Shown here: one piece after another, positions 1 through 48,506 of the stretch
Layout: each line of letters opens with the position of its first letter
How positions within the stretch are numbered: position 1 is the stretch's first letter
From: a virus
IMG/VR virus record: IMGVR_UViG_3300021091_000126
Span: 1-48,506 of that record
Direction: 5' to 3' (one strand)
Length of the DNA stretch: 48,506 nucleotides
Notes under the pieces: model-generated
What the model was told of the DNA's origin: nothing
Seen by the model: the letters and a program-made list of their open reading frames with translations, nothing else
Database searches by the model: none
Made by a program: the position numbers and the translations under genes

Positions 1-868
1 CCATTTTTGTTTCTTGAAAAGAAATTCTCATTGTTGTTGAAACTGGAGCTCCATTTGGTAGTCTAGCCCATGCACCATCTGGTGTATATGATACATTAAA
101 ATCAGTGATGACTGACGGTTTGTATTGTGTTACCCATGGACTTACTTCATTACCTTTTCTAAAAGTAACGTCAACAATTTGCGGCACTGTGACGAAGGAT
201 GCTTTTTCATCACCAGCACCTCCGTACGATGGTAGAGTTGCGAATTTGAAAGCATGAATAATTTGTCTGATTCTTCCACAATCAGCCTCATTAAATGGCG
301 TCATTTTAAATGATAAACTAAAGTTTCTCATCTTTGGTCCTTTATATAACACTTCAGTGTTTGGGTTTAAAATTTGCCCAGTTGATGCGGCAAAGACATC
401 ATTGACAGACAAACTACCAAAATTTGCTTTTGCAAGTAACTCACTGATACCTTTTGCTGCTAAAGTACCTTTATTAATGGCATTATTAAATGTTGTTGTA
501 CCCGCTGCAATCGTTGCGTTCAGGGTACCACCAAGATCTTTTCCACTAAATGCTCCAAATGCTCCCAATGCTCCTCTAGCTATTGTGCTTATATTAGTAT
601 CTGTCCAACTAGCACCATATTGTCCTTCAATATCTTCTGGCATATACATTATAACAGTTTTTCCAGTTGATTTTAATCCTGAAGAAGATTTGTTATAAGC
701 ATCCAGCGATGCTTCCGTAATAAATCCGTCTTTACTAAAAGGAGCAGTATAATCATAGAAAGTAAACAACACATATTCCATGTCTTGCCCGATAGCTTCA
801 TACGGATATCGCAGCTGCTCCTTCTTCGGTGTTTTTGGCCCTGTGCTGACGCCTGTTGATGGTAACAT
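1..868 (-). CDS. 48: Baseplate tail tube cap, gp48-like (3' end outside window)
   Basis: I translated this from the complement. It reads in from the left edge and starts at an ATG at 868-866 that overlaps the TAA of the next minus-strand gene (TAATG coupling). About 289 residues are visible; T4 gp48 is about 364, so roughly the last fifth is missing. The stretch NPNTEVLYKGPKMRNFSLSF, followed by a TP-NEAD segment and an amphipathic RIRQIIHAFK-like helix, matches the tube-like core of gp48/gp54 family proteins. These caps sit on the hub and nucleate tail tube polymerisation. Paralogy between gp48 and gp54 leaves gp54 as the alternative. The neighbouring gp4 homologue supports a T4-type late cluster. 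Confidence 0.8.
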   Translation of the reverse strand, partial: MLPSTGVSTGPKTPKKEQLRYPYEAIGQDMEYVLFTFYDYTAPFSKDGFITEASLDAYNKSSSGLKSTGKTVIMYMPEDIEGQYGASWTDTNISTIARGALGAFGAFSGKDLGGTLNATIAAGTTTFNNAINKGTLAAKGISELLAKANFGSLSVNDVFAASTGQILNPNTEVLYKGPKMRNFSLSFKMTPFNEADCGRIRQIIHAFKFATLPSYGGAGDEKASFVTVPQIVDVTFRKGNEVSPWVTQYKPSVITDFNVSYTPDGAWARLPNGAPVSTTMRISFQETKM

Positions 869-1545
869 TATTCTACATCCTCGATGTCTTCTGGTTTGCC
901 ATAACCTTTTATGATTCTCTTTGCTTTGAATCTAGTATAGAATTTTTCATTAGTTTCTTTCCACACATCAGCAGATTTATATGGAAATTTTTGACCATTT
1001 TTATCTCTAACAAAACTTTCTACAGGCAGGGCAATAGATGTTTCCCACTCAGCAGATGCTAAGTCCAAAAGAAATCCATCAATGTGGTCTGTTATATATT
1101 TATGGATAATACACGTAGGCACGTTAACTTTATCATCCATTAAATCTTGTATAATTTTTAATCTTTTATTTGGATGTACATAATGTAAATTGGCAGCAAT
1201 GAAATGATCTCTATTGGCACGTATCACATATGCTAAAGGAAACTGATCGTAGTATGGTAGATACTTCATCTTTGCTTTGTATTCAAACAAGAATAGTCTT
1301 CCTTGTTTAGCATATCTTCTTATTTCATTTTTGTCTTGCTTGTCTTCATCTTGTATCCTATCTCTTCTTTCTTCTTTTACCGTTTTTTCTGGTTTAGATT
1401 TATATTCTAAAGCCATTTTTTTAACAGTTTGACGATACCATGACCATGTTTTATCTTCACCATCGGTAAGTTTCTGGACACGCTCAAAGATAGTCTCGTA
1501 GTTTTTGCCACCAGACTTACTATCTTTGCCGAATCCTTTTGCCAT
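868..1545 (-). CDS. Conserved T4-like late protein, function unassigned
   Basis: This is a 225-residue protein between the gp48-like and gp4-like genes on the same strand. Its start lies 2 bp after the gp4 stop and its stop overlaps the gp48 start, so it should be co-transcribed and translationally coupled. The N-terminal third is very Lys/Glu-rich and probably helical. The central part contains FLFEYKAKMKYLPYYDQFP and a NLHYVHP motif, a pattern I associate with a conserved protein of marine T4-like phages lying next to these same neighbours. I cannot name the T4 equivalent. It does not resemble T4 gp53. Inference from position: a virion assembly or tail/neck component. Confidence 0.7.
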   Translation of the reverse strand: MAKGFGKDSKSGGKNYETIFERVQKLTDGEDKTWSWYRQTVKKMALEYKSKPEKTVKEERRDRIQDEDKQDKNEIRRYAKQGRLFLFEYKAKMKYLPYYDQFPLAYVIRANRDHFIAANLHYVHPNKRLKIIQDLMDDKVNVPTCIIHKYITDHIDGFLLDLASAEWETSIALPVESFVRDKNGQKFPYKSADVWKETNEKFYTRFKAKRIIKGYGKPEDIEDVE

Positions 1546-1546
1546 G

Positions 1547-1981
1547 TTAGACTCCTAGGTGATCTTCTGTCAGTATTAGAAACTCCATGCGTCTATCTTC
1601 ACACCATTCTTTAGCTGCTTCCCACTTCGCCATATTTTTATAGTAAGATAATACCTTATCTTTATAAATTTTTGTTTGTTTTTTCTGTGGGTCAGGGGGT
1701 ATTGTTTGTTTCTTTGGTTTAATTTCAATAAGATATTTCTTTATTTCACCAGTTTTTGTTTGTATTTTAATATAAAAGTCAACGTAGTAGCGATGTACTC
1801 TACCATCAATAGGTGAGCGATACGGTATCACACATTCTTCACTGCCCCATTGCAATACGCTGGGATTTTTATCACAGAATATCATAAACTTTCTTTCCCA
1901 AAGAGACCGATAGATTATGTTTGTCGGATTCCCTTTGTACTTCTGTGGATTTTCAGGTCTATACTTTCCAGAGTATGCCAT
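1547..1981 (-). CDS. 4: Head completion protein gp4-like
   Basis: The protein has 144 residues against about 150 in T4 gp4 (gp50/gp4 family). It starts MAYSGKYRPENPQKYKGNP, continues IIYRSLWERKF, then VLQWGSEECVIPY, a YYVDFYIK strand, EIKPKKQTIPP and a final LILTEDHLG. Each block has an obvious counterpart in T4 gp4 (MAYSGKW, YRSNWE, WGSE-VIPY, IEIKPKKE, ILTEDGL). gp4 is needed to finish DNA-filled heads before tail joining. The E-x-K element (EIKPK) with the preceding Asp gives the family a nuclease-like appearance. The start is the first ATG after a divergent late-promoter region. It is the promoter-proximal gene of the minus-strand unit. Confidence 0.92.
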   Translation of the reverse strand: MAYSGKYRPENPQKYKGNPTNIIYRSLWERKFMIFCDKNPSVLQWGSEECVIPYRSPIDGRVHRYYVDFYIKIQTKTGEIKKYLIEIKPKKQTIPPDPQKKQTKIYKDKVLSYYKNMAKWEAAKEWCEDRRMEFLILTEDHLGV

Positions 1982-1986
1982 AAATA
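1979..1986 (+). promoter_or_regulatory. Late promoter box (CATAAATA), rightward
   Basis: CATAAATA differs from the T4 late consensus TATAAATA at one base and lies 28 bp before the ATG at 2015, the usual distance. Its first three bases are the start codon complement of the gp4-like gene. It is likely read by host polymerase carrying the phage gp55-type sigma factor (family knowledge). Confidence 0.6.
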
Positions 1987-2008
1987 ATAATATAGTTTCC
2001 GCATATCT

Positions 2009-2016
2009 ATTTAGAT
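2009..2016 (-). promoter_or_regulatory. Late promoter box (TCTAAATA), leftward
   Basis: On the complement the sequence reads TCTAAATA, one mismatch from TATAAATA, and lies 27 bp before the gp4-like ATG at 1981. It overlaps the start codon of the rightward gene and faces the box at 1979-1986. Confidence 0.5.
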
Positions 2017-2683
2017 GGCAAAGACGGTATTCACTGGTGATGCAGGTATTAGCAGTTTTCTAGGAGGCATTGCCAAAACAGGTGGCATGGCAATGTCAAA
2101 TCTGTATGCGGTGCAATTTAATTTAGATGGAGAGAGAAATAAATTGTTATTGAAGGACCTGGATCAGATAGGATTTAGTAAACTAATTGGTAATAATACT
2201 GCATATGCTATGCTCACTTTGTTATGTGAAGAAGCATCTCTTCCAGGTATGCAAGCAAATACTGGTCAAACAACTGGCACTTACGTCGGCGGTGGTCAAG
2301 TTAATTATGCACACACAAAATCTTTTACAGATATAACTCTTGGGTGGACATGTGATGCTAATTTGTTGCCTTTAAAATTCATAAACATGTGGTTAAGTCG
2401 TCATGTTTTTGATGAAGGAACTGGATTTGCTAGTAGACTCTCTAATACACAGGTAAGATATCCAGACGAATACATGTGTCCAAGCATTACAATTACTAAA
2501 GCGGAAAGAAGTTCAACAAAAACATTAGGTAGAGTTAGCGGAATATATACATTACATGATGCATGGCCATATTCTATTCAAAGCACTCCTCTTTCTTATG
2601 GTGCATCTACTCTTTTGAAAGTAACAGCATCATTTTATTACAGGAAATGGTCATTTGACCCAGAAAATATTACATTATCATAA
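2015..2683 (+). CDS. Tail-tube-fold protein (gp19/gp54 family)
   Basis: The protein has 222 residues. The N-terminus is Gly/Ala-rich and a SNLYAVQFNL strand follows. The core contains CEEASLPGMQANTGQ, a Gly-rich GTYVGGGQVNY turn, KSFTDITLGW and a LKFINMWLSRHVFDEG helix, the layout of the T4 gp19 tube fold shared by tube, tube-initiator and hub ring proteins. It opens the rightward cluster and is followed 6 bp later by the gp26-like gene. Because the order tube, chaperone, tape measure holds here, it may be the tube-initiator (gp54-like) rather than the main tube subunit; the latter in cyanophages usually lies beside the sheath gene, which is not in this window. Confidence 0.75.
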   Translation: MAKTVFTGDAGISSFLGGIAKTGGMAMSNLYAVQFNLDGERNKLLLKDLDQIGFSKLIGNNTAYAMLTLLCEEASLPGMQANTGQTTGTYVGGGQVNYAHTKSFTDITLGWTCDANLLPLKFINMWLSRHVFDEGTGFASRLSNTQVRYPDEYMCPSITITKAERSSTKTLGRVSGIYTLHDAWPYSIQSTPLSYGASTLLKVTASFYYRKWSFDPENITLS

Positions 2684-2689
2684 AACATT

Positions 2690-3406
2690 ATGGCATTACC
2701 AAAACCCACAGTCCCAACTTATGAATTGGAATTACCTTCAACAGGTAAGACAATTAAATATAGACCATTCTTAGTGAAAGAAGAAAAACTTCTTCTGATT
2801 GCTACTGAGTCTGGTGATGATAAGCAAATGAGAGATGCTATCATTGAAATTCTAAAATCATGTATTCTTACACGCGGAGTAAAAGTAGAAGATCTTCCAA
2901 TGTTTGATTTGGAATATGTTTTTCTACGCATTCGTGCTAAATCTGTCGGTGAATTAGTTGAAATGATTTTTACTGCCAAAGATGATGGAGAAACTAAACT
3001 TCCATATACATTAAATCTTGAGGAAGTTGAATGTATTAAACCAGAAGGACATGATAAAAAGATATCTCTTTCTGATAGCAGTGGTTTAATTATGAAGTAT
3101 CCAAGCATGGAGCAATTTATTACATCACAAATTCTACAAAAAGAACAATCAACGGAAGAAGTATTTGATGAAGTTATTAATTGCGTTGAGCAAATTTATG
3201 ATGGGGATGAAGTATGGGAAGCAAAAACTACACCAAAGAAAGAGATTAAAGAATACTTAGAAGGTTTGACAAGTAAACAATTTGAAGAAATTCAAAAGTT
3301 TTTTGCTACTATGCCTAAAGTATCACACTCTTTTACTTTAAATAATAAAGAAACTGGAGTGGATTCTGAATATACTATTGAAGGACTTACTAATTTTTTC
3401 GGATAA
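2690..3406 (+). CDS. 26: gp26-like baseplate/tail assembly protein (frame 0 product)
   Basis: The protein has 238 residues and resembles the T4 gp26 baseplate family (T4 gp26 is about 208). Visible features are an N-terminal beta segment (VPTYELELPSTGKTIKYRPF), then VKEEKLLLIA, an acidic segment and YPSMEQFI. T4 gp26 acts in hub assembly. By position, after a tube-fold gene and before tape-measure-like genes, it sits where the tail assembly chaperone (lambda gpG type) lies in other tailed phages. The last codons are AAT TTT TTC GGA TAA, containing a T-TTT-TTC slippery heptamer, and a -1 frame continues past the stop (next entries). Confidence 0.85.
   Translation: MALPKPTVPTYELELPSTGKTIKYRPFLVKEEKLLLIATESGDDKQMRDAIIEILKSCILTRGVKVEDLPMFDLEYVFLRIRAKSVGELVEMIFTAKDDGETKLPYTLNLEEVECIKPEGHDKKISLSDSSGLIMKYPSMEQFITSQILQKEQSTEEVFDEVINCVEQIYDGDEVWEAKTTPKKEIKEYLEGLTSKQFEEIQKFFATMPKVSHSFTLNNKETGVDSEYTIEGLTNFFG
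3394..3400 (+). promoter_or_regulatory. Putative -1 ribosomal frameshift site (T TTT TTC)
   Basis: The heptamer T-TTT-TTC fits X-XXY-YYZ in the frame of the gp26-like gene (codons TTT 3395-3397 and TTC 3398-3400), four bases before its TAA stop. Slipping back one base continues at CGG (3400) into a 62-codon open frame. I did not find a convincing downstream pseudoknot by eye. Confidence 0.6.
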
Positions 3407-3588
3407 GTCTCTTCCATGAAACACTTGTGAATTTTTATCAGACTAATTTTAATCTGATGTATTTTCATAAGTTTTCTCTTACTGAATTGGAAGAGATGTT
3501 ACCGTGGGAAAGAGAGGTATATGTTACTATGTTGATAAATCATCTTAAAGAAGAAGAAGATAGACAAAAACAGAAACAGTTTAAATGA
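3400..3588 (+). CDS. Frameshift extension of gp26-like protein (tail chaperone T-like segment)
   Basis: The -1 frame is open from 3394 to the TGA at 3586-3588 and has no ATG near its beginning. The first ATG (3457) would give only 43 residues and GTG at 3427 only 53. Read from the slip site it adds 62 residues, making a fusion of about 299. The segment SLFHETLVNFYQTNFNLMYF and LPWEREVYVTML look protein-like throughout, including the part upstream of any ATG, and the tail is charged (KEEEDRQKQKQFK). LPWEREVYV-type motifs are typical of small proteins downstream of gp26 in marine T4-like phages. Its stop overlaps the next start (ATGA at 3585). The alternative is independent translation from GTG 3427 or ATG 3457. 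Confidence 0.7.
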   Translation, partial: RISLFHETLVNFYQTNFNLMYFHKFSLTELEEMLPWEREVYVTMLINHLKEEEDRQKQKQFK

Positions 3589-6500
3589 ATCCCGCACAAC
3601 CGCCAGAAGGAATACTAGATCCCAAAAAACCTTATTGGTCTGCTGATAGGGTTGGCGAGGCAACTTGGTTGCGTCTCAAAGGTAATCTAACTGGTAGACG
3701 AGTAGAGGGGTTGAGCGAAAACTTCACATCCTATGTAAAACTTGGTGATGCTGATGCTGATAGGTTAATTGAAAACCTTAAAAAATGGGGTAAGTATCCT
3801 CAACTAAATCAGAAGGATAAGTCTGGTGGTGCATATAATGCTGAACCATACCAAAAGTGGTTGGTAGAAGAGTTTCTTGAGAAACCTTTCCGCGAAGAAG
3901 TAGATAAGAAAATTGAAGAAGCTGCTATACAGTCTAGACTAAAAGAATTAGACGAAACAAGAAAAGAAGTTAAGGAAGCAGAAACAAAAGAAGAAGTTGC
4001 TGCTGTCATTGAAGATAAGGTAGAAGTATTAGAAGCAATTAAGGAGGATATGAATCCTCGTCCTACAGAAAATAAGATTCCTGATCCCTGGGAAGGAAGT
4101 TATAATACTCCAAAATCAAAAAAGAAACCAAAGAGAAGAAAATTAAAAAGACCTACTGGAGTAATTAAAAAAACCAAGAAAAAATCAACACAAAATAAAC
4201 AAGCACCAAAGACAAATAGAAAAACAAAACCATCATTCGGTAAAACGGTTGGTGGTGGACTCAAATCTATTGCATCTTCTATAGGTGGTGCTGGTGGCAC
4301 AGCTTCTGGTGGTTCTGGTGGTTCTACAGGGGGCACATACACTCCGACAGCAGCTGGAGAAGGACCATCAATGCTCTCATTTGCTAGATGGATTTCTGGG
4401 AAGATAAAAAAATCTTTTGAAGACGCTAAAGAAGAGAAGAAAAGGTCGGATGAAGCAGCCGCAAATGGTGCTGACATACCAGCAGAGCAAAGAGAAAAAG
4501 GTTACTTTTTAAAGAAAGCAATTGGTTATCATTTTGGTGGTGAAGCATACGATAAAACTTTCGGTGCATTTTTAGAAAGTAAACCATTTAAAAAAACTAG
4601 TCAGTTATCTACATTTTCATCGCAATTTGATTACGGTGAAGATGATCCGAAGGCAAAGCAAAAGAGTAAGGATAGTATAAAAGATATTGGGTCTGGATTT
4701 AGACAAGTAGGAAGGTCTTTAGAGAAAATTAATCAATCTTTAAATACTCAAATTACTTTAACGCAAAAATTAGTTTCAGAAACAACTAGGTATGCAGATA
4801 TATCTGAGCAAATAAGTCAGCAGTTATTAGGTCTTACTGACATAGAAGTTAATAACATAGCAGATGAAGCAGTAAAATCTAAGTCTCCTGATATAAATGT
4901 AGACGCAGATATTTCTATCGGTAATGAAAAATCTGGTGGTGGACTTCTTGATACCATTTTTGATGTTATAGATGGAATAGATGACATTGCTGATTTAGCA
5001 GACAGAAGAAAAGGAAGAAATATAAATGCCACACAAAAGAATCAAAGAGGTGGAAGAAGAACTAATATTACTGGTGATGCGCCAAAAAGAAAAAGTAGAT
5101 TTAACATACCAAAAATATTTGGTAGGAGAAAATCATTTGCTTCTGGTGGAATAATACCAAACACTAGTGTTCCAGCTTTAGTTGGTGAAGCAGGACCAGA
5201 AATTATTTTGAGAAATAAAACTCCCAAGAAAATGGCTGCTGGTGGTGTTGTTGGTGGTGGTGATGTGAGTAATATTTCTTCTGCTGTTGGGTATGGTGGT
5301 ATAAAGGGTGGAGAAGTTATGGGTCTTGCTCAACCATTTACTGAGGTAATGGAGCTACCAATTAGAACTTCTGGCGCAATCATGTTAGCAAACATGGGGA
5401 CTTTTCTGAGAGGAATGGGACCACTTGGCGGTGTATTTGCTCCCATATTTAAACCAATGGTTTCTCCTTTCTCTAAATCATTTGGCATTGATAAGAATGT
5501 TATTAACTCTGCTCTCTTTGGTGCTTTGCCAGATAGAAGAAGTGCAATATCAATGCTGGGTGGTATATTTGATGGTCTTGGTATATTTGGGAAGGGTAAA
5601 AAAGGTAAGAAAGCGAAGCAGAAACCTCCTGGTCCTCCAGGAAGCGGCAATGATTTCTGGACATTGGCAGCAGTTGCTGCACTTGAAGATAGTACTGCTC
5701 AAGGACAAGCTGATGTTGCACAATCTGTCTATAATAGATTAGCGAATGGTGGGTGGGGGTCTACTATCCACGAAATTTTAACTGGAGATGGACAGTATCA
5801 AGTAGCATTTACTAATCCAACTGCAACAGGTGGCGGAGGATCTAAAGTCGCTGATGTCTGGAAAAGTATCACTGATGCTGATAGTGCTGCAGCTGCCATA
5901 CAATATTACTATGAAGGGAGAGGGCAGACAGTTACTTTAGAGCAAGCAAAGAAAAAGGCAGAGGATGCTGCCCGAGCAATATCTGACCCATCTTTACAAC
6001 AAAATGCTGCTCAGTTTGTTGGACCTCGCACAGACTTCAGAGCAGATCAACCAGCTGGTGTTACTGATGGAGTTGAAAGACCTACAGGCGGAAACTATTT
6101 CTTCAATGAGTTGCCAAGAAACTTACAGACAGCAGCACCAGTGCCATCATTTGCTGCTGGTGGTAATATAGGACAAGGAAAATTTGGAAAACTTTTAGGT
6201 TCTTTTATTGTTGAGGGGCCAATGAAAGGATATCCACTTCCATTACCTAGCAATAAAAATATTGAAGTGCATGGCACAGAAAGAGTGAAAATATATGAGA
6301 AGGGAATTGCTATTAGACCAATAGAAACACCTGAGTATAGTCAGTCTAAAAATCCTCAGCAAACTTCTAGAAGAAACCAACAGTTAGATAAAGAAATAGG
6401 ATTGCAAGCTGCTGGTGGATTGAATGTCTTGAGTGGTTTGAAAAAATTTGCTACTAGTTTAGTCAAAAAATATAATCCATTCAAAGCAAAAGGATTGGGT

Positions 6501-7262
6501 AGAGGTACGAGAGCAACTGCTGGATTTACTGGAATGGGCAAAGCGGGTTTTGATGCCATAAATGCTGGAGCAAAATTTATAGAATCTAAAAAAGCAATGA
6601 TACTTGGGCGTGGTGCTTATTCTGCACCACATATCAATACTGCTAAGAGATACGCTGGAACTTCAGGTTCATTCGGTGGTAAACAAGCAGCTGGTGGTAT
6701 TATTAAAACTATTGTGCCTGCTAACGCATGGCGCTTAAATTTTCTTGAGCCACAATCTAAAGTAAGAGGAGAAGTGTTTGATAAGGGTAGAGTATTAGCA
6801 AATAAGATAATGTCGGGACAGTATTCCAATAGTCCTTTGGCAAATAAACTGAAGCAACAAATGACGAGAGGGTATGTTTCTCCAGACCTCTCTATTTCTG
6901 GGTCCAATTTAAAAATGTTAAAAGTTTTTGGTAAGGTAGTAAGAATTGCAGACTTGCCATTGATAGGTGATATGTTGTTCCCAGAATCTACTGCAACTTA
7001 TGACCAAATAAGTGGTCCAAATGCATGGTATAATAACCCTGATATATCACCAGATGTGAAACAAAAGATGATGCAGCAATTTCAAACAATGAGAGCTCCA
7101 GCACCTTCTCAATCTACAGTGAATGTAGTAACTGTAATGCAGTCTAAACCTAGAGTAATTCCTTTGGCAGCACCAGCAGCTCCAGCGACTGTTATGCCAA
7201 GAAATTCTCAGGGAGATGCATCGAAAGCAATACAGTTAGAAAAGTTACGTCGTCACTCATAA
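3585..7262 (+). CDS. Tape-measure-like virion protein with SleB-like cell wall hydrolase domain
   Basis: The protein has 1225 residues. Residues 1-230 are charged, with a coiled-coil-like Glu/Lys stretch (about 110-165) and a very basic Lys-rich segment (about 175-215). A Gly/Ser linker leads to GTYTPTAAGEGPSMLSFAR, a module repeated at the start of the next gene. An IDDIADLADRRKGRN motif and FASGGIIPNTSVPALVGEAG, typical of tape measure proteins, follow. Residues about 690-790 form a SleB/CwlJ-like hydrolase (VAALEDSTAQGQADVAQSVY): the family's catalytic Glu corresponds to E701, with the NRL motif after it. The C-terminal third has more AAGG tape-measure motifs. It probably occupies the tail lumen or hub and cleaves host peptidoglycan at infection. 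Confidence 0.75.
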   Translation: MNPAQPPEGILDPKKPYWSADRVGEATWLRLKGNLTGRRVEGLSENFTSYVKLGDADADRLIENLKKWGKYPQLNQKDKSGGAYNAEPYQKWLVEEFLEKPFREEVDKKIEEAAIQSRLKELDETRKEVKEAETKEEVAAVIEDKVEVLEAIKEDMNPRPTENKIPDPWEGSYNTPKSKKKPKRRKLKRPTGVIKKTKKKSTQNKQAPKTNRKTKPSFGKTVGGGLKSIASSIGGAGGTASGGSGGSTGGTYTPTAAGEGPSMLSFARWISGKIKKSFEDAKEEKKRSDEAAANGADIPAEQREKGYFLKKAIGYHFGGEAYDKTFGAFLESKPFKKTSQLSTFSSQFDYGEDDPKAKQKSKDSIKDIGSGFRQVGRSLEKINQSLNTQITLTQKLVSETTRYADISEQISQQLLGLTDIEVNNIADEAVKSKSPDINVDADISIGNEKSGGGLLDTIFDVIDGIDDIADLADRRKGRNINATQKNQRGGRRTNITGDAPKRKSRFNIPKIFGRRKSFASGGIIPNTSVPALVGEAGPEIILRNKTPKKMAAGGVVGGGDVSNISSAVGYGGIKGGEVMGLAQPFTEVMELPIRTSGAIMLANMGTFLRGMGPLGGVFAPIFKPMVSPFSKSFGIDKNVINSALFGALPDRRSAISMLGGIFDGLGIFGKGKKGKKAKQKPPGPPGSGNDFWTLAAVAALEDSTAQGQADVAQSVYNRLANGGWGSTIHEILTGDGQYQVAFTNPTATGGGGSKVADVWKSITDADSAAAAIQYYYEGRGQTVTLEQAKKKAEDAARAISDPSLQQNAAQFVGPRTDFRADQPAGVTDGVERPTGGNYFFNELPRNLQTAAPVPSFAAGGNIGQGKFGKLLGSFIVEGPMKGYPLPLPSNKNIEVHGTERVKIYEKGIAIRPIETPEYSQSKNPQQTSRRNQQLDKEIGLQAAGGLNVLSGLKKFATSLVKKYNPFKAKGLGRGTRATAGFTGMGKAGFDAINAGAKFIESKKAMILGRGAYSAPHINTAKRYAGTSGSFGGKQAAGGIIKTIVPANAWRLNFLEPQSKVRGEVFDKGRVLANKIMSGQYSNSPLANKLKQQMTRGYVSPDLSISGSNLKMLKVFGKVVRIADLPLIGDMLFPESTATYDQISGPNAWYNNPDISPDVKQKMMQQFQTMRAPAPSQSTVNVVTVMQSKPRVIPLAAPAAPATVMPRNSQGDASKAIQLEKLRRHS

Positions 7263-7265
7263 ATA
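7258..7265 (+). promoter_or_regulatory. Late promoter box (CATAAATA)
   Basis: CATAAATA overlaps the stop codon of the preceding gene and lies 21 bp before the ATG at 7287. One mismatch from the T4 late consensus. It could boost expression of the second tape-measure-like gene. Confidence 0.45.
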
Positions 7266-7286
7266 TTTTTCGTGCAGGAATAACAA

Positions 7287-10190
7287 ATGGCAGCAGGAAC
7301 TTACACTCCAACACAAGCAGGAGAAGGACCATCGATGCTTAGCATTGCTAAGTCGATAGGAACTAAGATTCGTGATGCCGCAGAGCAAGCAAAAGAAGAG
7401 AGAGAAAAGGCTGATAAAGAAGGTGTGCAGGTAGAGAAAGGATCTCTATTCAAATCATCTCTAAAAAATCAATTTAACCCAGTCAAATCTAAAAAAGCAA
7501 AAAGTAATTGGTCCAAACAATTCTCGTGGAATCAAAAGAAAACTGATTCTCCAATCGCATCCGCCGCAGCAGCAGAATCTCAAGCAAAATCAACGCCAGA
7601 AAAATTAAAGAATTTTATTGCAGGTGGGTTTTCTGCTATCATGCAAGACACCACTATGATGGTGCAGAAATTATCGTCATTGAATTCTTTAACTAGTGAA
7701 AATGTAGCCTCTGCTTCTAGAGCATCAGATACATTAACAGTAATTAAGGAGACATTATCGACACAGACAGAATTAAAAAGAAAATCTATTGAAGATGCGA
7801 AGTATGCTAGGACTGAAAAAAATATTGATAAGACGCAAGATGTTGCAGATGTAATTAAAAAGAAAAAATCTTCTTCTAGTAAATCAGATTCTTCTGGTGA
7901 TGGTGGAGGTGAAGAAGGTGGCGGTGGAATGTTTGATTGGTTGTGGAAAAGTTTGGAAATTATTGATGTATTAGATGACATTAATGATTTGAGAAAAGGT
8001 AGAAATCCTTTCAGTAGATTTAGGATGCCTGGCACGATGCCTGGCACTGGTCCTAGGGTTACTACGAGTGGTGGAGCTCCTGCTCCAGCAGCAAAGCAAC
8101 CATGGTGGAAAAAGATGTTACCTTTCGCAGATGATGCTGCAAAAGGTGGCACTAAAGCAGGAGCAAAGGGTGCTGGTGGATTACTTGGTAGATTACTTCC
8201 AGGAGCACAAACTGCGTTAGGTATTGGATTAGCAGCAAAATCTTTTAGTGAGGGTGATGCTGTTGGTGGTGCGTTGAATCTTGGTAGTGCATTGCCTGGT
8301 CCATTCGGGTGGGCATTCTTGGCAGCTAGTCTAGGAAGAGATATTTTTGCTCCAGGACTAGGCAACAAAGAATTAGGACAAGCATTCAGTACTCCAGGTT
8401 TAACACCAGAGCAAACATCAGGTATGTCTGGACTTGAGAGGGGGATGCTAGACATTTCTACTCCATCATTCACTGGATTTTCTGAAGGTGGCATAGTCCC
8501 ATCAGCAGTGCCACCATCTCCTGTTTCTTCAATGGCATCAGGTGGTATAGTAGATAATCCCACTAAAACAATTTTAAATCCTGGTGATGCGGTGTTACCT
8601 CTCGATAGTAACCCTGCTAAAAATATTTTTGGTAAACAAAAATCAGCTGATAGTGAAGAAGCCATGGCAATTCCTTTCAAAGGAGCTGCAGCTGCCTTCT
8701 TAGGTATTACTAGCAGAATGCTTGGCAAGACTGATTCTGGAATTGCTGGTCAAATAGTAGCACAGGATATTTCTAGACTTTCTAGACAATTTGGTTTTAC
8801 AAATGTATTGACAAGCACATCATTAGGAAAGGCATCGTATACAAAATCAGATACTGAAAAAGAAAGCAGAAACTTCTTAAAAGATTTATTTTCTGGTCTT
8901 AATTTATTTGGCGAAGACGAAGAAGATAAAGGTAATGGCGGAAGTCCATCTCCAACGGGTGCTACGGTAAGTGGTGGGTCTGCACCAGGGGAAGGACAAT
9001 TCACGATGACTTCTGGGTTTGGTAGTAGACCTTCTCCTGGTGGCGTTGGGTCAACAAATCACCTGGGAATAGATTATAATGCACCACAAGGCACACCAAT
9101 TGCTGTGTTAAAACCAGGCAAAGTTGCTAAAGTAGAACCAGTTATTGATGCTAAAACAATGTCATCCGTTAGAATTATACACGATGATAATACTGAAACT
9201 AGATATGCACACCTCAGTAGAATAGATGTCCAAGAAGGACAACAGGTTGGGGCAAATCAATTGATTGGTCTTTCTGGTGGAGATCCAAATACTCCAGGAG
9301 CAGGCCCTTCGACTGGACCTCATGTGCATTTTGAATATTATGCTGGTCCTAGTGCTGGACCTAGCGATGGATCTGGGGTAGCAAAACAATACTTTACTTT
9401 AGGTGGGACTGTAGTTGGTGCCCCCGCAGCACAACCAATGTCTAATGCTAAGGGAGGTAACGTTGCTGTGCTTTCTCTAGGCACTAATGATTGGGGTGTT
9501 GACTCCAGTATTCCGCAAAGAAACACACAAAGAATTGTTAAGTTTGTAAAAGATAGAGGTTATAATCCAGTTGTTATACCACCATTCAATGAAGGTAAAT
9601 TCAAAAAACCAAGACAGGGGGTTGAGAAGGGAGCGAGATTGGCTGGAGCACCTATTGTAAACATGAGTGGAAAACCAGTAGATCAATATGGACATAATAG
9701 CAAGAAAGATAGACAAAGACTTGGTAGAATGTTTAAAGGAGCATTGCTGATAGGTGATAGCAATGCTCAGGGTATTAAATATTATACTCCCAAAAGTAGA
9801 TTGATTGGTGGAGTTGGTAAAGATACTGATAGTATTTGGGCTGATGTCAGAAATTCTGGATTGAAACCACTTGTTAAACCTTCAAGTCCAGCATCTTCTC
9901 CAGCTGCCTCATCACCTTCTAGTGGCCAATCAACATCTCAAGCACCACAAAGGCCAGCAGCAACATCAAGACCATCATCTTCTACTGCTACTAGAGCAAG
10001 ATCACAGCAACCTCAAACAACAACTGTGGTAAATAGTGGTGCGTCTGGTGGAGGAGCAAATACTTTTGTTGTTTCTGCACCAGAAAGAACACCAAATGCT
10101 ACGGCAGTTACTCCTTTCGGAGCTTCAGTCCCAGCAGGACCAACAACAGCATATACATTTGCTGATTTCTTATACCCAGACTTAGTATAA
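7287..10190 (+). CDS. Tape-measure-like virion protein with M23 peptidase and permuted SGNH-like domain
   Basis: The protein has 967 residues. It begins GTYTPTQAGEGPSMLSIAKS, matching an internal module of the preceding protein, and shares a second motif with it (IDVLDDINDLRKGRN) plus SGGIV-type tape-measure motifs near residues 400-450. Residues about 568-690 are an M23 (LytM-like) zinc endopeptidase with HLGID (H592, D596) and HVHFE (H679, H681). Residues about 722-850 carry SGNH hydrolase blocks in rotated order: LSLGTND (732-735), DQYGH (799-803), then LLIGDSNAQG (S825). A Pro/Ser-rich linker and a Thr/Ala-rich tail follow. It likely rides in the tail and attacks the cell wall during DNA entry; the SGNH-like part could deacetylate or de-esterify wall glycans (inference). 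Confidence 0.8.
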   Translation: MAAGTYTPTQAGEGPSMLSIAKSIGTKIRDAAEQAKEEREKADKEGVQVEKGSLFKSSLKNQFNPVKSKKAKSNWSKQFSWNQKKTDSPIASAAAAESQAKSTPEKLKNFIAGGFSAIMQDTTMMVQKLSSLNSLTSENVASASRASDTLTVIKETLSTQTELKRKSIEDAKYARTEKNIDKTQDVADVIKKKKSSSSKSDSSGDGGGEEGGGGMFDWLWKSLEIIDVLDDINDLRKGRNPFSRFRMPGTMPGTGPRVTTSGGAPAPAAKQPWWKKMLPFADDAAKGGTKAGAKGAGGLLGRLLPGAQTALGIGLAAKSFSEGDAVGGALNLGSALPGPFGWAFLAASLGRDIFAPGLGNKELGQAFSTPGLTPEQTSGMSGLERGMLDISTPSFTGFSEGGIVPSAVPPSPVSSMASGGIVDNPTKTILNPGDAVLPLDSNPAKNIFGKQKSADSEEAMAIPFKGAAAAFLGITSRMLGKTDSGIAGQIVAQDISRLSRQFGFTNVLTSTSLGKASYTKSDTEKESRNFLKDLFSGLNLFGEDEEDKGNGGSPSPTGATVSGGSAPGEGQFTMTSGFGSRPSPGGVGSTNHLGIDYNAPQGTPIAVLKPGKVAKVEPVIDAKTMSSVRIIHDDNTETRYAHLSRIDVQEGQQVGANQLIGLSGGDPNTPGAGPSTGPHVHFEYYAGPSAGPSDGSGVAKQYFTLGGTVVGAPAAQPMSNAKGGNVAVLSLGTNDWGVDSSIPQRNTQRIVKFVKDRGYNPVVIPPFNEGKFKKPRQGVEKGARLAGAPIVNMSGKPVDQYGHNSKKDRQRLGRMFKGALLIGDSNAQGIKYYTPKSRLIGGVGKDTDSIWADVRNSGLKPLVKPSSPASSPAASSPSSGQSTSQAPQRPAATSRPSSSTATRARSQQPQTTTVVNSGASGGGANTFVVSAPERTPNATAVTPFGASVPAGPTTAYTFADFLYPDLV

Positions 10191-10192
10191 CC

Positions 10193-11605
10193 ATGGCAGA
10201 CACAGCAAGACAGTATACTTTAGAAGGAGTCAGTATTACTAGTGTCTCCAATAAGTCTTACAACATCACTGATTTGGTGATGGAATTTTCTATATTTGAA
10301 AGCATTAACAATCCTTATATACTAGGGTCTATCATCTTAAATGATAGTGGACAAAATATTTTGGCTAGTATGCCAATTCAAGGAAGAGAAAGAGTATCAA
10401 TCAGAGTGAAGACAGAAACATTTTCTGACAAAACATATAACTATGATTTAGTAGTGTCTGGCATTGACACACGTACAGTATCAAATAGAAATCAAATTTA
10501 TAAATTAAATCTCATCAGTTATACTGGTATGCAAAATGAAGGCATACGAATTGGAAAGGTTTTGGAAGGAACTAATGACAAAATTGTTGAAAAAATTCTC
10601 AAAGAGTTTTTGAAAGTGGATAAGAAAATTGATACTGAATCTGCTAAATTTCCACAAAAATATTTGCCTAGTTTGAAGAGACCTTTTGATTTTATATATC
10701 AGTTAGCACCAGTAACAGTTTCTGCATCCACGCCAACTGGTGCTAGTGGTGGTGCCAGTGGTAAAGGAAGCGGTGCTAGTGGAGTCACTCAATCTGATAT
10801 TAAATCAGACAATAAATCTAAACTAAGTGGCAGTGCTGGGTATTTATTTTATGAAACTTATGATGCTTTCGTATTTAAATCATTAGATAAGATTGCTTCA
10901 ACTGGTGAAGGAGATAATTATGGGGGAGAGAAACCAAAGTATACTTATACCTATGCTTATGCTAACGATGGAAAAACTGATAGTCAAAACCATTTAAAAA
11001 TTATTGATTATACTTTTGTGAATGAAATTGATGTGCTGAAGCAATTAAGAGAAGGAATTTATTCTACTATGTGTATTTTCTTTGACGTGAATACTGCTTC
11101 ATATGAGGAAACAATTTTTAAAGTAGAAGATACTTATAAGCAAATGTCTCACCTGGGATCAGCTGAGAAAATACCACAAGGACAGAAAGAATTATCTGAG
11201 TATCCGACACGTATCATGACACAGATGATTAACAATGAGTTATTTCATAAGGATAAAAACACACCAGGAAAAGATAATTCTGCTTTTAAAGATACCTACA
11301 AATATTCTATAGCACAATCAAATGCTAGATATCGATTAGCTTCAAATCAACAGATAAATATTACGATACCTCCAAACATCACAATAAGAGCTGGAGATAA
11401 GTTGGAATTATTATTCCCTAATATGACATCTGAAGAAATAAGAAAGACACAACCATATGATGAAGAACATAGCGGATATTATTTAATTAAAAATATTGGG
11501 TATAACTTTGTGGTAAAAGGAGCGCAATCTTTAACTGGAACTACTAATGTCAGTTTGATTAGAGATTCATTCGGAAGAAAAAACACCGCAAGTAAGGTAA
11601 AGTAA
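10193..11605 (+). CDS. 27: Baseplate hub protein, gp27-like
   Basis: The protein has 470 residues (T4 gp27 is 391). The N-terminus, with NITDLVMEFSIFESINNPY and ILNDSGQNILASMPIQG then RERVSIRVKTE, is the typical start of hub proteins whose two tube-like domains bridge the six-fold tube and three-fold spike. A Gly/Ser-rich insertion (SGGASGKGSGASG, about 183-197) interrupts the middle. C-terminal ITIPPNITIRAGDKLELLFP and SGYYLIKNI are also typical of hub proteins. It follows the peptidase gene by 2 bp and precedes the gp5-like gene, consistent with a gp27-gp5 complex. Confidence 0.8.
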   Translation: MADTARQYTLEGVSITSVSNKSYNITDLVMEFSIFESINNPYILGSIILNDSGQNILASMPIQGRERVSIRVKTETFSDKTYNYDLVVSGIDTRTVSNRNQIYKLNLISYTGMQNEGIRIGKVLEGTNDKIVEKILKEFLKVDKKIDTESAKFPQKYLPSLKRPFDFIYQLAPVTVSASTPTGASGGASGKGSGASGVTQSDIKSDNKSKLSGSAGYLFYETYDAFVFKSLDKIASTGEGDNYGGEKPKYTYTYAYANDGKTDSQNHLKIIDYTFVNEIDVLKQLREGIYSTMCIFFDVNTASYEETIFKVEDTYKQMSHLGSAEKIPQGQKELSEYPTRIMTQMINNELFHKDKNTPGKDNSAFKDTYKYSIAQSNARYRLASNQQINITIPPNITIRAGDKLELLFPNMTSEEIRKTQPYDEEHSGYYLIKNIGYNFVVKGAQSLTGTTNVSLIRDSFGRKNTASKVK

Positions 11606-11606
11606 T

Positions 11607-11819
11607 ATGGAAAACATTCAAAAACATATTGAGCACGATAGAAAAATTTTAGATGATCCAATGGTATCATCTCAGTCTAGAAGACACGCAGAAGAAGAGT
11701 TAGAATCTTTAGAAAGATATCATCAGTCACATCCAAATGATGACCGCGATCCATCACCACTAGAGTTATACTGTAATGATAATCCAGATGCTAGTGAGTG
11801 CAGAATTTATGAAGTTTAA
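11607..11819 (+). CDS. Small conserved hub-cluster protein, unknown
   Basis: The protein has 70 residues, acidic and His-rich, with a helical N-terminal half (HIEHDRKILDD, RRHAEEELESLERYHQ) and a DNPDASECRIYEV end. It is packed between the gp27-like stop (1 bp before) and the gp5-like start (2 bp after), so it is part of the hub operon. I do not recognise a family; a small chaperone or hub accessory protein is a guess from position. Confidence 0.65.
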   Translation: MENIQKHIEHDRKILDDPMVSSQSRRHAEEELESLERYHQSHPNDDRDPSPLELYCNDNPDASECRIYEV

Positions 11820-11821
11820 TC

Positions 11822-14788
11822 ATGGCATTTGATAGTTACTCTACTTCCACTAATTTCGTCGGTAAAGATGGATTTCACTGGTGGGTAGGACAAGTAGAGA
11901 AGGGAGACAATAATGATAAACTTTCTAACCGTTATAAGGTTAGAATTGTTGGACACCATTTACAGTCTTGTGAAGCACAGAAGACTGATGATTTGCCATG
12001 GGCAAATACAGTTGCTCCCACAACAGATCCTTTTAGTAATGCTGCTAGCACCACCACCAAATTATATCCAGGTGACTGGGTAATTGGATTTTATATGGAT
12101 GCTGCTATGGCACAGCAACCATATATTTTAGGATCTATTGGCACCATCGCTAATGCTGAGTCGCCAAGCAAACTACCATATAAAACATTCACTTCACCTA
12201 ATCCAGAGGGTTGTAGAGCATTCACTAATTTTGCTCCTGACAGAGTAGCGCCTTCCCCTTATATTGGCACATCATACAATAAGAAAGCAGTTGAAAATGT
12301 AAAGAAAGGATACGTCCCTACAGCACAGAAACCTCCAGGTTCGGGTAAGCAAGATGGTGGATTGGGCGACCCAGCTTCTATACAGTATGGTCCTGGTTGT
12401 TTAGGAAGTCCACTAAACCCTGCGGGACAAACATGCACCATCATTTCGCAAGCACAATGTCCTAGTGGAAAGACGGCATCTAAATTAGAAATTATTTTAT
12501 CCGAGTTATTTAAAATAATTTCTCAGTCTGGTGGCGGTGTTGGTAGTATGCTGACCAGTAAAATAACTGGTTACGCATCCGATGCGAAGAGTTTTGTTTT
12601 TGGATACATCAACAAAGCAATCGCTGTTATTATGCAAGGATATGGGTGGTTGAAGGGAGAATTATATAACCTATTGAAGCAGGGAGTGCAGTTTTTAATT
12701 CAATCTTTGCTTAGTCTCATATCAGATAAAGCAAAGCCAAAGGATTCTAAACCACCATATGACCCAAAGAAACCAAGAAAACTCTTAGATAAAATACAGA
12801 AGTTTCTTACAGATCAACTAGCAAAGATTGGTTGCAGTATCGAAGATTTGTATGACCGTATTCTTAACTTCTTAACAAATTTAATCTTTGGATATGTAGA
12901 TAAAATTTGGTCTGATGCTTTCTGTGCTATTGATGCACTAGTATCAAACATCATGAATCAACTGCAGAAGTTTTTGAGTGATGCAGTCAGTGCTATCATG
13001 GGACCATTGCAAAGTATATTAGGTGCCATTGCCGCACCATTAGATGCTATTGGAAAATCTATCGGTGCGGTGATGGAATTTCTTGGCATCTCCTGTAGTG
13101 GTTTACCGAAAGAGTGTAAGAAAATCATCAAGGATTGTGGTGAAGGTCCAAAGCCATCTAAAGGAAGAAAAGATGATGCTCTCGATAGACTTCTAGCAGA
13201 CATTGCGAGGACTACTAAACCTTCACCCAACGTTGGAGTTTGTAAAGAAGCAACAGAAATTGCTACACCTCCATTAGATGTTGTTATAACTGGTGGCATA
13301 CCAAAACCAACTACACCTTCAGGAGGCACAACTCCAACGGGAGGGACAGATGGACCGATTGATGGTATCACAACCACTGCTACTTTAAGTATATTGTTGG
13401 ACCCAGAAACTGTCACAAAAAATATTGGCGAAAGTCATACCTTCACTGTAATTGCTTCTACTTCTAATGGAAGTCCAATCAGTTATCAGTGGCAAAAGTA
13501 TGATGCTAATGTGCCATCAGGAAACTCTACTCTATGGGAAAACATACCTGCTGCAACTAGTAGTAGTTATACTGTTTCTTCCATAACCTTAGAAGATGAT
13601 ACTGATTCATATCGTTGTATAGTAAGATCTACCGATACAATTCCTCTATCAGTAGAGTCAGATTCTGCTGACATTTTAGTTAATCCAGATTCAGTCACAC
13701 CAACATCACCTCCCAATAATTATTTCTACGATATTATTATCAATCTAGATTTCAATTCTTCCATTAATAACTCTACATTTGATGCATCAAATGGAAATTC
13801 TAGATTCTTTTATTCTAATACATCACTAACACCAAACACATCATCTTTTAATATAACTGGAACAGCTGAAGCTTCATATGAGTCTTCTTCTAGTGCTATT
13901 GAGCAATTAAATCAAACATATAGACTAGTAGCTAATCCTAATTTAGTTTCTCCTGGTCAAAGCGTTACTTTTATTTTAAATACTACTAACGTTCCTAACG
14001 GCACCAAACTAGAATATTATATTTTTAGTCCAAACTTATTGTTAACAGATATTGTGGGAGAATCTTTGGTTGGTACCTTTACAGTGTCAAACAACAGAGC
14101 AAGGTCTATTGTGAGAATAGCGGATGAAGTCAGTTTCTCCCAAAAAGAATTAGTTTTTGCTGCATTGAGAAATGGATATGCAGCAACTCAATTTGTTATC
14201 GAAGGCACTGAAAAGGAATTATCGCCCCCACTACCACCAGAAGAACCAAGACCACCAATTGCTTGTGATCCTATTGTATCTAATACAGGACAGATAATAG
14301 ATATACCAATTTGCGATAATGGCACTCCATTTTTAGACCCGCCTTCTATTTTTATTCAGTCCGATGGTTTTGGATTTGGAGCTTCTGCTGTTGCGGAGTT
14401 GGATGATGATGGTTTTGTTAGTAGAATTAAGGTGTTGCGTCCAGGTAGAGGATACCCACCAAACCCACCTGAAAATTTAGATTGTATTATTAGTGGATTC
14501 ACTATGATTAAGGGTGGTTTTGGTTATGATACTGAGCCATTAGTTTATATTAATGATGAGTTGGATATCGCTGAAGCAGTTATACGAAATGGTATTGTGG
14601 TAAATATTATCGTGAAGGATAAAACAAAAACATATGAGGATATTCCCAGCGTAAAAATTGTTGCCACAACAACTGGTCTAGGAGCAATTGCAATACCAAA
14701 TATTGCTTGTCTAGATAAGAAAGAAGTCAGAGAAATCGCAGAGGTTGTTGGTCCAACACCTGTTGGTGAGTATATCGATTGTCCGTAG
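11822..14788 (+). CDS. 5: gp5-like central hub protein with OB-fold, helical insert and Ig-like domain
   Basis: The protein has 988 residues. Residues 1-115 form an OB-fold like the N-terminus of T4 gp5 and VgrG-type spikes (FHWWVGQVE, NRYKVRIVGHH, LPWANTVAP, PGDWVIGFYMD, QPYILGSIG). There is no sign of the T4 lysozyme domain. Residues about 216-440 are a long, largely hydrophobic helical region. Residues about 522-625 are an Ig-like domain (YQWQKYD, SYRCIVR). The end has beta repeats of the GFGFGASAVAEL / GFGYDTEPLVYI type. The beta-helix needle is encoded in the next gene, so the gp5 functions look split. RBS and spacing are operon-like (2 bp after the previous stop). Confidence 0.8.
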   Translation: MAFDSYSTSTNFVGKDGFHWWVGQVEKGDNNDKLSNRYKVRIVGHHLQSCEAQKTDDLPWANTVAPTTDPFSNAASTTTKLYPGDWVIGFYMDAAMAQQPYILGSIGTIANAESPSKLPYKTFTSPNPEGCRAFTNFAPDRVAPSPYIGTSYNKKAVENVKKGYVPTAQKPPGSGKQDGGLGDPASIQYGPGCLGSPLNPAGQTCTIISQAQCPSGKTASKLEIILSELFKIISQSGGGVGSMLTSKITGYASDAKSFVFGYINKAIAVIMQGYGWLKGELYNLLKQGVQFLIQSLLSLISDKAKPKDSKPPYDPKKPRKLLDKIQKFLTDQLAKIGCSIEDLYDRILNFLTNLIFGYVDKIWSDAFCAIDALVSNIMNQLQKFLSDAVSAIMGPLQSILGAIAAPLDAIGKSIGAVMEFLGISCSGLPKECKKIIKDCGEGPKPSKGRKDDALDRLLADIARTTKPSPNVGVCKEATEIATPPLDVVITGGIPKPTTPSGGTTPTGGTDGPIDGITTTATLSILLDPETVTKNIGESHTFTVIASTSNGSPISYQWQKYDANVPSGNSTLWENIPAATSSSYTVSSITLEDDTDSYRCIVRSTDTIPLSVESDSADILVNPDSVTPTSPPNNYFYDIIINLDFNSSINNSTFDASNGNSRFFYSNTSLTPNTSSFNITGTAEASYESSSSAIEQLNQTYRLVANPNLVSPGQSVTFILNTTNVPNGTKLEYYIFSPNLLLTDIVGESLVGTFTVSNNRARSIVRIADEVSFSQKELVFAALRNGYAATQFVIEGTEKELSPPLPPEEPRPPIACDPIVSNTGQIIDIPICDNGTPFLDPPSIFIQSDGFGFGASAVAELDDDGFVSRIKVLRPGRGYPPNPPENLDCIISGFTMIKGGFGYDTEPLVYINDELDIAEAVIRNGIVVNIIVKDKTKTYEDIPSVKIVATTTGLGAIAIPNIACLDKKEVREIAEVVGPTPVGEYIDCP

Positions 14789-14799
14789 GAGAAATATAA

Positions 14800-16632
14800 A
14801 TGGCAAACAGTGCATCCGCAGGCAATAGTGCTGCTAGTTACTTATCTCAATCATCTCCCCCAATAGCAGGTGATCCAAATGCTAAACCATTTGACACCAG
14901 CAAGATGGAAAAGAATCTTGGCACAACTTCAGGAGTTGCGTCAGATTCTGGCAATAATCCAGGACAAGTATCGAAACCTGCTACTCCACTTGATGATTGT
15001 AATACTAGTGTAGTGCCGCCATTTGCTGATGTCAAAATTAATAATGATGTCACTGAATGGACAGCAATAAACAACTATGGAGACAGCTCATTTGGAAAAA
15101 TGAGCAGCACTGGAGCAGGAATTCTAGTTGATGAAAAAGGCACAGTAAAGATTAGAGGTGCTGGTCCAGTTGCAGAAGACTTAACCCATGGAAGGGTTGA
15201 GATAACTTCTCAAAGCAACATGAGATTGAATGTTGGCACGTCACTATCGATAGATGTCAATCAATCTGGTAAGCATAATGAAGATGGAGATATGAGTTCT
15301 TCCCAGAGTCAATCTGTAGAGAAGAAAAAGTATCCAGCATTTTCCATTAACGTTAACAACGGTGGACTTGATATTACATGCGAGAGTGGAGACATAGCAT
15401 TCTCTGGCAAAAATATTATACTAAATGCATCAGAAAATATTACATTGAATGGCACCAGAGCTATTTCATTGCTAGCAGGATTTAGCGCAAACACTGCTGC
15501 AATTAAAGCAGCGAATTCTATTGGAAAATTATTTGGTTTTGAATTACCTGTGTCTGGTGGTGGTGAGGTTGTTATTAAGGCAGCTAAGTTTATTAATGAT
15601 ACCACAACTAAGGTAGAAACTGCAAGTAGTACCGAAGCAAAATCGGGTGGCATGAATCTTGCAGAAACTGGTTCTTCTAATGGCATTACATCTTTTCAAA
15701 CTTCTGGTGATTTAGATTTGTCGGCAAGTGGGAATGTGTTGCTTGCTTCTGGTCAAAAAATGAGAATAGAAGCACAAAATTCTCCAGTTAGATTAACAGG
15801 ACTAGGCACACCACCACTTTGGGCTGCTACACAACTAGAAGCATTGGCAATTGCAGTCAATAAAAAGAATGTGCCCACTAAAACTGCCTTTAGAGTAGAA
15901 GTTGATAGTGGAGACTACATAACTAACGTAATGAAGATTGGCAACTATGGCGTCAACACACAAAATGGTTCGATTGGAATTTTATCAGGAAATCCAGCAG
16001 CAACTTTTACTGGAAAACCAAATGATATTATTTTAAAATCTTTCAAAGGTGATTTTATTGGCGAATCCGCTACGGGGTCTGCGGGATTATTTGCTAGGTT
16101 GCAAGCAGGTGTTGGAATCGGTATCCCAGGAAAAGCAACAGATATCGTCGCTGTATACAGTGCTGGTGGAAATGGTGGGGGAAGTCCAGGAGCAATTATG
16201 AGGAGCATTGCTGGTCAATCTGCGATGCTAGGTAAAACTCAGGTTGGTATGGGTATTGGTATGACTCCCCAAGCGTCAACAAACTTCCTATCTTTCAATC
16301 CAGCTGGAGCAATAATGAAAGTAACTGGTCCACTAACAACAAATATAACTGGAGCTGTTACGACCAAAATTACAGGCGCAAATACTACTAGTATCACTGG
16401 AGCAAACACTTTTAATGTAATTGGAGCAAATACGTTTAATGTTACGGGAGCAAACACTGCTAACGTGACTGGCGCAAACATTGCTAACGTGACTGGTTTA
16501 GTAGCAAGTAAATCACAAACTGGAGTCCAAATTGAAAGCCCAGGTGACATTACAATCAAGTCACAGGGTAAGATTGATATGACTGCACCAGGTGACATTA
16601 CCATCAGTGGTGGTACAATCAAACTAAATTAA
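14800..16632 (+). CDS. Baseplate central spike (beta-helix needle) protein
   Basis: The protein has 610 residues. The N-terminal 80 are polar and low-complexity; most of the rest alternates short beta strands (GDIAFSGKNIILNASENITL) as in needle or beta-helix proteins. Residues 508-571 consist of eight consecutive octapeptides of the form V/I-x-G-x5, the signature repeat of the T4 gp5 C-terminal triple-stranded beta-helix. It ends in further strands (SPGDITIKSQGKIDMTAPGD). It follows the gp5-like gene with an AGGAG ribosome site (14787-14791) and closes the hub operon. Likely role: trimeric membrane-piercing needle under the hub. Confidence 0.8.
   Translation: MANSASAGNSAASYLSQSSPPIAGDPNAKPFDTSKMEKNLGTTSGVASDSGNNPGQVSKPATPLDDCNTSVVPPFADVKINNDVTEWTAINNYGDSSFGKMSSTGAGILVDEKGTVKIRGAGPVAEDLTHGRVEITSQSNMRLNVGTSLSIDVNQSGKHNEDGDMSSSQSQSVEKKKYPAFSINVNNGGLDITCESGDIAFSGKNIILNASENITLNGTRAISLLAGFSANTAAIKAANSIGKLFGFELPVSGGGEVVIKAAKFINDTTTKVETASSTEAKSGGMNLAETGSSNGITSFQTSGDLDLSASGNVLLASGQKMRIEAQNSPVRLTGLGTPPLWAATQLEALAIAVNKKNVPTKTAFRVEVDSGDYITNVMKIGNYGVNTQNGSIGILSGNPAATFTGKPNDIILKSFKGDFIGESATGSAGLFARLQAGVGIGIPGKATDIVAVYSAGGNGGGSPGAIMRSIAGQSAMLGKTQVGMGIGMTPQASTNFLSFNPAGAIMKVTGPLTTNITGAVTTKITGANTTSITGANTFNVIGANTFNVTGANTANVTGANIANVTGLVASKSQTGVQIESPGDITIKSQGKIDMTAPGDITISGGTIKLN
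16321..16512 (+). repeat. Eight tandem 24-bp units encoding V/I-x-G octapeptides
   Basis: Eight in-frame 24-bp units encode VTGPLTTN, ITGAVTTK, ITGANTTS, ITGANTFN, VIGANTFN, VTGANTAN, VTGANIAN and VTGLVASK. The DNA units themselves have diverged in third positions, so selection appears to be on the protein period. Confidence 0.85.
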
Positions 16633-16645
16633 AAAATCCAAAATT

Positions 16646-16667
16646 GACCTTTGATTACCAAAAGGTC
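16646..16667 (+). other. Hairpin downstream of the spike gene
   Basis: A 7-bp stem (GACCTTT/AAAGGTC) with an 8-nt loop lies 13 bp after the spike gene stop and is followed by an A-run, not a T-run. It may protect the 3' end of the late mRNA; it is not a standard Rho-independent terminator. Confidence 0.4.
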
Positions 16668-16715
16668 GCAAAAAAAATCTCGGCAAAAAATTGCTAAAAA
16701 AAGTCGAGCCACCCC

Positions 16716-16744
16716 TTGACAGACCCAGAGCATCTTGCTACAAT
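16716..16744 (+). promoter_or_regulatory. Sigma70-type early promoter P1
   Basis: A perfect TTGACA (16716-16721) is separated by 17 bp from TACAAT (16739-16744). It lies upstream of the 16854 gene, with a second promoter between them. Confidence 0.85.
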
Positions 16745-16796
16745 AACGATGTGCTCGGTTGAAGGGGCTGAGTCCCTAAGAGATTCTTAAAGGCTC

Positions 16797-16825
16797 TTGA
16801 CAACCCCTTCCATCCTTGCTATACT
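16797..16825 (+). promoter_or_regulatory. Sigma70-type early promoter P2
   Basis: TTGACA (16797-16802), 17-bp spacer, TATACT (16820-16825). The gene starts at 16854 after an AGAGGAG ribosome site, giving a leader of about 20 nt. An open frame beginning at the -35 TTG is not a plausible coding start. Confidence 0.88.
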
Positions 16826-16853
16826 ACATACATACACAGAGGAGACACTCCAA

Positions 16854-17084
16854 ATGCTCAATTATGGTGATGACGGTCAAGTGCAAGAAATTGAATGTGA
16901 TGATGTGCAAGATACAATTGAAACCATTCTTGAATATGTAGAAAATCGTTTTGAATCTCTTGATAAAGAGGGTAATCGTGATGCTGACATTTATGCACTT
17001 TGTCAGGAGTTTTATGAATGGGGCACTGCTGATGATGGTGAAGAAATTGGATATCTCTTTCTCCCTCGTCTAGCAGAAAAATGA
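16854..17084 (+). CDS. Small acidic early protein, unknown
   Basis: The protein has 76 residues and is strongly acidic (for example EIECDDVQDTIETILEYVEN). I chose the ATG at 16854 because it lies behind AGAGGAG with good spacing and downstream of promoter P2; a longer frame would start inside the promoter. It has no recognisable domain and is predicted mostly helical. Its stop overlaps the next start (ATGA at 17081). Acidic small early proteins can be DNA mimics or polymerase binders, but nothing specific supports that here. Confidence 0.75.
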   Translation: MLNYGDDGQVQEIECDDVQDTIETILEYVENRFESLDKEGNRDADIYALCQEFYEWGTADDGEEIGYLFLPRLAEK

Positions 17085-17260
17085 TTTCTAATGAGCAAGT
17101 GATTGACAAAATCACCACAGACTTGTATAATAAGAAGATAATCATTCATGGAGTGGACAACACCACTGTTGTTTTTAAATGCTCTACCATCAATGAGTTT
17201 TGTGAGTTACTTGACAAGTGTAAAAAACTGCTAAAGACAGATACTGTTATTTGTCGATAG
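17081..17260 (+). CDS. Small protein, unknown
   Basis: The protein has 59 residues, starting at the ATGA overlap with the preceding gene and ending at TAG 17258-17260, six bases before tRNA-Leu. It is Lys- and Cys-containing (VVFKCSTINEFCELLDKCKK) with an N-terminal amphipathic helix (EQVIDKITTDLYNKK). No family recognised. Translational coupling to the acidic gene upstream is the main support. Confidence 0.65.
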   Translation: MISNEQVIDKITTDLYNKKIIIHGVDNTTVVFKCSTINEFCELLDKCKKLLKTDTVICR

Positions 17261-17266
17261 TTTTAT

Positions 17267-17350
17267 GGGGCGGTGGTGGAATCGGTAGACACACCAGACT
17301 TAAAATCTGTTGGGCTTATGCCCGTGGGAGTTCAAGTCTCCCTCGCCCTA
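17267..17350 (+). tRNA. tRNA-Leu (anticodon UAA)
   Basis: Class II tRNA of 84 nt. Acceptor GGGGCGG pairs with TCGCCCT including G-U ends; the D-arm block GTGGAATCGGTAGACAC is the bacterial tRNA-Leu pattern; the anticodon loop is CTTAAAA (UAA); a variable arm with GGGC/GCCC is present; T arm GGGAG-TTCAAGT-CTCCC. Discriminator A at 17350, no encoded CCA. It would read UUA, abundant in this AT-rich phage. Confidence 0.93.
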
Positions 17351-17352
17351 TT

Positions 17353-17377
17353 TCCCGCTAAATACATTGTAGTGGGA
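17353..17377 (+). other. Hairpin between tRNA-Leu and the next small gene
   Basis: TCCCGCTA (17353-17360) pairs with TAGTGGGA (17370-17377) with one G-U, loop of 9. It has no T-run. It may be a tRNA 3' processing or stability element, and it places GGGA just before the ATG at 17383. Confidence 0.4.
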
Positions 17378-17382
17378 ATGTT

Positions 17383-17649
17383 ATGAAATACACATTATCA
17401 CAAGCATATTGTTTCTATATGGGACAAGTTGTGAGGATGTATTTCATCCAAGGTCTTCCATATACATTTGATGAATTACCTCAGATTATACAAGACCACC
17501 CTGCTGTACAAACAGAAGCATTAAATCATCGTGATTATGATGACGAAGATTTGTTTAAAATTTCCAATTATCTTGTAATGGAAGAAATGCATCCGCTGAT
17601 GTTTGAAGTAGAAATAGACAATCCAGAGCTACTTCCTAAAGATGACTAG
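17383..17649 (+). CDS. Hypothetical protein between two tRNAs
   Basis: The protein has 88 residues, acidic C-terminal half, with LSQAYCFYMGQVVRMYFIQG near the start and a HRDYDDEDLFKISNYLV segment. It begins 33 bp after tRNA-Leu and ends 1 bp before tRNA-Thr. No family recognised. It is bracketed by tRNAs and followed by a shared terminator, so it is probably read in one transcript with both. Confidence 0.7.
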   Translation: MKYTLSQAYCFYMGQVVRMYFIQGLPYTFDELPQIIQDHPAVQTEALNHRDYDDEDLFKISNYLVMEEMHPLMFEVEIDNPELLPKDD

Positions 17650-17650
17650 T

Positions 17651-17722
17651 GCCTGATTAGCTCAGTGGTAGAGCACTCGCCTTGTAAGCGAGCGGTCGTC
17701 AGTTCAAGTCTGACATTAGGCT
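17651..17722 (+). tRNA. tRNA-Thr (anticodon UGU)
   Basis: 72 nt cloverleaf: acceptor GCCTGAT/ATTAGGC, D arm GCTC-AGTGGTA-GAGC, anticodon stem CTCGC/GCGAG with loop CTTGTAA (UGU), T arm GTCAG-TTCAAGT-CTGAC, discriminator T. No encoded CCA. Confidence 0.93.
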
Positions 17723-17741
17723 TCCGTGTGAAGGAAGATGC

Positions 17742-17772
17742 AAAAACCCTGGGTCTCCCCCAGGGTTTTTTT
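17742..17772 (+). terminator. Rho-independent terminator after tRNA-Thr
   Basis: AAAAACCCTGGG pairs with CCCAGGGTTTTT around a 5-nt loop, with seven T in total. It closes the early P1/P2-tRNA unit directly before a late promoter. Confidence 0.95.
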
Positions 17773-17773
17773 G

Positions 17774-17781
17774 TATAAATA
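17774..17781 (+). promoter_or_regulatory. Late promoter (TATAAATA)
   Basis: Exact match to the T4 late promoter consensus, one base after the terminator T-run and 43 bp before the ATG of the giant structural gene. Confidence 0.88.
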
Positions 17782-17824
17782 ACCTAAGAAGAAATCCTAT
17801 TTAAATAAAGGGTACCTGAGGAAC

Positions 17825-20800
17825 ATGCCATTAACCAAACTAGAGAATTTAATTTCCAGCAAAACTGGAAGATATCTATATGTTTCACCTGACGACTTTA
17901 ACGCTTCTGACGCTTTAGACAATAGAGGCAACTCCCCAACCCGTCCTTTCCTCACAATTCAGAGAGCATTCCTTGAAGTTGCTCGATATTCGTATGTTCC
18001 TGGTAAGGAGAATGATCGCTTTGATCAATTTACGATCATGCTATCTCCTGGTAATCACTATATTGATAACCGCCCAGGTATCATGAATCCAGAGGAGATT
18101 GTTCCTTTTGCATTCAATCAAGCTACTGACGAGTGGGAAGATGAATCCATCGTTGATCTTGGCAATCCTAATAACATTCTCTATAAGTTTAACGGTCCTA
18201 AAGGTGGTGCTACTATTCCTAGAGGCACCTCACTCGTTGGTATGGACCTTCGTAGAACTCGTCTACATCCTCTTTATGTACCAGATCCTGCTGATAAAGA
18301 TGTCGGTCGCACAACTCTTTTCAACGTAACTGGTGGATGCTATTTCTGGCAGTTTACTATTCTTGATGGTGATGTTGAGAAAAATTCACCTCTTTATGAT
18401 GTGCAAGAGGGAATTGGTAAAGTATATTCACAACCAAACTCCACTATCACCACTATTCCATATTATTCTCACCACAAAATTTGCAACTTTGAATTTGCAA
18501 GTAGAGAAGATTTGGGACTACTTTACAGAAAGATTGCTAAGGCATTCTCTCTGTTTCAACCAACTATTGATGATCCAGGTGAATTTGAGCAAAGACCTCA
18601 GGAAAACAGAATTGTTGGTCCTCTCCAGGATGCTATTCGTATCGATTCTATCGAAGTCAATAATGTCCCTGGCACTACAGCTCTCGATGTTACTGTCAAA
18701 ACAAAAACAAATCATGGTTACTATGTAGGACAAGCAATTGCCGTAGCAAATCTACGCTCAACACTTCCAGCTGGAGCAACCGAAACAATTCCTCTAGCAA
18801 ATGACCCCCTAACTGGTGTTTTTGCTGTAAGAGAAATCAGTATTTCTGATTCAAAAGAATTTACATATCGTGTAGAAGGAAAGAATGCTGCTGCCGTAGG
18901 TCTTGGTGATAGAATCGGTCAACCAATTACGCCACCTACGCTCGATACAAACGCCATTACGCAGGCAGAAGTTGATTCTGTGGAATCTGCCTCGCCATAC
19001 GTTTTCAACGTCTCTATCCGCTCTACGTGGGGTATCTGCGGCATTCACGCTGATGGTAGCAAGGCCAGTGGTTTCAAATCGATGGTTATCGCCCAGTATA
19101 CGGGTGTATCGCTACAGAGAGATGATCGTGCGTTTATTCGTTATGATGAATTTAGTAATACCTGGAATCAGGCACCTCTCACTGATGCGTTTGCTACAAC
19201 TCCCTATCACACTAAAGGTGATGCATATTGGAAGGATGATTGGAGAAACTTCCACGTTAAGGCATCGAATGACGCATTCATCCAAAACGTTTCTATCTTC
19301 GCTGTAGGTTTTGCTGACCACTTCCTCATGGAGTCTGGTGGTGACATGTCGATCACCAACTCAAACTCAAACTTTGGTAATACTTCGCTACATGCTATCG
19401 GTTACAAAGGTTATTCCTTTGCTCAAGACCAAGGCGGATATATTTCGCACATCGTTCCACCTAGAAAAGTAACTACTACAACTAAGAAGTATCAGTATTT
19501 TACTTTCAATCAAATCAAAACTAGAAATTCTAATGCTTTAGATAATAGTGGTCCATCTAATCTCGTTAGATTGTATTTGGCAAATGATGAATCTTCTGAT
19601 CCATTACAGAAACCAGCTACTACAGTTAACGGCTTTAGATTGGGCGCAAGAGCACATGAGAAAATCTATGTTAAACTAGACCCTGCTACTGGTTTTACTG
19701 GGTCGATTCGTCAAGCGGAAATCTCTCCATCTGGTTACAGAAAGTGGGATGTAGCTCTTTCTATCTTAAGTCCTAATATTGTGACTGGAGTTTCAAATAA
19801 TGACCAGGATGCGGCAAATCTTCTAGATTTAAATAGAGATTTCATTGCGGCAGAGACTTATGGATACATTACTAGAAAGTTCCCATATCTGCTAACAAGA
19901 GAAATCAGCATCAATAAGTGTAGGAGAGATGTTGGTTATATTCTTGAAGCAGTTGCAAACGATTTACGTGTTGGTGGCAATGTCAACAGCATTCAAGCAG
20001 CACAAGCATACTACACTGGCAATCAACTAGATTACATTGAGACAGAAAAAGAAGAGACCTTAGATGCATTTAACTATGCTAGAAGTCTTGCTGTTGCGGC
20101 AATGCGTAATTGGGAATTCCGAATTCAAAATTGCAGCACATTTAGTGGACAATCTACGGTAAGTGTACCAAATGGCATTACCACAATTGGTATTGTTGAA
20201 GGAATGGTAGTTACTGCTACACCAGCAACTGGTCAAACTAATCCAATTCCCGCAGGTACATATGTAGCAGAGATAGTTAGCACCACTCAATTTAAACTCG
20301 GTAATAGAAATGATACTGAGCTAGTAAATGCTTTAGCGACCATTGTTGCATCTGGTCCAACATCAGGTGGTATCACTTTAAACTTCAGTCTAAATCAAGG
20401 TAAGTTTGCATCATCTTCTGGTAGAGCATTCGATGCAGGTACTTTAATTAAGTTAAATAAAGAATTTATTGCTGAGGAAGCTCTCAATTTAGCAAAACTA
20501 CAGTATCCTGCTGTAACTGTACCAAGCAGTGATACTTGCAAGCGTGATATTAAGTTTGTCTTGGATGCACTAGTAGAAGACCTTGCTTCTACTGGTAACT
20601 CTGGAATGGTTACTGCTGCGGAGAAGTATGTTGGTGCTTCAAGTCGCTACTTCGATGCTAAAGATTTAATTCTTGCAAATAGAAGAGAAATTATTGATAA
20701 AGCATCTGCAAAACTTGCTATCGATTATCCAGATTTTTATTATGGTGGAAGTGGATTTACTAATGGTGGTGATGATAGAACTAATGTATATTCTAGATAC

Positions 20801-23800
20801 AAAGATTCTTACAGACTAATTCAGCAAAATAGAGCTGAAATTATTAATAATGCATATAATGCTCTAATTCTTAATGGTCTTCCAAATCCTCAACCAGATG
20901 ATTTAGAGAATAAGTGTAAGCGTGATATTGGTCATTTTGTAGATGCTATTTCTACAGATTTAACTACACTCGGGAATTCATACTCTATTGATTTCATTCG
21001 TCAATATTTCTTAGAAGATAAGGTAAATGGCAAGATTCTTACGTTTACTAGAAATAATGGCACTACTCTTGCTAGCAAACCAAATAGAGTTTATACTGGT
21101 GTAGCAACTACCACAACTAGTGATGGTGTGGGTGCCACATTTACAGTAACTAGAAATTCTTCTGGTGCAATTAGTGCTGTAACAATCGTAAATGGTGGAT
21201 ATAAGTATGCCTCTGGAAACACACTTAGAATTTTAGGATCTACAATTGGTGGTGTCAACGTAGCAGATGATATTGTAATCACTGTTTCTACAGCAGAGCA
21301 AGCCTGGATTCAAAACGGTCTCCAGGGAGAAGAGACACAATCAATCTTTGCATATAATGCAGCGATTGCCGAAATGAAGAAGGCAATCACCAACCAGTTA
21401 ACAGTTAAAGATCTTGGAATCACTGGAGACCCACTACCAGGATCTACACAATCTGGTGTTAGTGACTTTGGCACTCCTGGTGTTACAGATAACAACACTG
21501 ATTCTCAGTCTTGCACTAATGTGCAGCAGACGATTGATACTCTATCACAGTTAATCTTTGCTAGAATTCGTCAGGGAGATTTAGTAACTGCTACTCAGCA
21601 AAATCCAGCACTTCCTCAAATTAACTATGGTAGCGCACCTGAATTCCAAGCTAAGTGTAAGCGCGATATTGGTTACATTGTAGATGCTATCGCAGAAGAT
21701 CTAGCTTTAGGTGGAAACTCTAACATTATTAGAGCAACCAAATCCTATTTTGATAGCACTGGCAACACTCTAATTAATAATGGACTAGCAGGAGAAATTC
21801 CACAATCTATTACTGCTTTTACTGCGGCTAGAGATCTCTGTTTCAAAGCGGTTACTAATCAACTGAATGTAAGAGATTTTGAAATCTCTGAAGGACCAGC
21901 ACAACTAGGAGTAGTCGGTCCTGATATTCCAAATAATAATCCAAACTCTTGCTTGGATGTGAGAAACACTATTGATAGTTTGTTTGGTATTATCATTCAA
22001 AAATTAAACAATAGTGCATTTATTTTACCACCTCTTAGCTATAATGGTGGGGCTATCTCACTAGAGGGTGAGTTAGATATGAGTGTTTATGCTTACAAGA
22101 AAGCAAGAGATCTTGCTATTCTTGCAATGCGTAATTGGAAGACAGGTGATGGCACCTTTTCTGATCCTTCATATCAGAAGCTTCCAAACACCGTCCTGCT
22201 TCCTCAAACAGATTTAAGCATTGACACGACCACTGCTGGGGTGCCAGTCTGTGCAGATGTTGCTTATACTATAAGCACAGAATTTGATATTCTAATTGGT
22301 GCTTTGACGAATACTGCTCCTCTGCCACCAAAAACATATGGCACAGATGAGTATACTGAGAGAACTAAACCAGAAAAAGATATTAGCATTACTGTAGATA
22401 ATTCTAGCAACAAGTGTGCATCAACAAAAGATGCTATTGTTGAAAAAATGCGTGTAATCGAGAGTGTTATTCGCAATGGAATTGATGCAGAGCCACTTGT
22501 ATCGCAATTAGTTAATACTGCATCCTTTGCACAAAGAGCAACTATTTTCCGTGTTGCTGGTAACAATCCACACAATCTAGAAACTGGCACTCCAGTGAAA
22601 CTAGTCCCAGTCGCTAAGAAAGATCCATTCACTGGACAACCAGTGAATATGGATAAGCGTTTAATTAGATTACCGAAAGGTTTTGATAGTAATACTAAGT
22701 ATTATGTGATTGCTCCTGGTAAAATTACTTCGCCATTTGATTACTCTGCAGGTGGAGCAACATCACAGTTTAATGATTCGCAAACTTTCATGCTTGCCAC
22801 AAGCGTTGAAAATGCTGCTGCTGGTAACTACATTTATTCATCTGAGACTAATTCTATTGACCCAGATGTGCAGATTGAAGTCCATCAGTATATGACGGAC
22901 GTAGATTATAACCTACATCGCTATACCTGCTCTCTTGTAAGTTCGAGAGTATTCCAAACAACAACTAACCACATTTTTGATACTGCTATTAGTGGAGTTC
23001 AAGTGCAGCAAGTATTCTTCTATCCTCTGGAAGAAAATCTTGTTAATGGAGCTCCAACTGGCACTGCACTTGAGACATTACCATCTAAGACAAATGGCAA
23101 TAGATTGGAAATTAATAGAACTTATTTTGTTGGACGCCCAGCTACTTATACCTCTAACAATCAGTTTTCTATCTATCTAACCGTACAGGATGCTATTAAC
23201 AAGCAAAATGCGGTGCAGTTCAACTATCCAAGCGGTCAGTCATTCTATGTATTAGCTACTAAAAAGAGAAGTCCTCTAGGATATGACCCAGTGCAGAATG
23301 GTTGGTTCTTGAAGACTTTACTTCAGGGTAATGAAATTTATGATAGACTTACTTTATCTGATGCTTCAAGAGGAAGTCTATATGTAAATAAACCACCCCG
23401 CACTCCAGATTCTTTCTTCTATAGAGCAGATGATACCAGAAAGAAAGAGGATAAGGTTTACAAACTACGCTATGTAATTCCTAATTATAGAGACGATGTA
23501 AGAGATCCTCTCAGTGGATTTGTAATTAAGATTAGAACTGACGAAAAGAGAAAACTAGTCCCACAAAGAATTCTTCTCAAGCCAGTTTCTGCAAATGACC
23601 AGAAAGATGCAACTTTCTTTGAAGAAGGTCCATCTCCAAGAGAGCGTCTAGGTATTGCTGGTGCTAGCACACAGTATGACCCTTACAATCCCATTTTTGC
23701 CAAGAGAATTGCAGGCACCAATACTGAATCAAATGTATCATTTACGATTCAATCTGCTAAGATTGTAAATAATTACCTAGAAATGGTTGTATTTGACCAT

Positions 23801-26800
23801 GGAATTGACGTAGAATCTCTCAAGGCAGAAAGATTTGTTACTGTAAAAGTAGGACAACCTCAGGGTGGTAACGGCGAATTTATTCCTGGCACTAGAATTA
23901 CTTGGTATGGTGAGTATCAAGGAAGCGCAATTGTGCATTCTTGGTTTGGTTCTGAGCCAGTCGAAGGTGGATTGGAAGAGTTTAATTATCTAATTCTTCG
24001 TGCAGTTGAAGGACAGATTGACTTTGACGAGAAGACACAAACATTCTTCCGTCAGAGAATTGATGGACAACCAGATGTTACTGCTGAATTGCTTTCGAGA
24101 CCAAACTTCGGTAAAGAAGATAAATCAGAATATCTTTATGCTGTAGAAGCTTCTAATGTTTATACAGTAACTCCTGGTGATGTAATTACTGACGATGCTG
24201 CTAGACAATATAGAGTTGTTAGTGTGGAAGATGTTGATGATTTAAGTGAAACATACTATATTTACGATATTGAAGAAGTTCAGAGAAGAATTCCTAGACA
24301 GCAAGATGGTGTTTACTACTTAACTTGTGTAAGAGGTGATATTTCTCCATATCCTACTGGATCTGGAGTTGGTATCAACTTCAGAAACTTTAAGTTTAGT
24401 CAGCCAGTTTCTAGACTATATCCATTAACATACAAAAACGATCCACTACTATTCCAGTATGATGGTAGCGATGGACAAGGTGGAAGTCAGAATACTAACA
24501 TAGTTGACCCACCAGCATCTGTTTGTGCTGCTGACAACTATATTCATGGTTTAGTTACTATCAACGATGCCAAAAATTCTATTACCAAAGAAGCAGTTAT
24601 TGATTTTATTAAGAATCCTGGTTCTGGTCAATATGAGTTTACTGGCGTAAATCAACTAAAAGCACTTTCTGGAGCTGCATCTTCTGGTGCCGAAGAAAGA
24701 TTAATTCCTATTGCAGGTGATTCTTCATTCCCACTAGAGCAAAAACTTTATGTTGAATTGCGTAGACCATCGATTGCTCGTGCAGGTAACCACACGTTTG
24801 AATATCTAGGTTTCGGTCCTGGTAACTACTCAACTGGTTTCCCTGCTAGACAGACTGTTATCCTCAGTGCGGTAGAAGACTACTATGCACAATCTAAGAG
24901 ACAAGATGCTGGTATCGTATTCTATACTGGTATTAACTCTAATGGCGAATTGTATATCGGTAATCGTAAGATTAATGCTATTACTGGCGAGGAAGAATTC
25001 TTAGATGCTCTAATTCTCGATGAGGAAAAAGCAGAAGATGGGCAGTTTGGAAGTCTCGTTACGGTATTTGAAGATCCCGTAACATTTGAAAATATCATTA
25101 CATTAAATGCTCCTCCAAATCTAACAAACTTCTTCAATTCCCCAATTGTGGTCAATGTTGACCCAGAATTTGAAGCAATAATGACGCCTCCTTCTATCAG
25201 GATTGTTTCCCGTCCTGGTGATAGACAGGCATTACTTCCAGGTGATGATGATCCTCTACTTGATACTACAAGAGCTGGCGATATTATTCTCGACAAGAAT
25301 AGAGCAAGAGCAGCTATCTTTGACATGAATCCTAGAGGCACTCAAAGATATACTTTCAGAACCTCAGTAACTAATATAACACCAAATCAGTTCACAACTG
25401 GTCCTAAGACGCGATTTAATTCTTCACAAACTTTATCCTTTGGGTCTACTGTTCCTCTTTCTGGTGATGTCCTATTCAAGGGTGGTGAAGTTGGTTATTC
25501 TGGATCTTTAGGTTGGGTTTATGCAAACTCTTATCTGCCTTACAGATTGAATGCTCCTGCAGGTCAGGAATCTTCGATTGATATCATCGGTATTCAATTC
25601 TATCCAAATCTCAACGTCATTAAGTTAATTTTCCAAGTAGGAAAAGTTAACTTTAGCTCTTCAAATCCTGGTGCATCTTTAGGAATTACTAGGTCATCTC
25701 AAATTAAGATTACTGGTGGCATTGATAGATTCACAACTATCAATGGTGTCCACACAGTATATGATAATTCTTCGGAAGGATATGAGTATTCTGAATCTAA
25801 TGGATATGTTTATCTCTTAACAACTAGAGCATCTGAAACTACATTAACAGGTAATCCACCATATGTTTATGCTACTTCGATTATAACACAACCAACTCTG
25901 GAAATCGCAATTTCTCAGTCTCAGTGGAAAGAAGTTGGAGTTATTGGATCTGAGTCTATTCGCACAGAAACCGAAACTTACGGTGATTATAAAGTAGGTA
26001 TTAATACCCTAGCTAGAGCATTATCTACTGATTATGTTGTTTCTTACATTACCTCACAAACTACACCAAGAGCAAACTTGGATGTAGTTGGTAATGCATT
26101 TATAAGTGGCAGAAAGCAAACTAATTTCTCTGATTTACAAGGAGGAGTTCCTCTTACAACTAGACATGCCTTCATTGTCGGTGGTGACAGTGCAAATCCA
26201 GATTCTACTGCTGAATTTAGAATTGCAACTAGCACTTTATCTGAAGCTGGTCGTGTAGTAGGACCAACCGCCGATAGTGACAATGGTAGAGTAGGTATTA
26301 ATGTTTCAGATGCTGCACTTGATAGAAACTTTGTTGTTTCTGGTGATGCAAGAATAACTGGAGACTTTACATTCCAGTCTGATATTGATGTAAATGGTGG
26401 TGATATTCGCTCTACTGCTCCTACATTCAATATTGCTAATCAAAACACGACGACTTCTCTTGTATTAAGTGGATTTGCACAAAACATTGCTATTGGTAAT
26501 TCAACAACTACCACACAAAATATTGATATTGGAACTTCCGTAACAGGATCTACTACCCTTGATATTCACACCAACAGCAATAATTCGATTATTAATGTTG
26601 GAACTGTAAATAATACAGCAACATCAAATGTATCACAAATTACAATTGGTGGTGCATATGCAAATAGAGGTCAAAGCACTCTACAAGTTAAAAATTATAG
26701 AACAATTCTAGATGGTACATTAACTATCAATGGCGGTGAAATCAATACTACATCATTAAGTCAAGAATTTACATTATTCCCAACTGGTGTTACTACACTA

Positions 26801-29194
26801 AACATTGGTTTGAGTGTTGGAACACTTACATTAGGTGGTGTCGCTGGCACGACTAGAATTAGAAATGGTTTGAATGTATTGGGATCTTCATTCTTTGAAT
26901 CTGACATTACCCAAAATGGTGGATTGAAAAATAATAATTTGGGTATTGATAGAAATATCTTTGGTTTACTTAGAATTTCTACAGTTTCTAGATCTTCTAA
27001 TACCGCTACTATCGTAACATCAACTCCACATAATTTAGCCACTGGTGCTCTAGTAAAAGTTGTTTGCTCCATACCAAGTTTCAGCACTATTTCTACAGTT
27101 TCAATTACTGTGGTTGATGCAACTACATTTACATATGCAAATGTATCTCCATCTATTATTACAACTCCTGCTACTGGATCTATAATCACTACAAGTGGTC
27201 AAACCCAATCAACTGGTGATTTGGATAATTTGAATATTGATTACTTTGCAGTAATTCCTAATTTTGATGGTATTGTCAATCTACAAACAGTAGTGGCAAA
27301 TAAAATTATTGTAACTTCCTCGCATTGGTTTAGTGAAAATGATGCCGTTAAATTTATTGATGTTGGTAATTTAACGGGACTTTCTACATCAACAACATAT
27401 TATATTTTAAGTAGAGATGCAGTTGGTTTTACGTTAAAAGATTCATCCGATAATCCAGTAGTTGTATCTTTACAAACAGGATTTACTGATGCTGGAACTG
27501 CTAGAGTTCAATTGCAATCTATTGTTATTGATACTCAAGGTGATACTCCATGGGGAGATGATACTTTCAAAACAAGAGTTGTTGATGGTAATCAATATTG
27601 GTCTCTACCACTAAGCAATCCAACTGGAATTGGTATTAATCAATTGTATCTGATTGGAGTGGAAATTGTAAGGACAGTTGGATTCCCAACACCTTATGTT
27701 CCGAATAGTCCAGTTCCATACACAGTTGAAGTTGAGAGAGGACAAAGAGGAACAGCACAAGTTTCTCATCCAGATGGAGAAAGAATTTATAGATTAGTGG
27801 AGCAACAAAATGCTTCATATATCACACCAAGTCCTCTCAGTGGTACTGACACCGCTCTTAATCTCGCAGAATTCTCTGCAAATGTAACAGTTAATGATTT
27901 ACTAAGACTCAATAAGCAAAGTTTAAATGTTGGTGGTGAATATGTAAGAGTAAATCAAGTAAATCCAGCTGCCGCTCAAAGTTTCACTATCAATGATGGT
28001 AACATTGGCACTACTGCAATACCGAGAGAAGCTCAGAGAGTATTCAGAACTATTTCTACTACTGGAGACACACAGATTATTGGTGATGTTGTTATTGGTT
28101 ATGATGTAAATCAACCAAGTCTTGATGTTGAAAATACCCAAAGAGTTGCTGATGATAAAGGATATCCTTCTAGCACTTCAACTGGAAATACTTTTGAAAC
28201 TTCTGGTGGTGGTAACTTAAAAGTACATAACTCCATTGAATTGAGTGGAAATTCTACTACCACAACTCCTGGTAAACAGTATTTTGTTATTACTAATGGA
28301 AGTATTCCTAAATTCTATGTCGAATCTGCTACAGGAAACACATCTATTTACAATGGCGGAAATATTAAAATATTTAAAGACGGATTCTTTACGTCAGGAT
28401 CTTTTGATAAATCTAGAGCAGACAGTGCAAATAATTTAGCTTTTGAGGTATTGGGCGCAAGCGGAAATACTAAGATTGCAGGCACTCTTAGAGTTGGTGA
28501 TGATTTTACAGTTGGCACACTAGCGAATTCTTCTATAACAGAAGATGGATCTAATATCTTTACCTCTCGCTTCTCGGTTGATGCTCAAACTGGATCCACA
28601 GTAATCGGAAGACCTCTGATAAGTGTAAATACAGGTGCTACCCTTACTTTACATGGCACTTATACCAATAGTGCTTCTGCATCTTCTAATGTGTTGTCGA
28701 TTAATAATTTGGGTGACAACGCAGAAAAACCATTTAGAATTAGACAAGATGCTTCTATAGAAGCTTTCGGTCATGAGAATTTCTACAATAAGAATGGTGG
28801 AAGAAAGACTATCTTCATTTCTACTCAAGGAAATACAGATTCTACTGCTATTAATTTGGAAGCTAATCTACAATACTTAGTAAGACCATCATCAACTTTA
28901 GTATTGAAGTTGCCTGCAAATGCCGTGACTGGTGATACTGTTAGAATTGTTGATGTTGGGGGAGCATTGAATTTTGCGGTTAACTTAGTAATTAGAGTAC
29001 AATCTGGATCTAACACCAGAATACAAGGTAGTAGTCAAGGTAGCAGCCTTGGTGGTGCTAGCAATTTCAATGGCGGTGAATTGGTTGTCAATACACCAAA
29101 CGCAGCATTTGGTTTAATTTATGTTGGTGATACCGATTCTAACGGTAATGGAATTGCTGCAGAGCAACAAGGTTGGTATTTGATGGAGATTTAA
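17825..29194 (+). CDS. Giant virion structural protein (tail fibre/baseplate-associated)
   Basis: The protein has 3789 residues, the largest in the window, behind a perfect late promoter and a CTGAGGAAC ribosome site. The N-terminus (GRYLYVSPDDFNAS, RPFLTIQRAFLEVARYS, FDQFTIMLSPGNHYIDN) resembles the start of very long structural proteins of T4-like cyanophages and looks like a pectate-lyase-type beta-helix. Residues about 698-1530 contain four CKRDIGY-VDAI-DL helical modules alternating with C-x2-V-x3-TI modules. Residues after 2700 are beta-rich with NVGTVNN/IGIS-type repeats as in trimeric fibres. The C-terminus (GLIYVG, GWYLMEI) looks like a fibre tip. Three collar-domain adhesins follow. 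I infer a long fibre or fibre-attachment scaffold; no enzymatic motif was seen. Confidence 0.8.
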   Translation: MPLTKLENLISSKTGRYLYVSPDDFNASDALDNRGNSPTRPFLTIQRAFLEVARYSYVPGKENDRFDQFTIMLSPGNHYIDNRPGIMNPEEIVPFAFNQATDEWEDESIVDLGNPNNILYKFNGPKGGATIPRGTSLVGMDLRRTRLHPLYVPDPADKDVGRTTLFNVTGGCYFWQFTILDGDVEKNSPLYDVQEGIGKVYSQPNSTITTIPYYSHHKICNFEFASREDLGLLYRKIAKAFSLFQPTIDDPGEFEQRPQENRIVGPLQDAIRIDSIEVNNVPGTTALDVTVKTKTNHGYYVGQAIAVANLRSTLPAGATETIPLANDPLTGVFAVREISISDSKEFTYRVEGKNAAAVGLGDRIGQPITPPTLDTNAITQAEVDSVESASPYVFNVSIRSTWGICGIHADGSKASGFKSMVIAQYTGVSLQRDDRAFIRYDEFSNTWNQAPLTDAFATTPYHTKGDAYWKDDWRNFHVKASNDAFIQNVSIFAVGFADHFLMESGGDMSITNSNSNFGNTSLHAIGYKGYSFAQDQGGYISHIVPPRKVTTTTKKYQYFTFNQIKTRNSNALDNSGPSNLVRLYLANDESSDPLQKPATTVNGFRLGARAHEKIYVKLDPATGFTGSIRQAEISPSGYRKWDVALSILSPNIVTGVSNNDQDAANLLDLNRDFIAAETYGYITRKFPYLLTREISINKCRRDVGYILEAVANDLRVGGNVNSIQAAQAYYTGNQLDYIETEKEETLDAFNYARSLAVAAMRNWEFRIQNCSTFSGQSTVSVPNGITTIGIVEGMVVTATPATGQTNPIPAGTYVAEIVSTTQFKLGNRNDTELVNALATIVASGPTSGGITLNFSLNQGKFASSSGRAFDAGTLIKLNKEFIAEEALNLAKLQYPAVTVPSSDTCKRDIKFVLDALVEDLASTGNSGMVTAAEKYVGASSRYFDAKDLILANRREIIDKASAKLAIDYPDFYYGGSGFTNGGDDRTNVYSRYKDSYRLIQQNRAEIINNAYNALILNGLPNPQPDDLENKCKRDIGHFVDAISTDLTTLGNSYSIDFIRQYFLEDKVNGKILTFTRNNGTTLASKPNRVYTGVATTTTSDGVGATFTVTRNSSGAISAVTIVNGGYKYASGNTLRILGSTIGGVNVADDIVITVSTAEQAWIQNGLQGEETQSIFAYNAAIAEMKKAITNQLTVKDLGITGDPLPGSTQSGVSDFGTPGVTDNNTDSQSCTNVQQTIDTLSQLIFARIRQGDLVTATQQNPALPQINYGSAPEFQAKCKRDIGYIVDAIAEDLALGGNSNIIRATKSYFDSTGNTLINNGLAGEIPQSITAFTAARDLCFKAVTNQLNVRDFEISEGPAQLGVVGPDIPNNNPNSCLDVRNTIDSLFGIIIQKLNNSAFILPPLSYNGGAISLEGELDMSVYAYKKARDLAILAMRNWKTGDGTFSDPSYQKLPNTVLLPQTDLSIDTTTAGVPVCADVAYTISTEFDILIGALTNTAPLPPKTYGTDEYTERTKPEKDISITVDNSSNKCASTKDAIVEKMRVIESVIRNGIDAEPLVSQLVNTASFAQRATIFRVAGNNPHNLETGTPVKLVPVAKKDPFTGQPVNMDKRLIRLPKGFDSNTKYYVIAPGKITSPFDYSAGGATSQFNDSQTFMLATSVENAAAGNYIYSSETNSIDPDVQIEVHQYMTDVDYNLHRYTCSLVSSRVFQTTTNHIFDTAISGVQVQQVFFYPLEENLVNGAPTGTALETLPSKTNGNRLEINRTYFVGRPATYTSNNQFSIYLTVQDAINKQNAVQFNYPSGQSFYVLATKKRSPLGYDPVQNGWFLKTLLQGNEIYDRLTLSDASRGSLYVNKPPRTPDSFFYRADDTRKKEDKVYKLRYVIPNYRDDVRDPLSGFVIKIRTDEKRKLVPQRILLKPVSANDQKDATFFEEGPSPRERLGIAGASTQYDPYNPIFAKRIAGTNTESNVSFTIQSAKIVNNYLEMVVFDHGIDVESLKAERFVTVKVGQPQGGNGEFIPGTRITWYGEYQGSAIVHSWFGSEPVEGGLEEFNYLILRAVEGQIDFDEKTQTFFRQRIDGQPDVTAELLSRPNFGKEDKSEYLYAVEASNVYTVTPGDVITDDAARQYRVVSVEDVDDLSETYYIYDIEEVQRRIPRQQDGVYYLTCVRGDISPYPTGSGVGINFRNFKFSQPVSRLYPLTYKNDPLLFQYDGSDGQGGSQNTNIVDPPASVCAADNYIHGLVTINDAKNSITKEAVIDFIKNPGSGQYEFTGVNQLKALSGAASSGAEERLIPIAGDSSFPLEQKLYVELRRPSIARAGNHTFEYLGFGPGNYSTGFPARQTVILSAVEDYYAQSKRQDAGIVFYTGINSNGELYIGNRKINAITGEEEFLDALILDEEKAEDGQFGSLVTVFEDPVTFENIITLNAPPNLTNFFNSPIVVNVDPEFEAIMTPPSIRIVSRPGDRQALLPGDDDPLLDTTRAGDIILDKNRARAAIFDMNPRGTQRYTFRTSVTNITPNQFTTGPKTRFNSSQTLSFGSTVPLSGDVLFKGGEVGYSGSLGWVYANSYLPYRLNAPAGQESSIDIIGIQFYPNLNVIKLIFQVGKVNFSSSNPGASLGITRSSQIKITGGIDRFTTINGVHTVYDNSSEGYEYSESNGYVYLLTTRASETTLTGNPPYVYATSIITQPTLEIAISQSQWKEVGVIGSESIRTETETYGDYKVGINTLARALSTDYVVSYITSQTTPRANLDVVGNAFISGRKQTNFSDLQGGVPLTTRHAFIVGGDSANPDSTAEFRIATSTLSEAGRVVGPTADSDNGRVGINVSDAALDRNFVVSGDARITGDFTFQSDIDVNGGDIRSTAPTFNIANQNTTTSLVLSGFAQNIAIGNSTTTTQNIDIGTSVTGSTTLDIHTNSNNSIINVGTVNNTATSNVSQITIGGAYANRGQSTLQVKNYRTILDGTLTINGGEINTTSLSQEFTLFPTGVTTLNIGLSVGTLTLGGVAGTTRIRNGLNVLGSSFFESDITQNGGLKNNNLGIDRNIFGLLRISTVSRSSNTATIVTSTPHNLATGALVKVVCSIPSFSTISTVSITVVDATTFTYANVSPSIITTPATGSIITTSGQTQSTGDLDNLNIDYFAVIPNFDGIVNLQTVVANKIIVTSSHWFSENDAVKFIDVGNLTGLSTSTTYYILSRDAVGFTLKDSSDNPVVVSLQTGFTDAGTARVQLQSIVIDTQGDTPWGDDTFKTRVVDGNQYWSLPLSNPTGIGINQLYLIGVEIVRTVGFPTPYVPNSPVPYTVEVERGQRGTAQVSHPDGERIYRLVEQQNASYITPSPLSGTDTALNLAEFSANVTVNDLLRLNKQSLNVGGEYVRVNQVNPAAAQSFTINDGNIGTTAIPREAQRVFRTISTTGDTQIIGDVVIGYDVNQPSLDVENTQRVADDKGYPSSTSTGNTFETSGGGNLKVHNSIELSGNSTTTTPGKQYFVITNGSIPKFYVESATGNTSIYNGGNIKIFKDGFFTSGSFDKSRADSANNLAFEVLGASGNTKIAGTLRVGDDFTVGTLANSSITEDGSNIFTSRFSVDAQTGSTVIGRPLISVNTGATLTLHGTYTNSASASSNVLSINNLGDNAEKPFRIRQDASIEAFGHENFYNKNGGRKTIFISTQGNTDSTAINLEANLQYLVRPSSTLVLKLPANAVTGDTVRIVDVGGALNFAVNLVIRVQSGSNTRIQGSSQGSSLGGASNFNGGELVVNTPNAAFGLIYVGDTDSNGNGIAAEQQGWYLMEI
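19916..21740 (+). repeat. Four dispersed CKRDIGY-type modules in the giant protein
   Basis: Imperfect protein repeats have their Cys at residues 699 (KCRRDVGYILEAVANDLRVG), 905 (TCKRDIKFVLDALVEDL), 1031 (KCKRDIGHFVDAISTDL) and 1278 (KCKRDIGYIVDAIAEDLALG). Each is followed by G-N and a short helical, often Tyr-bearing segment. Shorter Cys modules (SCTNVQQTIDTL near 1229, SCLDVRNTIDSL near 1375, VCADVAYTI near 1475) follow or interleave. Confidence 0.75.
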
Positions 29195-29197
29195 TAG

Positions 29198-30373
29198 ATG
29201 GCATACGCAGATGCTGCAAATTACAATCAAATAAAATCGATGAAGGGATTTCCTGTTGGCAGTATAATCCCTTGGTCTGGATCTCAGGATTTTGTGCCTA
29301 CTGGGTGGATAATTTGCAATGGAGCTACTATTTCTACAACTAGATATCCATTATTGTATGAAGTCATAGGTAACACTTATGGTGGCACTGAAGGATCTAC
29401 ATTTAGATTGCCTCCTTTGACTACTAACAATAAGGCTATAGTTGACATGTATAAAGGATATTATTTTTACCTTAAAGGTGGCACAAATGATAATAGTTTT
29501 CCCAGAGCAGCACATGGTCCACAGGGAAGAACTATTAATGATAGTCCTTTTTGGCTTCAAGTTGGTAATGCCAGCAATGGTGATGAAGGTGGAAGTAATC
29601 AGACTAGTCATATATCTACTATAGATGTAGTTGGAGAAATTGCAGAATCTCCTAATTTTGTTGCTGAATTTGGGGATATAACTCTAACAACAGGTGAAGA
29701 AAGTGCGTCAGTTTCTTTCAATCCAAGAAAACTTAGTGATGTGCATATGCCAGCTCACGCACATGCTTTAGACTTCGAAGGAGATTCTAATAAGTGGCGA
29801 CAACTTTCTAGGAGTGCTTTGAAAAATAATGGTGATTATAGATGTGGAAAATTAAGTAATAACTTTTTTAAATTTTTGTGTTTTGATAGACCTCCATGTA
29901 TGTGTAGAACTAGCAGAAATAGTGTTAGTAGAGCGAGACGATATGTGAGATATGGAAATGATCAGGGTGCGATGAAAGCTGAATTTGGCGCATATGGATC
30001 TCCAGCTGGAGGTGGTGGAGACATTGATACAGGCATTCCAATAGATCAACAAGAAATTGTTATTTTATTTTATCCTGGTGATGGTTATTCTAGACCAGAT
30101 ATGTTTTCTCACAGCAGTGCCGTTGACGGCACTATTTTTTGGTCTAGTTTAAGTAATGCGGAAGTTAGTTATGCTCAAATTGCTGGTCATACTCACGGAT
30201 CTAATACTTACAACTTCAAAGGAAATTTATCAGTTGTGAATCCTGGTATAGTTACTAATGTTTCGCTAAATAATGTTACAATTAATAACTCATCTGGTGT
30301 TAATTTTGGCACAATAACTGTAAATAGTGCAACACCAAATTTAAGTATGCTGTACATAATAAAGGCATTTTAA
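29198..30373 (+). CDS. Tail collar-domain adhesin 1
   Basis: The protein has 391 residues. The N-terminus FPVGSIIPWSGSQDFVPTGW, then ICNGATIS, YPLLYEVIGNTYGG and STFRLPPL, is a clear phage tail collar domain (PF07484 type), found in short fibres such as T4 gp12. The middle is variable, with a His-rich HMPAHAHALDFEGD site and later GHTHGSN, the H-x-H arrangement that binds metal in gp12-like trimers (known for T4 gp12; inferred here). It ends LSMLYIIKAF. The gene starts 3 bp after the giant structural gene. Likely receptor-binding fibre tip. Confidence 0.85.
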   Translation: MAYADAANYNQIKSMKGFPVGSIIPWSGSQDFVPTGWIICNGATISTTRYPLLYEVIGNTYGGTEGSTFRLPPLTTNNKAIVDMYKGYYFYLKGGTNDNSFPRAAHGPQGRTINDSPFWLQVGNASNGDEGGSNQTSHISTIDVVGEIAESPNFVAEFGDITLTTGEESASVSFNPRKLSDVHMPAHAHALDFEGDSNKWRQLSRSALKNNGDYRCGKLSNNFFKFLCFDRPPCMCRTSRNSVSRARRYVRYGNDQGAMKAEFGAYGSPAGGGGDIDTGIPIDQQEIVILFYPGDGYSRPDMFSHSSAVDGTIFWSSLSNAEVSYAQIAGHTHGSNTYNFKGNLSVVNPGIVTNVSLNNVTINNSSGVNFGTITVNSATPNLSMLYIIKAF

Positions 30374-30378
30374 AAAAC

Positions 30379-31299
30379 ATGGCAAATTATTCTTTTGAAA
30401 AAGGAAAATACGGAGGACCATGTGGAGCAATTTTCCCTTTCTTTAGGGAGATTAGCGGCGCTTTACCTATAGATCAAGACTATCTTGATTATATTCCTGC
30501 TGGTTTTTTAAAATGCAGAGGACAAATATTGCAAGCTGATCAATTTCCAAATTTAGCAAGAATTCTGGGTGTTGGTGGAAATTGCATCTATAGAAAATCT
30601 GGCACTCTTTTACAGGAAGCAGATGATGATGGAACTGGAGGGACATTTCAATTACCAGATTTGGGGTCGAAATATATTAGTGCCTCTGCAAATTCTGGGT
30701 CATATAATGACGACACTGCATTGAATCCTACTATAAATGTACAAGTTCCTAGAGCTGGTGTTGAGGTTTCATTGGAAACTTCTGGTAGCACAGCAGAATT
30801 TACATATACTGGGTCTTTCAGACATCCTGGGATAGCAAGTCTTCAGTTTAGTGGGATTTGGAGAAACGTTTCTCCTCCTGGCAGAACTCCTGGTGCTACA
30901 GTTTCTGTATCCGATTTTTTGGCTCATGGACATACTTCCGATTGCACGATTGCTCGTGGTATTAATATTAGGAAAGATGGTTTAGGCACAGTTAAATATT
31001 CTGGAAGAGGATATGAGCGTGGTATTTGTTGTGGAAGTAATGGTATCGCATGTAGTCCTAACGGAAATGCTGGAGTTATGTTTGTTTATAATGATGCAGT
31101 GGAAGAAGGTGAAGAATCTCAACATCACCACCCAGTTCCACCTCCAGTGGTTTCTCAAAGTGTTTTTGGTAGCATACCAGCAACAAATTTATCAGCTTCC
31201 AGTTTAACTACTACAGTAACAGTAAATAAAAGAAATCTTTTTAAAATGGATGATGTTGCTCCTAAATTCATTATTTGTGAATTTTTAATAAAATTTTAA
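30379..31299 (+). CDS. Tail collar-domain adhesin 2
   Basis: The protein has 306 residues. The order of motifs, CGAIFPFFREISGALP, then YIPAGFLKCRGQILQADQFP, NLARILG and GGTFQLPDLGSKY, is a collar domain. A His pair in FLAHGHTSDC and a later QHHHPVPPP resemble the metal-binding region of gp12-type tips. It ends APKFIICEFLIKF, echoing the C-termini of its two neighbours. It starts 5 bp after adhesin 1, so the three adhesins form one transcript. A proposed role is an alternative or stacked receptor-binding tip. Confidence 0.82.
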   Translation: MANYSFEKGKYGGPCGAIFPFFREISGALPIDQDYLDYIPAGFLKCRGQILQADQFPNLARILGVGGNCIYRKSGTLLQEADDDGTGGTFQLPDLGSKYISASANSGSYNDDTALNPTINVQVPRAGVEVSLETSGSTAEFTYTGSFRHPGIASLQFSGIWRNVSPPGRTPGATVSVSDFLAHGHTSDCTIARGINIRKDGLGTVKYSGRGYERGICCGSNGIACSPNGNAGVMFVYNDAVEEGEESQHHHPVPPPVVSQSVFGSIPATNLSASSLTTTVTVNKRNLFKMDDVAPKFIICEFLIKF

Positions 31300-31323
31300 A
31301 AGTAATTAAGGTTGTAAACTAAA

Positions 31324-34300
31324 ATGGCAATTGTAATTAATTCACTCACGCCAATCAATCCAGTAGTATCATCTGGGTCAATAGTAGAGTTTGAAGTAAA
31401 TGCTACTGAAACAAATTCTGTTAATTTGACCTACGAATGGCAAATTTCTACTGATGGCACCAATTACAGTGGTCAAAATTTAGTAAATAATACTTCTCCT
31501 ATTTTTACTACTAGTGTTTTGACGGCAGCTCAAAACAATCTTTATGTTAGAGTAGTTGTAAGAAATGGTGTAATATCTGAAACTGTCAATAGTAATGAAT
31601 ATGTTGGTATTGGCAATAGGATTATTACGGTTACATCAGCTCCATTAATTTTAGCACAAGTAAATTCTAATGTAGATAATTATCCAAACTCTACTACTCT
31701 TTTGGTAGGACAAACATTAAGTTATACTGTAACGGCTGCTTTACAAAATACTTTATTGAGTTCTAGCGATACTTCTTTGCTATTTCAGTGGCAAGAATTA
31801 GTAGGTGGTTATGATCTTAGTGATCCATTGGCATCTTGGAATCCTATAAGTCCTGGTGGCAATGTTTCTATTACTACCACTGTGGAACCTTTTGGGACAA
31901 CTCCAGAAACTTATTATAAAAAGTCTATATTTACTATACAAAATGTAAATTTTACATATAATTTGAAATATTACCGAGTATCTATTAGCTATCCAGGTGC
32001 TAGCAACAGCCCTACTGTGTTGTCACCAACAGTGCTATATGTAAGCCCTGAAATCAGTATTTACAGACAACCAGGAACAGGCGATGATAGTATTACCAGT
32101 TTTTGTTATAAAACTGGCAACCCTTCTAGCGATGGTAGTATTAAATTAGAAGTAGGTGCTTTATCATCTGGAGGAACCAGTTTATCATATGCATGGGAAT
32201 ATACATTATCAGATAACCCAACTGAAGAGCAATGGTCTAGAGTGGAAGCTCTGATTACAGATTATAATGCAATTTATAAACCAGGAACTAATGGCACTTC
32301 TTTCAAATTAGAATTGCAGAGAATGATTTATTATGAAATTTTAAAATTTAGATGTAGAATTACTGGATCTATTGGTGAAGCGGAAGTTTTGAGCAATGTG
32401 CATCGCGTTTATATGAAAGATGTGCAAGTCACACCAGTTGTGAGTAATACTATCAATGTCATTGAAGACAAATATGGTCCTATTGCAAATAGAGAAACTT
32501 TCCCTGAAGCAATTCAGCGAGCAGAGGTAACTGGATCTTTAAATGATGGTAGAAATACTGGTTTAAACGGAAATAAAACACTAATTTTTGAAAGACAAGC
32601 ACCTGGCACTTCTACATGGAGTGAAGTTGGAACTGCAGTAACACAAGATACGTCAACTATACAAGTGGTATACACTCAATTTCCTGGAAATGATATATCT
32701 AATTTTATAATTGATTATGAAACAAATGCATTAAGATATGATACTGACAATGGCACCAAATTTAGATTGAAAATTTCTTCTAGTTCTTTATTCAATTTAT
32801 CTGGAAACACTAAAACTTTACTTCCGTATACATCTTCAGAAATATTAGTTAATGTTTATAGAACAGCTTATATTGTTTCCAATCCACAAGACGCTAGACC
32901 ATTTGTTAATTCAAATGCTTCTTTTGCGGTTGATGCTACACCATCTAGTGGTACTACAATTTCCTATCAATGGCAATATAACACCACTTCTTCCAGTACT
33001 GGGTGGTTGCCAGTGCCAAATGCAGCACCGTTTAGTGGAGTAAATACTAATCTTTTAGTCTATTCTAATGTTCCTAGAAATCCTACGTATAGATTTTTTA
33101 GATGTGTTGTAACGGTCCCAAATCAACTATCATCAGTTACCTCTGGTGTAGCTTTACTAAGTCAACGAAGAGATTTATTTACTAATATTTCAAATATTAA
33201 TGATATTTACGCTTTTCAATTTCAAAATATATCATTTGAAACTTCTGCAACTTCTTTAAGTGCAGCACAAGTTTCATATCAATGGCAAAAGAGCACTAAT
33301 TATAATCCTGCTTTGCCTAATGCAGAAAATGTAGCAACATGGACTAATTTAACAGGGAAAACATCTAATATTTTGGAAATATTGAGTGTTGCTTTATCTG
33401 ATGATGGATATTATAGATGTAGAGTTACAAGTGCTGGCGAAGAAATAGATTATACTAATGTTGCTAGATTACAAGTTCAAGTAGTAACTATAAATGTCAT
33501 AACTAATATTCCAACCGCTATAACATTTTTGGAAGGAGAATTTGGTGGTTATACGTTCGAATGCTTAGCCTCTTCTACTGTAGACACGCCAGTTAATTAT
33601 CAATGGCAAATAAAAAGACCAACTGATGTGGATTTTGTTAATTTATCTAGTGGATTTGGTAATTCTTCTTCTACTACTAGATTTTATACGCCAGATTCTT
33701 TCGATAGAAGTCTAAATGGATCTTTGATAAGATGTTTACTTACAGCAGAAAATGTGCCTTTTAGTGCTGCCACAAATTCTTGCACAATAACTGTAAATAG
33801 AAGATTTTATTACTTTGCTGATACATCAACAAAAACTATAATCAGTGGGCAGCAAATATTTTTAGATTTGAATCCAACATGGACAGGTGGAGTCCCATTT
33901 TATCAATGGGAAACTAAACAAGTAGGGCAATCTGATTCTTCTTGGACATCTGTGCCTTCGCAAACTGGACCACAATTAATTGTATCAGTTGTGAATCAAC
34001 AGATGTTTAGGTGTAGAATAACGCTAGATTTATGTAATCAGCATCAATATTTTAGAAATAATGCAGTTGTAGTTGCCAATGTAAATCCCACCGATTATAC
34101 GGTGCCAGTAACCGTAAATCTAGTTACTTCTCCATCTAGACCAGCTTATTATAGTCAACAGATAGAAAAAACTGGGTCTGCCATAGGCACTGTTATTTGT
34201 GTGCCAAAACCTCCAGGTTATGTTAATAACAACAGCTCTGCTACCACTGATGATATTTCTCAATGGAAAATAGCAGTTAGTGGAGATGTTGATGCTTTTT

Positions 34301-35358
34301 CTCCTTCATTTAATTCATCATCTGTTGTTACTTCTGGTGCAATTTTCAATAGTAATAAACCATCGTGGGCAGATTCTTCTTATAAATCTCCAAAATGGAG
34401 ACTTACTGACGATAGGTTTAAAGGTTATATTGAATTAAGAGGTCAATGGTTAAATAAATCAGAATTTAGAGAACTTTATAGAGTTATTGGTGACTCATAT
34501 GGAGCTACTCCAGGGGAAAATGGTAGGTTTAGATTGCCCAATCCATATGGTAAAAAATTATTTGGCACTGGAAATGTAGACAATAATTCTGGATCTGTTT
34601 CTATAGTCCCCTTGTTTGCACCCGATGGCGCATCAGGTGGAGATAAAAATGTCCCTGGTAGTATTGGCGGTAGATATGTTTATGGTCAATCTGCACAATT
34701 ACCACCTGGATCTCCTGGAATAACTGGTGTTGATGATGGTCTTGCTGGTGTATCTCAGGAAAATCCAGCTACTTTTTCTTTGGGGACTTTTAGAACTTCT
34801 GGATTTACAGAAATTTCATCTTTTGTCCAACCTACGTTTGGTGGTACAGTAACATATACCATTCGTGGAACTACTGGAGCAACACCAAGAACTCCAACAC
34901 ACCAGCATTATGGATATTCTGTGGGATATGAAGAAAGACGAGCCGTTTTGGACAAATGTAATAGTTCGGGTAGAGATTATAGCACAAAAATAAATCCTGA
35001 GTTCCCTGAAACAGGGGCAGAGGAGGGGACGTTAGATGAAGGTCCAGCAGGTGTGCCAGAAGCTGAAAGAGGAAGATCACATAAACATGGTATGACATTA
35101 AATAGCACAGCTGAAGCTGGAAATGGAAAAACAGCTAACGAAGGTGATGGTATTGGATCTGGTGGTGGTTCTGATGGCGTTAGTGGTAGTTTTACCATGG
35201 CACAAGCTGGTATGAGTATAAGCTCAACTGAATTAACAATGACTAATCAATCTAGACCTATTTTTGATGGGGCTTTAAGATTTTATTTTAGAAATAATGA
35301 GAATATACCTATTCAAGTGCCTTATTTTAGACTAAGGTATATGATAAAAGCATACTAA
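31324..35358 (+). CDS. Adhesin with multiple Ig-like repeats and a collar domain
   Basis: The protein has 1344 residues. At least seven Ig-like domains are marked by a Y/F-x-W strand: YEWQIS (about 37), FQWQEL (155), YAWEYT (289), YQWQYN (548), YQWQKS (652), YQWQIK (759) and YQWETK (860), with partner Y/FRCR motifs (YYRCRV, MFRCRI). Residues about 1033-1085 form a collar domain (YIELRGQWLNKSEFRELYRV, then RFRLPNPYGKKLFG). His residues of THQHYGYS and SHKHGMT recall gp12-like metal sites. It ends FRLRYMIKAY. Ig-like domains on virions bind carbohydrates weakly; here they probably form the stalk that presents the collar tip. Confidence 0.85.
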   Translation: MAIVINSLTPINPVVSSGSIVEFEVNATETNSVNLTYEWQISTDGTNYSGQNLVNNTSPIFTTSVLTAAQNNLYVRVVVRNGVISETVNSNEYVGIGNRIITVTSAPLILAQVNSNVDNYPNSTTLLVGQTLSYTVTAALQNTLLSSSDTSLLFQWQELVGGYDLSDPLASWNPISPGGNVSITTTVEPFGTTPETYYKKSIFTIQNVNFTYNLKYYRVSISYPGASNSPTVLSPTVLYVSPEISIYRQPGTGDDSITSFCYKTGNPSSDGSIKLEVGALSSGGTSLSYAWEYTLSDNPTEEQWSRVEALITDYNAIYKPGTNGTSFKLELQRMIYYEILKFRCRITGSIGEAEVLSNVHRVYMKDVQVTPVVSNTINVIEDKYGPIANRETFPEAIQRAEVTGSLNDGRNTGLNGNKTLIFERQAPGTSTWSEVGTAVTQDTSTIQVVYTQFPGNDISNFIIDYETNALRYDTDNGTKFRLKISSSSLFNLSGNTKTLLPYTSSEILVNVYRTAYIVSNPQDARPFVNSNASFAVDATPSSGTTISYQWQYNTTSSSTGWLPVPNAAPFSGVNTNLLVYSNVPRNPTYRFFRCVVTVPNQLSSVTSGVALLSQRRDLFTNISNINDIYAFQFQNISFETSATSLSAAQVSYQWQKSTNYNPALPNAENVATWTNLTGKTSNILEILSVALSDDGYYRCRVTSAGEEIDYTNVARLQVQVVTINVITNIPTAITFLEGEFGGYTFECLASSTVDTPVNYQWQIKRPTDVDFVNLSSGFGNSSSTTRFYTPDSFDRSLNGSLIRCLLTAENVPFSAATNSCTITVNRRFYYFADTSTKTIISGQQIFLDLNPTWTGGVPFYQWETKQVGQSDSSWTSVPSQTGPQLIVSVVNQQMFRCRITLDLCNQHQYFRNNAVVVANVNPTDYTVPVTVNLVTSPSRPAYYSQQIEKTGSAIGTVICVPKPPGYVNNNSSATTDDISQWKIAVSGDVDAFSPSFNSSSVVTSGAIFNSNKPSWADSSYKSPKWRLTDDRFKGYIELRGQWLNKSEFRELYRVIGDSYGATPGENGRFRLPNPYGKKLFGTGNVDNNSGSVSIVPLFAPDGASGGDKNVPGSIGGRYVYGQSAQLPPGSPGITGVDDGLAGVSQENPATFSLGTFRTSGFTEISSFVQPTFGGTVTYTIRGTTGATPRTPTHQHYGYSVGYEERRAVLDKCNSSGRDYSTKINPEFPETGAEEGTLDEGPAGVPEAERGRSHKHGMTLNSTAEAGNGKTANEGDGIGSGGGSDGVSGSFTMAQAGMSISSTELTMTNQSRPIFDGALRFYFRNNENIPIQVPYFRLRYMIKAY

Positions 35359-35361
35359 ATA
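35354..35361 (+). promoter_or_regulatory. Possible late promoter box (ACTAAATA)
   Basis: It overlaps the adhesin stop codon and lies 22 bp before the ATG at 35384. Two mismatches from TATAAATA, so weaker than the others. Confidence 0.35.
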
Positions 35362-35383
35362 TTTTTATAAAGAGTAATCAAAA

Positions 35384-36523
35384 ATGACTGAACCTAAAAG
35401 GATATTAATTGTCAATTTGCAGAGAAAACTGTATCCTGCAGATAGAGTTAGAAACAACATTAATTACTTAGGTGGTAATTTAGATCTTAGTGATGAAGAT
35501 ATCACTAAGTTAGAATCTGTTATTCCTGATATGTGGAATACTGATAAAGATAGATTGATTAAATTTGTTTTGTTTGAAGACAAAACATATATGTGTCAAC
35601 GCCAAAAACAAACATATAATTTTTCTTTGAGAGAAACAGAAGAAAAATTATACTTTTTTGATGTTGCTTCTGTTCAAGAGGTAGATAATTTAGTGAGTAT
35701 ATTTGCAGATTTTTATACTCGCACTAAAATAAGTAAAATTGAAAATCTATATGATAAAGTTTTGGGTTATCTATCAGATTTTTCTTATATCAAATATACT
35801 TTACTTGAGACAAGAAATAAATTATTGAAAGACAGTGATTATTTAATGATGCCAGATTATCCTCTCTCGGAAGAGGAAAAGCAAAAGTGGACTGAATACA
35901 GACAATCTTTAAGAGACATTACGGACCAAGAAGCGTGGAAAAATAATGATTTTATCAATGTAATAATGCCACCAAGTCCAGAGCCAAAATATCAGTTAGT
36001 TGAGATGTTATCTGAAATTAACAGACTTAGCTCTAATACTATTCCTCCAAATATTCTTGAGAGTTTCCGCGAAAATCTAACTGGAATTGGTATTGAAAAT
36101 GTAATTAAGAAGTTTAGTGAAATCACTCTAAAATTAGAAGTGTTGAAAGGGATTTCTAACTTAAAATTACCTTTTGTTGATATAGACAGTAATTCTCTAT
36201 CTATTGAAAATATTATTCCGACTAAAATTCAAGATATTCTTCCAGAATTTGATTCTTCTGATGTTTCTTTATCTACACAGAGAATTGTATCTAGCTGGCA
36301 ACAGTATCTTATGGATGTAGATAATAAAATTGAGACTATCAATAACACATTAAATGCTCTTAATATTAATTTTACTATCGGAGATATCATTAATTCTGTC
36401 GCTGAGCATACTAAAAAAACTTTAGATGATGTGCAAGTGGAGCAAGATGTTCAAGAATTACTAACTGATCTAGAATTAGAGACTAAATTTGAAGATTACT
36501 TTACTGATGGAGAAAATTCATGA
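35384..36523 (+). CDS. Structural or fibre-assembly protein with tail-assembly-chaperone-like motif
   Basis: The protein has 379 residues. Residues about 165-200 contain YPLSEEEKQKWTEYRQSLRD followed by a Trp and PPSPEP, the pattern of the phage tail assembly chaperone family (W-x2-YR-x-LRDIT, then WP-x2-P). The N-terminal third has mixed strands (RILIVNLQRKLYP, FVLFEDKTYMCQRQ); the C-terminal 170 residues are mainly helical, ending in acidic repeats (QVEQDVQELLTDLELETKF). It follows the adhesins and overlaps the next start by 4 bp. I infer a role in fibre trimerisation or attachment. Confidence 0.65.
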   Translation: MTEPKRILIVNLQRKLYPADRVRNNINYLGGNLDLSDEDITKLESVIPDMWNTDKDRLIKFVLFEDKTYMCQRQKQTYNFSLRETEEKLYFFDVASVQEVDNLVSIFADFYTRTKISKIENLYDKVLGYLSDFSYIKYTLLETRNKLLKDSDYLMMPDYPLSEEEKQKWTEYRQSLRDITDQEAWKNNDFINVIMPPSPEPKYQLVEMLSEINRLSSNTIPPNILESFRENLTGIGIENVIKKFSEITLKLEVLKGISNLKLPFVDIDSNSLSIENIIPTKIQDILPEFDSSDVSLSTQRIVSSWQQYLMDVDNKIETINNTLNALNINFTIGDIINSVAEHTKKTLDDVQVEQDVQELLTDLELETKFEDYFTDGENS

Positions 36524-36870
36524 ATTACTTTAAAGAATACTTTATAGAATCTGATGTCTTATTTCAGTTATCAAAATATTCTGAAAAACCAGTTATGTTT
36601 ATCAAGTCTGTTGGTTTGACAGATTGCGATGATGCTGATAAGATAGAAGAAGTATGGGATTTTTACTTTGGTAAATGTGACATTAATATCTTGAATTGTC
36701 TAAAACAGTTTGGTCATGCTTATGTTTATTTTGAAACTGAAGAGCAAGCTAAAAATGCTTTTGAGGATTGGTTTCCCAACTATGGCGACCTATTAGATGA
36801 AGAAAAATATTTTTACTTTTATCAACACTTAGTTTACTACGCAACTGGTATTAATATAACTAATGAATAA
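36520..36870 (+). CDS. Hypothetical protein after the fibre genes
   Basis: The protein has 116 residues, aromatic-rich and acidic (EEVWDFYFGKCDINILNCLK, EEKYFYFYQHLVYYATG). It starts within an ATGA overlap with the preceding gene. No domain recognised. It is cotranscribed with the putative fibre-assembly gene, so a fibre accessory role is a positional guess. Confidence 0.65.
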   Translation: MNYFKEYFIESDVLFQLSKYSEKPVMFIKSVGLTDCDDADKIEEVWDFYFGKCDINILNCLKQFGHAYVYFETEEQAKNAFEDWFPNYGDLLDEEKYFYFYQHLVYYATGINITNE

Positions 36871-36879
36871 CTTTTTTGT

Positions 36880-37788
36880 ATGGAATATTCTAGTGGGTCT
36901 CATAGAAAAATATTGAATTGTTTTTCTAAAAATAATATTAAGTTAACATTTGAAAAATCATTAGATTTAAAAAACACATTAAATCAAATTATAAAGTTTT
37001 CTTCTAGTGTGCATCTACAAGAAAATAAAAAGAATTTATTTAAATATGAAGTTGTAGAATACAATTTGACAAAATCTCATCCATGTAATTTGAAAAAAAT
37101 GTATTCGTATGGATGGACGGAAATACTAGCACACAATAAAAATAGAAAGCATTTACAATCTATACAAGATTTATTATCCTTTACTGGTAGTAGTTTATTT
37201 GATATATCGGAATGTTTTTCTGATATATTTAAATATAGCAATAATGTTATTCATTCATTTGAATATAGAATTTCACCAAAAAATTTGTTAGGGGTTGATG
37301 ATAGTAATTTCAAGTATTTAATTGACACACTGAAGATGCCTTCGGTAGTCGAAGAAATACGCAACAATAATAATTCAATCTTTGATTTGTTATCAATACA
37401 TTTTAATTATCAAAATCAAATAATAGATGTTTCTTTTTTGACATCTTTGAAAAATTTGAAAAGTGATATAATCTCAGATTATTTTTTGCATTATAAAAAT
37501 TTTATTGATATATTTAATATTATTGATGATGACGGTGAAGTATCAATAACATTTTTTCCTAATTCAAAGAAATTTTCTCTCGAAATATTCCCTACAAAAG
37601 AGGAAACATTTTCATTGTTATTTCATAAACTACAGTATCTAAACATATATGACTCTAATTTTTTAGATGAATTATCAGTTGATAATTACAAAAATTTTTC
37701 TATTAAATTTTCTTGGATTAATTATCAAACTATGGAAGTAATACTATCCAAAATATATTTGAATAAAAATTGGAATGCGGGGGCTTGA
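36880..37788 (+). CDS. AT-rich orphan protein, unknown
   Basis: The protein has 302 residues, Asn/Lys/Ile/Phe-rich, and clearly more AT-rich than the early genes on its right. Segments such as VDVSFLTSLKNLK-like hydrophobic strands and many Tyr/Phe (LKKMYSYGWTEILAHN, ISITFFPNSKKFSLEIFP-like) give no recognisable family. It begins 9 bp after the previous stop. Its TGA stop (37786-37788) lies inside the TTGACA -35 box of the next promoter, in the loop of a terminator hairpin. It is the last gene of the late unit. A shorter start is possible. Confidence 0.6.
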   Translation: MEYSSGSHRKILNCFSKNNIKLTFEKSLDLKNTLNQIIKFSSSVHLQENKKNLFKYEVVEYNLTKSHPCNLKKMYSYGWTEILAHNKNRKHLQSIQDLLSFTGSSLFDISECFSDIFKYSNNVIHSFEYRISPKNLLGVDDSNFKYLIDTLKMPSVVEEIRNNNNSIFDLLSIHFNYQNQIIDVSFLTSLKNLKSDIISDYFLHYKNFIDIFNIIDDDGEVSITFFPNSKKFSLEIFPTKEETFSLLFHKLQYLNIYDSNFLDELSVDNYKNFSIKFSWINYQTMEVILSKIYLNKNWNAGA

Positions 37789-37803
37789 CACGCCCCCTTT
37801 TTT
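37779..37803 (+). terminator. Rho-independent terminator with -35 box in its loop
   Basis: GGGGGC (37779-37784) pairs with GCCCCC (37792-37797), loop TTGACAC, then six T. It ends the late unit and contains the preceding stop codon and the next promoter's -35 element. Confidence 0.9.
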
Positions 37804-37813
37804 CCTATATAGT
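37785..37813 (+). promoter_or_regulatory. Sigma70-type early promoter embedded in terminator
   Basis: TTGACA (37785-37790), 17-bp spacer that includes half the terminator stem and its T-run, then TATAGT (37808-37813). It would drive the early block from 37835 to about 42651. Confidence 0.85.
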
Positions 37814-37834
37814 GCTAGGAAACGCAACAGACCG

Positions 37835-37960
37835 ATGACCACGCCCAACTGGCAGCACCATTCTAAGAAGGAAGCCAAACGCACCCTGAAACCTCAGGCG
37901 ATGCGTCAAGCGAAGGCGCGTAAGCAGGCACTCAAGCGTAAACTGGAGGTAATTCAATGA
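37835..37960 (+). CDS. Tiny basic early protein
   Basis: The protein has 41 residues, extremely basic (KKEAKRTLKPQAMRQAKARK), probably one amphipathic nucleic-acid-binding helix. I chose ATG 37835 because any longer frame would begin upstream of the promoter's start point. It overlaps the next start by 4 bp (ATGA). First gene of the block; its ribosome site (AGGAAA at 37817) is rather far away. Confidence 0.65.
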   Translation: MTTPNWQHHSKKEAKRTLKPQAMRQAKARKQALKRKLEVIQ

Positions 37961-38139
37961 CTCATTATGATAAACTAATGGATTCTATCGTTGATGAAAT
38001 CTATTATGTTTGGACTGAAGTATCTGATTGGAACAGTGATGAAGATACTGTGCGAGAAACCGCACATCGTATTCTTCAACACGTAGAAGAATTTCAAACT
38101 AATCGCACTAAAATTACACGATGGAGAGCATCTGACTAA
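37957..38139 (+). CDS. Small early protein, unknown
   Basis: The protein has 60 residues, acidic N-terminal part (MDSIVDEIYYVWTEVSDWNS) and a helical C-terminus (ETAHRILQHVEEFQTNRTK). It is coupled by ATGA to the basic protein upstream and by a shared A (TAATG) to the next gene. No family recognised. Confidence 0.68.
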   Translation: MTHYDKLMDSIVDEIYYVWTEVSDWNSDEDTVRETAHRILQHVEEFQTNRTKITRWRASD

Positions 38140-38345
38140 TGGCATTATCCAAACAAGTAGAAGAATCGCTCGATGAAGCACAAGCAGCAATGCGTAATGC
38201 ACTTGCATTTGCAGCACGAAATGAGCGACCTGTAGTAGCTAAATGTATTTCTGAGTTGATGTGTGACATCGACAAACTCAAGACAATCGACAAACTCTTT
38301 GACACACTTGACAATATGAAAGATGAGTCTACTAAAAATCAATAA
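38139..38345 (+). CDS. Small helical early protein, unknown
   Basis: The protein has 68 residues, predicted all-helical (KQVEESLDEAQAAMRNALAF, DIDKLKTIDKLFDTLDN), possibly a short coiled coil. It overlaps the previous stop by one base and the following gene by 23 bp. No family recognised. Confidence 0.68.
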   Translation: MALSKQVEESLDEAQAAMRNALAFAARNERPVVAKCISELMCDIDKLKTIDKLFDTLDNMKDESTKNQ

Positions 38346-38535
38346 AGCAGCATTATATGAAGTGCCAGTCAAAACAACCCCAGAGAATGTCAAAGAGGCA
38401 AACGAAGGGTTGTTTAACTGCACTATGACACTTCCTGCTGCCGCTAAACATTGTGGCATGACACAGAAAGAAATGAAACTGACATTCTTTGAGTATCTGA
38501 AGTATCACCCTCTCACATATAATCAAAATTCATGA
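38323..38535 (+). CDS. Small conserved early protein with helix-turn-helix-like segment
   Basis: The protein has 70 residues. TMTLPAAAKHCGMTQKEMKL followed by TFFEYLKYHP resembles a short helix-turn-helix in which a glycine sits at the turn; this pattern occurs in small cyanophage proteins. It starts inside the previous gene and ends in an ATGA overlap with the halogenase gene. DNA binding is an inference from the segment only. Confidence 0.65.
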   Translation: MSLLKINKAALYEVPVKTTPENVKEANEGLFNCTMTLPAAAKHCGMTQKEMKLTFFEYLKYHPLTYNQNS

Positions 38536-39719
38536 AAGTAGCTATAGTTGGTAAAGGCACATCTGCGATTATTACAGCACTTAGATTGATATCGGAGGGA
38601 CACTCTCCAACTATATTTTATGATCCTAATATTCCACATCTTAAAGTTGGTGAGTCTACCACAGTTGGAATAGGTAAACTAATTAATAAAGTGTTGAAAA
38701 TCAACACAGCTGAATTGTGTGAAAGAGGAATTTGCTCATTGAAAACAGGAGTAAAATTTATTAATTGGGGGGTTGGCAAAGAGTTTTACAGTAACTTTGA
38801 GCATCATATTGCATTTCAATTCGATACTATTAAATTCAACTCATTTATAAATGATGAATTAGAAAAAAGAAAGTTAGTAGAGTATATTCCAGAAAGAGTT
38901 GATTCACATGAAGTAATCAATAACCAATACATTGTAGTTAACAATAGACAATTTAATTTTATCATTTATTGCACTGGATGGTCGGAAGAAGATGAATACT
39001 ATCCTGTCTATTTGAATACAGTTAATTCGGCAGTTTTATATACACAAAACAGTCTAGACGTAGATGCCACATATACTATTCATAGAGCTACTGAAGACGG
39101 GTGGCAGTTTGGATTACCATTTCCAAAAGAAAATAAAACAAAATGTGGATATCTTTATGATAGAAATTTAATTACTAAAGAAGAAGTAATTAAAAAGTTA
39201 GAGGGGTATGAAATCAATGGTCAAATTGATTGGACTCCTAAGTATTCTAAAAAATTAATTATCAACAAGTTTTGTGCTTACAATGGCAATCGATTATTTT
39301 TTCATGAGCCATTACAAGCACTGACTTTACATTATTATGACTATGCAGCGGAATTAATTACTGACTACTTAAAAAGGGGAAATGTAACTTCATATATTGA
39401 ATGTAATCATCTATATCGGAAAGAATTTTGGACATATCAACTTTCTTTGGCAATGCATTATAGGTTTGGGTCTATCTATGATACTGACTACTGGACAAGA
39501 GTGAAAAAAGATGCTAATATCTTATTGCAGTCTCATTCTCTAGGACGAGAAGAAACTTACGAAAATGCCATTATGACAGATTATTTTCATAATAGAAATT
39601 ATTCGCAAATTGGTATATTCGAACATATTGCTGGGCGAGACATTTATTATGGTTTATCTGGGAAAAACTTTAATGAGTGTAAACAAAAATATATTGATGA
39701 ATGGGAATGTTTCAGGTAA
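38532..39719 (+). CDS. Flavin-dependent halogenase-like enzyme (VirX1 type)
   Basis: The protein has 395 residues, shorter than tryptophan 7-halogenase PrnA (about 538). The N-terminal GKGTSA dinucleotide-binding loop (residues 7-12) and LKVGESTTVGIG (about 37-48) match the FAD site of the Trp_halogenase family. GVKFINWG places K75 where PrnA has its catalytic Lys79. The W-x-W-x-I-P motif appears as WQFGLP (191-196), with Phe for the second Trp. HEPLQAL (E259) corresponds to the conserved D/EPLES region. A related enzyme, VirX1 from cyanophage Syn10, is a published halogenase with iodinating activity (established knowledge). It needs reduced FAD, oxygen and halide; no flavin reductase is nearby. 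It is embedded in an early operon, suggesting modification of a host metabolite or protein. Confidence 0.82.
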   Translation: MKVAIVGKGTSAIITALRLISEGHSPTIFYDPNIPHLKVGESTTVGIGKLINKVLKINTAELCERGICSLKTGVKFINWGVGKEFYSNFEHHIAFQFDTIKFNSFINDELEKRKLVEYIPERVDSHEVINNQYIVVNNRQFNFIIYCTGWSEEDEYYPVYLNTVNSAVLYTQNSLDVDATYTIHRATEDGWQFGLPFPKENKTKCGYLYDRNLITKEEVIKKLEGYEINGQIDWTPKYSKKLIINKFCAYNGNRLFFHEPLQALTLHYYDYAAELITDYLKRGNVTSYIECNHLYRKEFWTYQLSLAMHYRFGSIYDTDYWTRVKKDANILLQSHSLGREETYENAIMTDYFHNRNYSQIGIFEHIAGRDIYYGLSGKNFNECKQKYIDEWECFR

Positions 39720-39723
39720 TGCG

Positions 39724-40026
39724 ATGTTTTATGACAACGAAAAACTCAATAAAATATATAGAGATACGTGGCCAAATCTAGGATGGGCAAAACGTATGGA
39801 TATCAGAGCAGGTGATACAGTAAAGTTTCTAGGATGCTCACCAGAGCAGGTTAGATGGGGCAACAACGATGACCCAACTGGTATCCTAATCGTAGGTGAC
39901 AAATACTATGTAGAGCATGTAGAAGTGCATTCACAGCACACTAGGATTGAATTACGTGGTGTGCTAAAACAAAAGTTTAACTCAGTATGTTTTGAGGTGA
40001 CACATGACACACGAAGAAATGCTTGA
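39724..40026 (+). CDS. Small beta-rich early protein, unknown
   Basis: The protein has 100 residues from ATG 39724, five bases after the halogenase stop; a longer in-frame extension would lie inside the halogenase and is unlikely. RMDIRAGDTVKFLGCSPEQV and KYYVEHVEVHSQHTRIELRG suggest a small SH3-like or KOW-like barrel. Its end overlaps the next gene by 23 bp. Confidence 0.65.
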   Translation: MFYDNEKLNKIYRDTWPNLGWAKRMDIRAGDTVKFLGCSPEQVRWGNNDDPTGILIVGDKYYVEHVEVHSQHTRIELRGVLKQKFNSVCFEVTHDTRRNA

Positions 40027-40642
40027 AGTTGCCGCACAACGAGAAGCAGAAAACAAAGCATTGGAAGCACTCGATAAACTCTATAAGGAGAATGATGAAG
40101 GTATGAAGAAACTTTCTGAAGACGAAAGGATTAAAGTGATTCAAACTGCTGTTGCTGGTATCGGTCAGTATTCCGATGCTCTCAAAGAGCTTGCTAAAAC
40201 AGAAAAGGAACAACTCAAAGCAGAACTAGAGGCAAAGAAGAAAGAAAACTTCCAACTGGTTGCTGATGCCTGTATGGAAGAGTATGAGCAGAAGTATTGT
40301 CGTGATGTATTCCCAGTTAATGAATACTGGGTGTATATGATTGGTGAATACTACGGCACTGGCGAAGGTCAAACTACCTGTATTATGATGACACAGGCAT
40401 CACCATATGGGGATGACTTTACTGAAGACAATCGCTATGTGCCTATCAACTCCAAGCAATATCGTGCTGTGAGAAAGTTTCATGAAGAGTTTGGCACTTG
40501 GATGTTGTATGGTTTAAAGTTTCTCTCCAGAGAAGATTTCTTTACCGAATGTGCCTATTATATTCCTCCCGTGATGATGAAACTTTCTAATAAGAGTTGC
40601 TTCAAAGAATTCCACACCCGAGTGCATTACAACTTTGCTTAA
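40004..40642 (+). CDS. Hypothetical early protein with N-terminal coiled coil
   Basis: The protein has 212 residues. The first 90 are charged and helical (EMLEVAAQREAENKALEALD, KTEKEQLKAELEAKKKENFQ), probably a coiled coil. The rest is mixed and aromatic-rich, with GEYYGTGEGQTTCIMMTQ and CAYYIPPVMMKLSNKSC. No enzyme motif identified. It overlaps the preceding gene by 23 bp and is followed 2 bp later by the next ATG. Confidence 0.75.
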   Translation: MTHEEMLEVAAQREAENKALEALDKLYKENDEGMKKLSEDERIKVIQTAVAGIGQYSDALKELAKTEKEQLKAELEAKKKENFQLVADACMEEYEQKYCRDVFPVNEYWVYMIGEYYGTGEGQTTCIMMTQASPYGDDFTEDNRYVPINSKQYRAVRKFHEEFGTWMLYGLKFLSREDFFTECAYYIPPVMMKLSNKSCFKEFHTRVHYNFA

Positions 40643-40644
40643 TT

Positions 40645-40848
40645 ATGACTGACAAAGAGCTTTACAATCCAGATGAATTTGTCCTTGATGACATCAAAAT
40701 GTATCACTATGAGGTGATGGAAGAAGGTCGTCATGTATGGATGGCATTCTATTTGGAAAACGGTAGCATAGGACACTTGAATATTTTTCTGAATGATGGT
40801 AGAATCCAAACACGCTATGAGGAATGGGTTAATGATGACGCCAAGTAA
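40645..40848 (+). CDS. Small early protein, unknown
   Basis: The protein has 67 residues from ATG 40645, which follows the previous stop by 2 bp; a longer frame starting inside that gene is not needed. It is acidic with beta character (HVWMAFYLENGSIGHLNIFL). Its 3' end overlaps the next gene by 17 bp. Confidence 0.68.
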   Translation: MTDKELYNPDEFVLDDIKMYHYEVMEEGRHVWMAFYLENGSIGHLNIFLNDGRIQTRYEEWVNDDAK

Positions 40849-41032
40849 GTCGGATCTTATTCACTATAAGATTCAGGCAGCAATGAGAGAAAATGTATTT
40901 GATGAAGACCAGATGAAATATCTTGGTATCCGAGAAGATGGCAAACACTGGTATCTTGTCGGCGGTGAGCATGAAGTATCTGTTGACCAATTTGAAGAAT
41001 TTGAGAAGATTGACGATGACCTACAAACTTGA
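40832..41032 (+). CDS. Small early protein, unknown
   Basis: The protein has 66 residues (ATG 40832; ATG 40835 is equally possible, behind GAGGA at 40819). It contains HYKIQAAMRENVFDEDQMKY and a beta hairpin GKHWYLVGGEHEVSVDQFEE. No family recognised. Both ends overlap neighbours out of frame. Confidence 0.65.
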   Translation: MMTPSKSDLIHYKIQAAMRENVFDEDQMKYLGIREDGKHWYLVGGEHEVSVDQFEEFEKIDDDLQT

Positions 41033-41333
41033 CGAAAACGCCAAAGCATTCTCCTATACCAAAGAAGAGTTGTTTGATTGTATCACTCGTATTGTGGCAC
41101 ATCCACACACTGCAATCACTCAGCATGACAAAGCTCGTGCTATGGCAATCTTTCTAACCTTTGCTGACTTTCTTGGTAACTATACCGAGAGTGATAATAA
41201 CTTCGGTCATGTCATCTACGAATCAGATTCTACTGATTTTGAAGGATATGTGCTGATGTTGCTTGGTAAGAATAAACCAATGGATTTCTATCGCCCTGAT
41301 GCTGACAAGATTCTCAATGGTAAAGACAAATGA
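41016..41333 (+). CDS. Early protein, helical, unknown
   Basis: The protein has 105 residues from ATG 41016; upstream in-frame sequence overlaps the previous gene and lacks a good ribosome site. A helical core (EELFDCITRIVAHPHTAI, KARAMAIFLTFADFLGNY) and an acidic tail are visible. It ends in an ATGA overlap at 41330. Confidence 0.68.
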   Translation: MTYKLDENAKAFSYTKEELFDCITRIVAHPHTAITQHDKARAMAIFLTFADFLGNYTESDNNFGHVIYESDSTDFEGYVLMLLGKNKPMDFYRPDADKILNGKDK

Positions 41334-41617
41334 AACTCTTTGATTACGTCTACTACGAAGATTATGGGCACGAATGGTATTTCCAAGTGCTCTCAGCATA
41401 TCCTAAGTTTGCATTCATTGATTGTGTAGTGCAATGGGATGAGTTTCCTGCTACTGAATGGTTTCCAACTATTCTGCTTGGCATCGGTCCACATGACTTA
41501 TTTGGTATCTCAATCAGATACAGAAAGTTTGAGATTCGCTTCAACCTATTACATTTCAAACCACGCAACTTAGAATGGTATCGCAGAGGAGAATCAAAAT
41601 ATGAATCCATTGATTGA
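41330..41617 (+). CDS. Early beta-rich protein, unknown
   Basis: The protein has 95 residues, aromatic-rich: LFDYVYYEDYGHEWYFQVLS, WFPTILLGIGPHDLFGISIR and YRKFEIRFNLLHFKPR. The strand-rich profile and C-terminal WYRRGESKY look like a small globular domain. Coupled by ATGA upstream and a 17-bp overlap downstream. Confidence 0.68.
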   Translation: MKLFDYVYYEDYGHEWYFQVLSAYPKFAFIDCVVQWDEFPATEWFPTILLGIGPHDLFGISIRYRKFEIRFNLLHFKPRNLEWYRRGESKYESID

Positions 41618-42011
41618 AAAGTTTGAAGAAGTATATGGTAAGAAACCAAAAGAAGGTGGATTGATTGAGCAGCTTGCTGGTGGTGAAGGGCAAGATGTAA
41701 TCAGTTTTGGTAATATGGGTGATACTAACATTCCATCTGGTAGTTATGTTAATAGCAGTGTGCTGAATCTCAATCCAGCATATATTTCTAATGGTATCAC
41801 CTGTGTCAATCCAAATACATTTACATCAAATACTAAAAGCTTTTGTCTCCCTAATCAAACATCAGCAGAGCAGCAGTTTAATAAAGTATTAGAAGATGTA
41901 GGAAATAGTAGAGCAACTGTTGCTAGTATCTCTGCTGAAATAGATTCATCATTCACTGGATTTGGTGGGCAGATTCGTTATACTGTTGAGATTGTTGGCA
42001 GATACCCATGA
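41601..42011 (+). CDS. Hypothetical early protein
   Basis: The protein has 136 residues behind an AGAGGAG site. It opens with a helix (PLIEKFEEVYGKKPKEGGLI), then an Asn/Ser/Gly-rich middle with three Cys (TCVNPNTFTSNTKSFCLP), and ends in a strand-rich segment (GFGGQIRYTVEIVGRYP). No domain recognised. It ends in an ATGA overlap with the nuclease-like gene. Confidence 0.68.
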   Translation: MNPLIEKFEEVYGKKPKEGGLIEQLAGGEGQDVISFGNMGDTNIPSGSYVNSSVLNLNPAYISNGITCVNPNTFTSNTKSFCLPNQTSAEQQFNKVLEDVGNSRATVASISAEIDSSFTGFGGQIRYTVEIVGRYP

Positions 42012-42427
42012 CTACTCAACATCGCACAAAAGGAAAATCAAGCGAAGCATATTTTTTATACAAATACTATGATTGGGCACCAGATTGTAGTTATACTCTT
42101 GCCGAGCATCATTTAGATAGTGGTGCTGATTTTATTTTGCCAAATGGTAAAAAAGTGCAGGTAAAAAGATTTAATTACAATCGTGGAGAAAATCAAAATC
42201 CATGGCGATTAGATTTGCGTAGAAAGAAAAATAAAGGAGTTGGCAACTATACAGAAAATAGTTTTGATTTTTTAGTAGCACATGACCATGAAGGAGCTAC
42301 TGGATACGAATGCTTGCGTTATGCTAAAATGACTGATATAGTAAATAAAACTGGCAAAGTTAAATTATCTGTATCAGTAAATAAATTGGAAGAGTTAACA
42401 GATTTTTCAGTATTTTTTACATTATGA
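42008..42427 (+). CDS. Possible PD-(D/E)XK-fold nuclease
   Basis: The protein has 139 residues. A conserved-looking N-terminal helix KGKSSEAYFLYKYY supplies E13; D41 in SGADFILPNG and Q51-V-K53 in KKVQVKRFN give the spacing D-x9-QxK seen in some restriction-endonuclease-fold proteins in which Gln replaces the second acidic residue. YDFLVAHDH-like strands follow. Substrate unknown; candidates are host DNA degradation or recombination. The base composition is more AT-rich than its neighbours, which may indicate a later acquisition. Coupled to both neighbours by ATGA overlaps. Confidence 0.55.
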   Translation: MTTQHRTKGKSSEAYFLYKYYDWAPDCSYTLAEHHLDSGADFILPNGKKVQVKRFNYNRGENQNPWRLDLRRKKNKGVGNYTENSFDFLVAHDHEGATGYECLRYAKMTDIVNKTGKVKLSVSVNKLEELTDFSVFFTL

Positions 42428-42651
42428 CACAACTCATTGATAAATCCGACCCACGTTACTTCACACAAACATCTGACGAACCCTATCTTCGTCACGATTA
42501 TAAATTAGTATCGAGCACTGGCGAATTTGTTATCTTTGATAATTATGAAGATGTACAGCGTAGGTGGTTTGAGCGTGGTGGTCATTTTTTAAGCCACATT
42601 GAGGTTCTAGACCATAAAGAACCAAAGAAAAAGAAAAAGAAAAAACGATAA
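42424..42651 (+). CDS. Small early protein with poly-lysine tail
   Basis: The protein has 75 residues. KSDPRYFTQTSDEPYLRHDY and SSTGEFVIFDNYEDVQRRWF form a globular part; the last 15 residues are almost all Lys (EPKKKKKKKR end), suggesting nucleic acid binding. The stop codon lies in a small inverted repeat and ends the first early block. Confidence 0.7.
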   Translation: MTQLIDKSDPRYFTQTSDEPYLRHDYKLVSSTGEFVIFDNYEDVQRRWFERGGHFLSHIEVLDHKEPKKKKKKKR

Positions 42652-42662
42652 GCAATGCTTAT
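42648..42662 (+). other. Perfect inverted repeat at the end of the early block
   Basis: ATAAGC-AAT-GCTTAT includes the stop codon of the preceding gene. It has no T-run, so it is at most a weak terminator or an mRNA 3' structure. Confidence 0.4.
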
Positions 42663-42672
42663 GAAACACCGC

Positions 42673-42701
42673 TTGACACCACCGTTGAGCGGTGCTATAT
42701 T
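42673..42701 (+). promoter_or_regulatory. Sigma70-type early promoter with overlapping hairpin
   Basis: TTGACA (42673-42678), 17-bp spacer, TATATT (42696-42701). CACCGCT (42667-42673) can pair with AGCGGTG (42688-42694) so the -35 element lies mostly in the hairpin loop, as in the two other early promoters, but no T-run follows. Confidence 0.82.
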
Positions 42702-42721
42702 GTATTCAAATACATAAAACA

Positions 42722-42922
42722 ATGAGACGAGTCACTGTAAAACCTAAATCCAGCAAGGCAAAGAATCGCCTTGCTAACATGATGGATGGTAATCCTATCT
42801 GTGTTGTTGAGCAGGACAAAGGAGATGGTATGCTGTTTCTCGCTTCTGAGAATGGCAAATACTTCTTCTGGGTCAATGTAAGTGATGATTGTCACTGGGA
42901 AACTGAATGGGAGGTATTATGA
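42722..42922 (+). CDS. Small early protein, unknown
   Basis: The protein has 66 residues from ATG 42722; the longer frame would start within the -10 region. A basic N-terminus (RRVTVKPKSSKAKNRLANMM) precedes a beta-rich acidic half (GMLFLASENGKYFFWVNVSD) that resembles a small SH3-like fold. No Shine-Dalgarno is visible for this promoter-proximal gene. It overlaps the next gene by 4 bp. Confidence 0.68.
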   Translation: MRRVTVKPKSSKAKNRLANMMDGNPICVVEQDKGDGMLFLASENGKYFFWVNVSDDCHWETEWEVL

Positions 42923-43134
42923 AACCTAAAATCCGTGTTATCTTAGAGCAAGCGATTGAAGAGGGTGTGCGTCGTGGGTATGCACGGGCACACAAGCATG
43001 TTGAAAATCCTGCCGAAGGTGCTATAATAGAGCACATTGAAGAGGCAGTGATGTCTCAAATCTACGAATACTTTACTTTTGACGATGAGGATTTCCCTAT
43101 CTATCCATGGAATGAAACAGGAGACGGCGTATGA
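42919..43134 (+). CDS. Small helical early protein
   Basis: The protein has 71 residues from ATG 42919, behind GAGG. Helical (RVILEQAIEEGVRRGYARAH, IIEHIEEAVMSQIYEYF) with an acidic C-terminus. No family recognised. ATGA overlaps at both ends. Confidence 0.7.
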   Translation: MKPKIRVILEQAIEEGVRRGYARAHKHVENPAEGAIIEHIEEAVMSQIYEYFTFDDEDFPIYPWNETGDGV

Positions 43135-43319
43135 CTATTGAAAAAGTAAAGTTTGTATCAGTCACTCGTGTGATTGATGACCGCAAAGGTATTCATTACC
43201 TTGATGCTATTGATGAGAATGGTATGCACTGGTCTGCTGAAATGGATAACAAACAAGAAGCATGGCTAGTATATACTAAACTGTGGACCCGAGACCCTCA
43301 ACAACCTTATTACCTATGA
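43131..43319 (+). CDS. Small early protein, unknown
   Basis: The protein has 62 residues, beta-rich (VKFVSVTRVIDDRKGIHYLD, GMHWSAEMDNKQEAWLVYTK). No domain recognised. Coupled to both neighbours by ATGA overlaps. Confidence 0.68.
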   Translation: MTIEKVKFVSVTRVIDDRKGIHYLDAIDENGMHWSAEMDNKQEAWLVYTKLWTRDPQQPYYL

Positions 43320-43453
43320 TTAATCCTTATTCAGTAAAAAAACAAGTAATTGATGAGTATCGTATGGATACTATTAAGGAACGACTTACTCGTATTGAAG
43401 ATAAACTTGATTTACTCATTACTCAACTTAAAATAGAGTTTTATAAAAAATGA
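43316..43453 (+). CDS. Tiny coiled-coil early protein
   Basis: The protein has 45 residues and is found by reading on from the ATGA at 43316. A heptad-like helix ERLTRIEDKLDLLITQLKIE suggests a short coiled coil that could oligomerise or bind a host protein. It ends in an ATGA overlap at 43450. Confidence 0.6.
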   Translation: MINPYSVKKQVIDEYRMDTIKERLTRIEDKLDLLITQLKIEFYKK

Positions 43454-43635
43454 TAGGAAATCCAGATGATATTATACTCATAAGTCCATCAAAGATGTTT
43501 GAGTATGAAAAATTAGCAAGAAATATTGATAATTGTGAGAATGTAGAGGAACTACAACTTTCACTCAAAGGTATGTTAAAGTTGTATATGAAACAACAAG
43601 AAGTAACGGCACAAGTATTAAAAATGAAAATGTGA
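43450..43635 (+). CDS. Small helical early protein
   Basis: The protein has 61 residues, mainly helical (KMFEYEKLARNIDNCENVEE, LKGMLKLYMKQQEVTAQVLK). No family recognised. It overlaps its upstream neighbour by 4 bp and shares one base with the next start (TGATG). Confidence 0.65.
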   Translation: MIGNPDDIILISPSKMFEYEKLARNIDNCENVEELQLSLKGMLKLYMKQQEVTAQVLKMKM

Positions 43636-43859
43636 TGAAATTAACACCAACATCTCTTCGTATTATTGGAAGCATTCTACTCATAATAGGATACTTTATT
43701 CTTTTATATGGTGACATGAAAACTGGCTGCTGGTTTCGTTTGATTGGTGGTTTAGTAATGGTTCCGTTCTCCATTGAAATCAAAACCTGGGATGTTATTG
43801 TGCTACAGGCATTTTTTGCTGTTATTGATACATCTAAAATTATTCAACTATCAGTATGA
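43635..43859 (+). CDS. Small membrane protein
   Basis: The protein has 74 residues from ATG 43635 (a GTG one codon earlier is an alternative). Two hydrophobic segments, SLRIIGSILLIIGYFILLYG and RLIGGLVMVPFSIEI, with a possible third (VIVLQAFFAVIDT), predict an inner-membrane protein. Basic residues before the first segment suggest N-in. A role in membrane or lysis control is only a guess. Confidence 0.65.
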   Translation: MKLTPTSLRIIGSILLIIGYFILLYGDMKTGCWFRLIGGLVMVPFSIEIKTWDVIVLQAFFAVIDTSKIIQLSV

Positions 43860-44014
43860 AACTAGATATAACGATGGAAGAGTATGGTATAATTATTAAT
43901 GCTTTACATTATTATAAGAAAATAGAGAAGAAAGGAAACTTTCAGCAGTATGATGATAAAAGAATTAATAAGTTAAGAGACAAACTATCACATCAAATGG
44001 TATGGGAACAATGA
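43856..44014 (+). CDS. Tiny early protein, unknown
   Basis: The protein has 52 residues, basic and helical (ALHYYKKIEKKGNFQQYDDK, RINKLRDKLSHQMVW). It begins in an ATGA overlap and ends in another at 44011. No family recognised. Confidence 0.6.
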   Translation: MKLDITMEEYGIIINALHYYKKIEKKGNFQQYDDKRINKLRDKLSHQMVWEQ

Positions 44015-44472
44015 TTGACTGGACAACGAGATTTGAAGCTCTGCCCGATGTAGAAAAAGATAAGATTGCTCTGTTGCGAGTGATTGAATGTACGAATGGT
44101 ATTATTCAACACACCTATCGTGCTGGAGATGATGATACATTGACTGTTGATGAAGTCAGAGATGCGATGAAGTTCTCTATGGGATGTATGAAGCGTATGG
44201 AAATACCTGTAGGAGATAAAGTGGTTACATTTGCACCTGAAACTGCGGAACTCTTCACTGAAATGAGACGATTGTATATCTCTGGTGCGAAACAAAATAA
44301 TCAAGAAGATTTCAATGAGTTTCTCAAAGGATCTAAAGCTAATTTGATTGCTGTAGGTAAAGATCGTATTCTACATGCAAGGCGTCTTGCATTTGAGCAT
44401 ATTGACGAATTGCCACCACATACGTTAGAATGGGGACTATCATACATCTTTAGTTTTGCGGGGTGGGTATAA
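44011..44472 (+). CDS. Hypothetical early protein
   Basis: The protein has 153 residues from ATG 44011 (coupled by ATGA; ATG 44002 would add three residues). It is helical, with EKDKIALLRVIECTNGIIQH, TVDEVRDAMKFSMGCMKRME and ILHARRLAFEHIDELPPHTL. No domain recognised. Confidence 0.7.
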   Translation: MIDWTTRFEALPDVEKDKIALLRVIECTNGIIQHTYRAGDDDTLTVDEVRDAMKFSMGCMKRMEIPVGDKVVTFAPETAELFTEMRRLYISGAKQNNQEDFNEFLKGSKANLIAVGKDRILHARRLAFEHIDELPPHTLEWGLSYIFSFAGWV

Positions 44473-44666
44473 TGCCATTCTTTCCTGACTGCTACGATGA
44501 GTGGGGTCTATATAATATTAGTTATGATGGAGACCACAAAATGTATGAAATGCTATTTGAGGGCACCGAAGAAGAGTGTCGTCAATATGCCTACGATAAC
44601 TACACTGACAAGGAGCAAACTAACATGTGCTTGATGGATTGGGAAGCCAGGGAGTGGGATGTATAA
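44472..44666 (+). CDS. Small acidic early protein
   Basis: The protein has 64 residues from ATG 44472, sharing one base with the preceding stop (TAATG). Very acidic and aromatic (FFPDCYDEWGLYNISYDGDH, EEECRQYAYDNYTDKEQ). No family recognised; acidity raises DNA mimicry as a possibility only. Confidence 0.68.
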   Translation: MPFFPDCYDEWGLYNISYDGDHKMYEMLFEGTEEECRQYAYDNYTDKEQTNMCLMDWEAREWDV

Positions 44667-45061
44667 TGGGCATGTTCGACTATTTCCGCTCATCATATGA
44701 TTTGGGCGAGCAGTTTACAAATACGGTGTGTCAAACCAAAGACATTGAAGATGGTATTGGTGGCACAATGACTGACTATTGGTTAGATCCAGCAGGTCAG
44801 TTGTGGTATCCAAGTTATATTGGTTGTCACACCTTTGAAGTATATGAAGAAGGAGATCCAAAGTATAATCCTAATATCAAATGGGGAAACCATGAATATA
44901 TTCCAACTGGAAAGCATGGTAAGTATCAACCACACTACATCACAAAGTATATTGAAGTATATCCTGCTGAGTGGAAAGGTAAATGGGAAGATTGGCCCCG
45001 CTTGCGTTTGCACTTCAGATATGGTATACTACAGGAGCACACCGATGTGACAGGAAGATGA
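44666..45061 (+). CDS. Conserved MGMFDY-type phage protein
   Basis: The protein has 131 residues from ATG 44666 (TAATG coupling); the longer frame lies inside the previous gene. MGMFDYFRSSYDLGEQF, VCQTKDIEDGIGGTMTDYWL and DPAGQLWYPSYIGCHTF form a pattern I recognise from conserved hypothetical proteins in phages and prophages; its function is not known. It is followed by a 4-bp overlap with the next gene. Confidence 0.75.
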   Translation: MGMFDYFRSSYDLGEQFTNTVCQTKDIEDGIGGTMTDYWLDPAGQLWYPSYIGCHTFEVYEEGDPKYNPNIKWGNHEYIPTGKHGKYQPHYITKYIEVYPAEWKGKWEDWPRLRLHFRYGILQEHTDVTGR

Positions 45062-45231
45062 TTGACCTTATTAAAACACTACTCAAATCAGCACTTGCTA
45101 CCTCCCGTTGGGGTCCGTTGACAGAGGCAGATGAAGAACTTGTATGGGACTCTTCCTTTGCTAAAATATTCAAAGCATCATCTATCCGCCGCACACCGAA
45201 AACACCACGCACTGCAATTACACTAGAATGA
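45058..45231 (+). CDS. Small early protein, unknown
   Basis: The protein has 57 residues from ATG 45058 (ATGA). An N-terminal amphipathic helix (IDLIKTLLKSALATSRWGPL), an acidic middle and a basic Arg/Thr/Pro-rich end (SSIRRTPKTPRTAITLE). No family recognised. Ends in an ATGA overlap. Confidence 0.65.
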   Translation: MIDLIKTLLKSALATSRWGPLTEADEELVWDSSFAKIFKASSIRRTPKTPRTAITLE

Positions 45232-45572
45232 CCCTACACAAGTTTGTCTATCAATACGAGGGCAACACATTCTTAGGTGAACGATACCCTCAACAAGAGA
45301 TTATCGTTCAATCTAAATGCGAAGACCTTGATGCACATGAAATTCTGCAACTCTTTAAATCCTACATGGTAGCCTGTGGTTATGCCGAAAAAAGCTTCTA
45401 CGACGCCTGCGAAACAGCAGCAGACGAAAACAATCCCTATCGCAACAAAGGTAGAGACCGACACGAAATGGGAGAAACTGACCAAATCCGCCACACCACG
45501 TACAGTAACTCAAAAGACCAAATCCCAGTCAAAGACACAAATCCAATCAAAGACCTCCTCGATCCAATTTAG
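45228..45572 (+). CDS. Early protein whose 3' half is overprinted
   Basis: The protein has 114 residues. The first 65 (FVYQYEGNTFLGERYPQQEI, EILQLFKSYMVACGYAEKSF) look like a real globular domain. The last 50 residues are polar and low-complexity, and share 191 bp with the next gene in another frame. That part may be constrained mainly by the other reading frame. Confidence 0.7.
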   Translation: MTLHKFVYQYEGNTFLGERYPQQEIIVQSKCEDLDAHEILQLFKSYMVACGYAEKSFYDACETAADENNPYRNKGRDRHEMGETDQIRHTTYSNSKDQIPVKDTNPIKDLLDPI

Positions 45573-45774
45573 TAATGATGTTGACAAGTTTCCTCACACT
45601 GGATTCCCTATTCGCTTAGAATACAAGGATGGCAACGACAAGAAAACTTGTTGGTTTCAATGCTACGACCACTATCACAAACACATCACACGATACAAAG
45701 TAACTGATTATGTCGCAACTACGAATGATATGGCGTTGGTGGGCGAAGTCACTGGGGCAAAAAGCAAGCAATAA
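45382..45774 (+). CDS. Overlapping early protein with basic tail domain
   Basis: The protein has 130 residues from ATG 45382 (GTG 45376 possible). The N-terminal 60 residues are Lys/Thr/Gln-rich and disordered (KKASTTPAKQQQTKTIPIAT) and coincide with the overprinted region; the C-terminal 65 (GFPIRLEYKDGNDKKTCWFQ, HITRYKVTDYVATTNDMALV) look like a folded beta domain. It overlaps the next gene by 65 bp. No Shine-Dalgarno is visible, so the true start is uncertain. Confidence 0.62.
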   Translation: MPKKASTTPAKQQQTKTIPIATKVETDTKWEKLTKSATPRTVTQKTKSQSKTQIQSKTSSIQFSNDVDKFPHTGFPIRLEYKDGNDKKTCWFQCYDHYHKHITRYKVTDYVATTNDMALVGEVTGAKSKQ

Positions 45775-46039
45775 AGACCACGAAGCAGATAAGGTTGCAA
45801 TCATTCGCACTCTTATCTTTGCTACATATCTTATCACCAACGCATTCATTGTTGCTGGTGTGATGAGACACTGGAATGATCGAGAAATCAAAGTTGAGGT
45901 AGAAATCTATGAAAATTCAAACTATTCCGAAAAGTTATACTCAGAAAGACGGCACAATCTGGGAATGGGTGGAGACACCCGAATTGAGGGCGTATATCGC
46001 TCAGGCACAATCAAAAACCGCACTGGAGAGTTTGAATGA
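45710..46039 (+). CDS. Small single-pass membrane protein
   Basis: The protein has 109 residues. A basic amphipathic N-terminus (MIWRWWAKSLGQKASNKDHE) precedes one transmembrane helix (TLIFATYLITNAFIVAGVM) and a polar C-terminus. It starts inside the preceding gene. The last 131 bp overlap another small gene in a different frame, so the C-terminal 40 residues may be poorly constrained. Confidence 0.68.
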   Translation: MSQLRMIWRWWAKSLGQKASNKDHEADKVAIIRTLIFATYLITNAFIVAGVMRHWNDREIKVEVEIYENSNYSEKLYSERRHNLGMGGDTRIEGVYRSGTIKNRTGEFE

Positions 46040-46070
46040 ACCACCCAAACGACCACCCCGAAATAGCTGA
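45909..46070 (+). CDS. Small early protein overprinting the membrane protein tail
   Basis: The protein has 53 residues from ATG 45909, behind GAGGT. KIQTIPKSYTQKDGTIWEWV followed by ETPELRAYIAQAQSKTALES and a Pro/Arg-rich end reads like a genuine protein. It overlaps the membrane protein gene by 131 bp and the next gene by 35 bp. Confidence 0.5.
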   Translation: MKIQTIPKSYTQKDGTIWEWVETPELRAYIAQAQSKTALESLNEPPKRPPRNS

Positions 46071-46272
46071 AGTAGACTGGATTGATGATGCTTTCCGTGT
46101 TGAAGAAACTCGTTGGAAAAGTTATAGGTCTTATTCCAAAAAAGGTAAAGAACTCGTCACCTCATTACACAGAAACACTTGTATTGATGCAACCAGATTT
46201 TACCTTAAAGGATGCCAAGAAGGCTGGATTGCTACCACAACATACGAGGGAACAGTAGGTGGAAAACTCTAA
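46036..46272 (+). CDS. Small early protein, unknown
   Basis: The protein has 78 residues, acidic N-terminus (HPEIAEVDWIDDAFRVEE) then a basic Arg/Lys/Tyr segment (RWKSYRSYSKKGKELVTSLH) and CIDATRFYLKGCQEGW. It overlaps the membrane protein stop by 4 bp (ATGA). No family recognised. Confidence 0.65.
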   Translation: MNHPNDHPEIAEVDWIDDAFRVEETRWKSYRSYSKKGKELVTSLHRNTCIDATRFYLKGCQEGWIATTTYEGTVGGKL

Positions 46273-46426
46273 ACAATACCCATATCATGTGTTAGACCCA
46301 ACTACCCCATGGTACGAGTTTTTGTGTTATTGTGAAATCTGTCATCAACTTGGGGTCAAAGACCAACCCAAACTTGGTAGATATGCTGCATATCGTAGAT
46401 ATCTAAAAATGATGAATATCATATAA
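46259..46426 (+). CDS. Tiny Cys-rich protein with GTG start
   Basis: The protein has 55 residues from GTG 46259, seven bases after GAGGG. CYCEICHQLG gives three Cys and a His in a short span, a possible metal site, followed by a basic helix (KLGRYAAYRRYLKMMNII). No ATG alternative in frame would preserve the Cys motif. It overlaps the previous gene by 14 bp. Confidence 0.58.
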   Translation: MENSKQYPYHVLDPTTPWYEFLCYCEICHQLGVKDQPKLGRYAAYRRYLKMMNII

Positions 46427-46442
46427 TTGTAACTTTTTGTTA

Positions 46443-46450
46443 CATAAATA
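46443..46450 (+). promoter_or_regulatory. Possible late promoter box (CATAAATA) in the early region
   Basis: CATAAATA, one mismatch from the late consensus, lies in a 76-bp gap just after an AT-rich inverted repeat (GTAACTTTTTGTTAC). The next ATG at 46503 is 52 bp downstream. Confidence 0.4.
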
Positions 46451-46502
46451 AAAAGACAATATTAAGAAATCCCCATTTGTGTGGAAACCCTGATAAATTA
46501 GT

Positions 46503-46682
46503 ATGGTAATCGCCAAGAAACCCATGGAAACAATGACAGATCAAGAATGGAAAGAACTCACAGAAATGCGTAATCACATTCAAAACGCTGGCTCTGTCAT
46601 GTCTTTTGATGCCAAGTATATGGAGCATTACACATATCTTCTCGCTAAATCTCTGCAAGGAAAAGGAGACATGATTCGATGA
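46503..46682 (+). CDS. Small early protein, unknown
   Basis: The protein has 59 residues from ATG 46503; in-frame ATGs at 46524 and 46533 are also plausible, the last giving a product starting MTDQEWKEL behind GGA. Helical (EWKELTEMRNHIQNAGSVM, KYMEHYTYLLAKSLQGKG). Ends in an ATGA overlap. Confidence 0.65.
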   Translation: MVIAKKPMETMTDQEWKELTEMRNHIQNAGSVMSFDAKYMEHYTYLLAKSLQGKGDMIR

Positions 46683-46858
46683 CTGACCAAGAATACTTGC
46701 AATTCCTTGAGAATCGTGTTAAAATCCTTGAAGATGAAAACATAGAAACAACCAACGCATTATATGAGATGGAGAATCGTCTCCAAGCACAAATTGATGC
46801 GTTGATTAATTATACTATGCAATATACAAACTGGGGAGAACCAAATGACGTATACTAG
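46679..46858 (+). CDS. Small coiled-coil early protein
   Basis: The protein has 59 residues. A long helix with heptad-like spacing (YLQFLENRVKILEDENIETT, LYEMENRLQAQIDALINYTM) suggests a coiled coil. Coupled by ATGA upstream and overlapping the next gene by 14 bp. Confidence 0.65.
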   Translation: MTDQEYLQFLENRVKILEDENIETTNALYEMENRLQAQIDALINYTMQYTNWGEPNDVY

Positions 46859-47036
46859 TGAAGATTCACTCAAAGTGAATGAGAATGAAGATGGCACACT
46901 TGCTATCGAATGGGATCCAAATGACCCAAGATATTCTCATTTCAATACAATGACAGAGGAAGAACTTAATGATTACCTAACCAAAGCGTTGGAAGAATTC
47001 ATTAAAAAAGACGAGGAAACGTGTAATGCAGAGTAA
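46845..47036 (+). CDS. Small acidic early protein
   Basis: The protein has 63 residues, strongly acidic (SLKVNENEDGTLAIEWDPND, EEELNDYLTKALEEFIKKDE), behind a good GGGGAG ribosome site. The EWDPNDP-type motif recurs in small cyanophage proteins. Function unknown. Overlaps the next gene by 11 bp. Confidence 0.7.
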   Translation: MTYTSEDSLKVNENEDGTLAIEWDPNDPRYSHFNTMTEEELNDYLTKALEEFIKKDEETCNAE

Positions 47037-47331
47037 TGTACACGACATCAAGTATCGTGCTCAATACACTGATATTGAGATGGATGCCATGACACACAAA
47101 GCCGAAGCAGATTCTTGGCGTAAAAACTTTGAAGAGTTGAAAATTAAGTATGAAGAGTTGCAAAACATCTATGTAGAGACAGATGATGAATTAAATTACT
47201 ATCGCAATAAGTTTATTGACGAGTCTTTACAACGTGGTTATCTATTGAATGATTACGATTATCTTAAAGAAGAAATGCGAGAGCTGAAGGCGCGGGTCGC
47301 CAGTTTGGAATTTCTTGCTGACAGGGGTTGA
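47026..47331 (+). CDS. Coiled-coil early protein
   Basis: The protein has 101 residues, almost entirely helical with coiled-coil character (RKNFEELKIKYEELQNIYVE, YLKEEMRELKARVASLEFLA). It starts behind GAGG. Its TGA stop (47329-47331) lies inside the TTGACA -35 box of the next promoter, in the loop of a terminator hairpin, the same arrangement as at 37788. Confidence 0.72.
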   Translation: MQSNVHDIKYRAQYTDIEMDAMTHKAEADSWRKNFEELKIKYEELQNIYVETDDELNYYRNKFIDESLQRGYLLNDYDYLKEEMRELKARVASLEFLADRG

Positions 47332-47346
47332 CACCCCTCTTTTTTT
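47323..47346 (+). terminator. Rho-independent terminator whose loop is the -35 box
   Basis: AGGGG (47323-47327) pairs with CCCCT (47334-47338); the 6-nt loop is exactly TTGACA. A T-rich run follows (CTTTTTTT). Confidence 0.88.
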
Positions 47347-47356
47347 GTGCTACAGT
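47328..47356 (+). promoter_or_regulatory. Sigma70-type early promoter embedded in terminator
   Basis: TTGACA (47328-47333), 17-bp spacer containing the terminator's 3' arm and T-run, TACAGT (47351-47356). It drives the 47380 gene and the methyltransferase. Confidence 0.85.
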
Positions 47357-47379
47357 GACCTTCTAATGAATTTTTGATT

Positions 47380-48036
47380 ATGTCTACCGAGATTATGTCT
47401 TCCAAGATTGCTTCTGATTATTATCAGATAATTCCAGTTGCTTTAAATCATCTTACCGCAGCACTTAATCGTGGTTTAAATGAATTAACGTTTGGACATG
47501 GTGCAGACCTTGATAGTCTTGGTCTCGATACCGTTACAAAAACAAAATTGATTGCTTTGTTTCTTCCATTTGCGATGCAGAAAGCAGCAAAAGAAGTTGG
47601 CGTTGCATACAAATATGTTAATGCTAATGGTTATGATGTAGAAATGGATGACAATGGTGTTGTTACTATTGAGGAGAAAGCATCTTTGATGCAAGATGCT
47701 GCCTCACTTGCCACAGGTAACAATCACAGTAAAGTCAAAAATCATCTGCACTTTGTTATGAAATTGCAGAATGTTGGTAACGTTTTCTGCTCGTGTTTTG
47801 CTGCTCTTGTTAATGTGCCCGCGCTTGAGCATGAAAAATCTGGGTGGTCTGATAGTGTTACCAAGAGTGGCAAAAATAATAATGGATTCTCTAAGCTTCC
47901 TGTGCATATCAGCGATGCTAAGCATGTAGAAGTAATTTATGGTGATATAAGGACAGTCAATTACACTAAGACTGGTAAAGTCAGCAAGAAACAACTCACT
48001 TATTGTCAGACAGAATATGAAACTCTCGCCCAATGA
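47380..48036 (+). CDS. Hypothetical early protein
   Basis: The protein has 218 residues from ATG 47380; an in-frame TTG at 47374 is less likely. The leader from the promoter is about 17 nt and shows no Shine-Dalgarno. A helical N-terminal half (PVALNHLTAALNRGLNELTF, LIALFLPFAMQKAAKEVGVA), then GNNHSKVKNHLHFVMKLQNV, a CSCFAALVNVPALEHEK segment and a basic C-terminus. No family recognised. It overlaps the methyltransferase start by 20 bp, so the two are probably co-translated. Confidence 0.72.
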   Translation: MSTEIMSSKIASDYYQIIPVALNHLTAALNRGLNELTFGHGADLDSLGLDTVTKTKLIALFLPFAMQKAAKEVGVAYKYVNANGYDVEMDDNGVVTIEEKASLMQDAASLATGNNHSKVKNHLHFVMKLQNVGNVFCSCFAALVNVPALEHEKSGWSDSVTKSGKNNNGFSKLPVHISDAKHVEVIYGDIRTVNYTKTGKVSKKQLTYCQTEYETLAQ

Positions 48037-48506
48037 AGTTTATCAGATGAATTGTATCGATGGCATGAATGCTATGGATGCAGAATCTGTTGACCTGTGT
48101 GTGACATCGCCACCATACGATGACCTTCGCACATATAATGACAGCAGCAAATGGGATTTCAATGTCTTCAAAGATGTTGCACATGCACTCACTCGTGTGC
48201 TGAAACCTGGCGGTGTTATTATGTGGAATGTGGGTGATGCTACTATCAATGGTGGTGAATCTGGCAGTAGCTTTCGTCAGACATTGTATTTCATGGAAGA
48301 GTGTGGATTGCGTCTGCACGATACTATGATTTACGAAAAGTCTGGTATTGCATTTGCTGCTGGTCCTCATAGTGTGCGCTACTCACAGGCATTTGAGTAT
48401 TGCTTTATTCTGTCCAAAGGTAAACCAAAGACCGTAAATATTATCATGGACAAGAAGAATAAGTGGGCAGGTATTTCTTCCTGGGGCAACGCTAAGGCAC
48501 GAAAGA
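48017..48506 (+). CDS. DNA methyltransferase, N4-cytosine/N6-adenine beta-class (5' part)
   Basis: The frame is open from ATG 48017 through the window edge (163 complete codons). TSPPYDDLRTYND is the catalytic motif IV (S-P-P-Y), close to the N-terminus; ALTRVLKPGGVIMWNVGDAT follows, and FEYCFILSKGKPK is typical of this family. Motif IV preceding the SAM-binding motif I (expected beyond the edge) indicates the beta arrangement. ATG 48047 is a later alternative start. It probably modifies phage DNA against restriction or methylates specific host sites; target sequence unknown. Confidence 0.88.
   Translation, partial: MKLSPNEVYQMNCIDGMNAMDAESVDLCVTSPPYDDLRTYNDSSKWDFNVFKDVAHALTRVLKPGGVIMWNVGDATINGGESGSSFRQTLYFMEECGLRLHDTMIYEKSGIAFAAGPHSVRYSQAFEYCFILSKGKPKTVNIIMDKKNKWAGISSWGNAKARK

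What the first reader, a model, noticed from the sequence alone, without database searches (positions are those of the whole stretch)
9450..9870. Circularly permuted SGNH/GDSL hydrolase domain in a phage tail peptidase protein
After the M23 domain, the protein carries LSLGTND (block III, residues 732-735), DQYGH (block V, D799/H803) and only then LLIGDSNAQG (block I, S825), followed by a Gly-containing GGVGKDT segment where block II belongs. Classical SGNH enzymes run I, II, III, V. The sequence just after block II (VRNSGLKP) would lead naturally into GNVAVLSLGTND, as expected if the ancestral N- and C-terminal halves were swapped. All catalytic residues appear intact. An enzyme with permuted topology joined to an M23 endopeptidase on a tail protein would give two wall-directed activities, peptide cleavage and probably ester/acetyl removal. 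The motifs are seen directly; the permutation and substrate are inferred.
Basis: partly seen in the sequence, partly recalled or inferred. Interest (0 to 1): 0.85.

Follow-up and report, generated by a model that had tools for sequence, protein, structure and literature searches.

The report
Permuted esterase domain in phage baseplate
A tail-hub protein of an uncultured, cyanophage-like virus carries, next to a cell-wall-cutting peptidase, an esterase-type (SGNH) domain whose two halves are joined in swapped order; the same swapped domain recurs in about 36 environmental phage contigs, usually fused to other wall-cutting enzymes, and I found no earlier description of it.

Summary
ORF 7287-10190 (967 aa) has an M23 peptidase (aa 591-685) followed by LSLGTND, DQYGH, LLIGDSNAQG and GGVGKDT, i.e. 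SGNH blocks III-V-I-II. Homologues place this beyond chance. A pattern for the permuted spacing found 39 IMG/VR stretches, 36 of them the same domain; 15 of 27 distinct sequences carry the textbook block V (DPLHL, DGVHL, DGYHI) between GTND and GDSNA. Profile comparison shows the permutation signature: the front half aligns with the back half of canonical phage SGNH proteins (E 2e-10), and the rear half with their front. An AlphaFold model from 25 natural homologues is confident (pLDDT 92.6). Published permuted SGNH proteins (AlgX, AlgJ, PatB1) run H-S-G-N; this one runs N-H-S-G, a different cut. The domain is fused to M23, amidase or lysozyme-type domains in phage tail, baseplate or tape-measure proteins, so an esterase helping DNA entry through the wall, probably by removing O-acetyl groups, is the best guess. 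Substrate and activity are untested. In the window's copy the Asp-His spacing is one residue too long. Known isolates (S-SSM4, S-SSM6b, ACG-2014d) carry degraded copies. New variant of a known kind.

The parts
7287..10190 (+). ORF of 967 aa: tail/baseplate-hub-associated protein with M23 peptidase and permuted SGNH domain
   Evidence: PHROG 5453 E 1.9e-49; same place as S-PM2 p210 (T4-like GC 727), just upstream of the tail protein and gp5
9057..9341 (+). Peptidase M23 domain (aa 591-685)
   Evidence: PF01551 E 5e-20
9450..9866 (+). circularly permuted SGNH domain (about aa 722-860)
   Evidence: PF13472 E 0.005 on the piece; A4 profile E 7.1e-40 at 9447-9860 (the window is a row of A4); AF2 pLDDT 92.6, pTM 0.87
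9471..9491 (+). block III LSLGTND; oxyanion Asn734
   Evidence: aligned with block III of canonical SGNH
9681..9695 (+). block V-like DQYGH; His803 and candidate Asp799 (spacing +4, not +3)
   Evidence: aligned with DPLHL/DGVHL of homologues
9744..9773 (+). block I LLIGDSNAQG; nucleophile candidate Ser825 at the N-terminus of a helix, right after a strand
9807..9827 (+). block II GGVGKDT; oxyanion Gly candidate after the last strand
3585..7262 (+). upstream neighbour, 1225 aa; partial match to the same PHROG 5453 and a weak Cell Wall Hydrolase match
   Evidence: PHROG 5453 E 1.1e-12; PF07486 E 0.0013, below cut-off
10193..11605 (+). downstream tail protein
   Evidence: phrog_350 E 5.5e-101
11822..14788 (+). 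gp5-like baseplate hub subunit and tail lysozyme
   Evidence: phrog_1922 E 8.8e-149

Best explanation
Residues about 722-860 form a real SGNH-hydrolase domain that is circularly permuted: the polypeptide starts at the strand carrying block III (GTND), runs through block V (His803), continues directly into the strand carrying block I (GDS, Ser825) and ends with block II (Gly). The four block elements would still meet at the C-terminal edge of one sheet, so the domain most likely works as a Ser/His ester hydrolase. As part of the baseplate-hub region of a T4-like phage, and joined to an M23 endopeptidase, it most likely removes ester groups (best guess: O-acetyl on peptidoglycan or another envelope glycan) while the tail crosses the cell wall, helping the neighbouring wall-cutting enzymes. 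Shown by computation: motif order, homology to SGNH proteins in swapped order, confident fold prediction, recurrent fusion to wall hydrolases. Inferred: meeting of the catalytic residues, catalysis, substrate. The confidence below is for the permuted SGNH domain itself; for catalysis in this copy I would say about 0.65, for O-acetyl on peptidoglycan as the substrate about 0.4.
For: Motifs and order. PF13472 matches 19 of 25 permuted-family members (best E 7.9e-8), PF19040 SGNH 7 and PF00657 4. hhalign of the 27-sequence permuted profile against 47 canonical phage SGNH sequences: permuted 5-96 to canonical 51-134 (E 2.4e-10), and second, non-overlapping, permuted 98-131 to canonical 7-45. Tested apart, the halves score 62.4 and 22.3; none of 300 column shuffles of each reached this (best 24.0 and 17.7). 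The front half also matches bacterial TesA-type SGNH (E 2.1e-8). 26 of 27 distinct members keep the block V His, 15 have canonical DxxH; none has GDS in the 80 aa before GTND or a GxND motif in the 90 aa after GDSNA. AF2 from 25 natural sequences: pLDDT 92.6, pTM 0.87. Fusions: M23 in 16 of 36 proteins, lysozyme-like N-domain in 9, amidase in 2; Phage_lysozyme2 with Gp5_OB, and a baseplate OB domain.
Against: No member tested as a whole protein reaches Pfam's GDSL_2 cut-off (window 14.4 to 17.7 bits against 32.9). The rear-half match is weak (P 0.001) and partly helped by having searched for GDSNA. Foldseek finds no SGNH structure among the 50 best PDB hits, only Rossmann-type sheets with TM about 0.5 or less; expected for a permuted chain, but not positive proof. 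In the window's copy Asp-His spacing is +4. The copies in known isolates have lost Ser, His and Asn, so the fold can persist without catalysis. The window's domain sits on a long branch.
Confidence: 0.85

Rival explanations
1. A permuted SGNH fold that in this phage is no longer an enzyme: it serves as a structural or glycan-binding module.
For: Relatives in S-SSM4 (GTDQ, no His, GDK) and ACG-2014d (GSKD, no His, GDQ) have lost the catalytic residues but keep the fold region. The window's copy has DxxxH instead of DxxH and a long branch.
Against: Ser, Gly, Asn and His are all kept in the window although overall identity to relatives is only about 22-32%. Several known SGNH enzymes work with a Ser-His dyad or a displaced Asp (CE2, SsEst; PMC9487903).
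Confidence: 0.25
2. Not SGNH at all: an ordinary Rossmann-type domain (for example SLOG/DUF2493-like) whose GTND and GDSN motifs are coincidental.
For: Foldseek hits are Rossmann-type (SLOG, HAD, dehydrogenases). The ACG-2014d version 'TAGSKDFADP' looks somewhat like DUF2493.
Against: No SLOG or DUF2493 Pfam match appears, whereas three SGNH Pfam families match. Canonical DPLHL/DGVHL sits at the expected place in 15 of 27 sequences. By known topology, cutting the SGNH sheet 2-1-3-4-5 between strands 2 and 3 gives the Rossmann-like order 5-4-1-2-3, so such hits are expected.
Confidence: 0.05
3. An active permuted SGNH enzyme whose substrate is not peptidoglycan acetyl groups but outer-membrane lipid, O-antigen or capsule esters.
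For: SGNH enzymes are promiscuous; TesA/TAP is a lysophospholipase and thioesterase (PMC9487903).
Against: Recurrent partners are peptidoglycan hydrolases: M23, Amidase_5/NlpC, Phage_lysozyme2. That is indirect evidence only.
Confidence: 0.3
4. Assembly or reading artefact that joined two halves of a normal SGNH gene in the wrong order.
For: None found.
Against: Continuous open frame; a second contig with the identical domain; the same order in 36 contigs from many metagenomes and in isolate genomes.
Confidence: 0.01

Closest known systems
Canonical SGNH/GDSL hydrolases (Pfam PF13472, PF00657; small phage forms; E. coli TesA/TAP)
   Same: Blocks I (GDS), II (Gly), III (GTND) and V (His, usually DxxH); profile homology of both halves
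   Different: Chain order III-V-I-II instead of I-II-III-V; part of large phage structural proteins; DxxxH in the window's copy
AlgX/AlgJ/WssI and PatB1 (DHHW) permuted SGNH-like O-acetyltransferases
   Same: Circularly permuted SGNH active site acting on glycans (PMC9487903, PMC4148444)
   Different: Their order is H-S-G-N with DxH or DHHW, AlgX/AlgJ with Tyr in place of Asn, plus cap domains and about 300 residues; here N-H-S-G, GTND kept, about 140 residues, phage, different cut point
M23-bearing proteins of T4-like cyanophages (S-PM2 p210, Syn1_013, S-RIM44; PHROG 5453)
   Same: Same gene place upstream of the tail protein and gp5, same M23 domain and flanking region
   Different: No SGNH domain after M23 in the seven read
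'Endolysin' of S-SSM4, S-SSM6b and ACG-2014d (PHROG 1200 type)
   Same: Carry the same permuted domain (28% identity)
   Different: Catalytic residues lost; domain lies between membrane-like helices and a lysozyme-like part, without M23

Membership tests
SGNH hydrolase superfamily | Block I GDS with nucleophile Ser after the first strand | tested here: met
   LLIGDSNAQG, Ser825 right after a predicted strand
SGNH hydrolase superfamily | Block II Gly after the second strand | tested here: met
   GGVGKDT after the strand at aa 838-841; family-wide G in most members
SGNH hydrolase superfamily | Block III GxND | tested here: met
   LSLGTND; profile alignment to canonical block III
SGNH hydrolase superfamily | Block V DxxH | tested here: inconclusive
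   Window has DxxxH (D799, H803); His in 26 of 27 family members, DxxH in 15 of 27
SGNH hydrolase superfamily | Sequence homology to known members | tested here: met
   hhalign E 2.4e-10 over the front half; Pfam hits are below the curated cut-off in every whole protein where bits were seen
SGNH hydrolase superfamily | Chain order I-II-III-V | tested here: not met
   Order III-V-I-II in window and all permuted homologues; not a required feature, since permuted members are accepted (AlgX, PatB1)
SGNH hydrolase superfamily | Catalytic residues meet in space; ester hydrolysis | not testable with these tools
   No coordinates are given; no assay
AlgX/DHHW permuted SGNH-like family | Order H-S-G-N (cut between III and V) | tested here: not met
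   Order here is N-H-S-G
AlgX/DHHW permuted SGNH-like family | DxH or DHHW block V; Tyr in place of block III Asn (AlgX/AlgJ) | tested here: not met
   DxxxH or DxxH, and GTND
SLOG/DUF2493 Rossmannoid | Pfam match to the family | tested here: not met
   No such match in the domain scans shown
Peptidase M23 | Profile match over the cut-off | tested here: met
   PF01551 71.9 bits against 28.7

The most novel reading that the evidence does not exclude
An unrecognised family of phage enzymes: SGNH esterases permuted between blocks II and III (order N-H-S-G), which turns the SGNH sheet into a Rossmann-like strand order, used as a repeatedly fused 'wall-entry' module in baseplate, tape-measure and virion lysin proteins of uncultured phages, with decayed copies in cultured cyanophages.
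Probability: 0.75. Interest if true: 0.7.

Novelty: new variant of a known kind. Interest (0 to 1): 0.64.

Why it matters
The only published SGNH circular permutation found (AlgX, PatB1 and relatives) has another cut point. A second one, apparently independent, spread through uncultured phages and so weakly matched by Pfam that it goes unannotated, gives a natural test of how far an active site survives rewiring of its chain, and a route by which a flavodoxin-like sheet becomes Rossmann-like. It also suggests that phage entry machines carry esterases next to wall-cutting enzymes, which would bear on how phages cope with modified cell walls, and it explains an unannotated region in the 'endolysins' of S-SSM4 and ACG-2014d.

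Tried and rejected
Xanthomonas phage tail tubular protein hits did not show SGNH motifs in this order: set aside as chance. Single-sequence and 7-row profile searches of the PDB found nothing useful. NCBIfam and PHROG scans of the domain alone were empty. A scan of bacterial and archaeal genomes with A2 found no relative, and A4 found none in 399 genomes of one phylum, while A4 does find the permuted domains in phage records (most of these are rows of A4). Foldseek against PDB gave only weak Rossmann-type hits with both models. The C-terminal piece alone has no HMMER-level match, and its best local alignment to a bacterial SGNH profile is just the GDS stretch.

Full report
What is there. The window is a 48,506-base record from IMG/VR, with the tail part of a T4-like phage: tail tube, baseplate hub, two large proteins, tail protein and gp5-like hub/lysozyme. 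The ORF at 7287-10190 encodes 967 aa. A second contig, IMGVR_UViG_3300021376_000063, encodes the same domain at 100% identity.

Relatives found by homology alone. tblastn against 50,697 phage records finds the domain only in cyanophages: S-SSM4, S-SSM6b and ACG-2014d. They keep the order III-V-I but have lost Ser, His and Asn. One IMG/VR relative, L017, found through conserved peptides that did not include the motifs, has GTND, YTH and GDSN intact. The M23 cyanophage proteins in the same gene place (S-PM2 p210, Syn1_013, S-RIM44, S-RIM32, S-H9-2, Sf-CH3, Sf-CH11) lack the SGNH part altogether.

A family of permuted domains. A DNA pattern for GDSNA lying 246-276 bases downstream of GTND gave 39 IMG/VR stretches; 36 encode this domain, 28 of them distinct, and three are chance. 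These sequences were selected for GTND and GDSNA, so those two motifs are not independent evidence. The rest is: 26 of the 27 distinct sequences analysed have the block V His and 15 have canonical DxxH (DPLHL, DGVHL, DGYHI, DHYHI) in the right place, and none has GDS in the 80 aa before GTND or a GxND motif in the 90 aa after GDSNA. The window's DQYGH is one residue longer than DxxH; a sub-family with PYAHL or PYTHL has a longer insert at the same spot.

Is it SGNH? Pfam GDSL_2 matches 19 of 25 members (best E 7.9e-8), the SGNH family PF19040 seven and PF00657 four. Canonical-order phage proteins came from a mirror pattern: 61 stretches, 47 distinct sequences used. hhalign gives the signature of a circular permutation: permuted columns 5-96 align with canonical 51-134 (E 2.4e-10), and as second, non-overlapping alignment permuted 98-131 with canonical 7-45. 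Tested apart, the halves score 62.4 and 22.3; the best of 300 column shuffles reach 24.0 and 17.7. The front half also matches a profile of bacterial TesA-type proteins (E 2.1e-8). The whole-domain profile finds canonical mini-SGNH contigs weakly, only through positions 4-97 or 4-71.

Fold. AlphaFold2 with 7 sequences gave pLDDT 78.5; with 25 it gave pLDDT 92.6, pTM 0.87. Elements in order: strand (725-730), helix, strand (759-764), helix, bridge near 790, helix (806-815), strand (820-823), helix from Ser825, strand (838-841), helix. Asn734, His803, Ser825 and the Gly stretch 841-844 lie after successive strands, as in SGNH. Foldseek finds no close solved structure in the same chain order; hits are Rossmann-type sheets with TM about 0.5 or less, and among viral models the ACG-2014d relative first. 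From the known SGNH sheet order 2-1-3-4-5, a cut between strands 2 and 3 gives 5-4-1-2-3, the Rossmann order read backwards; this is my inference, not measured, because the tools return no coordinates.

Setting and function. Of the 36 proteins, 16 have M23, 9 a lysozyme-like N-terminal domain and 2 an amidase. Others are a gp5-type hub with Phage_lysozyme2, a baseplate OB protein and a probable tape-measure protein. In L242 the M23-SGNH gene lies in a run of genes of similar sizes and order to the window's (not tested by homology of the neighbours). A tree of the domain places the window on a long, unsure branch and needs at least two changes of the M23 label, so M23-SGNH fusion may have arisen more than once. 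Repeated pairing with wall hydrolases in virion proteins makes a wall-directed ester hydrolase the best guess; O-acetyl removal would help neighbouring lysozymes, since O-acetylation protects against lysozyme (abstract of PMC5697884). That step is inference.

Compared with what is known. Permuted SGNH proteins are known: AlgX, AlgJ and PatB1, order H-S-G-N (PMC9487903, PMC4148444). The present order N-H-S-G needs a different cut. Two further literature searches for permuted SGNH or GDSL domains, one restricted to phages, found no description of it; the library is open-access only, so absence is not proof. The domain was not found in a scan of 84,980 bacterial and archaeal genomes with an early query nor in 399 genomes of one phylum with the better profile.

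Verdict. The catalytic Asp of this copy is uncertain, activity and substrate are open, and the finding widens from one protein to a phage family.

Noticed in passing
L001:2119-4548 and L006:2122-4944 (S-SSM4, ACG-2014d): Proteins annotated 'endolysin' in cultured cyanophages carry a decayed permuted SGNH domain that lacks Ser, His and Asn.
   Followed up: yes
L226:6045-7427: Short gp5-like hub protein with OB domain, permuted SGNH and Phage_lysozyme2: an esterase inserted where gp5 lysozyme architecture is expected.
   Followed up: partly
L216:4799-8482: Probable tape-measure protein with a permuted SGNH domain in its middle and a metallo-endopeptidase/lysozyme-type match after it.
   Followed up: partly
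L230:50-1648: Permuted SGNH domain with DHYHI in a protein without any other Pfam match; its role is unclear.
   Followed up: no
window 38532-39719: Tryptophan halogenase-like gene (PF04820, E 4.7e-21) among the tail genes.
   Followed up: no
window 17825-29194: Giant ORF of 3789 aa between the hub genes and the tail fibre genes; only a borderline Phycobilisome match, probably spurious.
   Followed up: no
window 3585-7262: Upstream 1225-aa protein shares PHROG 5453 with the M23-SGNH protein and has a weak Cell Wall Hydrolase match; possibly a paralogue.
   Followed up: no
L151-L211: A large set of small stand-alone canonical SGNH proteins (about 135-160 aa, LIIGDSIAVGT...GTNDH...DxIHPSWAGYKEL) in phage contigs.
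   Followed up: partly

Follow-up and report, generated by a model that had tools for sequence, protein, structure and literature searches.

A predicted nested terminator-promoter element in cyanophages, a probable variant of the PeSL cassette of T4-like phages

In T4-like phages, PeSLs (promoter-early stem-loops) are reportedly repeated within the genome and lie at the junctions of exchanged modules. According to the S-PM2 PLoS One paper (PMC4503421), which refers to Arbiol et al. 2010 and Comeau et al. 2014, a PeSL of T4-like phages consists of a stem-loop terminator and a strong early promoter, and such cassettes are held to mediate module shuffling; for S-PM2 itself that paper gives a promoter and stem loops separately and describes PeSLs as sparse. 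The early promoters of the cyanomyoviruses S-PM2 and Syn9 carry host sigma70-like -35 and -10 elements before early genes, and the review of these promoters makes no mention of terminators, stem-loops or hairpins (PMC2984593). In a Kayvirus, the early promoter p98 comes immediately after the terminator t97, with support from RNA-seq (PMC7698491).

In this work we have analysed the virus record IMGVR_UViG_3300021091_000126, a stretch of 48.5 kb which as a whole is called the window below. Its T4-like affiliation is based on its proteins, which are closest to those of cyanophages (S-PM2, S-CREM1, S-WAM2) in a comparison with eight cyanophage isolates, T4, RB49 and KVP40. The window holds two copies of an element in which a predicted promoter and a predicted terminator are nested in one another. 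As in a PeSL, there is a sigma70-type early promoter (TTGACA-17-TATAGT, predicted, with 11 of 12 consensus matches), a stem-loop with the features of a terminator (six G-C pairs, -12.0 kcal/mol and a T6 tract) and a presence in several copies per T4-like phage, here two in the window and one to three in each of six isolates. The same host-type -35 and -10 stand before the early genes of cyanomyoviruses. Kayvirus p98/t97 likewise brings a terminator and an early promoter together at a unit boundary, but there the two are adjacent rather than nested, and the phage group is an unrelated one. Provisionally, we class the element with the PeSL cassettes, as a variant whose geometry is nested, the novelty of the nesting being judged against PeSLs as a later paper cites them.

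Anatomy of the two copies in the window

The sequence-only reading had described the first copy as a terminator hairpin with the -35 hexamer in its loop, a -10 hexamer exactly 17 bp away and the T-run within the spacer, the TGA of TTGACA being also the stop codon of the upstream gene. All parts of GGGGGC-TTGACAC-GCCCCC-T6 are indeed present at 37779-37803, the -10 hexamer lies where it was placed and the upstream ORF ends as described:

36880-37788, + strand: upstream ORF of 302 aa, whose last codons enter the stem and whose TGA lies in the -35 hexamer (ORF list)
37779-37784, + strand: GGGGGC, 5' stem arm (read from the sequence)
37779-37797, + strand: predicted terminator hairpin GGGGGC-TTGACAC-GCCCCC with six G-C pairs, -12.0 kcal/mol (sequence and folding)
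37785-37790, + strand: TTGACA, -35 hexamer within the hairpin loop (read from the sequence)
37786-37788, + strand: TGA stop of ORF 36880-37788, inside TTGACA (ORF list)
37791, + strand: C closing the loop TTGACAC (read from the sequence)
37792-37797, + strand: GCCCCC, 3' stem arm (read from the sequence)
37798-37803, + strand: T6 tract immediately 3' of the stem, putative terminator tail and part of the promoter spacer
37808-37813, + strand: TATAGT, -10 hexamer 17 bp from the -35 (promoter scan), with a predicted transcription start at about 37820
37835-37960, + strand: first downstream gene, 41 aa, phrog_3309 (profile match), found in many cyanophages beside differing neighbours
38532-39719: tryptophan-halogenase-like gene in the small-gene block (PF04820, phrog_2928)

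The hairpin string of the first copy occurs once on the + strand, with an expectation of 0 from 100 shuffles, and the 51 nt around it fold with -17 kcal/mol (z -2.2). Within 30-48.5 kb of the window it is the second-listed terminator-like site, and its promoter is among the three best of 94 promoter-like sites. The upstream ORF has no PHROG or Pfam match. A single relative was found for this gene (L444), and, being identical over 6.9 kb, it adds nothing to the comparison. The earlier wording of a "first copy" was borne out by a second at 47323-47356, with the same loop, the same 17-bp spacing and again a shared TGA:

47026-47331, + strand: ORF of 101 aa before the second copy, its stop being again the TGA of TTGACA (ORF list)
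47323-47338, + strand: hairpin AGGGG-TTGACA-CCCCT (AGGGGTTGACACCCCT), followed by C and T7 (47340-47346) (sequence and terminator scan)
47328-47356, + strand: predicted promoter with TTGACA (47328-47333), 17 bp, TACAGT (47351-47356) and an extended -10 TG (47348-47349) (promoter scan)
47380-48036, + strand: phrog_11812 gene behind the second copy, with a gene for an N6/N4 DNA methylase after it (profile match)

For the nested architecture as a whole the window scored 2, whereas nine of ten dinucleotide shuffles scored 0 and the remaining one scored 1.

Recurrence in cultured phages and viral contigs

A scan of other cyanophage genomes for TTGACA-loop hairpins followed by a T-run and a -10 at 17 bp had been proposed from the sequence alone. 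One uniform scan for the nested form returned 13 copies in six of the eight cyanophage isolates (S-PM2 one, S-CREM1 three, P-SSM2 two, S-RIM4 two, S-SM2 three, among them one at 167151, and S-WAM2 two), while shuffled isolate genomes mostly gave none. The same scan found no nested form in Syn9, S-CRM01, RB49 or KVP40 and one weak match in T4; RB49, KVP40 and T4 were rejected as carriers, since shuffles give numbers similar to their 0, 0 and 1. Nesting is not obligatory even in cyanophages, because Syn9 and S-CRM01 are without a nested copy and the promoter-like site before the phrog_11812 gene of Syn9 is without a T-run. In S-PM2 and S-SM2, hli03 lies directly 3' of a nested copy. As two isolate copies thus directly precede high-light-inducible (hli) genes, the element may help to control host-derived photosynthesis genes during infection.

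RB49 and T4 place the two signals differently. In RB49, 12 terminators are followed by a promoter-like site, 11 of these being strong, with the -35 past the stem by 12-20 nt (8 cases) or 30-32 nt (4 cases), and T4 has six weaker promoter-like sites whose -35 lies 2-32 nt past the terminator stem. The promoter in these phages comes in tandem after the terminator, whereas in the cyanophages the loop of the terminator itself supplies the -35, and the promoter spacer takes in the T-run. The window element lacks the tandem layout, which is a trait of the RB49 and T4 examples examined and is not known to us as part of the definition of a PeSL; some cyanophage terminators also precede tandem promoter-like sites. 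Another arrangement was seen in RB49 (NC_005066, 115005-115033 and 121708-121736), where consensus promoters contain an inverted repeat inside the 17-bp spacer and have no T-run. Similar spacer repeats occur in Syn9 (NC_008296, 18628-18656) and S-RIM4 (MK493321, 123862-123890 and 170708-170736), an example from these three phages being TTGACAGGGGGTCACCGATCCCCTATAAT. The hexamer GTGCCA occurs about 107-161 times per 100 kb in the Syn9 and S-RIM4 genomes (L152-L160, L190-L198) and in the window, and 21-26 times in T4 and RB49; GTGCCA/AACTGG was rejected as an upstream co-motif, not being consistently linked to the nested element.

Is the nesting more than a coincidence of two common signals? The pattern GGGGN-TTGACA-NNCCCCTTTT gave at least 120 matches in viral contigs, and none were found there when the loop was reversed. 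The one-base loop variant TTGACT gave 32 matches, and 17 of its 22 unique sites have a -10 at the 17-bp distance. The reverse-complement loop TGTCAA gave 17, several of which read TTGTCA with an in-phase TATAAT, and this intended control therefore partly holds TTGTCA promoters of the same element. Among the TTGACA matches listed, a -10-like hexamer stood at exactly 17 bp in 51 of 74 unique sites, 33 of these 51 having a TG ahead of it (extended -10). Only 18 matches to the pattern came from 84,980 cellular genomes comprising 257 billion bases, and on this rarity a cellular origin was rejected. The stem was also left out of the search altogether. When TTGACA and TATAAT were sought with a T6 tract in the spacer and with unconstrained flanks, 115 unique sites were obtained that are independent of the first scan, and in 35 of them the -35 is enclosed by a stem with four or more G-C pairs; when left and right flanks were re-paired in 500 trials, the mean was 3.6 and the maximum 10. 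The positive sites have 27 distinct stems (for example GAGAGGG/CCCTCTC, AGGTC/GACCT and GCACC/GGTGC). The stem sequence thus varies while its pairing is kept, which fits an RNA hairpin, unlike a protein operator. Cyanophage-like contigs held 111 of the 120 sites listed from the first scan and, in the stem-blind scan, 32 of the 35 stem-positive against 41 of 77 stem-negative sites, where contigs were assigned by their best protein match to T4-like references only, so that non-cyanophages nearest to cyanophages count as cyanophage-like. The nested arrangement of the two predicted signals is a recurring element, and the loop controls and shuffles rule out a chance overlap.

The sharing of the stop codon has a different standing. 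It was observed in two of the 13 isolate copies and, among the metagenomic matches listed, in 8 of 78 unique sites, four of these eight coming from one related family. According to independent annotation, p171 of S-PM2 ends at 124312, inside TTGACT (124309-124314), and RW110999_203 of S-RIM4 at 158276, inside TTGACA (158273-158278). At the metagenomic sites the upstream gene mostly stops 12-20 nt ahead of the -35 or at a greater distance. Since most of these stops fall upstream of the stem, a shared stop was rejected as a defining feature. Compactness has probably produced it as a side effect, because one of the three frames of TTGACA reads TGA and the G-rich 5' arm offers no stop; a gene entering the cassette in the TGA frame would end there. 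The proposal that some 35 bp end translation and transcription and start the next unit therefore needs to be divided. Its combination of a terminator with a sigma70 promoter is supported by the comparison, because the loop hexamer is held through changes of the stem, the 17-bp distance to the -10 is kept and the element recurs at orthologous and non-orthologous places, and it remains a prediction from these patterns; the part played by the stop codon is optional.

Gene neighbourhood and ends of homology

On the 5' side of the first copy lie baseplate, tail, short tail fibre and tail-assembly chaperone genes, and a T4-type late promoter motif, TATAAATA, as described for cyanophages (PMC2984593), is present at window position 17774. 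On the 3' side follows a block of small ORFs which includes the tryptophan-halogenase-like gene. With tail and tail-fibre genes before it and a small-gene block after it, the first copy can fairly be taken, by analogy with T4-like phages, as a late-to-early gene boundary, and the earlier suggestion that a late unit gives way here to an early one fits this arrangement. The 41-aa phrog_3309 family (members in the window and at L130, L131 and L132) is found next to gp32 in S-RIM4, next to gp46 in S-SM2, and in S-WAM2 beside a tRNA and small hypothetical genes. No conserved element was found to precede all phrog_3309 genes, as the upstream regions differ; in S-PM2 this region contains TTGACA-17-TATGAT within a hairpin whose loop is long.

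The phrog_11812 locus offers a comparison of orthologous sites. The S-RIM4 counterpart of this gene is 51 percent identical, is also followed by the methylase and has a nested element on its 5' side, with the stem GGAGGGG/CCCCTCC, which is unlike that of the window. Among further relatives, L436 and L437 have AGGGGGG-TTGACA-GACCCCC-T6, and in L438, L441 and L442 the loop that contains TTGACA closes a longer stem; a nested element is absent from this locus in L439, L440 and L443, and Syn9 has kept a TTGACT promoter-like site with no T-run. Where the element is present (the window, S-RIM4, L436-L438, L441 and L442), TTGACA and the phasing are constant and the stems differ. From this locus it appears that the terminator part can be gained or lost and the promoter still be retained.

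Do the elements also mark the edges of exchanged segments? Among 192 pairs of sites with similar cores, homology was one-sided in 57 and absent on both sides in 51, figures in which the choice of pairs partly forces a break at the element. A first measurement of break positions was discarded as partly circular and replaced by plain alignments of the 3-kb surroundings. In these, 29 left ends of homologous stretches fell in the 50 nt before the -35, and no other 50-nt bin held more than 6; the right ends show no peak at the element and cluster 200-250 nt downstream. Breaks at the 5' edge are what PeSL module shuffling predicts, and the peak may thus reflect module exchange at that edge, which it fits, although gene swaps at any intergenic site break homology too.

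Possible function and alternative readings

Promoter activity, termination, timing and recombination are properties that we infer for the nested element from sequence comparison. We think it very probable that terminator and promoter are nested here in one cassette, a PeSL variant, which separates late and early blocks and makes them exchangeable. According to this model, RNA polymerase arriving from the tail-gene side would transcribe the GC hairpin and U-tract and terminate at about 37803, while the host sigma70 polymerase would read the same duplex DNA as a strong promoter, with TTGACA, a 17-bp spacer composed of the 3' stem arm and the T-tract, and TATAGT. Initiation would occur beyond the hairpin, at about 37820, and the new RNA would therefore be free of the terminator. 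Could one stretch serve both purposes? The earlier view that the hairpin and the -35 can coexist seems sound in principle, because initiation uses duplex DNA and would start beyond the hairpin; it does not extend to the same instant, since a polymerase at the T-tract would cover the promoter. The cassette would part the late gene block from the early small-gene block, and either could be exchanged because each would bring or meet its own stop and start signal. It is also conceivable, though we consider it unlikely, that a polymerase terminated on the T-tract, and so positioned over the spacer, is recaptured by a sigma factor and restarts the downstream unit. If this were true, such re-initiation would let traffic on the upstream unit feed the downstream promoter instead of blocking it.

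The most serious objection concerns only the role in module exchange. Both signals may be active and their overlap may reflect nothing but genome compaction, with no selection for nesting or shuffling. Phage genomes are compact, stops are shared in a minority of cases and some relatives retain the promoter without the terminator, all of which would suit such an origin; RB49 and T4, however, are compact as well and yet have the tandem order with the -35 past the stem, and the ends of homology peak at the element. We regard compaction alone as possible but doubtful. A promoter with no terminator at all would require the GC palindrome to be an operator or a cruciform that binds a protein or tunes the polymerase, the T-run being an incidental part of an AT-rich spacer. 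Some related promoters do have hairpins without T-runs (window 42667-42694 and the spacer hairpins of RB49, Syn9 and S-RIM4), but an operator would be expected to conserve its arms, which instead come as 27 distinct stems with the pairing kept, and the T-run stands directly 3' of the stem as a terminator needs; we find this reading improbable. That the element is a terminator whose loop reads TTGACA by accident, with a chance -10, is barely credible: the hairpin and T6 are good terminator features by themselves, but the choice of loop is highly non-random (at least 120 matches versus 0 for the reversed loop) and the -10 recurs in phase at 17 bp.

As a nested cassette, the element would provide a simple, searchable marker of transcription-unit boundaries in cyanophage genomes, uncultured ones included, for which maps of promoters and terminators are poor, and may also flag points of module exchange. 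Since its termination site would sit right on a promoter, it would be a clean natural test of the interplay between termination, promoter occlusion and polymerase recycling.

Some further features of the window were noticed. At 42667-42701 there is a promoter-like site, TTGACA-17-TATATT with an extended -10, whose -35 belongs to the 5' arm of a hairpin of 11 bp that has no T-run; the site is possibly a relative which lost or never had the terminator tail. Two consensus promoters lie 81 bp apart at 16716-16825, 3' of a baseplate-hub-like gene (TTGACA-17-TACAAT and TTGACA-17-TATACT, both with the extended -10 TG). An ORF of 3789 aa (17825-29194) has two tRNA genes (17266-17722) on one side and the tail-fibre genes on the other.
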